64,000 nucleotides of DNA from Cloeon dipterum (taxonomy: Eukaryota > Arthropoda > Insecta > Ephemeroptera > Baetidae), in NCBI RefSeq assembly GCF_949628265.1, contig NC_088788.1, positions 15,190,001-15,254,000 of the forward strand, written 5' to 3'. Shown piece after piece: positions 1 through 64,000 of this stretch (position 1 is its first letter; each line of letters starts with the position of its first letter). A program made the translations under genes and the position numbers. The notes beneath the pieces are model-generated. The model made no database searches. It had not been told where the DNA came from and worked only from the letters and a program-made list of their open reading frames with translations.

Positions 1-3000
1 AAGATTAGAAAATGTCAACCATGCTACTTTTGATTTTTGCTGCTATCATATGATCCTAATGTTCCAACAAATATACTCATTGCAGTACGTTATATCGTCA
101 GTTCCCAAGCCCCCTCCCCCTAAAAAGACCAATAAATAACGAAGATAAAACTAACGGCATGGGATAAAAATAATGTGTTTTTGATTAAAATTGGTGCATG
201 TATTAATTGCTCTAATGGATGTATGGACAATCTGCATATATTTATCAGGTATAAATAAATCCTAGATTTGCCTATTTTACAGGAACTCAAAGCTATCATC
301 TTTTTAAAAAATGGGATATTTTAGTTGAAGGAGCTTTTGCTACTTTTCTCTGGTGTCCAAATTTGTAGTTAGTAGGTCAAGGTCACTATAACGTGTACAA
401 ATATTTGGATATAATGGAGGAAATTAAAAATTAAAATTTAGAATAGGCGAAAATGTTCCTCATTTATTTAATTTGGTGTCGGGTCCTAGTTACTCTTTAA
501 GAAATTGCATGATTCTTGGAGAGCTAACAGATTTAACGATTTAAAATTGCTATAGATAAGAAAGCGAAGGAAATGATTGAATATAAAATGAATTATTAAA
601 AAAGGGTGTGATCTTATTTGTTGCTAGATTCATTCGTCTGCTGTACCTGGACTGTTTCTGTCCCTCTCACTTTTCTTTTCTACACTTTGGACTTGGCAGA
701 CTCCAGCTCAACGTTGCATATATGGAGCATTTAATTAGTCAAAACTCATAAAAATCCAATTCAGATCATAAACAAGTATTCACTATATGGTTTTGGTCTG
801 AATTTTGTTATTAATTTTGATTTTGCATTGCGCACAAGAGCAGTTCTTACTGATTATTAATAAAGGACATCTCGGCTGGACATTAATTGCAATAGAATGG
901 CTATGCGAGGCGGTGTCGACACGCTGGTGGTGCAACAAGCGATTGGCAGCATCGGAAGTCGTTAGATTGCGGTTTTCAAACGACCAACTGTCGCTTCGTG
1001 TCCGACAATTGCACATTTGCTATTCTTTTCATCCCATTGCTATGTGTTGAAACCAATTCGCTTTGCAATGAATAGAAAATCGATCAGAAATTGCGTCACA
1101 ATTCTTTCTCTTCCACTCGCGACAACAGTTGCGAAAATGATTAGAATTCGCGAGCAGTACAATTCAGGTCGTTAATTCAGATGGACGTCATCCGGCGGAC
1201 AAAGGAGCGAAAATGGAATCTGGCGCAAACAATCGGGAGAAAACGAAAGAATGCGACGGCAGAGTGAGAGAGGAAACAATAATGCTCAATTAAGGCCATC
1301 GCGCGCAGGCGGTGAAAGCTTCGTTAGCCGCGCTTTCCACCCGCTCGCTTGTAAATTGCTGCCAATTCAATCCTGGCTCAATTTTTTCGGCGACGAAGCC
1401 GATTTTCGACTGGAAAGCCAAGTTTGTTTAGGGCGAGGGCGACAAAGAAAAGAATAAACGAAAGACCGCGCCGTGTCGAGAGGCCGAATAAGGGCTATTG
1501 AAAACGAGAGAGCGCCTCTGCTTTGAATTCGCTCGTAATTTCTTTGCCAAGATTTGCAGCACAAACGACTGCCATCGATTTTCACAAGGGCTTAAAGTGT
1601 GCTTCAAATAAAAAGAGATAATTGCACGCTGGATGACGAGAGATTTGTAGACAGGAGAAATTACTCAAAAACTTCTTCGATTCGAACATGAAGCAATAAT
1701 TGCTGAAGACGATAAATGATTTTGCTGGACGTTTTTATTCTTTTACAATTGATTTTCAAAAGACAAGTTGAGCCACAGGGCTGCGCATATTAATACGCAA
1801 TTAGTTTTATTAACATTAAAAAGGTATATTTTTGTTTCTATCACATCAACAAATTTGCGTTAAATTATTTTAAGTGAAGCTTGTCCTTGAAAATAGCTAT
1901 TAGAATTGTGATTAGCACCAAAAGACGATTGTTTTGACCAATTTTTGCAAAATTCAGATGGTGTCAGAAGAAATATGATCTATATTTAATAATGAAAATA
2001 AGATTTAACCGGTATGGCTTTACGATCTTTGCACTTGTTTTATTCAATTCAGTATTCTACTCTGGAAATTTCAGTAAAAAAATCAGGCGGTTGCATGATA
2101 AATTTTCAACTGTTTTAAGGGTTCATGGATGTCGGATTCAGATTATTACTCAAATAATTAATCCTTTTGGAGGAAATGAAAGATAATTTTTCTTCTCATT
2201 GAAATAAACTATTTTTTCAAATTCTACTCGCCAGGTCTAAAATCCAACGTTTTTATAAAAATTTAAACTTTCGTAGTCTGTCAGTAGTAATATAAATAAT
2301 TATACCTTATATTATCATAAAGTAATAATTTTATCTAGCACCAAATTAGTTGATTATAGTTTTTATACAGTAGAGATGCAAAAATTAAAGGAATAAAACA
2401 CACAGAAATCGTCTTACAAAAATTTTGCAAAAATTAGAATGTTGGTTCAAAATTTATAATGCATGGTTCATTTCTAGCTAGGAAAGTTAGTTGGGCTTGA
2501 AATTCCTAGGTTCGTGCTCATTTCAAATCGATATAGCTTCGTAACAATATATACCAGAAAATTATAAAAAATAATACATGCGTATAGCTCCTATTGCACG
2601 AAAGATGATGTACATGCAGTATATTTATGTATTTGAATCCATCTTTGCTGAAGAGAATTACAGTTATTTTTTCCTGTGTGAATTTATTATAACTTTTTGT
2701 CATTTTATTTGGTGAAAATGCCAATTGCTATAGTGATATATGACTTACGAGTTCATTCAACTGAATAAATCAGAAGGCATCTAGCCATTACTGTTTCCCG
2801 CCTTGGCATTGCAACGTGTTGCGTTATTCCGCTTGAAAATGGAAACGGGCGCGGCTGAAGGAAACTAATTAGGATCGTTAAGTGTAGGCGCGCTTGATAA
2901 ATTGGCCTCGTCCACGCTCGCAACACAAATTTCAGGACTCTCGTTCATCAAGGATCAAAACGGACTCTGGAATCGCGTTTATTTCATTTAAAGAAAACTG

Positions 3001-3805
3001 CTCAGTTGGTTTCGCAGCGCGCGCGAATGCGAGAGGAGAGAAGAAAGATCATTAATCAGAGATGGCCGTAAAGCGGCTGAATGAGAAGCTGATGTGATTA
3101 CTCTCTGCTTGCGCTCTCTCTCACTCTCGTGCAGCCAAGAAACGGCCATTGAGCACGTGAGAAGCGAAAATAAAGCATTTCTCGTGTCGGCCACGCCCCC
3201 TTCAGCGCCGACGCGATCAAACAAACCGCCGACGAGCGAGACATTAATTATTGGCCTTTTCCCGCTCCCCGCTCAGCCTCCGAATGCACTTTTTCGAACT
3301 CGTGAATGTCTCTCTCCCAGCAATACTGAAAGAGGAAAGAGTTACAAAGGACGCTAGTGGGACGCAAAAGGGAAGGAAATTCCGCTCTTTTCGCTACGAC
3401 CTGGAAAATTGGGTTAACAGACTTTTTTATGCACCGCATTCGTCTCCAAAATGTCTTTCTGCCTTTCTCTCTGCGTAATAAGGAAAGAAGGAAAAGATGT
3501 TTCGTGCGCGCAGATCGTAAAGCTCGCGGCATTTCATTTTCGGTTTGGAGTAAGAAATTCCGCAGCTTCCTTCAATATTACAAAGCGACGTGTAGAGCAA
3601 AGACGTTATAAATTAGAGGAAAGAGTTGCAGTTATTGCCTCCGTTCAATTTAATCCTGGACAAATAACGAGTTTGAGTATTTCAACTTGTTTCTTCGCGC
3701 AGGAAGAGTGCCTGCCGTGAGAGTTTAAGAAGTAAGCGGCGCGCGATATTGATTTTCGATAAAGCGCGGCGGTAGTGTCTAGTCGATTTTATTGCTTGCT
3801 GCGAA

Positions 3806-3831
3806 TCTCTCTCTCTCTCTCTCTCTCTCTC
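3806..3831. repeat. (TC)n microsatellite
   Basis: Uninterrupted TC dinucleotide run of about 26 nt, directly visible, followed by a CG-containing flank. Confidence 0.95.
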
Positions 3832-5334
3832 GCGGTGCAGGGCAAAAAAGGACCAAAATAGAGCTATGATCATCCGCAAGGGCTTCCCGTTTGATCCCAT
3901 GCGATTACCTACACAAACGAGCGCCGCTCTGTGAAAAATTAAACAGCCAACGATGAAATTGGTTAAAAATTGACAGCGTTTCAGTCAGGGTCGGCAATTT
4001 TGTCCGTTCGGCATTTCTACGGGCATATATATTAAAAAATCCTCCACATTTTGAGATCCCCAAAACTTCCTTAAAAACCACAAAATGAGTAATAAATAGA
4101 AAGATACAAAGGACACTAATTTTTTTAAATTGGTAAACATAATAGTTCGTGGAAAAGATGTTAAAACAAATTGAAGAAAACTCCCTGGTTGGTGGATGGG
4201 TCTTTTTGCCTGTATGGTTGAGAAATGAAAAAAATGGCGGGAGATAAATTTAACTTTCATTTCATTAGCGTACAAATTTCCTCATCCATCTATGGAAATT
4301 TTTCGCCGATTTGTTTTAACATAAATATATAATTTTCATTCCTAATTGACCCGGACTAGGCAACATTCCACAGCCTCCCGCGTGAATGTTTAATATTAAA
4401 ACATTAACTTCATTTTAACATCTTAGTTTCTTTTAAATTTTTGATCACTGAGAGCAAAGTGGGATAAAACAATTGCTATAAATAAGATATAAGGATAACA
4501 TAACTATTTGAAAGCTATTTTAGTTTTTTTTTGCATTAAATACCAAATTTGTGCATCAAAGGGACATGATATAGTGTCAAGATTTTCCGGTAGAGAAAAA
4601 GTGAGATTCTTGATTTTAATTATTCTTATAATGCATGGAATACAAAATTCCAGTCATTTGCAAAAAATATCACCTCTATTTGTCAGTTTTCGTCCTTTAG
4701 AAAATACCTGGGTTTCAATCCGAATAAGTTGAGACTTGAAACAGGTGCACACTTGGCCTGAAAGGTTGACAAACAAATTCCATACTTGTGTACTGTGCGT
4801 TCGTGGTAGGACTACGCTTTTAAAAAGTCGCTCCGCACACGAGTGCTGGCGTGCGTGCGTGAACAAAGAAGCGGGAGAAGGCGTTGCACGCAAACGCGGC
4901 TCCGTATTTATGGGCCAAATAACAAAACAACTTCGCAACTGCTGCGAAAACATGGGTCCGCTGTCTCTCGGCGGAAATAACGAATCGAGCTGCTGCCGGC
5001 GCCACGACAGCAATAACACATTTGGTACAAAAACTGCTCCATTTAACACGTTTGAGCGGTTAAGAAAGAATGTTGCACATTAGATATACAAGCTATTTCA
5101 GTAAATGGGGAGATACAGCGGTTTCCCGTTCGCTTTTAAATTGTTTTCGAGAAAGGGACGTTGAAAATCTCCAGATAAAAAATTGATTCGAGAAGACTAC
5201 TCAACATTTTAGCAGGTTTATTTTTTGTCGTTTGTAATTCTTGCTCAATTAATACAGACATCGTGGTCGGTTCCCCAATTTACAATAATTTTTTTCTTTT
5301 TAAGAAATAAAACTTTGGATATTGTGGTCTTATA

Positions 5335-5362
5335 TTTATTCCATAAATTCCCCTGCGAGCGA
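5335..5362 (-). repeat. Dispersed repeat copy 1 (CATAAATTCCC core)
   Basis: Contains a CCATAAATTCCCCTGCG core preceded by GTGGTCTTAT. The same core recurs near 14385, 15955 and 25458, in both orientations. Confidence 0.5.
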
Positions 5363-5749
5363 TATTGGAGTTTAAGTGTCATAATGCCATATTTTTGAAT
5401 TAAATTTAAGGGAAATACCTCTTTTTTCCCAAGTTGATCATATTTATTAATTTTCTGCTACCTCCTTTTGTGTTTGATTAAATTCCAAATTTTATATGAC
5501 AAAAATATAAATCATGAAAGTTATTCAATGTAAAAATTTTCACTAAAACAGCATACAGGGGCCGAAACAATCGAGGATTAATGTTTGATATGTAGAAAAA
5601 ATATATTGGATATTTTTCGACGAGGAAAATGAAAACAGGTTTCGCAGTGGCAGCATAAATGGATAATAGAGATTAATTTTCGATTAGAGAACGCTATTAC
5701 CTGAGGGATTACATAGCGGGGAGGGAAAAATCGATGCGCTGGGCGCTTG

Positions 5750-6240
5750 GAGAGTCGGAAGCAGGAGCTATAGAGCGGTCGAGTTCTTGTCCGACACGGC
5801 ATAAAACACGAGGACGCCGGCAGTAAAGCAGCGCGCGTTACGAGAACACCGATTGCGGGCTGAAATTAGATATGCCGCGTTGCGAGTGTGCCGGCCGGGG
5901 AAGAGCAATCGCGGCCGCTTGTCACCCACTCACTCGAGCAGTCGGCAAACAAGGCCATCAATTCGCATGTCTCGCCGCCGTTCCGAACAGGTGTCGAGCT
6001 AGGCGACCCGCGCAGCACTTGCGTCGACCCGGTTGCATACGCTGTTTACCTTTCGGCTGTCAAAACACACGCGCCTCCGTGGCCACGCAAACACAGGATT
6101 CGCTGCTTTATTGAAATGGCCCTCGTCGAATTCGCGCCGGCCGTCAACGCCATAGTTTTACGACTCTCTTCGCTATTTCCTTCGAGCGTGTTTTGCGCAC
6201 TGCCACTCACTCACTGCTCCGCCAGAATGGCGTGATAATT
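5750..6240. promoter_or_regulatory. CpG-rich block, candidate promoter/enhancer
   Basis: A sharp rise in GC and CpG density against AT-rich flanks, about 1.1 to 1.5 kb upstream of the first coding exon of the whirlin/dysc gene. Several overlapping open frames exist here, as expected for GC-rich DNA, but none shows domain or splice support. I infer a regulatory or first-exon region for the downstream gene. A TATAAA at 6331-6336 lies just beyond it. Confidence 0.3.
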
Positions 6241-6824
6241 GAGCTGAATTGGACTGCCACGTCAAGGCATCGTCGATGCTAACTGACAACTTTTAATTTG
6301 AAGAATAATTAAACCACCAAACTCTCACTCTATAAAGTATGACACTGTTTGAACTCTCAAGTTCTCAAAATATAACACTTTACAAAATCACGTATATTCG
6401 GAAAACTAACAATAAGTACGACATCGCAAAATAACTGAATTCTTTAAAAATTCCTTGGTTCATTCCAAAACACGTTCGTTTTTTTTTAATATTTTTTATT
6501 TAAACAACAGGAAAATAATTTTACAAATTCAATTTTAGTATCACCAATTCAACAACAGGATTATTTGTTTTTACAAAAAATTAAAAACCTACCTTAACAA
6601 GTTTAAAGGTGAACCAATTGATATCAAAAATAAAAAAGGCAAAATGAAACTAAGAAAAATCTGTACCGAATGTTTACATGGAAGTTACTAAGGAGATTCT
6701 TGAAGGTCAAATTAGGTTAAGTAGCGGAATCACTCCGCGACGCACTGCAATCGTTGCTTAGGTTGTTTTTGGTCTGAATAAGTGTCACAAGAACGCCGGT
6801 AGTTATAAGTAGAGAATGGAAAGG

Positions 6825-7008
6825 TTCTCTGATTGGCTCATTGACGTAGCGATAGCCTAAGATCTTGAACCGAGACGGTGGCAACACAGCGACAGTCAGC
6901 AAAGGTCAGCCATAGCAGCTGGCCAGCAGTCAGCCTTGACGCCTCATTGCGCTGGCTGTCGCTGCAGTCTCAATCTTAGGCCTGCGCTACGTCAAATAGC
7001 CCAGAGAA
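6825..7008. repeat. Long imperfect inverted repeat upstream of dysc
   Basis: Left arm 6825-6900 and right arm 6951-7008 are imperfect reverse complements. Matching blocks occur in the same order: TTCTCTG, TTGACGTAGCG, GCCTAAGAT, a GAGAC-like block, and CAGCGACAG followed by CAGC. The roughly 50-bp centre carries several GTCAGC/GTCAGCC motifs. Each arm contains a CRE-like TGACGTAGC core, in opposite orientations. It ends about 250 bp before the 5'UTR splice acceptor of the dysc homologue. Confidence 0.75.
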
Positions 7009-7257
7009 AACCACTCCCTTCCCTGATTGATCTTCAGCGTTCTTGTCGCACTGTTCAAAAGATAGAGGTTCTGACCAAAAACCGCTAAATCAACAGCGTT
7101 TACGTTTACGCCGATCTTCAACACGCCGTGTCGCGCTGCCGACCGAGTGATTCAGCTGCCTCATCTAATTCGACCCTTTGGGATCGATTGGCACAATCAA
7201 AAAATGAAATATTCCAGTGCAACTTTAAAACCAAAGAATTGTATGTTTGTGTTGCAG

Positions 7258-7308
7258 GCTGGCGTAGTGTGATGTGCCGTCGTGGTGGGCGTGTCGCTCC
7301 GCGCGTGC
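7258..7308 (+). other. 5'UTR part of first coding exon, preceded by splice acceptor
   Basis: A pyrimidine-rich tract ending in TTGTGTTGCAG precedes position 7258. This suggests that the ATG-bearing exon is spliced to at least one upstream non-coding exon that I could not locate. Confidence 0.5.
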
Positions 7309-10300
7309 ATGGCCTCAGCGTCAACCGCCCTAGATGCCTTTGACGCAGCGTTCGCGGCGGCGCAGTTGGCCGAGGAGGAGTACCTCGTCAGTCGAGAGCT
7401 AGAGGAGATCTCGAGCCGCAGCAGGCCGCAGCCGCACGACCTCCATCGTTCGCCATTGCCGCCGGCTCACCCCCACCCACACCACCCCCACCAGCAGCAC
7501 CCCCACCAGCAGCACTTTTCGGCCTCGACCGCCCACTACGCCCGCGCAGGTGCGTGTACCTTCTCACTTTTCTAACTATACCCAAGGTTGGCAAGGTCAT
7601 GAGTAAGAGGTTTAGAACCTTTGAACCATGTTTTACATCAATATTAGAAATCAATCACCGTTTTTCATTAATTTTTTATTTCTTTTTCAATTTGACGAAA
7701 ACGACCTTCATCGCCCTCCCCTGCATCACCTCTTAGAGATTAATGGAGTTTTATATTTTTTTTTATTTAAAGACACAGATCTTAGGACAGTTTATCCAAT
7801 CACTTGGTTAGGGAAGGCCAAGACGACTTCAATTGCTGCAGTTTTTGCTATTCTGACGGTATAACAACTTGAAATTAGGCTGTGAAAATGTTAGCGAAAA
7901 TCGAAAAATTCATGTTTCTGAGATTCAAAGTTGAATTTTACGAATAAAAATTCAACCACCATTTTGAAAATTTTCACACAAATTCACACGAAAGTGCTTT
8001 GAGGATACAAAAGATTTTTAAAAATGGTGACTGTTACAGAAACACCTATATTTAAAAAATCATTGATGACTTTAATTTTGCGTTCATTCAATCAAGCATG
8101 AAAAGTGAATGCAAAATGCACACAGTAATATTATTTTGTTTAAATCAGACCACTAGGAGAAATTTATTGTAAATTGTCTCTAAGAAATCCTAGAAATCTT
8201 AAAACCGAAAACTTGACAAACAATTTCAACCACGAATGACTACCGGTGAAATTTCCTGCATTTTGCTTGACGTGGGCCAAAACCATGCTGTGGCTGAAAC
8301 TTCCTACGAGAGAAGGAAATTATGGAATTCCAGTCATAGAGAGGGGTCTAACGTGTGTTGTTGACGTTTATCACTCGTGTTTGTTGCGCAGGCGGAGTCG
8401 CTTGCGAGTCGTGCAGCGGTCGAGGCGTGGGCCTCCACTCAACCACGGCCCCGTTGGCCGCGAGCGGCGCGCGGGGCAGTGGCGGGCTGATCAGCGCCGC
8501 GGCGGCCGCGGCGCCGTCGTGGTGCGTGTACTGCGGCTGCTCGCAGGTGGTGGCGCCGACGGCGGCGGCCAACGGGCAGTGCGCGTCGTGCTCACCGCAC
8601 CGCAGGGCCGTGCAGACGCTGCAGCGTGGTCCCGCGTCGGAGCCGCACCGCCGCGGCGCCTACTTCGAGGCCGAGGATGCCGCCGCCTACCCGGACGCCA
8701 CCTCTGCCCGCCACCGCTCCGGACAGTACTACTCGCCGCCCGGCACCTCCTACACCATTGTCGAGGCCAGACCTTCCGCAAGGGACCTGCCGCTCCGCGA
8801 GATTGGATTCAGGTTGGTGTCAAATTTGTTGCTTTTTTAAGAGCGTGAAATTGGATTTTAATTTCTTCAATTTTTCTTCGACTTTGTGGATTTCTCATTG
8901 CGGTTACTTTTAAAATCGGCGTGTAAAAATTAAAAAGCTCTTTAATTTCAACATTGACTGGTTGGCTAATACGGGCTATTTTTTATCATTTATATATTTC
9001 TTCTATTCAGACTATTTATTTTTGCTATGTTGGTAGCTGCGATTAGCACCAGCAACTAATTAGTATGAGCAGGTCAGAACTGGTTGAACGTATAATGTAA
9101 AAAATAATTTTTATTTGTTTAAAGGTATAAAAAAATGTTTTTATATTTTGCTGTTGTTCTGAATGTGGGGATGTATAGGGCTTAGTTGCTCTGCTGATCC
9201 GCAATTAAATTACTTTGAATCTAAACAGCACCAATTCACAATATTTAATTGTAGCTTTGACCAAAATGAGAAAACTGGTGATTTTTTTTTAATTTTTTCT
9301 AATCTAGGTAAATGGGAAAATTGTAAAAATTGTTAGGAAATTTTTAAATTTCAACAGTAAACGAGAGAAAGCAGTTTTATGGTAAGGAATGATTGATACA
9401 TTTTATTTAAAAGTATTTTGTAAAGAGAAAGGAAATTATATTCCATATTTCCAAAGTTATTATCAAACGGACATACTGTCGTAAATTTTCCAGCGGTAAA
9501 TACAATGTCTTTTAATTTTTTGTCCTCAAATTCAAAAATCCGAATCGAAGAGAGGACCAATATCATAAATCATAATATGTAAAAATGTTTTAATTTTCAC
9601 GCATTACGAGCAATTTATAAATAATTGTTGATTGTTATTAAATTTAATTTGATGCAATGCAGAGTTTTAAGTATGTGATATATTTAAATTATTGAATTTT
9701 TCATATTGGTTACTGACTGTTTTCTGTGTGCACAATCCAAATAAATTGTAAATACGTTCTACTGCTCGAACTTTTCCGGAAGCTCGCTTTTTCCGCTTGT
9801 CCCGATCTTTTCCTCCGCAACTTTTTGGCACTTCTTTCACTATCTGTTGCTCTTTATGTTGCAGTTATCTTTTTGTAAAACACTAGCCGGCCAGCCAAGC
9901 TCGGCTCAGGTAAAAACTGCCCCCGCGCACGTCACTTCCGCCCTCATTTGCTCTAATTCAGTTTCCGCTCGCTCTCCGCTCCCACCATTATGTTCTCTGC
10001 CCACTTTAATTGCCCAAGAGATAGCAAATTTCCGCCGGCTGACCTTCCCGCCGTGTTTGTTCTGCCCCGTAGGCCGATCAACGCGCGAGCCGCGAGCCAG
10101 TCGCCGCCGGTGCGTCAGAGTGCGTCGGCGTCGCGCGGCGCCGCCAAGCTGGGCAGTAGCGGCGGCGCCGCCATCTCGCCCGAGCAGGTGATTCGCATGC
10201 TCAACTCGTCGAACCACGGAGTTGGCGCCGGCGGCCCCGGGGGCGTCAAGGCCCGCGACCAGCCACCCCCGCCCATCAACATGATGAACAACATGCCGGT

Positions 10301-13300
10301 GCGCACCGTCACCATGAGCAGACCCGCCGAATCCGCCCACGGATTCGGCATCTGCGTCAAAGGCGGAAGAGAGTCAGGTTAGTTTCCTATACTCTTTCTA
10401 ACTGTTCACTTTCCATACGCAAAACCGAAGGAACAATTTCTTGAAGCACCAATGAAAAAAACACACAAATTCATGGATATGAAACTTTTTAAAATTGTAT
10501 CCACCAGTAATTTAAATAAGAAAGTTAAATATCTTCAAAATCTAAATGTTTACTGTCACTGGAATTTCATTTTATAATTTATTGTTATCGATTCCTGAGG
10601 GTTGAGTTATAGAGGAGAGCAGAATCACTCTATCGACAATGCGGCACGTCATGTCAAACTTTTCGCCTGAGTGATTCGACTTCCTCTCAAAAAATGACCT
10701 TCAGAAATCGATTAGCAAAGTTAAAAACTACAATTTCAGTGCTGCTTAAATAGACACAACAAATTGTTTCACTATTGAAAGAACGGTCGCACAGAAATAT
10801 GTTTTTTGTTTTGTTCAAATTTCAACTGTTGGGAAGTTCTCAGAGTTCGAAGCAATCAATTTACAATTTTACAATTTGCGCTGCGATAAAAGATTATTTT
10901 CTACTTATATGCATTATTGGCGTAAAAATATTTCATTTGAAATCTTCAAACCCAAATCGGTACAGCAAATCGCTGTAGAAACTAAAAAAAATCTAGACTA
11001 ATAATTTTTGCTGTTGTTTCTACCGCGATTTGCTAAACCAATTTTGGTTACCAGAACGTCAAATGAAATCCTTTTACACGAAGAATGCACAACAAAAGGA
11101 TTTAATCTTAAATCGAGTGATAGTACCCGAAAAAAATTGTAAATTTGCGGTGTTCTCTCTGCTGGTGGCTTTGAAAACTAAGGACCTTTCCCATGTGAAT
11201 TATTTTTTTAATGAAGCTCTACAATTCTTTGAATTTTTCTCGAAAGAGTGACATGCATCTAAAAACTTCCAATCATCTACATTTATTTTATACCATCATC
11301 AGACTTTCTATGTATGATAAAAGAAATGAACCAAAAAAAGGAGGACGTTGGGTGGCTGAGTATGGAAAACATATTTTTGCCTCCAACGATTTGCATAAAT
11401 AAGAGTGTGTGTATTCGCGCTGACCGAGTTTCCCGTGAGCATGATAATCAAGTCGGATTCGACACGGCAGTAAACTCGACTCTTTTCTCTCTCGTGCATG
11501 CTGAAATGCATTTTAGGTTTTTTTCTTTTCCAACGACGTCGACGATACATACATACAAAATAATTTGATCCGCGGTTTCCTCGTGTCCCTCTTTCTCTCT
11601 TTCTGTGACCTGAATTTCTACGTTGGTGTATGTGTGCATTATGAAATCGTTCTTGCAATTCTCTTGCTCTCTGAATATGATTGTCTGGCGGAGTGTTTAT
11701 GTTCATTTCTTTCTCTCTCTATCTGTTTTTCTGTCCGTTCCATTCGCAGATGCCAAAGGTGAGTTGAGAGCCTTTTCGATTAATAGTTTTTTCTCTCCTT
11801 TTCCTCTCTGCACTTCTGCTTCGAGCACGATTTAAATTAATAGTTTGTCACGTCTTACGGCACTGATTTTAAAGTGGCTTGATGCTTCTTGAAATTTTAA
11901 TGTTGAAACGATTAGCAATATTTAAATTTTACATTCATTGCATATATGTAAATGTTATTGGGTTTTTTAAATACATAAATCAAAATTTTCCTCGCATTTT
12001 GTGAAAGTTAAGCAATCACACTATTTCTTAATTTTGCTGTACTATGGAGAATTTTTAATTTAGCGGGTGGGCTATAATGGCGTGGGATGGTTCAAAAGCC
12101 TTCTTTTTTCACGGTCTGTATGGAATGAAAAAGCATCAGGCTCCTTTAATCTACACTTTCTGGATGAAATCTCTCTTGCATGACCCTTTCTTGTTATTCG
12201 TTTTGGCGAAATTGTGTCTCGCATGACTTATCTGCGTCGCATTGCGTTCTTACTGCAGTGCCAAGTTTGCACCCCCGCGCGCGTCTCGCGGCTGCCAGAC
12301 GCATTCCTCTAGCTCGATAATTAGCTCTTTTTGCGTCTCTTCTCTAGGCTGCCGCTCTCTGCCAAATGCCCTTTGTCAAAGCGGCCGGAAAATGGCGCTT
12401 CTCCGTACTCCAACGTTCCAATCCGAACGAAAATAAAATGTTAATCCCTCCTGCAGACGTAGACTTGACATTCTACAAAGACCTTTTCCTCCTTTCTCCC
12501 AGACAGCTTCTATTATTATTTGATGTTTCAATATTTTGTTTCTAACTTTTACGTAACACAAAAATCAAATTTCATTCGATTTCTCCAATCATTTTCATGG
12601 AGCTAATAAGCCAACAGATATTTTAAATATTGGTTTGAATAAATTTGAGGGACTTTCAAGGCGATTTTTTTAACAAAATAGACTTTCTCCCTTACAATCT
12701 TCGTAATATCTTTCCCCTTTTTCAAATTTCCCACGCAGGCTGCGGAAAAAATGCGTCTTTAACTTTCTCGGCGGTCGAAGTTTGTTGGCAGCGTCTTGGC
12801 GGCTGGCGGCGAGTAGATAATTTTGTCGGGGCGAGTTGATAAACTAATTTGTCAGTTGCGAACGAACGAAGGAACGGCAGCATATGCATTGGGCCGGATC
12901 GATTCTGCGCCGCTGAGCGAATACGTGACCTGCCTTTATTAAGTGCTGATCGACCTTCCTCCTTTGTTGCCGGCCCCAAATCGAGTCCAACAGCACATTG
13001 TTTGGCCCTTGAACCCCTTCTGTAACCACCCCCGAATCGAAAACAAACACAACCCCCGATAGAATGAATGCTGTCTGAGGCGATGAGAATTTCATTAGCA
13101 AGAATTTTCTCATGCTGTAAATATAACTGCTTAATTTTTAGAAGGTCTGAAACAGATCAAAACTTGTACAGAACCCTTTGCCAGGCAAGCGTGATGTCGT
13201 CAAAAGCGAATTAAAGATATTTTGCTGCAAATTTCTTGGGATATGTATTAAGTTAAAACTTAACATTGAAGAAAGATGAAAGTAGATAAAAGCGTGGAAA

Positions 13301-16300
13301 TAAATTAAGCCGCTTCCCTTTGATCAAAGATAGATTAGAGGCAATTTCCACTTTGGGATGTGGGGCAAAAAGTTGGTTTTAGTGTGTGCTATTGTCGGCA
13401 GAGTTGGGGCAATTAATTAGCAGGGCGTTGCGGAGTTGGACTCGAACTCTCTCTCTAGACATTCCGCAGCGCCATAAAAGATAGCGTGCAATATCCTGTC
13501 GGCCAGAATTTCCCATCTAAAATGCACGAATCGCTCGGAAAACACGCCACATTTCATTTTCCGCAAGGATCGATTCGCTTCTCAAGGCCAGTCAAAACTC
13601 CGATTCTTCTCGCGGCAAAATTGCTATCTTTGACGCAGAAAGCATCTCTAAGTCTAAGATTATAAGTTAACTCAGATTACCAAATGGTTTAAATTTTAAT
13701 TAATTTTTTCATTCCATTTAACAAACGGCTAAGCAGTATTAGCTGCTTTATTGAATTTTTCAAATTAAAAAACTTGATTAAATTCACGTCATTTTGCTCT
13801 ATATTTTCTCTCATTCTCTCTAGCGTGACATAAAATTAATATCGATCCCCGGGAACAGGACTTTCTCGTGTATTCTGTTTGACGCAAAAAAGAAGATAGT
13901 TGAGAGCAGAAAAGCGCCGCAAACAGCTTTTTCCCTCGGCGAATGGACTTTTGTTTGCAGCAAGAAAATGTGTCAAAGCTGAAATTGAGTCTCAAAGGAA
14001 GCATGAAAGGCTTTTGTTCGCTGTTGGACACCAGAGAAATGGCAAAAAGGCCCATAAAGTCTTAGAGTAATTTTTAGTCTCTTGTTTTCAGCTAAATGAT
14101 CGCAGAAATTTTTAAAATGAATACTCAATGCATAGCTTGAAAACTGTTACCCCGCCATAGATTGTTTATCGGTTAAAATATGATTGATGTATATATTAAT
14201 GTAAAATATGAAAATCAATCTTTCGAAGGAACGAGATATTTTCAAACAGTGTAAACCGGTGCTATATCGATATTTATTAAACTATCCCAAATTTTTTAGA
14301 TATTTCTATACTCTTGTACAATATTAAAATTATGATTTATTTATGATTCCATCTTGCAATTTATTTTCCTATTTAATATTTCGGTCTTATCCATAAATTC
14401 CCTTGCGGTTAAAATCTAGCGTTACATTAATGAAATGAATTTTCCAACAAAGGATGGCATTTGAAGCAGAGTTGGGAACCGTGCCCTGCAGCAAAAAAGA
14501 CAACGCAACGAGGGTCGCACGAGCTATGCAAAAACTTGAGAATCATTAATTGGGTGAAGAGGCGGAAAGAAATGGGTCGTGGATGTGGAGCGTGTGTCTG
14601 TCTGGAGAGCAATCGATGGCGGCAGCTGATCATTAGTAACGAGTGATTAACCCTTTTGGACTTGGAGAGCACGAGGGGTGGCACACTTTCTCGAGAGCTC
14701 CTCCTGCAACCTCGCTCGCTACTCGCTCTTCGCGAGAGAGAAAAAAAGCCCGACGCAAATCAATTTAATCGCGCGCGCAAGCAGCACACAGCAGTCTACT
14801 TGGACCTTTGCATCGTCGAATTGCCACACAAAAAATAAAGAGACTTGGCTTTCTCACATCCAGGTCATCTGTCGGCGCTTTGCAAACAAGTGCAGCAGAC
14901 ATATTTGACATTCTCGGTGCCAATTTTACAGTCTCGGCGGCGCCGTAAAATTTTCGCTGGCCCCGTTCTTCACAGTTGTAAACCTGGTTTTCAGCTTATT
15001 AAGCATGGGGCTCTTGAGACTTTAGAGAGCAGTAAATGTCTGCAATAGAAAATTAATCACAAGCTTGTTAAAATGTCACAAGGATTCTCGAAAGTTTTAT
15101 ATATTAATATAAGAATTTTTTAAATTCTAGCTATTTAAGTAATTTTATTGGGAAAAATTTGCTTCTTGGGAAGACAAGGTCTTCATAAAGTTTAGATAAA
15201 TATAATCGAAAAAATCGTTCTGTTGATCCAAGTTAGCTCAACAGAAGAAATGACAAAGATTAACAAAATTACATAACACCTGCTCCCAAAGGGCTCACTC
15301 GTTCATGATGCCATATTCGATGATGCAATGCTGCAAAGCCGTAGTTTGCGGTCTGGGCGATAAATTGTTCTGCGTCTCTGTTTTGCGCCTCGCGCGTTGA
15401 ATCGAGATTGCAATCGTGGCACAAAAAGCCGAATTAATGACCGCTTTTTGCTCCGTGCAATTGAATTCATTATCACCAGACGAAAGCCATCAGAGCAGAA
15501 TTTAGTCGCAAATTGTTGTGCTCTTGTTTCCGCACGCAAAGTCCATTTGCATACATTAAAAATGAAACTAAGCTGAATTGATGATGTGTACAGCAAATTG
15601 AATGATCATTCATCCATTATGAGTTTCACTTGTGATATAATTATTATTATAACTAAATCAAAACGTATTTATAACTTATTTTAAGAGAATCCCTGAAAAC
15701 AACATAAATGCGTATAAAATTAAAATAATATACTGAATTTTAGATTTTTATGTGGTTTTTATTTTATTTTATAATTAATGATGACATATATATGTGTGTC
15801 ACATCATTTCACGAAAAAAATGACATTCAAATTGCTTGGAAGATTGTATGGTATTTTAGACCACAATGCATAATTTGATTCTAATATTAATTACAGAAGA
15901 AATTAAGTGAAAAACTAAATTGAAGCTGAATATTCAAATTTTACCAGTACACGCGGGAATTTATGGAATGATGGCTAGACTGATTAATAATGATGTCAAA
16001 ACAAATTGAGAAATATTTTTGATCATACAAGCAAAAATAGAAAATTACCATTTCCAATTAAGAAATTTTCCTCAATTTGTTTTAATGTCACTAAAAGATG
16101 TTACAGTTTTGTTTTTCAAAGATTTTTGAAAATTATATTTTTGCAATGAACGCTGCAATGCAATTTACGGAGTTGTTCATCTCAAATATCGGTCAATGTG
16201 ACGTTGTTCTTTTGCCGGGATAAAGGTCACGTGGCAGCGGGAATTAAGGCCGATTTGGACGAGAAATTGCGGATCGATGCGTGTCTCGTTTCCTTTTACG

Positions 16301-19300
16301 ACTTCCAGCCGATTGAGTTTATTACCGAATTCGCAACTCTGGACCGAATGCACTTTTGCTGGCAGCGAATTTTCCGTCGCATTAACCCTGACTGCTTTTT
16401 GCACTCTTCCCAACTCTTTGTGTGTATGTTAGCATAATTTTCGCAAACGAGCACAATGCATGCATCAATTTTTCAGTTATGCTGCCCGATATAGATTTTC
16501 GCTGTTGAAAGTTAGTTGGTGCCAAAAAAATAAAATAAACTCGCTGGGATCATGAGAGCGTATTTTATGGCTCATAAAGTGCCTGTTGAGCAGAATTGGC
16601 ACACGCTGCTGCCTGCCTGAAAAACAAAGCGAGACTTATTCGCATTAAATGCTCTATCGTTCGAACGAGTGCCACGCTTTTTTGTGGTTTTTGTAAATTT
16701 CGTTCTGTTTAATTTCCCAGAGTGTGAGCTCTAGTATTTGGCAGAGACGGAAAACCGCAAAGAAGCGGGAAAACGCAATAAATGTGAGGGGTGGGAAGTG
16801 TGACGAAAGAGTTTGTTGTTTCAGGCGTGGGTGTATACATCTCGAGGGTCGAGGAGAACAGCGTGGCCGAACACGTCGGCCTTCGACCCGGAGACTCCAT
16901 CCTCGAGGTCAACGGAATGCCCTTTGGCGGGGTCAGCCACGACGAGGCCCTCAAGGTTAGAATTAATAAACAAAACGTGTCTTCTGTAAAGACCGATTTT
17001 ATTTTGTTTCGTCTGAGACTTAAACTCTGAATAAAATTCAATCAGCATAGAACGCGATTGCGTCACTTTTGACGTCATTAGTGCCTTTGTTTACCTATAA
17101 AGCGCCTGAAACGAAGGATGCTGCAATTTGATTCTGCCACTATACGAGGCAGTTAAAGCTATCGCATCCGTTGTTTAGAATTGATATGTACCTCATTGTG
17201 ACGTCAATGAGTGGTTGATGCTGAAGATTAGCGTAGAGCCCCTGTCGACTTTCATTGTACAAACAACATTTTTTTAACGCCACCTCATTTTTTTCTGACA
17301 GTTCCATTTTTTGCAATCTAATTATTGAGTTATAAAATAGTCTAATTTTTTAAACATACACCTAAGCATAGTTGTAATTATGTTTTTCCTTCAAAAACAA
17401 ATCTATGCTGCCTTTCACATCACATCTCCCAAAGTCCAAACACCACAAAAAAAGAAAGATTAAATCTCTCGGTTTTAGCCTTATTTTTAACAACGTTTCG
17501 ACACTATCATGGAGCCGTTTAAAATAATAAGACCCAAGACTATTACCGAATATTTTACGGGATATTTTATTTTAGAAAATTGTCTTTGACATATCAAGTG
17601 TCACATTCATTGAAATAGAAATCTAATAAAAATAAACCATGATTTGTGTGCAGATGCTCAAAACGTGTCGCAAGGTGACGATGACTGTGCGGAGCGCGTC
17701 GGGGGGCGCGGGGTACGCGCTACCCTCGGCGTCGGCATCCGCGGGGGCGGGCCAGCTGTACACGTGGACCGACCGGCACGGCCGGCCCGTGTCGCCGCCT
17801 CCAGAATACGCTTCGGCCCTGAGCGGGCCACCCCCACTGCCGCCCCCGGGCCCTGGCGCCAGGACCTGGAACTTCCACTCTGCTAGAAGTAAGGAGAGAA
17901 CTAGAAAGGTCAGTCACAACTATTTTATTTCTATGCTCTGATTAGAACAAAAAATATTTCACGCATGAGGTGGTCAACACTAAAGCATTAAACAGTAAAC
18001 AGTTCAGGTTTTGCGCATATTTGATGAAAATTTTTGTTGGTAGTCAATTTTAATATATGGTGCTTGTCACAGTACTCGCATCAAAATTTACTCTTTGGAA
18101 TTTATTCAGCACTTCCCGTGGGCTATGAGCTCACCAGGTCCAATTATTATAATGTAAACACAAAAACCTGAAAAAAATGATAGCCATGATAAGCATATTG
18201 AGTGAAAAACGTCCCTATAGTAAATGAGGTTTAACCCAGTTCACATTTTTTGACATCAAATTAAGCAAAAATTTATATTTAAGTTCTTTTGAGCCCCTGG
18301 ACGATATCAAGGAAGAAACGCGGCTTATTTTTACATTACTTACAAAGAGTTAGAACCTTTGGCAACCGTTCATTATTACAAAACGAGATGTTGTATTTTG
18401 AAATACTTTCTTACAATAGCGGGTTATAACTTTCTCCGGTATCAAAGTTGTAAAAATTCAATTAAAATTTTATTTTGTATTAAGATTTGAAGATAAGAAA
18501 TTGTTTTCAAAAGCAAAATTGTTTTTGCAAAAATTTATTTATTCGTTCAAAATACTAAGTGACCTCTTTCACACTATGCTGATTAAAATACAAATGAAAA
18601 AAGCTCAACATTAGATTGGACAGGAGGATTTAAATAATTGCTTTCGAGCGGAAAAAGGTCAAAGTGGATTTCTGCGTTGTATTGTCCGCGTAGTTAAACG
18701 ACGGCCGCTGCGGCGGCGGCGGCGGAATTCGACCTCACGTGACGATTTGCATATTATTGAGCCCACGGCTGGAGACACGCAGTGCAGAGCAGTGAATCGC
18801 CCAAATTGGCCCGATAACGACGTGTCACCTTCAGACTCCCAACCAACAAAACCAACTGACGACGCGCTAATTGCTCCACATTTTCCTCCTCGTTTCCTTC
18901 CAATTCCTCCGCTGCTTTGTCACCGCGCCAAATTAGGTCCAAGGCGTCAAAAATCACTCTAACCAAAAGAAACTGGCTAGAAATCAATTCTCTTTAGCTA
19001 TTCAAGATTGCCAGTCCTTTTTTACTACACTAAATGAAATCAGGGCTTAAAAATGTTTTTCATTGAACAACACTTACAGAGATTTTTTTGTATTTTTCTA
19101 ATGTTGCAAGTAAAGACAATTCAGAAGATAAGGGGATTTTTGCATTACACAGACAAACATAGCCTATACTATTTAAAAATATAATACATGGAATCTTCGT
19201 AACTATGTGTTCTTGGTAAACTTTTAATTAGCTGTAGTGATGGATTTTTTTCAATAACCAACACCTTCCAGAATTGAAAAAGGTCGGTTGATATCTTCTG

Positions 19301-22300
19301 TATATCAACGTTTTTTCTCGTGAATTTATTAAATGGGTTTTCTTGTCTGTTATTTGGTGCAGGTGGAGCTGAGCATCGAGCCGGGTCAGAGTTTGGGTCT
19401 GATGATCCGTGGCGGCGTCGAGTACGGCCTCGGCGTGTTTGTCACCGGCGTCGACCCGGGCAGCGTGGCCGAGCGCTGCGGCCTCATGGTCAGTATGAGT
19501 GCATTGTGTGAACCTTGGCTAACGCGCAACCCGAGAACAACAGCAGCTGCCAGTTCCCATACTCGCGTCTTTTTCCTTCCATTTGCTTGGGAAAATTGAC
19601 ATTTGTTTGTTTTGCAACTACTCAAAGATGGACTCATTCTGTTACTCTCTCGAAAACATTCTTTTTCGAAGAGGAAAATCATTCACCGATTTTTAGCAGC
19701 AGAACAAAAATTCAATTCATTACAGCATAAATAAATTCTTTCGATTTGCAGCTATTTTTTATTCAGAGTTGGATGACGGTGAAAACGGTGGTGACGTTTA
19801 AGTTGGCTGCTCGGTTGAAAGGTGGATCGATTTGCATTTCAATTAAGTTGCAAAGCGAAAGTCGGTCTTTCGATATCAGATGGGCCAAGTGCAGCGCTTC
19901 AATAAATAAGCGCGCGCGGATGAATGGGTAAATATTGATTTGCTGCCCGCGACGACCTCCATCATGTTCAAACGCCGAATCAAACGGAAAACACATCAAA
20001 CAGCCCGTGAAAAAAATTAAAAGCAGTTTTCTAGAATTGAATTATTCACGCGGCCAGTTAAAACTTTGAATATGCGCCTTTTGTGTTTTGTTGTTGTTGT
20101 TGTTTGAGACATATAACTTTTGCACTGGCGAATCACTTCAGTTCGAAGATTGAAACTGGTGTTTGGCACGCGATCCTGCGGAAGTGAAAAGTTTTTCCGG
20201 CGAAACGACTTGTTTACGTCGGTTTGGACGTTTGCCATTTCGCTCAATCAAATGCACAAAGCACGGTGGAGAGAACAAGAGGCGACGCAGCCGCCATCTT
20301 GCGTGCCGAGTGGCAACAATGCACCCCTTTGTTGCGAGAGCGGTCAATCGATTAGTTGTTTTGACCGTGAACTCGGCTTTTTCCGCGCCGTACAAAGTGA
20401 ATTTTCTGCGCCGGAGCGAAATCAGATTCACCTGCTGTGTGTTGTTGCGGAGGCTGAGAGCGAAGCGTGTTTTTAGTCTCGGCAGATTTATAGTTATTGC
20501 TGCCTTTTCGTCGGAACGCTTTTTCCGTTCGCCGCAAAACTCTGCATGCGATCAGCGTTGTTCTCGGAATGCAGGAAATCTAATTCGCCAAAACGCTTTC
20601 AGAGAATGCCAAAAAAGCTCACACAGGCAATTTCACGACATCAATGGCGCGCAGGTTGCATAACCAGCGCGGCGCTCCTATCTTGAATCTATAATAGTAT
20701 TATGTAGTTTTGTTGTCTTCAAAGCTACTCTTCCACAATACGTTCGTGTTTATCATTTTCATTTATCGCCTAGATATAAAATTAATCTTTACCGTTTATC
20801 ATCAACTCTCGCCGTTATTTTTAACGTACTTATTGTACGTTTAGTCAGACTTAAAACATAGAAAATGACTACCGGCAAACAATTAAAATATAATTTTAAT
20901 AAGGAGCAATGTCTCAATGCAACAGTTAAATTTTCCACGCGAATAAAACATTCCATGAGATTGCAAAAACTTCATTAGTTTTTAAATGACGAAAGTAAAT
21001 ATTTTATATTTCCATCGATTGAAATTTCACAGTTAACTTTGCCCTTTTTGAATTCAGGTTGGTGACCAGATTCTGGAGGTGAACGGCCAGAGCTTCATGG
21101 CGGTGACGCACGATGAAGCCGTGAGCCAGCTCAAGTACCACAAGAGGATGAGTCTGATCGTGCGTGATGTGGGCAAGGTGCCGTCGTCGGGGGCGCCGCA
21201 CACTGCCTCCTCAGGGCTGCTGGGTCATGCGTGGGAGACGCACCTACCACATACGTCGCGCAGTCCCGCGTGAGTCCCTCTTACGGCCATCGCCGATCCT
21301 AGGGTCTCACCTGACGGGTGTTGGTTCGCAGGGGTTGGCAGCGCAACCTCGAACCAAGTGGCGCTGCACTCCAAATGGTGCAGGAGAAGGCACGAGTCAT
21401 CCTGCCGCACCCTGAGTACGCCTCCCTCGATTACTATCAGCGTGAGTACGCGGCCAGGCAGATGGACGTCGAGGCCTTTGTTGCCGTGCTGCTGGAAATG
21501 CTCAACACTCCTGAGAAGGTATGCAATAATATTTAGAAGGGTCCAGAGGGGAAATTACAATTACCAGGTCAGGGTAAAATTATCTAATATAATCAGCTAT
21601 TGAAGGGTGGCATTATCTCCACATTGTGAGGGGAGGCATATTCAGGTTATGGAGGGGAAATTTATCAGGGAGTCAAATTTTGAAAGGTTATCGTGGAAAC
21701 ATATCCGTATCCATGCAGCAATCACTGACTTTTTAAGTAAAGTCTGGAGGGGTGCGTGCATGCATCAGGTTCCTACAATAACAATTGCTTGATTCACCAC
21801 ATCTAAAGAGTGGGGAAAGGATGCATGTGTCAGTTTGCAGTCTAATGAAATATCCGTGCACAGTACACCCTTTTGATTGAACTGCGGGAGGTGGTGCGAC
21901 CTGAGGACAGAGCGAGGTTCGACGAGCTTGTATACCGAAGAGAAGCGGAGGGTCAGAGATGCCGGGAGCTGCGTGATCTTTTGGGCCACCGGGGCGGCCA
22001 GGACCACCTCAGGGTATGTGCCGGCGACCTGTGCGGAGTTTGGACACCCGTAGCGACCTAGTGGTTGTCTAATCCGAGTGCTTTACAGGTCGTTTGAGAC
22101 GCTAACTTTTGGCACGTAGTGCAATGCTTCCGAAGTCCCCCCTCCTAGTAGTTGACCCTTAGTGTGTTTAGGGGGCTTTTCCATCGCAGAAAATATATCC
22201 AGAGATTAGAGTTGCATGCAGTGTGGTTTTTGTCTGTTTCTCTATCTCCTTTTTTTCGGAACCGTGTACCTGTGGCGCACTTGAAACCTAAAATGAGTCC

Positions 22301-25300
22301 TAATTACAATCACTAAATAATCAGCAAGTTATCATTCTTTTGCGAGTTTCCTTGTGGCGTGTCGCGCGCGCGAGAGGTGTAAAAAGGCACTGTAAAACAA
22401 AATTCAACTACTATACAAAGAGTGCACTGTCAAATATTATATAAATCCACGAGTTTAAACTAAATAAGCGAGCATTAAAGAAAAGGCACCTTTGAGACTC
22501 ACTCACAAAACACACACCCACCAGGGGAGGCAACTAACTAGATTTCTGGACTGGACGTGGTCAAAATCGTATCTCGACTCGATCCTTTTTCCTCTTACAT
22601 CAAACGAACTATCTATGAAATGTAGTCGTTGCATTATTTAATATTTCGTTTATTTTACACTTTAAACACCAAAAATTTCATAAACAAGTGAAAATATCAC
22701 TGTTAATAATTATTTGCATCTCTTTGGAAAAAATTGCATGTAAAATAAATACAAAAAACAAACGTTTTGTTTGGACTTTGTTTGAAAACTTAAGAAATAT
22801 TTTTTTATTTTATTTATCGGTTGGTTTTGGTTTATTCATATTAAAGCTATTTGTTTTCTCTCTGTTGCAACATAATCTCGCAAATAGCTTCGCCAACAAT
22901 ATTACTTTGAAACTGATACTCTGTAATAAAGATTGACCACGTCTGTTTTGTACTGCTAGGCTGCATAATGATTATATCTTTCTCGAGCATTTATTACCCT
23001 TTGAGCACTCTGTCTTAATTCTCTCTATCTGATCTGCTCTCTCCTGTCTTTATCTTTTCTCGTATACGTCTCTATATTATATACTTAGTAGAATTGCTTG
23101 AACACCCTCTGCTGCTCTTTCGAAACTCGTAGGCCAACGAAAAACACCGACAGAGCAATTTGCACCTCTTCTACCCTCACGCAAAAGCACATTTTGGAGC
23201 CAACGAATCAATCGTCAGGAGTATATAAACGCCGACTTATTAAAGCTGTTTGATTGACACTCACACACTCAGTCGTGTTCCACCAGATGTGTGCTTTTTG
23301 TGTCGCTCGGTCTGTGTCTTTGATTAATCGACTAAAAGCAATGCCGCGCCAAGGTCGTGGTCCGAACCAAGACAGACTCAAGGGATCGAATTTGGAAAAA
23401 GTCCCTTGAGTCTGGGTGATGCCCACAACCTTGGAGGCGCCGCCGGGCTAGTAGAGGGCACCCTCCGTGCGCGAAAATGGCAAAAGCAGGGCGCGTTGCA
23501 GGTGGGAGGGCAGAAGCCGGCGCCACTCCACCCCCACCACCACCCTCACTACCACCATCACCTGCAGCAGCAGCATCAGCAGCAGCAGCAGCAACAACAA
23601 CAACAACAACAACAACACCAGCAGCACCTGGAGGCGGAGCAGCCCGAAATGAAGACACCCAGCGAGGACTCCGGCGTCGACCTGGCCACGCAGTGGGGCC
23701 CCAGGTACCGCTCCCCTCCCTTTCTCCCCACCGCCGCCCAAAGTGGACAGTGAACATGGGTTGAATATGTCAGGGTGACTAGTTCAGGGGAGGCAATCCT
23801 ATCTTGTCTGGAAGGGTTTAACGGGCTTCATTTGTGTGAATTATGAGAGGAATGATACTTCAAAGGGACATCAGTGTCATCACTGTTAATTATTTGAGAT
23901 TAAATTTTTTAATTTAGTTTGATCAATTCTAAGATAGCAATTTTATGTCCCCTAAGCAGCAGACCAAATAAAAAAGTGTTACATATTTGTATGCTCAAAA
24001 TTCAAGAGGGATTAACAATAAAATCTCAACCATTAATTGTTAAATAGAACAATTCATTCGATTAGATATTTTTTAACTTCTCGGAATAATTTAGCTCTAC
24101 AATTTTACTTGTAAAAATAGGGTCAATTAAGCAATTATTAAAATCCAAATTTTGTTTGGGAGATCAATTTGAATTTGTTAAATATAATAGAGCTGTGTTT
24201 TGTGAAATTGATTCTTCTCTTAGTAAAATTAACCACAATTTTCAGTAAGTATACTTAGAAACCAGAAAACTGTAGAGCTGGTTTTCATTTTATAGACAAG
24301 CTGTAGGCTGAAATGAAATTTTTAAAGAGGTAAAAATGGGTTTCCTGAATCATAAAATGTGCTACTTAATAAAGGATTGTACGGAAGCTGCAAAGACGTC
24401 ACTTATAATGATGACTCATTAAAACTAACAAAAAGGCGTCTGACGTCATCCTTATTTTTTTATTTATGTTTTCTCTTTTTATTTTTAAATAATACACGTG
24501 CGTTGGCATCCACTTGGGTCGGCGGAGGGTCGAAGCGAGGGGTGCGGGTTACTGAGGGTTTTTTGCCGGCAGCGAGGCGACGTGGTACCGCACCCCGGCC
24601 GTGGACCCCTACGGCTGGCCGCTGCGGACGCAGCAACTGCGCACCTCGGACCTTTCTGCCGTCGACGACCAACAGCAGGTGTGTCCCTTCAACGAATCGT
24701 GTCGGAAAACTATCTCTCTTTCTCTTTCTATCTATCTCTCTCTGTCTCCTTCACTTCCGCTGTAAAGTGTTTTTCCGACGCGTTTTCGCGTGAGCAAACG
24801 AGCAAACAGAAAACGAATGATAACTTGAGCGCAATTTGCGGGGTAATTTGGACTCATTTTTGTTGAAACGGCCGACCAATCGCGTAATGTGTGCTTGTCC
24901 GATGTGTGACGCGGACGTGCACGTCCGTTTGCTCTCTGTCCCAATCGCAGGAGTTGCGTGCCAACGGCAGCAGGAGACACTCGAGTCCCGGTGTCGACCA
25001 GGAAGGCGACCCTGGCGCCGACCCCGGCGCCAACCGCAGCCAGTACGACGCCAACGTGAGTATCCGCCGATTTTTTTCTCTCTTGTCATTCTTTCTCGCT
25101 TCCAACAAGAAAATGCGAATATACTCTATCTCGTTCCGGCGCTTTACTTGTCTTTTTCTCGCGTGGTGGTGATTCGCATCGTTTCCGCGAATGAATAGGC
25201 TTCCATTTTTGGCGCTTTTCCCACTTTTTATTGTTTGCCTGTTAGAATGGATTTCTGTTTCTGTCAAACTATTCCAACTATTCATAAAGAACAGAGGATA

Positions 25301-28300
25301 TCGATCTTTCTAGCAGTTCTGTACCCAGTGTTGTACTTTGTTTTTCCTTATTTCAAAACTATAACACACTCTTACAATCACCCCATTGAAATTAAAAGTT
25401 GTGTTTGAAAACATGTGTAAATAATGTTAAAAATTTAGTTCCAATTCAAATTTTACCAGCAAGGAAATTTATGGAATAAGACTTAATTTTTAAGACGTAC
25501 GTTAAAAAGAAAAACAAATCTCTAAACGCGTAGGATGAAAAAATATTTCTAAGATTTTACGGCCAGTATTGATATAATAAAACTGTTTAAATATGCAGGA
25601 TAGAATATTAACAAAATTTGTCTCTCAACCTAGGAAAAAGTTTCACTCCATTCTGATATTTATTTTCCTATTTAACATTTTTAAAAAGGGTTTACTTTAA
25701 GAAAAGTTAAAAAAACTGCTGCTGTTGGGAATTTTAGACATTTTTAGACAAAAATTAATGCTTGGAACATTTCTGACTGTTATTAATTAGAACAAAATTA
25801 ATATTTTTAATCTTTCATCACATTCTGATGCCTAATTTTTAATTTAGAACTGTTACAGTGAAATGTAACTTTTTATAACATATCTATGGAGAAAAATTGC
25901 GCATTAATAGATGACGTGGATGTGTTATGGTTAAGCTCTCGCGAATTGCAAAGTTTGATTGCTGCATTGTGCGATTCAGAGCGCAAACACAAGGAAAAAG
26001 ATCCGATTGTCGGTCACCGGCTTGAATCCGAAAATGAGTTTCATCTGGCGCGGCAGTGAAAGTGCAACGAGATCATGCCGATGAGGGTCAACCCGTTTGC
26101 GTTGCTGACCTGCCTTCTCACTTTCACTCGGCAGCGCAACCCTGACGCAGGTTCATTGTTTTTGAAAGTCGTCGACAAAGAGACGACGAAAAACAACTTG
26201 ATCGCGTGCTCTCAAAGTTTCTAATCGCACGGCAATGCGATATCTTACCGAAACTGATTCTGAAGCAGTACGTTGTCGATCAGTCTTGCATGGCGACTGA
26301 TTAATTGCAATTTTTAATTCATACTTTCTCTCGATGAAAACAAATGTTTTTAGTTTGAAAAATAAATGTTAAGTTTATTTACAGTCGTAAAAAGAGGAAA
26401 CGGCGGCTGGAAACGAGTTCGCCTGCCGCCGCAATTAAATAATAAAACAGGGAGAGAAGACACCCGTGTAGGACGTTTACGCGTCGAAGATTGTCTATCT
26501 GATGAGGAGAAAAGCGTATTTACAGAATCACAAACTGCACTGCGGACAAGTAAAAAGAGCGTCCGTTTTCACAACTTGTCCTGGACGGCACGTCGCAGCT
26601 CCTCGGTGGCCCTGTCCAGGTCGTTGGACACGCTGTCAACGCCGTAGTCGGTCGGCGGTTCAGCTGGACAGCGCCGTAGATGGCGCCGAACCCCAGCGCC
26701 GCCACCTCCTCCGCTCGTTGCCGACGCAAACTTTGGCCGCGGGATCCGCACCACTTTCACTTCGTTCATCCACGACTCCATTCTCTGAAAATTTCATTTG
26801 AAATTGAAATTAATGCGCTTTAAATTAAAAGAGCAATCTACTCAAAATTTGGTAAACAACAAACATCTTGAAGAGATAAAAACACTTGAAAACAAGATTG
26901 ACATCAGTTTAATGCTGTTTTCCTTCAAGATTATTCTCACATAAAAATATCTTTGATCGTACGATGAAATTCGCTAATTCAGTGCACTAAATGAAATTAA
27001 TATTGGTACAAGCGGAAAATTCTATTCGGCTCAAAGTTCTTTGTCTCGATAGCAGCAATAGATTTTGTGCTCCTCCTTTTTCGCTCTAGTGGTTGAGACA
27101 ACTTTTGTGCCGGTCGATTTTGTCGGTGGAAAGGGTCACAACCTGGACCTTTGTGGCTCGTTCGTCATGCAGTCCGAAACGCGTGTGAAAAATACGGCGC
27201 GCAAATCCGCTTTTTCTTTATTTGCCCAAGGAGCAGGGCAAAGAAAGTCGTAAGTCATTCTATTCACTTCCAGAATGAACGACTTATTTTTCTACGAATG
27301 AAATACGATCCCTACTAAAAAACGTAACTCTTCAATAATAAAAATGGCCGTTTTTATCAGAAAGAACTATTAATATAATCTACGACGATACCAAAATTAT
27401 TTTTCGAAAGCACATAATTTGTTTTGGCATCTGCAGGCTAATCTAAAAACAAAATTATCAGCAGTGTTTCCCAAGTCGCAATACAGAAGCCTACGCATTA
27501 TCTACAGTCAATTTGATTCGCCAGAAAGAAAAGTGAGTGCAATGTTCTTGCAAATAATAATATTACTTCAATCTAATCTGCAGATTTGTTTTTTGTTGAA
27601 TTCATGCTGTAAAAATTATTTAATTCGGAAGGGAAAAGTGAGCAGATGGCGATCGGAGACTCATCGTGGCGAAGCGACTGGCTCCTTACAAAAGAGATGC
27701 GCGCTGAGAGAAAACGCGGTGCCGGGAGAAGGCTGGCTAATTTTTTCACATGAGTCGTTCATTGTTTTGAAACGTCCTTCTTGAACGAACGCACTCTAGT
27801 AATTGTATAATCGCTTTTCTCAAGCCAATTAAGCAGAAAAGAAAGCGCCCAATTTCTTTGACACTGGTTTTGTTCCACGAATTACGCCTTGCAAGGTTGA
27901 GCTCCTGCGTCTTATCGCTTTCCAATAATTTTAGCGCTCTTATCTCCAGTTTTCAATGTCTTCGATTGATTTCAATGCAGTCCTTGAATTAATTCGGGTC
28001 AAAATTTATCGCATTAATTATCACAAGTTTTTTTTTGTTTTCTACACACTTCATTCTTGAGGGTCATCACACCCGAAACTTCATGTTAATATCCCAATTT
28101 CAAAAGATATATTGGACATTTCCTGACTATTAACTGTTTTGGCACTATTAAAATGTCTATCAAGGCGGAAACAGTGTGAAACGAAAATCGTGACGATCTA
28201 CTTTTGAATAGAATGCAACTTGTTTGATCGTGCGAGCGGAAGTGAAAGGAGATTGCAACTTATGCACTTCTTCTCTTTCAAACTTCGATTCGAAGTAAGA

Positions 28301-31300
28301 ATTTAAAAAAAATATATTGCAAAGTTTCCCAGAGCCGCATAGAGAGAGAACTAGCGGTCGATTCTCGCCTGAGCAAAAATCTTTTATACGCTCTGATTGC
28401 TATTCAAGATAATTTGTAGCACGAATAGAGCAAACATGCAAGAAATTTGAATTATCTGTAAAATAAAATTCTGTCTATATCACTCGTAAAAAATAGTTGC
28501 AATCATTACATAGTTCATTTGAATAATGATTCCCTTAAATTATTGGCATGCAAACATTAATATTTTGGTACACTATAATTTTAAGATTGATACAGGGAAA
28601 CAATTTAAATGGGAATTGATGTCTACAATTAGCAGTTGATCAAGTTAGTTTGAATTATGTTCTTTACAATGTGCAATTATCAAATTTTGACTGAGTTCAC
28701 AATTAAATTTCAGAATGAAACAAATCTTTCGGCAAACGAACAGTTTGCTTATGATTTTTAGCTTGATTTCGATTCCTCTCGTTGCGATCTATCCAACGGT
28801 GTGCGATTTGCGAGGCAAATTTCCCTTCCAGCGAAACAAATCATAACTTTCAATAAAGAGACAGTGCTCGCTGCTTGATTAGCATAAATATTTGGAGCCG
28901 ATTTTTTCATAAATTTGAACACAGACCTGTGAAAATTTTATCTATTCCCCAATATTCAGGGAATATTTTTCTTAATATTTCGGTACAAAACCAAGTTAAA
29001 TTAATTCAATTTAAAGCTGGATGGTTGGCAACTATTTGCTGATGTTACACGCTTGGTGTTTCGAATTAATTTCTTCCTGCTTAGCTAAAAAGTGACTTTG
29101 GATTTGAGCGGATGGGTGATGGCGATGATTTAACTGTTTCGCGCGTGTCAAAAAAGGCAGCGGCGACGAAGCAAATTACTTTGCAACAGTCATGCGGCCG
29201 TGTAATTAGCGCACGCACGTGAAATTAAGTGTGACTGCACCGCCGCCGCGTTTCAAGGCAAAATCAACAGTTGTTCCTCGCGGATAATGGCATGAAAAAG
29301 ATGTGTTCAAACGTGTGATTCGAGATTTATTTATTCGCCTCCAGCCTTGGTTCGGCACGAACAGGAAGGAAAATTATTTTCAATCCCATTCATGGAAAAT
29401 GGTATATCGTTCCTGCTGCAAAAGCGCTGCGCTCCTTTGATTAATCTAAGCGGGGTTTACGTCGGGGCAATCGGATCCGCTTTGTTGTTGTGGAAGACCG
29501 CGAGCATGATTTTTTATATTCTCTCTCTCTCTCTCGTTCGCTCGATCTGCGGCAATTACTGGGCCACATGATGCGAATCGCTTCCACGCGCTCGAATTTC
29601 AACCCAACTAACGGGATGCAAACGACCTTTAAACAGTGTCCAATAACAAAACTATTTCCCAGGTGTTGTCGGCAATTCCCAACTCGTATAAAAGGCGAAT
29701 TCACGGCAGTAAAAACGGCTCGAAAAGGAAACTAGCCAGCGCGTCCCATTAACATCAGCCACCTTAAATTCGTAAATTTTTGCCGGGCTTCCGTGTTTAA
29801 TTCGCGGCACAATTCGTCGGATGTCTTTTTGCGTTTGACCAAAGATGTTAAACGAGAGAAGTGCGTTGTTGTTGGCAAAGTACTCACGTTTGTTTACTCG
29901 ATGTGTTGTCTGCTGTGCTGCTGCGGCTCGAGTGTGCTGTTTTGTACCTGGCGAGCCAGCTGCCCCTCCACTGCCACCTGACCGCCAGGGCCGAGCCAGA
30001 GGCGACGTTGCCGCGATTCTTCAGCGCCGCCTTATCTTCCTTATCGCTGATTAAAAACGCGCCTTGTCCATCACACGGACATAGCTCCAAAAACCAAGGG
30101 CCATTGCAAATGATTTTGTAAAGGTTGATTTTTTTTTTTCAATAAATCAAATCTGTCAAGAAAGATATTTTGGAAGGCTCCTTTTTATCGGGATAGAGAA
30201 AAAACCTAAAAACTAAATCAGAAAAAAACAGTAATTTGCTTCTTTATTTGGAAATATTGTGGTGTTTTGCCAGTTTGTGCTGGAGGCACCGCCAACATTT
30301 TTTATAGCATCAGGGGGTGTTAAAATAAAAGGTTTGATCTAACTTTTTTTTTAGATTTAAGAAACTTTTATATTATACCACCCGTGTTTACATAATTTTA
30401 AAAAACACAATTGATAATGGTCGTTATCACAAAGCTTCACATTTTTTCCTGAGTACTTTTAGCACATCTCGTGGATTGTGAGCTCCCAATAACACTGAAA
30501 AGTGGATAAAATATGGGGCCCGAGTGGCCGCAGAGGAGCTTGGGCCCAATATGGCCATCTTTTCGTCTCCACGTACCGATGTTTTTCGTTGATAAGTCAG
30601 AAATTTACCCCTAAAGCCTCTGGAAAGGTGCGAAACTATAGCAAGTGCGCCTCCCAGCCTGTTGAGTTATGTGAGCATTTCAAATCACTAATTTAACCAC
30701 CTCTTACCATTTCTGACAGTGGTCAATCAGTATGATCCCTGAAATGATCAAACATCTCCTTTTGACTTGAAACTGTGAAGAATGCCTAAACAAAATGCAA
30801 GCCACACTGGTATTCCTATACAGTACCTATCCAACAAATTTAAATCGAGCGAGAGTTAAAAGATTCATTCATTCGAATTTACCGAATAAATTAAAGCCGC
30901 AGAACTGTTTCTGAATTAACTGCCCCATTCCAAAGCGCACAGCATGAAACTGCTGAATTGTCTCTTGCACGTCTCGTCAATTTGCAGCGCAATTTAAGTG
31001 GGCGCCCGTTATATGAAAGTGAGTGTATTTATTCATGCTACGAAAACATCAGAATATAGCAAACATTACTGTTACGCGCGCAGAGAGAAATAAAAGGGTC
31101 CGTTACACGCCTTTTGACATTTTTGTGCGACCTGATGAATCGCGGCAACGCCCCCCTGCACCTCGCGATGCACCGCGGCAATACTTACATACATACAACT
31201 CCCGGTCTCGTCGTGATCATGCTAGATAACTGTGCATCTCGGTTCTCATGGAATTAATTAATGATTTAAACGTGCAACAAAAAGAGCAGATTAATTTCAT

Positions 31301-34300
31301 GTAAATGAATAAATCCGCTTTGATAATTTCCATTGAAAGCCGCGCGTCGAGAGCAACCTTTTTAAATTTATTGACCCCGCGTGGTCGTTTTCCCCGCGCG
31401 CGCTCAGATTTATAATCCTGGCGGTGAGTCATGTTATCTCAGCGAGATAAATTAGCATAATTTCCAGAGGCAAAAGACAAAGCCTGAAACGGGGTCAGTT
31501 TCATTTTAAATATCATGCGACACAAAAAAAATTATAATTCAGAGCCGATATGCATATTGCAGTGGAAATAGAGCCGTACGTTGGTTTGTTTTCGCAATTT
31601 GCGGGTGAAAAGCGATACAGGTTGGAAACGCGAGTATTTGATTCGTGTCACGGACAACACCTCAAATAGAGTGAATTTCCTGAACAAGAAAAAAATTGTA
31701 ATGAGAGATCCGGTAATTCAATACTTATTCCGGCATCCAAGAAAAAAATAGAACATTGTATTTTTTTTTAATTTTTAGCTTTCCTAATCCGCAACAATGT
31801 TTTCGAAAACAATCCCAGTCAATATTTTTGTAATGTATTCGAGAAACAAAAAATACCAGAACTAACTATATTTGAATATCAAGAAAATATACAATTAATG
31901 TCTCAATATAAAAAACCCATTGATTTAGTGTTATATTTCGACCTTTTCCAAAATCACACCTGAAAATATTTCGGATGAATGGATTAAAAATCATTTTAAA
32001 ATATAATTTGGAATCACGCGGCTGGAGCACTTGACCTCGATTTGTAGCGCTGAGTCATCGACCTTTGATTCTCTCCTGCTCGGTTTGTTTGCATTTCTTG
32101 TTGGAAGCTCGTCTCTCTCGTCACTCATCGCCTATACAATTATAATAGTTGCATATAAAATAATGCGAGAATAGCCGTAGAGCGCCGAGATTTTAGCCGA
32201 GACACAATATTCGTCGTCCCGTACGTTTTTCTTTCGTTCGAAATTTTGATGAAGAGTTTCTTTTGGCCCACTTATGCAAAATTAGGGGACTGAAAATTGA
32301 AAATATGTGTCTGATTGGCTCCGCAGAGCGGGTACCTCGATGGTCTGCGCTCGTCCATCGGCGGACTAACGCAAAGGGTGAAATCCTGGTACTGGGGTCG
32401 ACCCATAGTAAGTCGCCCATCCCTCTTCTCACTCACTCCTCACTCGTTCGTTTTGCAAAATGCGAGCACACACTTTTCTCGATCCTTTTGGTGTTTTTTG
32501 GCGCATGACCATCCTGAATTGATTTGATGTGGGGTGACGCGTGTCGGTTTGGTTCAATCCTTCCGCCGGAGCGTGTAGTCGATCAGTTTTTAGTGTTATT
32601 ATTATTGTGCATGATCAATCATAGTTAGGATTCCGACAAACGGCAAGTTCGAGACCGGTAAATAGTGCACTTTGTAGGCGGAAAATGGCCTTCAAACATA
32701 TGACCGACTGACATGCTGACAATCAAAATGTGTCCTTGAACAAGGTTGACTGACTTCTCAATGTCAAAATACGCCACTGAATTCTGTTTTTAGCAATATA
32801 ATATATGGTTGCGTAATTTGCTACATAAATGACAGTGAGTTTTGAGCTTTTTAAGTAATTTTTATATGCATAACGTTTTAGTTCGTGATGAATTCATTAA
32901 ATGCAGGCGTTTTTTTTATCAAAGACATAAATTAGGCCACCAAGGATTTTTTAATACGATGCGGAGATTACAAGTTATGGAAATCCAATGGAAAATATTC
33001 ATAGTGGATTTAAAAATGAGAAATAGTCAAAAATCTAACTTTGTTGTCTTTTTTTCAAACCATTATTTTAAAGGTTTGCGACTAGACAACATTTTTTTGT
33101 AAGTCCTGTTTTTGAAAATTTTGGCTTCAAAATAAGATATTATAAAGACAAGTATTTAAATTTTCGTTCTGAGCTGTTTTAAAAAAAAGCTCAATTTTGT
33201 AGGTAAATTTTTTTAATCTGAAAATTTAACAATTTTTTACCGCTGAAATTGATTAACATCACAGACTTCGCGAATTTAATTGATTCACAACCAACTAAAA
33301 CGTATTAATTAGCGTTTTCTTATCTGTGGCAAATCAATCTTAAAAACATTGACATCTTTCTTATTGAAGGACCGATAGTGTTAAATGGCAGTTGATCATA
33401 AAACAATTGGGAAAACCGCATGAGCCGTGCAAGGCCGAGACGAGCGGGCGGCCAAGACCATTTTCCCTTTATTACCGGCGTGCATGTTGTAGCGTACACG
33501 TACGTTGGTTGCGTGATCCTTTCGCCGGTTGCCACGTGCGGCTGGCTGAGAACTTGATTCTGCCGCAGGACTTGGCGCAAAAGCTGAGCCGCAGCTTCGA
33601 CATTAGCGGCGACAACGACCAGCAGAGTCTGCTGATGGACGCGGATGGCAGTGGCGTGCCGCGCAGAAGACAATCCATGCAGAGGCTCGCGGCCAGGGGC
33701 GTGCCCACCTGCGGCGACCTCCAAGAGGTCAACGAAGACGCAATGGTGAACAACCCAAACCTGCACAAGCGCGCCGACTCTCTATTTCTATAATTCTGAT
33801 CGTATAGTTCAAATAGTTAAATATATTAAACCTTTAGAGTGTCTTTTTGACTATTAGTAATCGGCCCCTCTCAGATGTTTAAATGTAGAATATTTTTAGA
33901 AATTAATATCCATATGAAACAGACTAGAATAATTTATCGTGTCGTTTCTGGCCCTAACCTGGCGTGCACCGAGTTGCAATAAAGTGGACAAGGGATGGTT
34001 GTTGTTTGCAGGGCGCCATGGTGGTACCTGACATGCAAGGCAATCTGCGCATCACCGTCAAGAAATGCAAACCCATGCTGGGCATCGCGATCGAGGGTGG
34101 TGCCAACACTAAGCACCCGCTTCCCAGGATAATCAACATACACGTGAGTTGCAATTCATACATGTCAAACGCTTCCTTGCATATTCTTTCTAACCAATAT
34201 TTTTATTTTTAGGTAGCTCCTTTTAGATCTTTACAATAAAAATTGTTTAGAAATAAGATGTGTAGAAACAGTAACGATAAAAACAATTGGATTCTTAACT

Positions 34301-34853
34301 GTCTAAAATCAAGCCCAAAACTGTTTTTAAAATTTTTATATCACACGTCTATTACGTTTAAAAAATCGACTTGATTTCCCGATCCTGCTCATCCTCAAAT
34401 GTATTTATTTTTTCTTAGTTAATGTTTAATTCTAATTAATCCTGCAGCTAAAAGTAACATCAAGAGACAAACCAGCCTTAAAAATGAGTTCTGAATAAAA
34501 CACCAATGTGTTTTTGTACGCAAATAAAAATTAATTTGAAATTAAAGTTTCGATTTATTTCCTCAGGAAAACGGCGCTGCGTACGAAGCAGGAGGACTGG
34601 AAGTCGGTCAGCTGATCTTGGAGGTGGATGGACACAAAGTGGAGGGTAAAATAATCACAAAAATTAAGTGCATTCGGCCGCAGCTTCTAATTTTGTCTTA
34701 TTTTACGCAGGGATGCACCACCAGGAGGTGGCGAGACTGATTGCCGAGTCTTTCGCGGCGAGGTCGCGGCCGGAAATCGAATTTCTGGTGGTGGAAGCCA
34801 AGAAGTCGAACCTCGAGGCCAAGCCGACCGCGTTGATTTTCCTCGAGGCGTAA
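7309..34853 (+). CDS. dysc: Whirlin/Dyschronic-like PDZ scaffold protein, 17 coding exons
   Basis: Exons: 7309-7549, 8392-8812, 10073-10377, 16825-16955, 17654-17908, 19363-19488, 21058-21269, 21332-21518, 21864-22013, 23502-23704 (5' edge uncertain), 24573-24678, 24951-25055, 32327-32407, 33569-33745, 34012-34143, 34567-34645, 34711-34853; about 1017 aa. PDZ1 lies at about residues 297-380 (GFGI binding loop), followed by the whirlin-type linker QLYTWTDRHGRPVSPP. PDZ2 lies at about 452-531 (SLGLMIRGG, then VGDQILEVNGQSF). A harmonin-homology-like helical domain covers about 590-665. A SEDSGVD motif precedes PDZ3 (about 909-995; LGIAIEGGANT, then PLPRI). Order and motifs match whirlin, the Usher-complex scaffold; fly Dyschronic is the neuronal orthologue, affecting ion-channel expression and clock output. 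The usual first helical domain is not evident; exons 1-2 instead encode His-rich and Cys-rich sequence. The ATG at 7309 is the first good Met in a long open exon. Intron phases agree throughout. Exon 10 acceptor and exon 14 donor are the least certain. Confidence 0.9.
7550..8391 (+). other. dysc intron 1
   Basis: AT-rich, with a GTGCGT donor and a TTGCGCAG acceptor, phase 1. I see nothing else supportable in it. Confidence 0.75.
8813..10072 (+). other. dysc intron 2
   Basis: AT-rich with a GTTGGT donor and a pyrimidine-rich CCCCGTAG acceptor, phase 2. The 9850-10070 stretch is more GC-rich but has no supported exon. Confidence 0.75.
11750..11758 (+). CDS. dysc: Candidate 9-nt microexon of dysc (PDZ1 loop)
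   Basis: The nine bases ATGCCAAAG are flanked by a long pyrimidine tract ending in TTCCATTCGCAG and by a strong donor, GTGAGT. The exon enters and leaves in phase 1, exactly the phase of the surrounding intron. Inclusion therefore inserts Asp-Ala-Lys without a frameshift. The insertion falls in the loop after the GFGI strand of PDZ1, turning ESGVGV into ESDAKGVGV. The splice sites are seen directly; use of the exon and alternative splicing are inferred. Confidence 0.65.
14385..14416 (-). repeat. Dispersed repeat copy 2
   Basis: Contains GGTCTTATCCATAAATTCCC followed by TTGCGGTTAAAAT, closely matching copy 1 near 5335 and the reverse complements of copies 3 and 4. Confidence 0.5.
15929..15970 (+). 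repeat. Dispersed repeat copy 3
   Basis: Contains ATTCAAATTTTACCAG, then after a short gap GGGAATTTATGGAAT, in the same order and spacing as copy 4 near 25443. Confidence 0.5.
16956..17653 (+). other. dysc intron 4
   Basis: Phase 0 intron within PDZ1 with a GTTAGA donor and a TTGTGTGCAG acceptor. Nothing else is seen in it. Confidence 0.8.
17909..19362 (+). other. dysc intron 5
   Basis: AT-rich apart from a short GC-rich patch with a GCGGCGGCGG run near 18705-18725. Phase 0, GTCAGT donor. No coding support. Confidence 0.8.
19489..21057 (+). other. dysc intron 6
   Basis: Phase 0 intron splitting PDZ2. It contains a (TTG)n run at about 20088-20105 and a moderate-GC block at 20120-20660 that is open on both strands. 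That block has no ATG-initiated, family-like or spliceable product, so I treat it as non-coding and possibly regulatory. Confidence 0.7.
20088..20105. repeat. (TTG)n short repeat
   Basis: About five to six TTG units, visible directly, inside dysc intron 6. Confidence 0.85.
22014..22930 (+). other. dysc: Possible alternative 3' end of dysc (retained intron 9)
   Basis: Exon 9 can either use the donor at 22014 or read on for 16 codons to a TAG at 22060. An AATAAA follows at 22925-22930. Using it would give a short isoform ending after the harmonin-homology-like domain, without PDZ3. The stop and signal are seen; use of the isoform is inferred. Confidence 0.35.
22014..23501 (+). other. dysc intron 9 and uncertain exon 10 boundary
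   Basis: The exon 10 frame is open back to 23328. In-frame acceptors exist at 23375, 23456, 23489 and 23501, so exon 10 may start up to 126 nt earlier than modelled. The best pyrimidine tract ends in an AG at 23338, but that AG is out of phase with exon 9, so an unseen small exon is possible. Confidence 0.5.
23523..23634 (+). repeat. dysc: His/Gln-rich coding repeat (CAC/CAG/CAA) in dysc
   Basis: In-frame CAC and CAT codons give a His-rich tract, followed by about 17 mostly consecutive Gln codons of mixed CAG and CAA. It lies in the linker between the harmonin-homology-like domain and PDZ3. The mixture of codons suggests a repeat that is older or more stable than pure CAG. Confidence 0.9.
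23705..24572 (+). other. dysc intron 10
   Basis: AT-rich phase 2 intron with a GTACCG donor and a TTTTGCCGGCAG acceptor. Nothing else is seen in it. Confidence 0.75.
25443..25488 (+). repeat. Dispersed repeat copy 4
   Basis: Contains ATTCAAATTTTACCAGCAAG, then GAAATTTATGGAATAAGAC. Its reverse complement aligns with copies 1 and 2, including their GTCTTAT flank. Confidence 0.5.
26569..26783 (-). pseudogene. Nested minus-strand coding-like patch with two frame switches
   Basis: On the minus strand an ATTTTCAG acceptor at about 26784 leads into an ATG-bearing frame that begins MESWMNEVKVVRIPRP and ends ELRRAVQDKL before a TGA at 26569. An AATAAA (26374-26379 on this strand) follows about 190 bp downstream. 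In the middle (about 26660-26725) the frame with coding-like GC-rich third positions is a different one, reading AEEVAALGFGAIYGAVQL, and it returns to the first frame before the C-terminus. This may be a decayed small gene or retrocopy, a final exon with sequence errors, or a real exon read in a single frame. I do not recognise the family. Confidence 0.35.
32408..33568 (+). other. dysc intron 13
   Basis: AT-rich phase 0 intron with a GTAAGT donor. Two in-frame acceptors lie at its end, CTGGCTGAG (exon from 33551) and CTGCCGCAG (exon from 33569). They differ by six codons. Confidence 0.7.
33746..33983 (+). other. dysc: Possible alternative 3' end of dysc before PDZ3
   Basis: If the donor at 33746 (ATG followed by GTGAAC) is not used, exon 14 runs to a TAA at 33791-33793, ending in KRADSLFL. 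An AATAAA at 33978-33983 follows about 185 bp later. The result would be an isoform lacking PDZ3. This is inferred from sequence only. Confidence 0.35.
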
Positions 34854-37082
34854 GAGACGCACGCAGCCGGTGTGTGCCAAAGTGATTCCCGCAGAGCTTT
34901 CAAAAAAGCAAAAGTCTCGTCAGTGACATAATGACTGTGTGACCGGTGCTATTGTGTACAATACATTCTACATGATTGGTTGCGCTTAAGAGCAGCAGGA
35001 CTCTTTTCCGGAAAAAATAAGTTCGATGATTGAGCCGATTTTTCTATTTAACTGCGATCATCGAAATTATTCTGTTGTTACTTGTTAAGTTTTGCATATT
35101 ATATAAGACGGACACGCAGCGGCGGATATACATACACACGTTAACCCTTCTCAAAACGGATGCAAATGGCTAAAAGTACATACTATAAAAATAATACACT
35201 CGCACACACGACGAGGCGTCATCAAAGCAAGTTTTCTTGACAAAAAGGCGCTCGTCGCGCCGACAAAATTCACCATCGACCTTCAACACACCTCTAAAAG
35301 CAAGCTTGGAACTCTGAAAGTAAAAATTAATTGCTCAAAAATGTAACTTCATTTTTTAACCTTCACTCGGGACAGTTACCCAAGGGTAGAGAAATTCTAT
35401 AAATTGTCAGTATTGAATTCCCTCAAGAGAAAAATGATTGTTATGTGTTATTTTGGTTGTAATCAATACTAACCAGACTTTCATTGCCTAAAAATTTAGA
35501 TGCAGCAATATATATTACTGACGCGTGGGAGCAAAATTATCCGAGTCTTGATTTATTCGTTCCAGCCTTGATTCTTGATTTCGGTCAGTTTGAAAGTTGT
35601 CGTGAAGATTGTTGGCGCGGCGACGGGCCAAATTGAGTTTCGGTCTATCCCTCTGACTATGGATGTGCCAACTGCCCCTTCGAAGTAGAACTCAGACAGA
35701 GAGGCTCGATTCGCAGGTGTTGCGAACCGGAAAAGTAGTGAAACGAAATTCGCGTAGAGCAGCAGTTCGATGTTTCGGTGTCTAGCTTCCAACTCTGAGC
35801 GCAGTTTCTACCTGCTTCCTGTCACAGAAATAAATCAACTTAACTAAAAATGACAAAAGATTAAAAAAGTTGTGCTCTCTAGACAAGCAGTGTGCATGCT
35901 ATAAACTGCGCGATCGTGTACTTAAATCGAGTGTAAAACAAAAAAAGGAGTTTCTGTGACCGCGAGTGGCGAAACCGCACTTTTTTCTCGTTCTCGTCTC
36001 GAAATCAAAACCCCAAAGCAGATATATCAAAAGTCGGGTTGCAATCGGCGTTGAGGCGCTGGTTGGAACCGGTCTCGCGCCTCTGTAGCTTCTATTCTCT
36101 ATTGTCTATTATCTATATCTCCTTCTCACGTTAGGTTTCAAAAAGATTCTTGACCCGTCGTGTTCCCTTTGATCGAAGTGTGTTCAGAAGAAAAACATGT
36201 TAAAACCAGAATGTGGATTCAATTCAGCAATTTGTCTATATTTTCGGGATTGACCTCACACTCGAATACACTCACTCACACACACAACACACGCTAGGCC
36301 TATATATCGAGTAAGTGCGCAGTATATTACACACATATATTTTTGTGGTCCTCCTACTCAGAGAAATCGAGAAAAAGCAGCCATTGTTTCATTTCACTCA
36401 CACACACAGACACTCACTAACTCGACCGTCAGTGTACATAACTTAAAAAAGCGATAAATGTTGTTGAACAAAATGTAGCCACGCATATAATAACCTGTTA
36501 AGCGGAAACGAGCAGAAAGCTAGACGTCAAATGTGTAATCACTTAGTTTTCAGTGAGAGATAATTTTAGTTTCTCATTTCTTTGTGGGACAGAGCTACTC
36601 CAAAACGACCGAATATATGCATCTTTTTTCATCTCTACCGATCCAATTGGCGAAATCTTAAAAATTCAAGTAATTTTGGTCGTTTGAAGCTCTGAACACT
36701 TTCTAAAAGCACTTTAATTGCCAATCAGAAACTCGAAATGGAAATTTTCCTTTTGAAAATATTTGCGAGTAATTATCAAAGGAAGGTGATAAGCATCACA
36801 ACGACTTAGACAAGCTTTTATTCTGAGGGAAAATTTTAGGAGAAACGCGTCATTTTCTTTCAAGAGGAAATCGATGATTTCGATGTTGGAAATGCCTTAC
36901 GTTCGGTGTGCGTTGGTCAGAAAGGGAAAAGTATTGGTAGAAAAAAGGGAATTGCTGGAGAAAAAGACACTCACGCGCGTTTAGATGCAACTAACCAAAC
37001 CGCAAAAATGTTGGCAGCCTCTTTCAAGCTTTGGTAAAATAATACAAAAACAAAAGTCACACACAGACACACTCACTCACGC

Positions 37083-37125
<43 letters not shown>

Positions 37126-37600
37126 TCTCAACATATCTACTTACATTGTCTGCCTTAACGCCTGTTATGTGTGCATAATGAGTATAATTAAAAAGCGCAA
37201 ATATTTACTACCACTAAAAACGAGCGAAAAAAAACGAGCGGACGGATTATTGCGGTGGGAAAAAAGGGGAAATAAATAATGATTCACTCACTCAACTCAC
37301 TTAATAAACTCACACACTCTTGTTTTTTTACAAATAATTATTACAAAAATTTATATTTTGATTCGGCACGCTTGCATTACGAAACACAAAAAGGCTCCTT
37401 CTGCGCAAAACCGAAATGTCTTTTCACTCTTTCACTCTCACTCTCATTGCGTTTCCTCTCTCTTTTCTGTACGATATATTCTTTAGTGCATAAAAAGCAA
37501 ACTTAAAATAGCGAGTCAAGTGCGATGCCTATTTTTCAATTTTTATGCAGTACTGTAACGAGACCATTGTGTAAAACAGAAAATAAAACAACAAATTATG
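34854..37600 (+). other. dysc: Putative long 3'UTR of dysc
   Basis: No coding potential. Candidate poly(A) signals AATAAA occur at 35829, 37271 and 37582. The stretch is rich in CACACA and TCTC simple sequence and has a Pumilio-type TGTACATA at 36433-36440. Long UTRs are common for neuronal genes, but the real end cannot be set from sequence. Confidence 0.4.
37091..37123. repeat. (CA)n microsatellite
   Basis: About 16 uninterrupted CA units, within the putative dysc 3'UTR. Confidence 0.95.
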
Positions 37601-39014
37601 AGACAGAGCAAACGAACATACGAAAAATCAGCTGCAGCTGTTTTTCATTTCCTCACGACCTCCGCCGCATGAACCGCATTTCTCCAGGTGACAACAATTA
37701 GATGTTTAAACTTGCTTCGAGACCATGAAAACTCTTCTTTTGTCTTTGTGAAAGTTGGAGATTGGTTTTGTGCTGCCCACACCAGTGGTCAAAAGAAATA
37801 TATACTCAAACGTTGAATTCAGTGGAGTTGAAGGAGCTGCTTTGGAAGCGGGCGGCCTTTGGTTAATTGTATTGTCTCTCCGTTTATTCCTGTTCTAATC
37901 AAAGGTTTGAATATCTATTTTGGATCCATAATATGATTTTTAGGCGCATAATTATTGAATATGTTATTTCAAAATATACATATTGCAAGATATTTCACAT
38001 TTTAAGAAAATTAATATATTATCCTCTAAAACAGCAAACCACTCTTTTTCGGGATAGCTTTATAGATGATAATGGAGTTTATTATAGCAGTATAAATGTT
38101 TTTCATTTGACCGAATATTCTGTTGAGAATTTCCTGGCATTAAAATCTTTACGAACAAAATTTTTAAGGTTAATAAATATTTTAAATATTTGAGCCCATT
38201 CTCAACATAGTTTTGGTTTCTCGGAGAGCAAAAATTCAGAAACGACTTGTCTGGGCAACTCTTATCATATTTCTGTTGATGTCTTACTGGTATATTAAAG
38301 GTCTAGGGCATTTTAAGTCAAAAATGTTTATTTTTCGAATGGAGGGTATTGCACAAAATTATTCATTAAGATAAGCTGACCTCCTACGCCAGAATTGCGC
38401 TTTAAGGTGATTTTAAAACTTGCATAAAATACTTTGTGGCCAAAAAACCTTTTCATTTTATTATCAGTGTTTTTGGACTTTAGTAAAAAAATCTCTTTAC
38501 AAAGGACATTATTGCCAATAAAATAATCAATGAAATTAATATTTTTAATTGATAAGCATTTCCCTTTTTTAAGTTCCCCTGAACATTGGCCTTTTATTAA
38601 AATATTTTAAAGCAAAAACTTAGGATGAATTGAAAATGTAGATAGATAATGTTACACCAAAGGCTGACAGTAAAAATTTTGCCCATAATTTTTGAGGATT
38701 TATATGTTCGGCATTTTTTTCAATTTTGTTTTCATTAAATAATAAAAAATCCCTGAAATGGCCAAATAATTTTCCAGACAGATTTGCGCCAAAAAGAAGC
38801 GTACGCGGTGCCGACCGTCCAACTCTTCCCACCCTTCCCATATAGGTATCGATTGCGGAGTTTCGTAACACTGTGTATTGGGTAAGGCGTGGGGTCAACG
38901 GCAACGAGATAAGCTAGACGGGGCTGTAGGCAGATAAGCGAAGCGTGACTCGGCCGACGCAATGAGAGGAACCAGAGCCAGTGCAACGCGAGTCGCATCC
39001 AAAGATAGAACAAC
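37601..39014. other. Intergenic between dysc and gamma-glutamyl hydrolase
   Basis: AT-rich, with the GC rising from about 38780 towards the hydrolase start, consistent with its promoter and 5'UTR. No gene is seen. A minus-strand frame across 38735-39265 overlaps the antisense of the hydrolase first exons and is a shadow. Confidence 0.6.
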
Positions 39015-42000
39015 ATGCTGCTGCTGCTGTTTGCGTTGAGCGTCGGCGCGCTGGCGCTCGGCCCAGAGTCGTCATCTGCGGCCTTTGTCGTCACGGCGCA
39101 GCGCGACCTCAACCTGCGCCCCGTGATCGGTGCGTGCGTGCAGTCCCACCCCCGCGTTTCTTCACTCAATCCACTTGGTACTTGCAGGGGTGCTGTCGCA
39201 GGAGCTGTCCAGCTCGCTCGAGTCCGTGTGGGGCGAGTTAAACTACACCAGCTTCGTCGCCGCATCCTACGTCAAATTCCTCGAGGCCGCCGGCGCCAGG
39301 GTCGTCCCTGTCAAGTATATAAAAATACTTATTTAAACGCTCTAATTTCCTCCAATTTTCCCCTTGGCGTTGCACGAGACGCAAATTTTACTGTTGTTAT
39401 GGATCAGCTGGCTGAGTTTGGCAGCCATCCAACTTGAGCGTGTCTGCTTTTCTTCAAGGGGATTATTTTTTAATGAAGTTTCGACTTGCGGTTGATGTTG
39501 AAATTGCTTCAACATCAACCAATATTGTATCGCAATCATTTTTTTTAATTGCAAACAGTAAAACAATAAGGTGTCTATTAAGAATCCATTTTTTGCTGGA
39601 AAAATTTAACTGTGTATCTCAACAAAAAAATATTGATTAGCACAATTAGGACCTGCAGATAAATTTAATTTTTTATTTTCTTTTTGGCATTCGCATGTTC
39701 TGCGCTGCCAGGACGAGCACAGCATACCGAATAAAAGCTCCAGTTGTAAGATGGATCTTATTACTTATTATGTAGTATAAAAGCAACTATAGATTGAGTA
39801 AAAAATTATGATACATTGGCACTAAAATATGGTTTAGCCAAAAATCTTTCTTAGAACATTATTTTAGCCAAATAAGAAAAAATACGTTAAATTCTTGAAA
39901 TGATCACTTGGGATTTCAACAGTTTTTTTTTGGTACAGGGACTTCCACACTGCAAAAAGGCATGGACCTACAAGGCTTATAAGCTTGCATGCTTCAATAA
40001 TGAAGCATGCAGCAAGAATTGTGTTTGTATAATCTCTATGCTCGATCGGCGTCAACAATTTGACAGTATAAAAATGTATTTTTCATTGTTTATTACATAA
40101 CACGAAAATCTTGTCACCTGTTTCCAATAACAAATAATATGTATCTTAGGCATATAAATTTTAGATAAACCCCAGAAATTGATTTACGTAAAAGAAAAAG
40201 AGTATTTATGTACAATTTCCTATTTCTTTCATTCACCCTCGGTCGCTACACAGTTGATGCTCACACGACAGGCTACAAATCTGTTTTTTTATTACAGGAT
40301 CAACCGTGATCTCTCCTACTACCAGCAGCTCATCCATTCAATCAACGGGTGAGTGCCGTTTGCTCGTTGCAGCAATAATTATTATAAAAGTGAAAGATTA
40401 AATTGATCTTGACTTTGCGTTCAAAAACTGATAATAATCTCACGTAATACGAATCCACTTAACTACACTCAATGGCCTTGCAAACAGAAAATATTGCAAA
40501 ATTTGAAAAAAATTGAATAGCAAACAATTATTTAAAAATTCCATCGTTGTTTTAAAAAAGACAAATTTTTAACTATTTTTATAGTTAAATTGATATACGT
40601 TTAAAATATTTTGCAAGATTGCTGATTCCGGGTGGTGCCAATTTCTACAACACGTCGGGCTATGGCCAAGCCGGCGAAATCATGTACAACCTGGCCGTCG
40701 AACTGAATCGCCAGGGCGACTACTTCCCTGTGTGGGGCACCTGCCTGGGCTTCGAGCTGCTCGTCTATCTGATGGCGGGGAAGGACGACCCGCGGATCGT
40801 GTGTGATGCCTGGGACAAAGCCGACCCGCTCGACTTTGAACCAGGTTTGGGTTGATGAAGTCATAATAATTCCCACATTGAATCGTGACTCTTTTGCTTC
40901 AGGATTCAACCAGAGCAAATTGTTTGCACCCGCCCTGCCAGCCGTCGTGAACATCCTGGCCAATGAAGCGGTCACCGCCAATTTCCATCGGTATTGTGTC
41001 ACGAAAGAGGTAATATAAGAAATATTGAGATTGATTTTCAAACGGCAGTTTGATTAATTAGACTCTAAAGAGTGTTCACAAATCAAAGAGGACAAGTCAA
41101 AATTCATAAAACATTAAAAAATAGCTTGTTGTCAAACTTTACTATGTAAGGAAGAGTGAAATTAATTTTCATCTGAATTGTGTTTTCCACTGTAACAATG
41201 CTTGCGACATATTATCGTGACCGATTTCGAACCATTTTCTCCTCAATGACGAATGTAGTTCATATCCTTGTTACGGGGAAACTTCTGATTGAATTGAAAT
41301 AAAATATTATTTGTATTATAAGGGGGACAAGTGCCTGCGAATTTTTGTAAAGCACGCCAGTCTGCAACCAAGTTCCTAAAATAGTTTTAGCAATTTTGGC
41401 TTAAATTCAATCACCAATGAATATGCATATTATATATTTATGGTGAATGAGATATTGCAACCAAGGATTTTCTGCGTCTTTCGAAAAAGCTATGATCTAA
41501 TCTGAGGCTCATAACAGTCTTAAATTTGAGTCATAGGTGCTCATTTGGCGTTTAAAAGTAACTCCCAATCAGTAATAGTCGACCATCTCAAACTCCCAAT
41601 CCTAGGAATGAGCATATATATTCCTAAATTTCACTTAACAACAAATTTTAAATTAATTTAAATTTAATTTTAACATATAACAACAAATTCAATCTTATTT
41701 TTTATATTATTTTTATAGCTGATGAGTTCGGCCAATATAGTTGACGACATCGCAATTCTGGCGACAAGCGTGGACCACGAGGGTCTGCGCTACGTCTCGG
41801 CCTTTGAATCACGCACCATGCCCATTTACGCGGTGCAGTTTCACCCTGAAAAGCCAGCCTTCGAATGGAACACCAGGGAGAAGAACATCCCGCACACGCC
41901 AAACTCCATCTCCGTCTCGTCTTACTTTGCCCAGTTCTTCGTCAATGAAGGTTGGAAATTTTTTTATCAAATATTCCGGAATATCAATGAATAAATTTTT

Positions 42001-42140
42001 CCTCGTACGTAGCTCGCAAGAGTTTGCATCAGTTCACCAGCTTAGACGATGAGAGGAGCAGCTTGATCTACAACTACGCGCCGACCTTCACCGGCGCTGC
42101 TAACAAGACTTATGAGCAATGCTATTTTTTCACTGACTAA
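39015..42140 (+). CDS. GGH: Gamma-glutamyl hydrolase (folate polyglutamate hydrolase), 7 exons
   Basis: Exons 39015-39129, 39188-39314, 40298-40348, 40618-40844, 40903-41009, 41719-41950 and 42013-42140 give 328 aa; the human enzyme has 318. A Leu-rich signal peptide (about residues 1-16) fits lysosomal or secreted delivery. The class-I glutamine-amidotransferase-like fold shows the nucleophile motif GTCLGFE (Cys140) and the catalytic His in QFHPEKPAFEW (His251), plus LLIPGGANFY and the family C-terminus FFVNEARKSLHQF. The enzyme removes glutamates from folyl- and antifolyl-polyglutamates. The Met at 39015 directly precedes the signal peptide. All splice sites are GT/AG and phases agree. The second intron is large and contains two perfect hairpins. 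Confidence 0.96.
39490..39520. repeat. Perfect 13-bp inverted repeat (hairpin) in GGH intron 2
   Basis: GGTTGATGTTGAA (39490-39502), a 5-nt loop, then its exact reverse complement (39508-39520). Confidence 0.9.
39987..40010. repeat. Perfect 10-bp inverted repeat (hairpin) in GGH intron 2
   Basis: GCATGCTTCA, a 4-nt loop ATAA, then TGAAGCATGC. The pairing continues outside (CTTGC with GCAAG) after a small shift. Confidence 0.9.
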
Positions 42141-42170
42141 CCCTTTCTGAATATTAAGTATTAAAACCGC

Positions 42171-42189
42171 AATGTAATGTAATGTAATG
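42171..42189. repeat. Short (AATGT)n tandem repeat
   Basis: About four 5-nt units in the GGH 3'UTR, visible directly. Confidence 0.8.
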
Positions 42190-42239
42190 AATTTGAGTAT
42201 ATGCTTTTGTGGCGTTCTTATAATACTTTAATATACACA

Positions 42240-42250
42240 AATAAAATAAA
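42240..42250 (+). terminator. Poly(A) signals of GGH
   Basis: Two overlapping AATAAA hexamers, 100 nt after the GGH stop codon. Confidence 0.7.
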
Positions 42251-42802
42251 ATTTGCAAATATAATGATTAGATGATTAATTTATAATATCACTTTACATT
42301 TTTTCGATTTTTTCAATGCAAGTCAAATGAAAACTTTTATAAAAATGGCATGATTATTGAAAATCGTCAGGATAAACAGTGAAAACGAGAGAACGACACG
42401 TGTGTAGCGTGGAGCACAAGAATATTAGCAAAAAGTTCTTCCTTACTGCATTATTGACACAGATGACGCAACTTTCATTGCACCAATGAAATGAATGCCG
42501 AGGAGTAAAGTGAAGTATCCGAAGTATCTAGGTTAAATGTGTGTCGACATCAGACAAAAATGAATAAACCGGTAAACATTCCAAATTAAACAAATATCAT
42601 GATAATCTTTTCTTCGATCATATTTTTGAATAATTTTTTACATCTGTTTTCGGTATTTTCGTCTCAAAGATGTCTGGTACTACCAAATATGCAAGCTCTC
42701 TTTCCTACTCCCCTTGTCCTTGTACCATACCATCGCTCGAAGCAAAACAAGTCGCCGGTAACGTGTGTTTTTCCTCTAAATTCGTCCGAAAATCGGAAGG
42801 CG
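42251..42802 (+). promoter_or_regulatory. Intergenic, COX15 promoter and 5'UTR
   Basis: About 550 bp between the GGH poly(A) signals and the chosen COX15 start. No TATA box is evident. The frame upstream of the start is open from 42599 with other in-frame Met codons, so the 5' end is not fixed. Confidence 0.45.
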
Positions 42803-45458
42803 ATGTCGATGTGGAGGGCGGCTTGCGGTTTGCAGAGGGCCGTTAGCCGGATGTCCTGTCCCCTCCAAAGGGTAACACTGAGTATGGCGTCCCTTCTTAC
42901 ACATATCACGTTTCGTTACGTAATTCGCAGACTCGGCCCGTGAAGTTGCTGGTTGGCCCTTTGGCGAGGATGCCAGTGCGGGGCGCCGCAACTGTCGCCG
43001 TCGAGGGCTCGCAGAAGGCTGTGGGCTGGTGGCTGATGGGATGCGGAGGAATGGTGTTCGGCGCCGTGGTGCTGGGCGGCGTGACGCGTCTCACCGAGTC
43101 CGGCCTCTCGATGGTCACTTGGCGCCTGCTGGGCGAGCACCGTCCTCGCACCCAGCAAGAGTGGCAAGACGAGTTTGCCCGCTACCAGCAGTTCCCTGAG
43201 TTCCAGATGTATGTATTTCTTGGTAAAACTGGTACTAACTGAAACAAATAATGTGGGGAAGTGAGGAAACCAAAAATAATGTTTTACAAAAAGTAGCCCT
43301 GGGTTAGTTGCGCTTAAAAATGGTATCTCTTTTAGTATTTGATTTATATAATTATGTATTCGTTTTTGGCAAAATTATTGAAATGGTGTAGTATTCAACA
43401 AGCTAAGAGATATAACCTTTTCGGGATGTTAACACGGACCACTACATAGTACAAAATTTCAACCAAGCATTGTTTTCGCGTTACAGACGGGACGTTTTTA
43501 GTTTAGAAAAAAATTATAACTGACATTTTTGCACAGTTCTTTTTTATAGGAATCTCTTTACTCTGTTTTAATTTTCTGGCCATTCATTTAATAATACCCC
43601 ATTTCCTTTGTATAAACCATTAAATTCTCCTATTAATGGCTCTTTCTTTTACAGCAAAAATAAGGATATGCGCTTGGAGGAGTTCAAGATGATCTGGTGG
43701 ATGGAGTACCTGCACCGTCAGTGGGGCAGAACCATCGGCGCAGCATTTTTCCTTCCGGCCGCCTTCTTTTGGGCCAGGGGCCGCCTCAGTCCGGGTTTAC
43801 AGCGCAGGGTGATTGCGTGTGGCGGACTTCTTGGCGTACAGGGCCTCCTCGGCTGGTATATGGTGCGCTCAGGCCTCGAACATGAACGTTTCAGTGCGCC
43901 TGACAGCTCTGAGCCCAGGGTGTCGCAGTACCGGCTGGCCGCACACCTCGGTACCGCCTTCCTCCTATACACGCTGCTTCTGTGGAATGGTCTTGACCAG
44001 CTGTTGCCCGCCCAACCCATGCCCCAGGTCTGTGCCTATTTTTTTCCTGAAGTAGGATTTCAAAGAATAATTTGCAAGTTATTTTTAAATTCAGGGCACT
44101 TTTTTAATTTATTTGTATCCTATTTTGAGCATTATTTTTTGCCCTAAAGTTAACAATAATTTGTTAAGGTTATTTTCCTTTGACCCTTACTTGAGCTATG
44201 GGTAGATAAAAAATTCCCAGGAGCATAGATCCCCCTCCATTGGCAGAGGAGGGGTCGTTTGTGTGCATACCCTCTTTAACTCACTCTTTACATTTAAATT
44301 GTTTGCTATTCAGGGTGCGTCAGCATTAGCAGTGCAGCAGGCGCGACGCCTTCGAGGAATGGTGCACGGATGCAAGGCGGCCGTGCTGCTGACGGCAGTG
44401 TCCGGCGCCTTTGTGGCCGGCCTGGACGCTGGTCTGGTGTACAACTCATTCCCCAAGATGGCAGACAGGTGGATCCCGTCGGACGTGCTGGCCATGTCGC
44501 CGCCATTGCGCAACCTGACTGAAAATCCCACCACTGTACAGTTCCAGCACCGCGTATTGGTCAGTATTTTGATCCTAAGTTTTCTTGTCCTGACCTGACT
44601 GAGTCTGATCTACTATCAGGGCACGGGGACGCTTTTGCTAGTGACAGGAGTGTGGCTACTTGCCAGGAGGCGCACCCTTCCGCCCAGGGCGCATACAGCT
44701 GCTGCTGCCGCCGCTGCCATGGCCTGGATGCAGGTAAACCATCTTCCTTAAGATTTCTTTAAACATTAATAGGTTTTTATTTATGATTAGGTGTTTAAAA
44801 ACTCTAGAACCATAAAAATATTTTATTTAATATTGACGCACGGTAGCTTTTGAAAGGGTGCGTTAAGGGTTTATTAGGGAGGAAATTTAATTTAAAATCA
44901 TTTTTAAGGTGATTTCAAACATTCAGGGCCTGCTACAGTGCAATTAGTGTTGGAAAAATACATTGATTAGTTAAATTGTTGAAAATATAACAGACTATAG
45001 AATAAGTAAATGTACTCTTTGATTTATGTTCATTTTAATTAAATGCTTTTAGCACAAAAAAATCAATTTTGAATTTTTATCAGTCTGGAATCCTGCGATA
45101 TTTATTATACGTTAGTGGAATATTCAGTTGATGTCTATTTTTGTTTTGCCTCATTTGGCTTTAATTTTATAAACATAAATAGTTATTTTTTTAAATGCTT
45201 TTTATTCTTCCTTTCTATTTTAATGTTGCGAAGTTTCCATCTAGACATCAAATTCACGCATCGATATCTGTAGAAACTATTGAATAATGTTGAGCAAAAA
45301 CTAATTTGTCATCATTCCTGTTTTAGGTGCTGTTGGGCATAACGACCCTCTTGACCCTAGTGCCAGTGCCCATAGCCGCAGCACACCAGTCAGGCTCTTT
45401 GATGCTGCTCTCATTTGCCATCTGGCTGTCCCACGAGTTGAAGCGAGTGCCAAAGTAG
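42803..45458 (+). CDS. COX15: Cytochrome c oxidase assembly protein COX15, heme A synthase, 6 exons
   Basis: Exons 42803-42871, 42931-43208, 43655-44027, 44314-44559, 44620-44733 and 45327-45458 give 403 aa; human COX15 has 410. The protein sits in the mitochondrial inner membrane and oxidises a methyl group of heme O to a formyl group, making heme A. The N-terminus ([16 protein letters not shown]) is Arg-rich like a targeting peptide. Candidate heme-ligating His residues fall in family motifs: EYLHRQWGR (His136), AAHLG (His213), QFQHRVL (His319) and AAHQSGS (His380). [13 protein letters not shown] and the Asn-Ser-Phe-Pro-Lys-Met stretch are also typical. The first intron is only 59 nt. Met at 42803 or 42809 suits a targeting peptide better than the upstream in-frame Mets. 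Confidence 0.95.
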
Positions 45459-45592
45459 ACTTTTTCCGCACGAAATTTTACTCTGATTGAGACTGAAGTG
45501 TCCAGGACGCCTGGAAGGCGCCTGGTCAGAAATTTCCACTGTAAGTGGCAAAAAGGCGTGTCATTTCTTGAATTGATCCGCTGATCTCTCAA

Positions 45593-45598
45593 AATAAA
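45593..45598 (+). terminator. Poly(A) signal of COX15
   Basis: AATAAA 135 nt after the COX15 stop. The next gene converges from the other strand and its stop is only about 340 bp away, so the two 3'UTRs lie close together. Confidence 0.65.
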
Positions 45599-45940
45599 GA
45601 AAGTGTACACGCAAGTTTGCTCCAAGGGAACTGATGTTGTAAATTAAAAATCAAAAGTCATAAAAAGAATTGTGATTAGATCCGCTACAGAAATAAACAC
45701 TGAAGTGACAGGCCAGTTAAATTAGAAATTTAATTTCTGATGACTTATCTCCTTACTTAAGAGAATGATTTATCCAATATCTTAGGTACTTATAATTTTT
45801 ACTAGCTTCTTTTTACATGCAACACACTCAAACCTAAACAAACGCAAATCTTCCGTTGAGATTCACTTAACTATTTGTCACAATCGCAAACCAAGCGCAC
45901 AGTTTGTTCTGGAAAACGGAAAAGACACTGTTTGCGATGT
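45599..45940. other. Convergent 3'UTR zone between COX15 and the SLC22 gene
   Basis: No coding sequence. An ATTAAA-type signal for the minus-strand gene may lie at 45731-45736. I found no AATAAA on that strand here. Confidence 0.4.
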
Positions 45941-48900
45941 TCAGTACCAGTAGGTCATTTTCATTGCGCCGGATGAGTCGTAAGGCGTCTCTAGCACACT
46001 CGATTGGCGCACCAAAATCTTGGACTGCCGCGCGATGCTCTTGCGGAGGCTCCTGCTGCGGCCACCGAGAGGAGTTTCCTCTGTTGCGCCCTCTGGCGTT
46101 GTCACCTCGCCCGCAGCCGCCGTAGGTGCTTCCTCCGATGTTACGTCGTGCAGTTCGCTCAGCTGCACGCTCAGGTCCTCATATGAACCTTGCCTGCGAA
46201 TGTTGAAGAGTTGATTTTAGTAAGTCCAGATTTTAAAATATTTGATTTTTTACTTTGAAACACACAAGAAAGAGGACAAGAATTTTAAATTATATAATTA
46301 CAGAATCCAAAATCAAATTTGATATAGGCACGATAAAATTAGAATTTAATCCTCTCCTTGGCCGGGATTTTGATTCATTATTTTCCAAATCACAAATTTA
46401 AGAAACAAATTCATCTAAACCAACCAATTAATTACATTCAATATTTTACAGTAAATTCTACTCCATCAATGGCTACGAGGGGAACTAACCTTAATTACTA
46501 TATGGGTTCAAAAGAAACAGCTAAATTTGTAAATAATTACCATTAGAGCCAAATCTACAACACTAATCATACTGATGTTCTGGCTTTGTAAGTGACTTGG
46601 CGTACAACCTAAAACTTGTGCAAAGATACAATCAACAAAATGAACGAAAATTTCAAGGGGAATTAGGAAAGTTATGTCTGACCGAGAGATGGGCACGCAT
46701 CGCAGGCAGTCTTGCATTGTGAAGTCCTTGCCAAACTCCTCGCCCTCCTCCACCGTTTGCGGCAGCTTTGTGTGCAATGTTTCAGGCAGTCGAAGTCCCG
46801 CCAGTCCGCCGATGACCGAAATCACCCCCATCACCACTAGCGGAAGCACCAACATCTCCATTCCCTACATTTTGCGAAAAAAAACTACATTCAAGGAAGC
46901 TGTTTTTTTAATTGAAAATGAAAAAAATTAATATTTGTCCGTATTGAAATAATTTGAAATCACATCGCCGACATAATTCTGATCAGGAATACATCTTGAC
47001 AAAATTTAACACACTTTGGAGGCGCGCAACAAAGCAGTGAACTAAGTTTGAAGCTTGAAAATTGCAAACAAAAACGGAGTAATTTTAATTGATTTAATTT
47101 CAAGATGTTTTCAAAAATGAAAAACAAATTTGTCGAACTATTTCATTACAAGGCGTACCATCTTTGAAAATTTCCTATCTCATATTTCAGAGTTTTAATC
47201 TTCCCTTCCATTCCGTCACCATCATAAAAACCATGCTGTTTTATTGGTATATTCTTTGTTATTTTATAATTGCCTGAGGGTTAAATTGGAATTTCAACAT
47301 CATTTTAACATTTGTAATTAGGAGCGTGAAAGATTTGTCGAACATTAATACATATACAAACCAAATAAACGATGAAGGGGATGACAATGAGACCAAGGCC
47401 ACTGATATAGGCGCTGGCACCAATGCCGATGCCTCGTAACTGCGTTGGGTAGAGTTCACCAGCGAAAGGGTAGATGATAAGAAACGAGGCTGAGATGGCG
47501 AACTTGGCGAATAGGTACAGCACCAGCGTCAGCACCACAGCATCTGTATATCATATTTATTTATCATGTATGAAATAGTTAAGAAAATGTTGCTCAAAAT
47601 AGCTCAAATAAAAAGTAGCAAATCGATGAATTTTATTTTTGTGTACCTGCGGGAAGGAGGACGGTGATAATGCAAGCGATCCCGCTGACGACCATGCAGA
47701 TGGAGAGCGGCCAGCGGCGGCCCCAGCGATCCATCACGGCCCAGCAGCAAAGGTAGCTGGGGATCTCGACCAGCGACGACAGTAGGAAGCTGAGAAAGCG
47801 GTCATTGCCTAACGCTGGTCCGTAATAGCTCAAACCCACGTACACCATCTCGTTTGCAAACCTTTCGAGGAGAAATTCATTTTTAAATTATGATCCACCA
47901 TCGATTATTTTAAATTGAAATGCAAAAAATTTATTATGAACAGACACTAAATTTTTATTTTCCGCGATTTAACAAAAAATTTAACTACCAATTGAGTGTG
48001 ATGAGGGTGGTTTTGAGACGCATATTAGGCGTCTTGCACAGGGCCGTGACGCCGGGTCCTTTTTCCGCCTTGCGTTCCTCGCTGCGGGTCCTCTGCAGCA
48101 TCATGTGTTGCTGCACGAGATAATTTTAAATCGTTCAAACACAGTATTTGTCTGCTAATTACTCGCACCTTGAGCTTCTGCTTGAAGGATGCAGGCAACT
48201 CCTTGCCATTGGTCGCAGCAAGCTTTTCCAAAATCAGAGACGCTTCCTCCAGCCGCCCTTTCGCTAGCAACCACCGCGGACTTTCAGGGAGACATCTAAT
48301 CAAAAATACGTGTTTATTACTTTTGATTTTGTATTGTTATTATGACTAACCGCCAATAGAAAAAATAGAGGAGAAACGGCGCAGAAGTGGCGAAGGCCAT
48401 TATCTGCCAGTCGCGAATGAAGTAGGTAATGCCAGCAAGCAAAACCAGTCCGAGAGTGTAGAAAATGCAGGTGAGTACGGTAACAAATGAGCGATAATTG
48501 GCGCCGACCAGCTCCAGTGCTGAAATTCGATTCATAGAATTCAAAACCGATTTGAAAATAAACAGTGCTCAATAGAGACCATAACGCATGGAAGCAATTT
48601 AAATTTCCCTTTAAGTTTTATTGGTGTAGTTTTTCAATTTTATTCTTGTTTTGTAATAGGCAAATAATAATAATTATTACAAACAGGACTACTTCATCCT
48701 TAAACACAATTCTGTTTATTTTTAAGTTTGCTGCTGTTGGAGCCAGTTGTGTTTTTCTGGGAAAGCCGAAACTTTGAATGAAAGATTAAAGGATAAAGTT
48801 TTTAAGACAACGAGGAGAACGTTCATTTTAATTATAATATCTAAGATGTAAATCTAGTGCTTTTTAAAGTTGATATTAAGGAAAGTTTAAGCCTTATCTT

Positions 48901-51523
48901 ATTAATATAAATTTTAATTTTTAAAATAAATCCAGTTGAAAATAATAATAATTCTGAATTAGATCTTTGAGGTTTCTTTAAGAGGATAATTTAATGTAAC
49001 ATTTTTAGAAAAAAATTGTCAAAAAATGGATAGAAAAACATTATAAGAACCATCTAAACTGCACCCAAAACCGTTAAAAACTTATTGTAGAATAAAAGAA
49101 ACATTTATAATTCCCAAATCTGTTCATAAAAAATGGCAATTAATAAAAGAAACTATAGTTTTCGTCGGAATACTGACCGATGATGAAGGGAATCTGGTAG
49201 ATAGCTGGTATGGTAAGTCCGACGATGAACCTGCTGATGGCCCAGGTCCAGAAGTCGGGCGAGAAGGTGGTCATGAGGCCGCCAACGATCAGCACGGCCA
49301 GGCAGAGGAAAAATGACTTTTTTCGGCCGATACCGTCGTTGAGAACGCCGAAAGCATACACGCCGATCGGGCCGCCTGCGTTTAGCGCTGCCAGCCCCAG
49401 CGTCGGGTAAATCGCGTGCTCGCACACCAGCGAGAACTAGATAATTTTTATAAATATTTTCAAGAGCTTTGTATAAATTGCCGGTGGGGGAAGTCGCAGA
49501 TTATCTGGCACTCACGTCGATCACGATGGAGGATGAGATGTCCGAGAGGTCGTATTCCCAGCCTTGGACGCACGCCTCCGTCGGCCAGCTCGAGTTTGGA
49601 GTGATGTCCATCAATGACTGCGATTCCAGGAGCGTGGTGAAGTTCACTGCGTAACGCCGACAGCTATCCCCCTGAATGTTTTAATAAAGTTAAGGAGGAT
49701 TTTGACTGGAATGTTGTTTAATGTCGAATAATTATTTTAAAATCATTTTTGGTGTAAATTAAAGGTCTCAGCCGTGTAATTCAGCTGAAATTTTTTCCAA
49801 ATTCACGGTGCCCCAGCAAGAAATTGGATATCCGGGATATCCACCCTATGACATTGGGCTGTACAGATGAATATCCTTCGGATATCCATTTTCTTGCTGG
49901 GGCCTGGCGGCTGACCACGTGATCCAAAATTTGCCGTCTGGTGCGGCTGGCTGACACCGCTATCATTACGTGTATACATGTTTCTCTTATTTTTAAAACT
50001 TAGGAATATCTATTTTTCCAATCAAGCAAAGTCCAACTAAATAAATCAATGAAATATGTTTCATCCCTTATAATTTCTCTAAGCCATGGAGAAAAATAAA
50101 TGTTTTAGCTCTTGGTTGTTCTATTTTATTTTAATCCAATAAAATTTTCAATTAAATATAATCCTAATAATTTGACTTCTAGTAATAAAAGAAACATTAT
50201 TAGGAACCTCTAAACCAGCATTTACAATATTGCGATCGAGCGCGTGAGCCCGCCAATATTCCGAAGCTTAGGAAACCTTTGAAGGCTGCAGGTGTAACTG
50301 GATTAGCCGACATAAGCATCACTTGACCTAGTAAGGGAGAATTAATCTCCACGCTTTTATCACACCCACGCACACACGCAATTAGTATTATTCTATTGTG
50401 ACAAGCGCCGCTGTTTTGTTTTCCTTGTTGATATTTTCTTAAAGCATAGAAACGATTCCGCACATATTAAAAACACAATTAATACTTTAAAAATATTTCA
50501 CAAAAGGTAAAATGAACAATATGCTCTTTTCTCACCTTCGGCACACCAACCTCTCTTCGGACGTGCTGGGACACGCCGGAGAGCTCGAGCTCTGGGACGC
50601 GGCACCAGTGGTCTGGCACCTCGGCCATGAAGAGTTGGTTGAAAGCGCCGAAGCCACACGGGATGCACGCCGGCAGGCAAATCAGCCAGATCAGGATTTT
50701 CTGGTACTTGCCGAATTCATCCAGCTGAGGCAGCAGGTCATCCAGGTCCATCGGCTCCTGTCAATATTAAATTTGGAATTTGAATTAATTTTTTTCAAAT
50801 TGAGAAAACCAAGTGGAAGTCACAATGAGTGGTTTAAGACAATGGGAAATAACTATAGCTCATTTATTCCGATTTGTACAATAAAGTAAGTTCTAAAAAA
50901 TAGATAAAATAGAAACCTTTTCTGTTGTATTCTTGGTGTTTTATAAACTAATCATTCAAAGAATACTCATTCTCTTAATTAAAATTCAGTCAAAAATTGA
51001 AAATTGAATTATTTCATGTTTATAATTCGGAAATCGATTCCAAAGAAAAATGAAAACAGTTATAGAAAAACGCAATTATGATTTTTATTATTTCCTCTCT
51101 TGCTGCATATTCTTGACGTCATATCATTCAACGTCAATTGCGGTTTTGAATTTATATTTTATAAAGCTCCGACTTTCACCAATCAAAATTAACGCTTTCA
51201 ATTTAACGATAGAACAATACAAATTTTCATGATAAGTTTTGGGCATGCTTTTCTTCCATGACAATTTAATCAAAATCATTTATTCGATTCAAGATTGTTT
51301 TTAATGTTATAAATAATCTTAAAAGTATTATTCATTTCATCTTTTAATTGCTTTGTGCAATTTTTAACATGGATATGTATCTGGTCAAAATTAACATTTT
51401 TTCAGTACTTACATTTAAATCTCTTTTTTTGGGAGGTCGGTGCTGCTCCTTTTGTGCATGATTGTCGGGTTGTTGTTGATCTTGGTGTTGGTGATGGGAT
51501 GAAGTGGACGGTTGGTCGTCCAT
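45941..51523 (-). CDS. CarT: SLC22-family organic cation/carcinine transporter (CarT-like), 11 exons
   Basis: Exons in transcript order: 51523-51413, 50757-50536, 49671-49516, 49436-49178, 48519-48351, 48295-48169, 48110-47989, 47861-47647, 47543-47362, 46864-46683 and 46193-45941; 665 aa. Twelve hydrophobic spans fit a major-facilitator transporter. TM1 (about residues 57-80) is followed by a large extracellular loop with Cys residues and N-glycosylation sequons. Family motifs are LNDGIGRKK after TM2, [18 protein letters not shown] after TM6, [10 protein letters not shown] and [35 protein letters not shown] and the loop [12 protein letters not shown] resemble Drosophila CarT, which takes carcinine into photoreceptors for histamine recycling. 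The Gln/His-rich N-terminus (37 aa) has its own exon. Substrate is inferred; other insect SLC22 members remain possible. Confidence 0.9.
49810..49903. mobile_element. 94-bp foldback (MITE-like) element in CarT intron 3-2
   Basis: The ends are 24-bp inverted repeats differing at one position: GCCCCAGCAAGAAATTGG then ATATCC on the left, and the reverse complement GCCCCAGCAAGAAAATGG then ATATCC on the right. Further palindromic GGATATCC units lie inside. No open frame is present. No obvious target-site duplication is visible. Confidence 0.6.
50758..51412 (-). other. CarT-like intron 1
   Basis: AT-rich, GTAAGT donor at 51412 and TTGACAG acceptor, phase 0. Nothing else is seen in it. Confidence 0.75.
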
Positions 51524-52340
51524 CCTCGGGGCTCGAGTGAGTGTCGGAATGAAATTCAGTAATTGGCGTGCGAGATTGAATCGAGTGTTGTCGCTTGCAT
51601 GGCCGCAAATGAAGCAGGCGACCCGACCGACCCAGTGAACGCCGCCGACACGAATGAGCAAATGATACCTTAGAAATTGGAGCTGCCGCCGCGACAACTT
51701 ATTATGGCATAGACCCTTCTTCTTTCCCCCTTTTAGCTAGCTGATGCGCGCCAATAATTAGCATTATGTTCTTTATCTCCTCCGCATGCGTCAGCAATAA
51801 CACAATTTTGTATATATAACAGCTTTTATCATATAATTCAAGCAATTCACTCCGCTGTCAACGTGTAATAGTTTCTTAAAACTAGAAATTCAATTAAAAT
51901 GAACACGGCCACTTTATTCTGGAATGAAAATAATTTTTCTCAAAATTATAATTTAAATGTTTGTAGCGAAGCGGGCAATAAATTAAAATAAAAATACAAA
52001 GGGTATAATGAAAGAGTTGTGGGCTATAATCATTTAGGTCTCTTAGATTGATCTTGATATATGTTATAGGTCAAACAGATTGGCGTGTCAATCTTTTGGA
52101 GAGTGCCATCTATAGAGAATCCTAAACGCAATAATGGCCTTCTTGACCTTTATGTTAGATTACGAGATAGAAATTAAATTATGATAACTAAAATAACTGT
52201 CTGCATTTCTGCATCCTTGTCTGACTAACAAAATTAACAAAATCTCAGTATAAGAAAGAAATGAATTAAATCACAACGAAATCGATTTTCCGAACAAATA
52301 ATTTTTCACCGTTTCCTTTCCCCCCCATATTATCGAAGAT
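51524..52340. other. Intergenic, CarT-like 5' flank
   Basis: AT-rich beyond about 51750. The part next to the gene (51524-51720) is more GC-rich and is the probable 5'UTR and promoter. No gene is seen. Confidence 0.5.
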
Positions 52341-52384
52341 CTAAAAAAGGATGGAGAGGATGTGCAGGACCATTTTCAATAGGT

Positions 52385-53318
52385 TCACCTGAAAAAAATC
52401 AGCATCCCTTTATTTGTGGCTAAATTTATCATCAGACGAACCCTGCAAAGTAGCATAGCGAGTTTAAGGGTGACGCCGACCCACGTGTAGATGTTGTAAA
52501 CCCCAAGTAACTTTTCCACTCGCTGCGCACCAGTTTCGCTGAGGCAGCAGACGAAGGCAACACCGATAGAAAGCATTGCGTAAGTCACAGCGTAGAGGGT
52601 CCAACCAACGAAGTGGGTGAGTTTATCAAACCAGGAGCGGATCCACGACCAAGATTCACGATCCATATGTACCAAGTGAGGTGTCCCTTTATCACCGAGT
52701 CCAGCATCAGTGTTCTGGTTGCAGTCTCTGCACCTCGCAGGTGCAATACATGTATATATTAGTAGCCCACGACTGCAGCTCAAAAAATTACCAAAAGTAG
52801 CCCACCGGCCAGAAATTCTAACATATCTGAATTTCGGCTTTGATTCGTCCTGTCACAAAAATGGACCTGTAACAATTTAAACAAAATAACTGATTGTAAT
52901 CATGCTTCGCAGTATTGCAGACTATTTTTTATGCCTCTTTTTCATGGTTGGCTTGCTCTAAAATTAAATTAAATTAAGGAAATTACAAGTTATTTGATAC
53001 ATTTTTACCAGAGTTTTTAATGTGTAGTAAACACTGAGGACGAAATTTTACCAGAAAATTAGGTGCACGTTTGCAATCAGCTTGGCCTCCTGACACAGCT
53101 CCATTAAATCCCTCCTTGCCAATCAACTCATCACGGTGTGCAAAACCGTTGGAATTGCATTGCACGTTCCTTAGATTATTTTGATATTTCTCTGAATTAC
53201 ATTACGCTGGTAACTGTGGGTCAATTCTTTTCGTTGCCAATAAATTTAGAGGCTATGCAACATACTCACCGCTCGCGTTGTACCAGTTGCATAGTTTTGA
53301 AAATTCAGGCGCTCTCCA
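52385..53318 (-). CDS. Unrecognised Cys-rich membrane protein, 5' end missing
   Basis: Exons with matching phases: 53318-53270, 53191-53052, 52866-52823 and 52727-52385. The joined frame has a Cys-rich, probably extracellular part (KLCNWYNASEKY, NVQCNSNGFAHRDEL, QADCKRAPNFL, CNQNTDAG). Then come a hydrophobic span (FVGWTLYAVTYAMLSIGVAF) and a second one (YTWVGVTLKLAMLL). A TACTAAT-like branch point precedes the last exon. An alternative end splices out 52436-52389 into 52388-52341, ending LHILSILF. I do not recognise the family. No start codon in the required phase was found upstream, so an N-terminal exon is missing. Its neighbours on the same strand are a transporter and a lipase. Confidence 0.55.
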
Positions 53319-53883
53319 CTGGGCGGATCATTCTTATCCGCTGGTTTCGAAGCATTATAGTAAATTTAATTAATGATTTAAAATAAAATGGAATTGAATT
53401 AGTGATTTTTAACAGTTGCATAACTCTACAACAGGCATAAAAATTGACCCCACCACCCAAATATTTCTATTTTGTTTCTCGCTGCAGTCACGAAGACGCA
53501 CAAATTTAGGTGGCAAGCGAAGCGCTCCATTCACTTAAGGAGGTGTGTGCCTTTAGGCGTTAGGCCTTTTACTGTCCGATAATTGAGGACTGGCCATTAA
53601 ACGAATTAGTATGTTTTAAGTGACAATTTCAAACCAATTTGATTTTAATTCAACAATAGATTTTTATTGTCATTTTTAATAATGTTCAGAAATTATAGCC
53701 CTATCTCCCTTCAATCGAATGATTTTGAAATGAAGTAATGTGTGTATGCGAAGAAAAATCAAAATCAAATTATTCTAAAAAGTTATCTAGCATATTTATT
53801 TATAGCAAATCTACATCCATACTCTACAATCTAAAACAGAGTTGAGGTGGGCGGTGAATAAATAGAAGCGCTGGTGTATATGT
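53319..53883. other. Intergenic between membrane-protein gene and lipase A
   Basis: Holds the lipase A 3' end (AATAAA on the minus strand at 53800-53795) and perhaps the unseen first exon of the next gene. A short minus-strand frame beginning with MERFACHLNLC (near 53530) is a weak candidate. Confidence 0.4.
53795..53800 (-). terminator. Poly(A) signal of lipase A
   Basis: AATAAA on the minus strand, about 85 nt beyond the lipase A stop codon. Confidence 0.65.
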
Positions 53884-56309
53884 CTAATTCTTTTTGGTGA
53901 ATGTGCAGCATCTGACGTCACCAAATTCGGCATCCTTTGATTGCGCGCAGTACGGCGCGTCCTCCGTGACCAGACAGTACATGCCCTGGGCGCTGTGAAA
54001 TTATTTGCAATTTTAAACTCTAGATTCAGTGTAGGTCAGACGGAAACTTACTCGTCACGCATGGTGGCGCCGACGAAGACGGGCTCGGCCTCGCGCTTGG
54101 TGCCCCTCGGCGGCTGTGGGCAGCGGTTCACGCATGCCTCCGCCTTGCGCTCCACCCTCTGGAACAGCGACTCCGAGAAGTAGCACACGGACGACGCGTG
54201 GCTGCACAGCTGTCGATCTATAGGAATAGAAAGGCGTCAGTTCATTGTTCTCCTAAATTTTAAAACTGTAAGATTATTGGAAGATAAATGTCAAATAAAA
54301 ATGTAGATTGATAAATAAGTAACGGTTGTCATCCCATACCCTGGCAAAGCTATTTTAGGCTTATTTTTAAGTAGGTTTTGGGTTGATTTCTAAATATTTG
54401 GTGGACCTGCAGGACAAGCTATAATTGGACCCGTCCATACTGTTCAAAAGTTGAAATTTAATTAGCCTCAACATGTTTCTGCTCCAAAGTGCACTTTATT
54501 CATGATATTAAATTTTAAAAAATGAATTACAAAAGTATTACTAATATTTGAAAATGAGATGCTTATTTTAATTTATGATAATCCTTAGAAAAATCCTCAC
54601 CAGCTAGGACCAAAATGTGTTAAGACTATTGAAGTTTCAACTTAAGAAAATCGAGGACATATCTGATTATTATTCATCCTGTGCTTATGCCTTTTCTCGA
54701 GTTTGAACTATCGTTTGCCAAAAAACGCATTTAAATTTGAAATAAAATCATTCGAAGACTCACTAGGAGCGTCCTTGCAGGCGGGCTGCCTTCCGTTGTT
54801 GACGCAGACATCGGCCTTTCCGACGACCTCGCCCTCGCCGTAGCGTCTGGTGTCGGTGTGGATGGCGTGCACGGTCTGGGCGTCATCTTCATCCAGCCGC
54901 TTGTCCTTGTTGCGTCTATTGAAACGGGCACCGGCCGGATCCAGAGCTGAGAAAAATTTCGAATTTAGTTAAATTGGACAGGCTGGTGAACAAGTTTACT
55001 GACCAAAGATCTTGGCCATCTTCTCAGGAAGGAAGTTAGCGGTGATGCCACAGATGTGGGCGCCGAGGCTGAAGCCGATGCATGTGGTCTGTTCGGCAGT
55101 GACGCCGTTCTTCTTCAGATAGGTGAACACGTCGGCGGTGCACTTGGCAATCGGCTCGGCGTTCTGCTGGGCCGCGCGGTCGCACCGCTCCTTCACCAGC
55201 GTCGGGTAGTCGGCCGTGATCAGGTTGTACGAGCCGTTCTTGATGTACGCTGCAAGAAAGAGGGGTTAAGCCCGCCGTTTCTCGAATGAGAGAAACACTC
55301 ACCGTCCCTGAGGATGACCGTCGGCATCACGTTCTCGCCACCCTGGTAGCCGTGGAATAGGAATACGGTCGGTTTGTTCACGTCGAAGCCGCTCTGCTCA
55401 AACCACTCGTCAGAGGTCGTGTCAAACTTCATCTTCTTTGTCTCTCTGAGGGAAAATTGATAAGTTTGAAAAATTTTCATTAAAAATCCATTCCAGGAAT
55501 AAATTTAGATTCAAAATTAATATTATTGCTATATCATTTTACTGTAGTTGGTAAAGCATATTGAAAATTCTCTCTGGAGAGAAAAAACACAATATCAACC
55601 AGTGTAATTGTTGTAGAAAGTTAATATTTGCAAATATGGAAATATGTATTCATTTAGATGTTCGAGGTGTTAAGCTAAAACTAGTTGGGAAATAAAATTG
55701 ACACGCTTGGCAACATGGAAATACAATGTCCGGATTTAATTTATAAAATTTCAAAAGCCTCTATGGTTTTAAAAGACGTACGATTCCTTTTCCTAGGAAT
55801 CAAACCATTTTTTAAAGAACACTCACCCGCTGTAGAGGTAGTAGTTGATATCGCTGTCAGGGCAGGTCAGATTGGCCTTCTTCCTCACGCACTGCGGAAT
55901 AGAGATGCCAGGGATGCTAGCAATGGCCGATAAAATTCCACTGGCTGCCGGCGGCGCCTCTGTCACCACATCAGGGTTTTCAGTTTCGCCCTCGGCCAGG
56001 GCCTCCTCGACGGGTCCTTCGCCCAACTTGAACGTGGAAATGTCATGCACCTCATCCTCCGCATAGACTGCAAATAAAATTCGTAGATTTATTGAAAAAA
56101 AAAATTATTTACACTGAAATTAAAAACAATTTTAAGTTATCAGTTTCAATGTTCATAATTCTAAGTTATTTTATGGTAGCTTAAAATAAAAGTTGTACAC
56201 TGAAATTTGATATTTCCAGATAAAACAACAGCCGATTTGAGGAAAATATTTTCGTACCTGCGAGGATAGTGAATGCGAGAGCGGCGAGGGCGAGCACCAG
56301 TTTGACCAT
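53884..56309 (-). CDS. Secreted pancreatic-lipase-family protein A, 7 exons
   Basis: Exons 56309-56258, 56067-55827, 55445-55303, 55249-55004, 54946-54764, 54217-54052 and 53992-53884 give 379 aa. A signal peptide (MVKLVLALAALAFTILAVYA) is followed by an acidic stretch and the alpha/beta-hydrolase domain with the oxyanion-loop HGYQGG. The catalytic triad looks complete: Ser206 in GFSLGAH, Asp230 in ALDPAG, and His295 in LCSHASS. The C-terminus is short and Cys-rich (PYC, then FGDVRCC). It probably hydrolyses lipid esters or phospholipids outside the cell, for example in the gut or haemolymph; the substrate is not readable from sequence. Exons 4 and 5 (246 and 183 nt) have exactly the same lengths and phases as in lipase B. 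Confidence 0.93.
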
Positions 56310-56829
56310 GGCGCCTAGCTGCTGCTGCTGGTCCAGAAGTGCGTGGCCTGGATGCTGCACGCCTGCTTTATAGACGCTCGGTTGCCAACATTAACGGGAC
56401 CTTCTCTTCTCTTGACGTACATTGCATATATTCCACCCATCGCAACAGCCGCCGATTTTTAACCCAAATATAAATCTGGTTATCTTGATGGTGCCACATT
56501 CAAATAAGCCGGCAGGGTCAATCTCCTGGCTGCTCTCTCCTTTATCACGCTTCGTGATTGACCGTGTTTGTGTCTTCTAGCGCTCCAGAAAAAAAACTCT
56601 TCCACAGAGAGATATCTTCAATTGCTGGGCGAACTGGTTTTTTGTTTTCAATTATTTATGTGTGGCTCGCGGGTGGATCCCCTCTTTCTCTATCTTTCTT
56701 TCGCTCCTCGCCAAACTGGTTTCTAATGAAAATACTGCAGGATTTGGGGGCAAAGGCCGCTTTATTTCCGAAACAAACTTTTCATAAATAACAATAAAGG
56801 TAAAATGGTTATTCTGCGATGCGAGTTCG
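56310..56829. promoter_or_regulatory. Lipase A promoter and lipase B 3' flank
   Basis: A minus-strand TATAAA lies at 56372-56367, about 60 nt before the lipase A ATG. GATA-type sites (AGATAA at 56480-56485, TGATAA at 56542-56547 on the minus strand) lie further upstream; such sites are common near insect gut-expressed genes. The lipase B poly(A) signal is at 56766-56761. Confidence 0.5.
56761..56766 (-). terminator. Poly(A) signal of lipase B
   Basis: AATAAA on the minus strand about 65 nt beyond the lipase B stop codon. Confidence 0.65.
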
Positions 56830-59800
56830 TTAGTCGTCGTTTTCGAATCGTTGCCACATCTTTTTGCGTCGCTCAGCCCGCCGATCACTGACAAAGTTGC
56901 TGATTCTTGACCTGGTGTTGTTGTGAATAACAGGGCAGCAGCGGATATCACCAAACTCAGGGTCGTTCGGGTCGGCACCCAGGCAGTAGGCTGGCACATC
57001 GTTTCTCACGCAGTATGTTCCCGTCGCACTAAAAATCGCAATTTTCATTGGTTTTTTTGGAAACATCTGTTTAGTGGGAAATAAATCACGTGCCAGGAAA
57101 AAATAAAAGACTCAAAAGGAAAAAGCAAAACAATTTTTGTTCGTTAATTAATAACGAAAACCTCACACTCTGCAATTCTAGCTGTTTGACGCACTTTTGG
57201 AGCCGTTCTTAACTTTTTAATATTTTATTTCATGCCTTCTTTCCGTTTAAAACCGGTCTTAAATGAGGTCTGTATTTAAAATTTAAAGTCAGAATTATCC
57301 TGCATTGACTTCAAGTGCAACATTAAACACTCGGATTTAAACCTGATTCGTCAAAATGGTTTTAGATCTCATTGTATATTCTTGAAAGCAGAAATAGTTA
57401 ATGAGAGTGACATATTTAACTAAGGTTCACTCAGAGGACAGCAGCTGTTTCTGCCCATTTGGCTTTATCACTCATCATTAGCACCAAAATCACTATACAC
57501 ATAAATTTGCAGGGAAACGAATTTGTTTCGCCGGTAAAATGACATAACTGCATGTTTTATCCGCAAAAAAAACTTCTAGATGGTCGGAAGGTGAATATCT
57601 GACTATTCATTTAAAATATTGAAGCTGAAATAAAATGATAATTTTGATGAGGCCAGTGGGTTGGAAAAAGGAATCTGTACTGTACGGAAACTTGTGAATT
57701 TAATTTCTTATTGAACCTTCGATTATTTATTTGTTTTGCTCTACAAGGAGTAACAAATATTAAAAAAAAAATGTATTTTAGATGACTATTACTTTCATTT
57801 TATCCTGAGAAGAGATCCACGAAGTTTATAAAATGTGTGAAAATTTAGTCGTTTTCAATTTTTAATCACTAATAGTCATTCGATTTGTTTAACATTATTC
57901 CCCTCAGAATTTTTCTCACCTTAAAAATATATCTAATTAAATTTTGTATTAATAGTCAAGAAAAATAATCATGTTAACTAACTCGATCAGTTATGCCGTT
58001 TACAATCATAATTAAATATGCCCAATAACATCTGTGTATTTTCAACTGATCCAAAATTTGTAACAATTTCAAGAGTTTAAAATTATATTTGGGTGCACTC
58101 TAATAAATCTTAAATGTGTGTGAACTAGACTAATGGCAAAATTCTCCTGATTGACTCACTAGGACGGCGTGAACTGTCCCATGATGACCTCGGGACCGCG
58201 GCGGTCGAAGAAGTTGCTCTGCGGACAGCGATTGGCGCAGGGTTCGCCGACCTGGGCGCGCTCTATCCACAGGCTCTGGGCCATGTAGCAGACGGCGTGG
58301 GCGTGGCTACACAGTTGCTCATCTGAAGAAGGACGCCGTGGCCGGAAGACCCCTTGACAAAATGAAAAGAATCAGTTCGTCGCGACACTACCGGCATAAC
58401 GCACTGCGAGTTTTTTGGCAGTACGGCTGCGCGCCGTTGTTGACGCAGAAGTCAATTGTGCCCGTCCAGCCCGTCTGGCCGTAGAAGCCGGCGTTTGTGT
58501 GCACAACTTGCACCTGCTTCGCGTCCTTTGGGTCCAGCTTGTCGCTGTCCCACCTGTTGGCCAACAGCGGACGCGCCGGGTCTAGAGCTGCATTTGAAAA
58601 TTTGTGTCAAAATTAAATCTTCTGAAACTTATTAGGTCCAAAAAAACCGAAAATTTGATCTGATCAGAGTTGGATCAATTCTAATTTCATTTATTTATTG
58701 TTGATCCGTTCACCTCTTTCGAGCTATGAGCGATCCCCTGATAGCGAACAAACCGCGAAAACTTTGTGTTCAAATAGCATGGTGAACAAATAGCATGGTG
58801 AACGAATAGCATGCGCTCAAGAGCCTCAATGGAGGAAGCCCAGTCGAGGAAAGGACAAACTCATGTCACTGCCACCGCATCAGGGTCTTTTGCATTCGCC
58901 CCATGCAATTAATTAATTCACGCATGCTGCAAAGGTGCGAATCAGCAAAACAGCGAATTATATCCGAATGAACTCGGCATTGCAATACCCGCATTCGACC
59001 CCAAACATATCAGATTTTCACATTGCAAGCAGTGCACGTTAAGCATGTGCTCAATAATGGGAGTCAACGCAGAACAGCGGAATAAATTATAAAAATAATG
59101 GTTATTTTTTTATCTTCCGGTCCTCGCTTTAAAAAAATAAATTTCATCATTAGTAACGTCATGCTCATTATCCTAAATAACACTAAAAAGACTTTATTTA
59201 AGTCACGTTGCATCAATGCATTTAACTTTAATTGAATTCATGTATTAGCTCACAAAAATTTTAACCGGACACTCACTAAGACATATTGAACGTGAATAAG
59301 AGAGCTATAATTATCATAAGTTTGAACCTGTTTCTTACCAATGATCTTTTCAAGTTTGGTATCAACGAAATTGTCAATGAGCCCGCAGACGTGCGATCCC
59401 AAGCTGAAGCCAATACAGGTGAATTTTTCTGAGGCGATGTTCTGTTCGCGGAAGTAGTAGAGCATCTGCGCGATGCACTTAGACGCTGCCTTGAGGCTGT
59501 TGACAGCCTGTATGTAGCACGGGGTCTTCACCAGCGGCCCGTAGTCGACAGTGATCAAATTGTATGTGCCCAGTTTTATGTAAGCTGTTGAAAAAGATTA
59601 AATATCTCAGATTCGTGACAAAACGGAGAATTTAAAGATATTTTTATTCTCTCGTACTCTCTTCGTAAATTGGTTTATTAATTTTCTTCCTTTAAATAAC
59701 TCTCATCTTTTTATTAAAACAAAAAAATTGAGTTGCAAATAAATAAAAATCATCTTTATCACCGTATTTTGTCTGTGCTCAAAGATTAGAGCGTTCAGAC

Positions 59801-61344
59801 ATTTTAACTGACCGTTGAATCATTATTCTCTCTGCTAATTATGAATTTTGTTTTGAAGATAAATTACTGCTGATCCAAGGCCTGCGTACCGAGGTTATTT
59901 TTTTTATAAAATATTCCTTATCCTCTCATTAAGATAAGTGCAGAGAATAATAGACACCTTGTAGTTTATATCAGTTTAAATTATCCAGGTTTCATTGATT
60001 AAACCATAAGAATTACCATTTTTGAGAACAACAGTTGGCATAAGTGATTCACCACCACGGTAACCGTGCACCAGCATCACCGTTGGCGCCTCAGGGTTGA
60101 ACTTGCTCCTGGCAAACCACTCAGGATCAGTCGTGTTGATTTCGTCTGCCTCGCCAGATGATCTGTCGAAATCGTTAAACATTTAAAATTATTCACCGAT
60201 TTTTCAACTACAAAAAAACCCACCCGACGTAAAGGTAGAACCTGATATCAGGGTCAGGGCACATCAGTCTCTCGTCCTTCTGTAAGCAGTTGGCTGACGC
60301 GTTTCCTGTTTTATTTTCCCGGTCGAGCAGTAGCATGTCGGCGGGAGGATCCTGGCGCGCTTGGTGCGGCCGTTGTCGTTGTCCCTCGCAATTTGGAATT
60401 ACTGAAATATCCGAGCTGAATTTACCAACAAGCTGTCATACAAACAAGCTGTCTCAGGATTTTTAGTTGATTATCTTCGCAATCAATGTTCTCTTTGCAC
60501 AGAAAATTATGAAAAATCCATTCAGAACTAGATAATTAAAATGTCCCAGATAAATGCTGAATTTTTGTTACTCGTACAAGTTGTTTTATCTGAGGTTGAA
60601 GTTGGCTTTTTTCACTAACAGACATTTTTTGTTCTCACAACTCGTCTGCATTACCTTCCACTATCTAATTTGTACAAACAAACAACTGACAAAAATGGCT
60701 GTGTATCTATCAAGTGTGATCTGCCTTTTTAATTTCACCCTTTTTACTGTTATATACTTGAAGTTGGTATAAAAATTCTGTAACTTTTATTCGAAGCCAT
60801 ATCGATGTGAAATTGTGAACGCCTGTATTATATTTTTTATTATTAGTCTGTTGCACACTTTTGTGTTAAATAAATAGTTGAATCAAAATTCGTTACTAAA
60901 ATTCAATACTTTCACCGTTATCAACTTGGAGACAATTATTTGCTTCCGTCTCATTTGCTAATGAACAGTCATTCCAAGAGAGTAAATTTGTTCTTTTTTA
61001 TGCCAGATCAAAAGGCAATTAACAGTTATGTGTGAAACCCGATAATACTGCATTGACGTCATTTTCTGTTCCCAAGAAGCACTTTTCTTATAATTATTGC
61101 TGCAAGTTATTAGTACCAGAATTCGTCGAAACGCACGTGAAATACTACATAAGATTGAATGAGAAGCGATTCGATGAATGCAAAACAAATTTTACAGACA
61201 CAAAATGTGAATCAAATTCTAGCAAAAAATGAAAATCACCGGGTCTGCCAAAACAAATTGAAAATATTGAACAACTCGGACACCTGCGAGATAGGCGGCG
61301 AAGACGCAGAGGACCGCGACGGTCCAGGGCACGCAGGAGGCCAT
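56830..61344 (-). CDS. Secreted pancreatic-lipase-family protein B, 7 exons
   Basis: Exons 61344-61284, 60401-60224, 60162-60017, 59584-59339, 58587-58405, 58322-58160 and 57028-56830 give 391 aa. A signal peptide (MASCVPWTVAVLCVFAAYLA) precedes a hydrolase domain with oxyanion HGYRGG. The triad appears complete: Ser189 in GFSLGSH, Asp213 in ALDPAR, and His278 in LCSHAHA. The C-terminal Cys-rich tail (PYC/AYC, FGDIRCC) matches lipase A, but B adds about 30 basic residues at the end. The exon 5 donor (GTGCGT) was chosen because it keeps phase 1 as in lipase A. The introns are longer than in A. An upstream in-frame Met (61410) exists but would bury the signal peptide. Substrate unknown. Confidence 0.92.
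57029..58159 (-). other. Lipase B intron 6
   Basis: AT-rich phase 2 intron with a GTGAGT donor. Nothing else is recognisable. Confidence 0.75.
58588..59338 (-). other. Lipase B intron 4, with a 16-bp tandem repeat
   Basis: GTAAGA donor and AATGCAG acceptor, phase 1. It contains the tandem repeat at 58771-58813 and is otherwise featureless. Confidence 0.75.
58771..58813. repeat. 16-bp tandem repeat, about 2.7 units
   Basis: CAAATAGCATGGTGAA occurs twice exactly (58771-58786, 58787-58802), followed by a partial third unit with one change (CGAATAGCATG). Confidence 0.9.
60402..61283 (-). other. Lipase B intron 1
   Basis: AT-rich phase 1 intron between the signal-peptide exon and the mature region, with a GTGTCC donor and a TTTCAG acceptor. 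Nothing else is seen in it. Confidence 0.7.
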
Positions 61345-61907
61345 CCTCAGCAAACACGCTCGCTCTCGCGCGAGAACCGCCAGAAACTGACTATAGGAAT
61401 AGCGGTACACTCAACATCTCACTCCCTGCCGCCGTCGCCGCAGCCTCGCAACAGCGTTTTTTTGGAGGTTATATGCACGAAAAGTTTAAGTCACTGCACT
61501 GCAGGAGAGCCGAATTTATGCTTGCTCTCCAGAGGTCAAAGCCGCCTCCATACATTAATAATTGCTTTACGGGATTCATCCTCTTAAGCCCAGACGTGAA
61601 AAAAATCCAGATATTAATGACTTAAAAGCGTGCGATGACTGGACACAGTTGAGCAAGACTGAAAGCTAAGTTGCTCTGCTAGGACGGGCCATCTGGCTAG
61701 AGGCGCAAGAGTAAAATGCATCATTCTGCAACACTTTTCCCTTTATTCAAGAGCGCGAAACGACCCAATTGCAAACGTGAGCCGTTTGCTCTTCAATTAT
61801 CTTATATCTTATAAGGTATATAGCAGGCCTGCTAATTGCAGCCGCGCTGGCCACAGCTTACAGCACGCGGCGAAAGTGTTTTTGCTTTGTAAACAGCCAG
61901 TTCACTC
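61345..61907. other. Lipase B promoter and lipase C 3' flank
   Basis: The minus strand upstream of lipase B carries a weak TATA-like CATATAAC near 61470. A lipase C poly(A) signal (AATAAA on the minus strand) lies at 61747-61742. No gene is seen. Confidence 0.4.
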
Positions 61908-63891
61908 TCACTGTTCGACATCTCCTCGTCGGCTTGAGTTCCTCGAAGACAGGTACTTCTCCTCGACCTCCGGAAGGTCGATTCCCAGGGCGTATGGACG
62001 CGCCATGCCGGTGTCAACCATAAAAACCCCTCGAGCCCTGTAAAACAGTTTGTATGAAAGCACGATGAAAAATGAAAATTAGAGGCTGGATTATCTATAC
62101 CCTTTTTTAAAAATTAGATAGACTTAAAAAAATAAAAATGACGGATTATTTGAAATTTTTGTTGTTCGTTTTTTACATATCAATTTTCCTGTCAATAATA
62201 TCAGTGGGATGGGGATTCCATAATTTATTTATACAGTTCATATAGAGTTTTTGTGGATTTAAAAAAGATTGAAGGTCACATTCAGTTGGTTTCACTGGCA
62301 AATTTGGAATATTTTTAACAAGAATAAATCGCGATCTGGAATTTTCCTTTGTCTGAAAATATTTCCAAGAGCTTTGGAAATTATCAACTGACTTCATAGC
62401 GGCAGGCTATAAAATGTGTGGAGAGGGGATTGATGCTGCGAAAACCCAAGCGTCTCTTTCTTCAAGAACAACAGAATGAATAAAGACATAATCCAACAAA
62501 ATTAATATTGTATTTTTCAGCTTGGTTTTCGTGAATATTGCTTTGAAAATCAACAACGGTCAAAAATATAAATCAATCTCAACCGCAAAATAATTAAAAA
62601 TGAGAGGAACTTTACTTTCCTTGTACCCATGAGAAGCAGGAAGTTAATTTTTATACCTGGATAATTTATCTAAAATATCATCACTAACAAATACGAAATA
62701 CCTTCAGAGCACATTCCATATAATCCCGTGTTAAATTTATTTTCATTCTGACGATTTCATTCCTTTTTAAAACATCATTAAACTTAGCTGTGTAATTTCC
62801 CTTGGGTAAATAGATCTAGACATCTTGTCAAGAAATTTCAAAATGAATTTTTAATTAGAATTCATGCCTATAAGAGCTCGTTTTATCATAAATTTTGTTT
62901 GGCGAGTTTAATAAAAAAATTGTCTAAAAAGGAGGGGAATAGCTGAGCTGTGTTTGTAAAGGAAAGCCACTTATTGCTGCCGCTGGCGTCATAAAAACGA
63001 GGCGGATAAATTTTTGTGGTGGAAGAATTTTTACGGTTAAATACACCATTTTCTTGTGACGTAACCTTGACCAATCACTACGTAAACATCAATTTTCACA
63101 ATTAAAAATATAAAAACGTGTTCAAGATTTTAACAGTTAACAATACATGAGTTTATTGAGCCGGATTTATTTAAGATCAAAGCTGCATAGAAAATATTTT
63201 TTGTGCGAATTCTCCAATTATATTCGATCTAAATATTTCAAACTATGTTGATTAAGGAAAGTTTAACCTGAATCATGATTGCTTAAAGTACTGACGTCGT
63301 ATAGTTTAATGGATATTGTCATAATATATCAGAGTTCAACGCTCGTTAATCATTGTTGTGGCCGATTTAAAACATTATAACAACCAAGCTCAAAAGAAAA
63401 TGATTTTTAATGGTGAAATCGTGATGACTACTTTTTTAAATATTAAAATAAAAAATATTGTTGACGTACGTCATTGGACAAAACTCGCCCATGACGATGG
63501 AGTCCTTCCTGGCGATGGTCTCGTTGCACCAGCCGGCGGCGTAGTAAAGGAAGCTGCGGCAGGGGTAGCCAAAAAAGCCCTTGGTGCCCTCCTCGATGGA
63601 CTCGGCAAAGTAGGCAGGCGCCATCAGGTGGCTGCACAGCGCCGGCTTCTCACCTGCGAAAGGACAAGAGTGGCGAGTTGGGAGGTACGGACGGTAGAGG
63701 GAAACACTCACTGTGGTCGCACGCCGGCTGCGTCGAGCCGCCGTTGACGTAGAAGTCGGCGTGGCCCACGTTGCCCAGCTTGCCTAGCTGCCCAGCGTTC
63801 GTGTGCACCACGTCGACGAAGCGTGCGTCCGACTGGTCCAGCCGCCACGAGCGGTTTAGCGATTGGAAAAATGGCAAAGCGGGGTCCAGAC
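61908..63891 (-). CDS. Secreted pancreatic-lipase-family protein C, 3' part only
   Basis: Exons 63891-63712, 63653-63470 and 62037-61908 encode the last 163 aa; the rest lies upstream, beyond the window. The first visible exon begins at the catalytic Asp (GLDPALP), matching exon 5 of lipases A and B in phase. The catalytic His is in LCSHLMAPAYF. Here the C-terminal exon reads TARGVFMVDTGMARPYALG, the pancreatic-lipase-type end of the catalytic domain. It lacks the FGD-x-RCC tail of A and B, so C is the more divergent, perhaps more ancestral, paralogue. The long last intron (1.4 kb) was bridged by phase and family match. Confidence 0.82.
62038..63469 (-). other. Lipase C last intron
   Basis: AT-rich phase 2 intron, GTACGT donor. 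Nothing else is recognised in it. Confidence 0.65.
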
Positions 63892-64000
63892 CTCACAATA
63901 AAAATACTATATTATGTGATTTGACAAAATATGAAGATTTGTTAGCACGTGTACACATTATACAAAAATTTTGTTAGTGTAAAAATTTATCGAAATACCT
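63892..64000 (-). other. Lipase C intron running off the window
   Basis: AT-rich sequence upstream of the acceptor at 63892. The remaining exons of the gene lie beyond the window end. Confidence 0.6.

Follow-up and report, generated by a model that had tools for sequence, protein, structure and literature searches.

In flies and mammals, the eMIC domain promotes neural microexons (PMC8797185), i.e., exons that we define here as at most 30 nt long. According to the accessible text of that study, fly eMIC exons combine weak splice sites at both ends with short flanking introns, have a UGC near the 3′ site and CUAAY branch points, and show a median length of 31 nt; they are poorly conserved in other insect orders, and microexon turnover is fast in insects. 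In the available excerpt of PMC8042270, 128 of 411 fly microexons are constitutive and 283 are alternative, and the 5′ splice site of the constitutive ones is stronger than the upstream 5′ site, which is not so for the alternative ones. How a very short insertion can alter a PDZ domain is illustrated by PTP-BL (PTPN13), where the splice form PDZ2as carries the residues VLFDK in the β2-β3 loop and shows a nearly ten-fold lower ligand association, as stated in the part of PMC4365404 that is open to view.

Alternative isoforms are also known from the family of PDZ scaffolds to which the gene described here belongs, and which includes mammalian whirlin and its fly homolog dyschronic (dysc, CG34400). 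As far as the accessible text of PMC3330124 goes, whirlin/dysc genes make short isoforms, the isoform classes (long and short) differ mainly in their PDZ content, and an isoform said to be “differing slightly” through splicing is named with no further description; an insertion in a PDZ1 loop is absent from the dysc and whirlin isoform descriptions in that text. Exons of 6 and 3 bp are recorded, in the excerpt available of PMC8268283, for CDH23, which is also an Usher-complex gene but encodes a cadherin and not a PDZ scaffold. Here, we describe a candidate 9-nt exon in the PDZ1-coding region of a whirlin/dyschronic homolog from Cloeon dipterum and compare it with these systems. All positions refer to the window, that is, the whole stretch of 64,000 nt of DNA that was analyzed.

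Results

An insect whirlin homolog with a candidate exon inside PDZ1

The gene that harbors the candidate appears from its predicted protein to be an insect whirlin homolog, and we regard this identity as firm, its three PDZ domains being closest to human whirlin PDZ1 to PDZ3. Specifically, the best PDB match, among the matches listed, of PDZ1 joined without the nine bases is 1uez (6.4e-17), annotated as KIAA1526, which we take to be whirlin, while the joined PDZ2 finds 1uf1 (whirlin PDZ2, 6e-29) and the joined PDZ3 finds 6kz1, a chain named Whirlin (5.7e-25). In the part that separates the PDZ tandem from PDZ3, a plausible harmonin homology domain can be read by eye from 21315-21518 and from 21864 onward, and Pfam gave no match to the first of these exons. 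No RNA family was found in the window by Rfam at gathering thresholds.

The sequence-only reading of this DNA had proposed a 9-nt segment with its own splice sites, phase-matched (1-1) to an intron of about 6.4 kb that splits PDZ1, and a second reading of the sequence and of the exon join bears out each of these elements (Table 1). The intron lies between the first and second bases of a Gly codon and is closed by the acceptor TTTCAG/GCGTGG at 16825, the slash marking the border. At the candidate itself the sequence reads ...CCATTCGCAG/ATGCCAAAG/GTGAGTTGAG..., with canonical AG and GT borders, and the introns flanking the nine bases would measure 1372 and 5066 nt, as calculated from the coordinates. 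Joining the exons with the nine bases gives GICVKGGRES-DAK-GVGVYISR, without a stop or a change of frame, and omitting them gives GICVKGGRESGVGVYISR. The proposed insertion of Asp-Ala-Lys, which turns RES-GVGVY into RES-DAK-GVGVY, is thus confirmed at the level of the reading frame, and we place it in the β2-β3 loop of PDZ1. A search of the genome with 701 bases around the site returned one match, the site itself (the search skips simple repeats).

Table 1. Features of the candidate exon and its PDZ1 context, and other predicted genes of the window (slash, exon border)
Feature	Position	Strand	Remarks
Candidate 9-nt microexon ATGCCAAAG	11750..11758	+	Would add Asp-Ala-Lys in phase
3′ splice site CAG	11747..11749	+	
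5′ splice site GTGAGT (AAG/GTGAGT)	11759..11764	+	
AG-free zone	11694..11746	+	53 nt
Downstream flank, pyrimidine-rich	11765..11858	+	Possibly a regulatory region
Upstream exon end	10300..10377	+	PDZ1 start VRTVTMSRPAESAHGFGICVKGGRES and base 1 of the Gly codon; donor GTTAGT at 10378
Phase-1 intron	10378..16824	+	6447 nt; interrupts PDZ1 where the β2-β3 loop ends
Downstream exon	16825..16955	+	PDZ1 GVGVYISRVEENSVAEHVGLRPGDSILEVNGMPFGGVSHDEALK; Gly codon common with the upstream exon
Last PDZ1 strand	17654..17695	+	MLKTCRKVTMTVRS, in the next exon, which continues downstream
COX15-like gene	about 42847-44595	+	Pfam match on 43572-44144, 126 bits
Sugar-transporter-like gene	about 46865-50760	-	Pfam match on 49143-49436, 42.8 bits
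Several lipase-like genes, by eye	54711-63892	-	Pfam Lipase on 54999-55265, 26.3 bits, just below the cut-off of 27

A donor close to ideal and an ordinary acceptor core behind an unusual tract

As a measure of splice-site strength we used 24 introns of the window, set by eye from neighboring reading frames of recognizable genes. The exact borders were picked with a matrix for a generic insect consensus (the generic matrix), and three introns with a score margin below 3 were dropped, which left 21 reference introns; from these we built trained matrices with the generic insect consensus as prior. The trained matrix is not independent of the generic one, because the latter chose the exact borders. 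Sites of comparable strength were counted in 528,000 strand-bases, comprising the window and 200 kb of another contig on both strands.

With the trained matrix, the donor of the candidate scores 8.31 bits, a value that none of the 21 reference donors reaches and that only four donors in the 528,000 strand-bases attain or exceed, the one at 11759 included (five with the generic matrix). The core of the acceptor is less exceptional: it scores 3.94 bits with the trained matrix, and 12 of the 21 reference acceptors are as high, while the generic matrix gives 6.42 bits, reached by three of the 21. What sets the acceptor apart is the tract before it, which runs for 53 nt without an AG and consists to 81% of pyrimidines (85% in the last 40 nt), with six UCUC/CUCU words and, near the 5′ end of the zone, two yUnAy words that resemble branch points. 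Among 3031 AGs preceded by an AG-free zone of at least 40 nt, eight match the tract in both length and pyrimidine content, the AG at 11749 among them, and five of the eight are CAG. Both sites had been called near-ideal from the sequence. For the donor this description holds; for the acceptor it applies to the rare tract but not to the core, so that the site is best described as a donor close to ideal combined with an ordinary acceptor core and an unusual tract.

Neither site finds an alternative partner of use nearby. In the 300 nt 5′ of the donor, one other acceptor scores above -3 (at -2.9), and its use would define an exon of 242 nt that shifts the frame and brings in a stop; in the roughly 300 nt that follow the acceptor, all other donors score 0 or less.

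A second pyrimidine-rich run (11765-11858) lies directly 3′ of the candidate donor. The first 100 nt 3′ of the exon contain six UCUC/CUCU words and two UGC, and since this run adjoins the donor, UCUC-rich sequence is present on both sides of the exon.

Chance expectation in the intron, the window and the genome

The 9-nt segment is the sole candidate of 3 to 51 nt in the intron that scores above the median reference pair. In the 528,000 strand-bases, seven pairs of 3 to 51 nt score as high as it does, against 1.9 expected from distant pairs, i.e., from sites 500 to 5500 nt apart, and among those seven only 11750-11758 is both a multiple of three and at most 27 nt long. From the same distant pairs, the number of frame-preserving pairs of at most 27 nt that would be as good is 0.0043 for an intron of 6447 nt with the trained matrix and 0.0006 with the generic one. 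Per 64 kb, the corresponding expectations are 0.043 for a single strand and 0.085 for the two together (trained), or 0.006 and 0.011 (generic). A simulation of 3000 introns from local dinucleotides gave a comparable picture: with the trained matrix, 39 of the 3000 contained any pair of 3 to 51 nt as good, seven a frame-preserving pair of at most 27 nt, five such a pair that was open in phase 1, and none one of 9 nt; with the generic matrix, these numbers were six, two, one and zero. Taken together, the two nulls predict 0.0003-0.004 frame-preserving pairs of at most 27 nt and of this quality in the intron.

The expectation is different on the scale of the genome, of which 190 Mb in 10 contigs were searched with a pattern that was written from the site's own interruptions (N at the purines of the tract) and is therefore biased toward 11750-11758; the controls of 8 and 10 nt used this same pattern. 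In its looser form it found seven sites of 9 nt, six of 10 nt and five of 8 nt, with 3, 9 and 4 in the reversed-pattern controls, and thus no genome-wide excess of 9-nt sites over those of 8 and 10 nt. Requiring MAG/GTRAGT left one site of 9 nt, which is 11750-11758, one of 10 nt and none of 8 nt (reversed controls 2, 1 and 1). A very strict version of the pattern matched once, at a 3-nt segment elsewhere, and twice when reversed. By summed score the candidate is the best of the seven 9-nt matches with both matrices, the runner-up with the trained matrix reaching 12.0 against 12.2. Because the off-length and reversed counts are similar, about one such site somewhere in 190 Mb corresponds to the chance level.

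Two other sites came to light in these searches. One of the seven high-scoring pairs of the 528,000 strand-bases, the 51-nt segment at 40298-40348 (+), has an acceptor of 8.3 bits and a donor of 6.9 bits and reads, by eye, INRDLSYYQQLIHSING; it may be a genuine short exon that belongs to a gamma-glutamyl-hydrolase-like gene, and Pfam gave no match to the adjoining piece 40589-40852. The frame-breaking 10-nt site that fits the pattern at the stringency of MAG/GTRAGT, TGCTTGAAAG flanked by TTTCAG and GTGAGT (G000:C1:33014703-33014733, minus strand), may be due to chance or be a frame-shifting microexon.

Comparison with fly eMIC exons

The SRRM_C/eMIC domain (PF15230) is found in this genome with 35.1 bits against a cut-off of 27, and above this cut-off in none of 14 prokaryote control genomes. 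It lies at G000:C1:20434396-20434980 (minus strand) and seems to be interrupted by an intron, at the step from position 55 to 56 of the profile, with only the first part above the cut-off.

The candidate shares with fly eMIC/Srrm234 exons its very small size, the preserved frame, the UCUC-rich tract and the long AG exclusion zone, in a genome that has an eMIC domain. It differs from them, as they are described in the accessible text of PMC8797185, by its strong donor and average 3′ core in place of weak sites, by its long introns, and by an AG-free zone that contains neither UGC nor CUAAY, the nearest upstream UGC being 85 nt off. Neuronal and alternative use is thus a guess, because several of the fly eMIC features are missing and the donor pattern resembles that of constitutive fly microexons.

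The predicted insertion in the β2-β3 loop

Aligned to the solved PDZ1 of whirlin, from which we take the strand names by analogy, the residues DAK fall in the β2-β3 loop, before the strand GVGVYIS, and the skipped form aligns to whirlin without a gap at this point. The Pfam PDZ score is nearly the same for both forms (65.6 bits without DAK and 64.6 bits with it) and some chains of known structure score higher with DAK, which suggests that the fold tolerates the insertion. Among the best 60 of 273 and the best 60 of 264 matches, scribble chains improve with DAK (4wyt, from 48.1 to 52.5 bits), as does one GRIP1 chain (2qt5, from 42.2 to 48.1 bits), the GRIP chain 1p1d stays the same (37.7 and 37.6 bits), and the chains of human whirlin PDZ1 and PDZ2, PDZD7 and harmonin become worse (e.g., 1uez, from 64.5 to 56.9 bits). 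These shifts suggest that the loop length of the DAK form occurs in other PDZ domains and not in the solved members of the whirlin family listed.

The comparison with PTP-BL PDZ2 that the sequence-only reading had drawn gains support from the available part of PMC4365404, since the VLFDK of PDZ2as is likewise a short splice insertion in the β2-β3 loop of a PDZ domain. The two cases differ in that PDZ2as, a form known to exist, gains five residues where the loop begins, in place of the GG hinge, whereas here three residues would be added near the loop end, the GG is kept, and the form is a predicted one. Given the retained GG and the position of DAK near the loop end, the effect would perhaps be milder than in PDZ2as. 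By this analogy, it is plausible that the insertion changes ligand binding.

For flies, qPCR primers for dysc that are, according to their authors, common to all isoforms (accessible text of PMC3330124) translate as GICVKG and SGLGVYI and cross the junction without an insert, so that the presence of the microexon in flies is not indicated. An insert in other insects would be compatible with this, because fly eMIC exons are little conserved in other insect orders.

Discussion

On the strength of these sequence features, we think it probable that 11750-11758 is a real microexon, namely a frame-preserving 9-nt exon of the whirlin/dyschronic gene. That it is spliced at all is inferred, as are its alternative rather than constitutive use, its tissue and any effect on binding. 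In the mechanism that we propose, the spliceosome would recognize the nine bases via the strong donor and the long UCUC-rich AG-free tract, and it would probably be helped by intron-bound factors, as ordinary exon definition takes more than nine bases. Inclusion would yield an mRNA for a PDZ1 whose β2-β3 loop carries DAK close to its end, and skipping would yield PDZ1 with the usual whirlin-type loop; if PTP-BL PDZ2as is a guide, the most likely outcome would be two forms of PDZ1 with different affinities for their ligands or a different choice of them. It is tempting to go further and to propose that a lineage-specific neuronal exon of nine bases toggles the loop length of PDZ1 and re-selects its partners, e.g., ion-channel or Usher-type ligands, but we consider this extended version doubtful.

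How convincing the candidate is depends on the space from which it is thought to have been drawn. A donor-like 9-mer that happens to follow the CAG of a pyrimidine-rich stretch would be a pseudo-exon that is rarely, if ever, included, and we take this to be a serious, if somewhat unlikely, explanation. It gains weight from the genome search, where the looser pattern shows no surplus at 9 nt and chance would supply about 0.5-1.3 sites of this grade and length in 190 Mb, so that roughly one would be expected if the choice had ranged over the whole genome; moreover, the site was picked from the whole window, for which 0.043 or 0.085 pairs are expected (trained matrix), and perhaps from more windows. 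It loses weight within the intron, where 0.0006-0.0043 pairs are expected and open ones arose in five of 3000 simulations (trained matrix), where both the phase and the open frame fit, and where one of the top four donors coincides with a rare AG-free tract. If the exon is real, it could also be constitutive, with DAK fixed in the PDZ1 of the lineage and no splice switch; this case is contained in the probability of a real exon and is, on its own, an unlikely one. The donor, at 8.3 bits against 6.0 for the upstream donor, behaves as in the constitutive fly microexons of the available excerpt of PMC8042270, but the 3′ site does not exceed the downstream one with the trained matrix (3.9 against 4.6; 6.4 against 1.2 with the generic one). 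Constitutive use also sits poorly with the gap-free match of the skipped PDZ1 to whirlin, with the fly primers, which read the insert-free form in the accessible text of PMC3330124, and with the predominance of alternative microexons in flies (283/411).

The remaining readings keep the donor or the pair of sites and dispense with the microexon. Were the donor at 11759 to end an alternative first exon transcribed from an intronic promoter, the acceptor would be there by coincidence; the frame has a stop at 11611, followed by ATGs at 11641 and 11677 from which translation would run on into the latter half of PDZ1, and short isoforms are known for whirlin and dysc (PMC3330124, accessible text). 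The product would, however, start inside PDZ1 and lack β1-β2, and its frame would largely be translated pyrimidine tract, which makes this reading very improbable in our view. We give even less credence to a recursive-splicing site, at which the long intron would be removed stepwise and the nine bases would not be kept in the mRNA. Ratchet points are described, in the excerpt available of PMC8605326, as lying in long introns and joining an acceptor to a donor, and the site resembles them in its location in a long intron and in having both elements. Such a mechanism needs AG/GT, and as the exon begins with AT, no donor would be regenerated at the junction and 11750 is not a ratchet point; nor does any AG/GT site in the 6447-nt intron have a summed score above 7.

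We found no earlier report of a whirlin/dysc PDZ1 microexon in the open-access literature searched, judged from listings and excerpts, nor of a splice switch in whirlin PDZ1 for flies or mammals, as far as the accessible texts go. The kind of exon is already known, both as a microexon and as a PDZ loop insertion, and the instance in an insect whirlin is new.

If real, the candidate would be one of the smallest exons, of a kind that ordinary gene annotation overlooks, and it would alter the ligand-binding loop in a conserved sensory and synaptic scaffold. It would be an instance of the fast microexon turnover in insects noted in the accessible text of PMC8797185, and it would stand beside PTP-BL PDZ2 as a natural example on which to test how the length of the β2-β3 loop tunes PDZ binding. 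The neuronal toggle of loop length considered above would, if true, place a splice switch inside a scaffold of deaf-blindness and circadian output.
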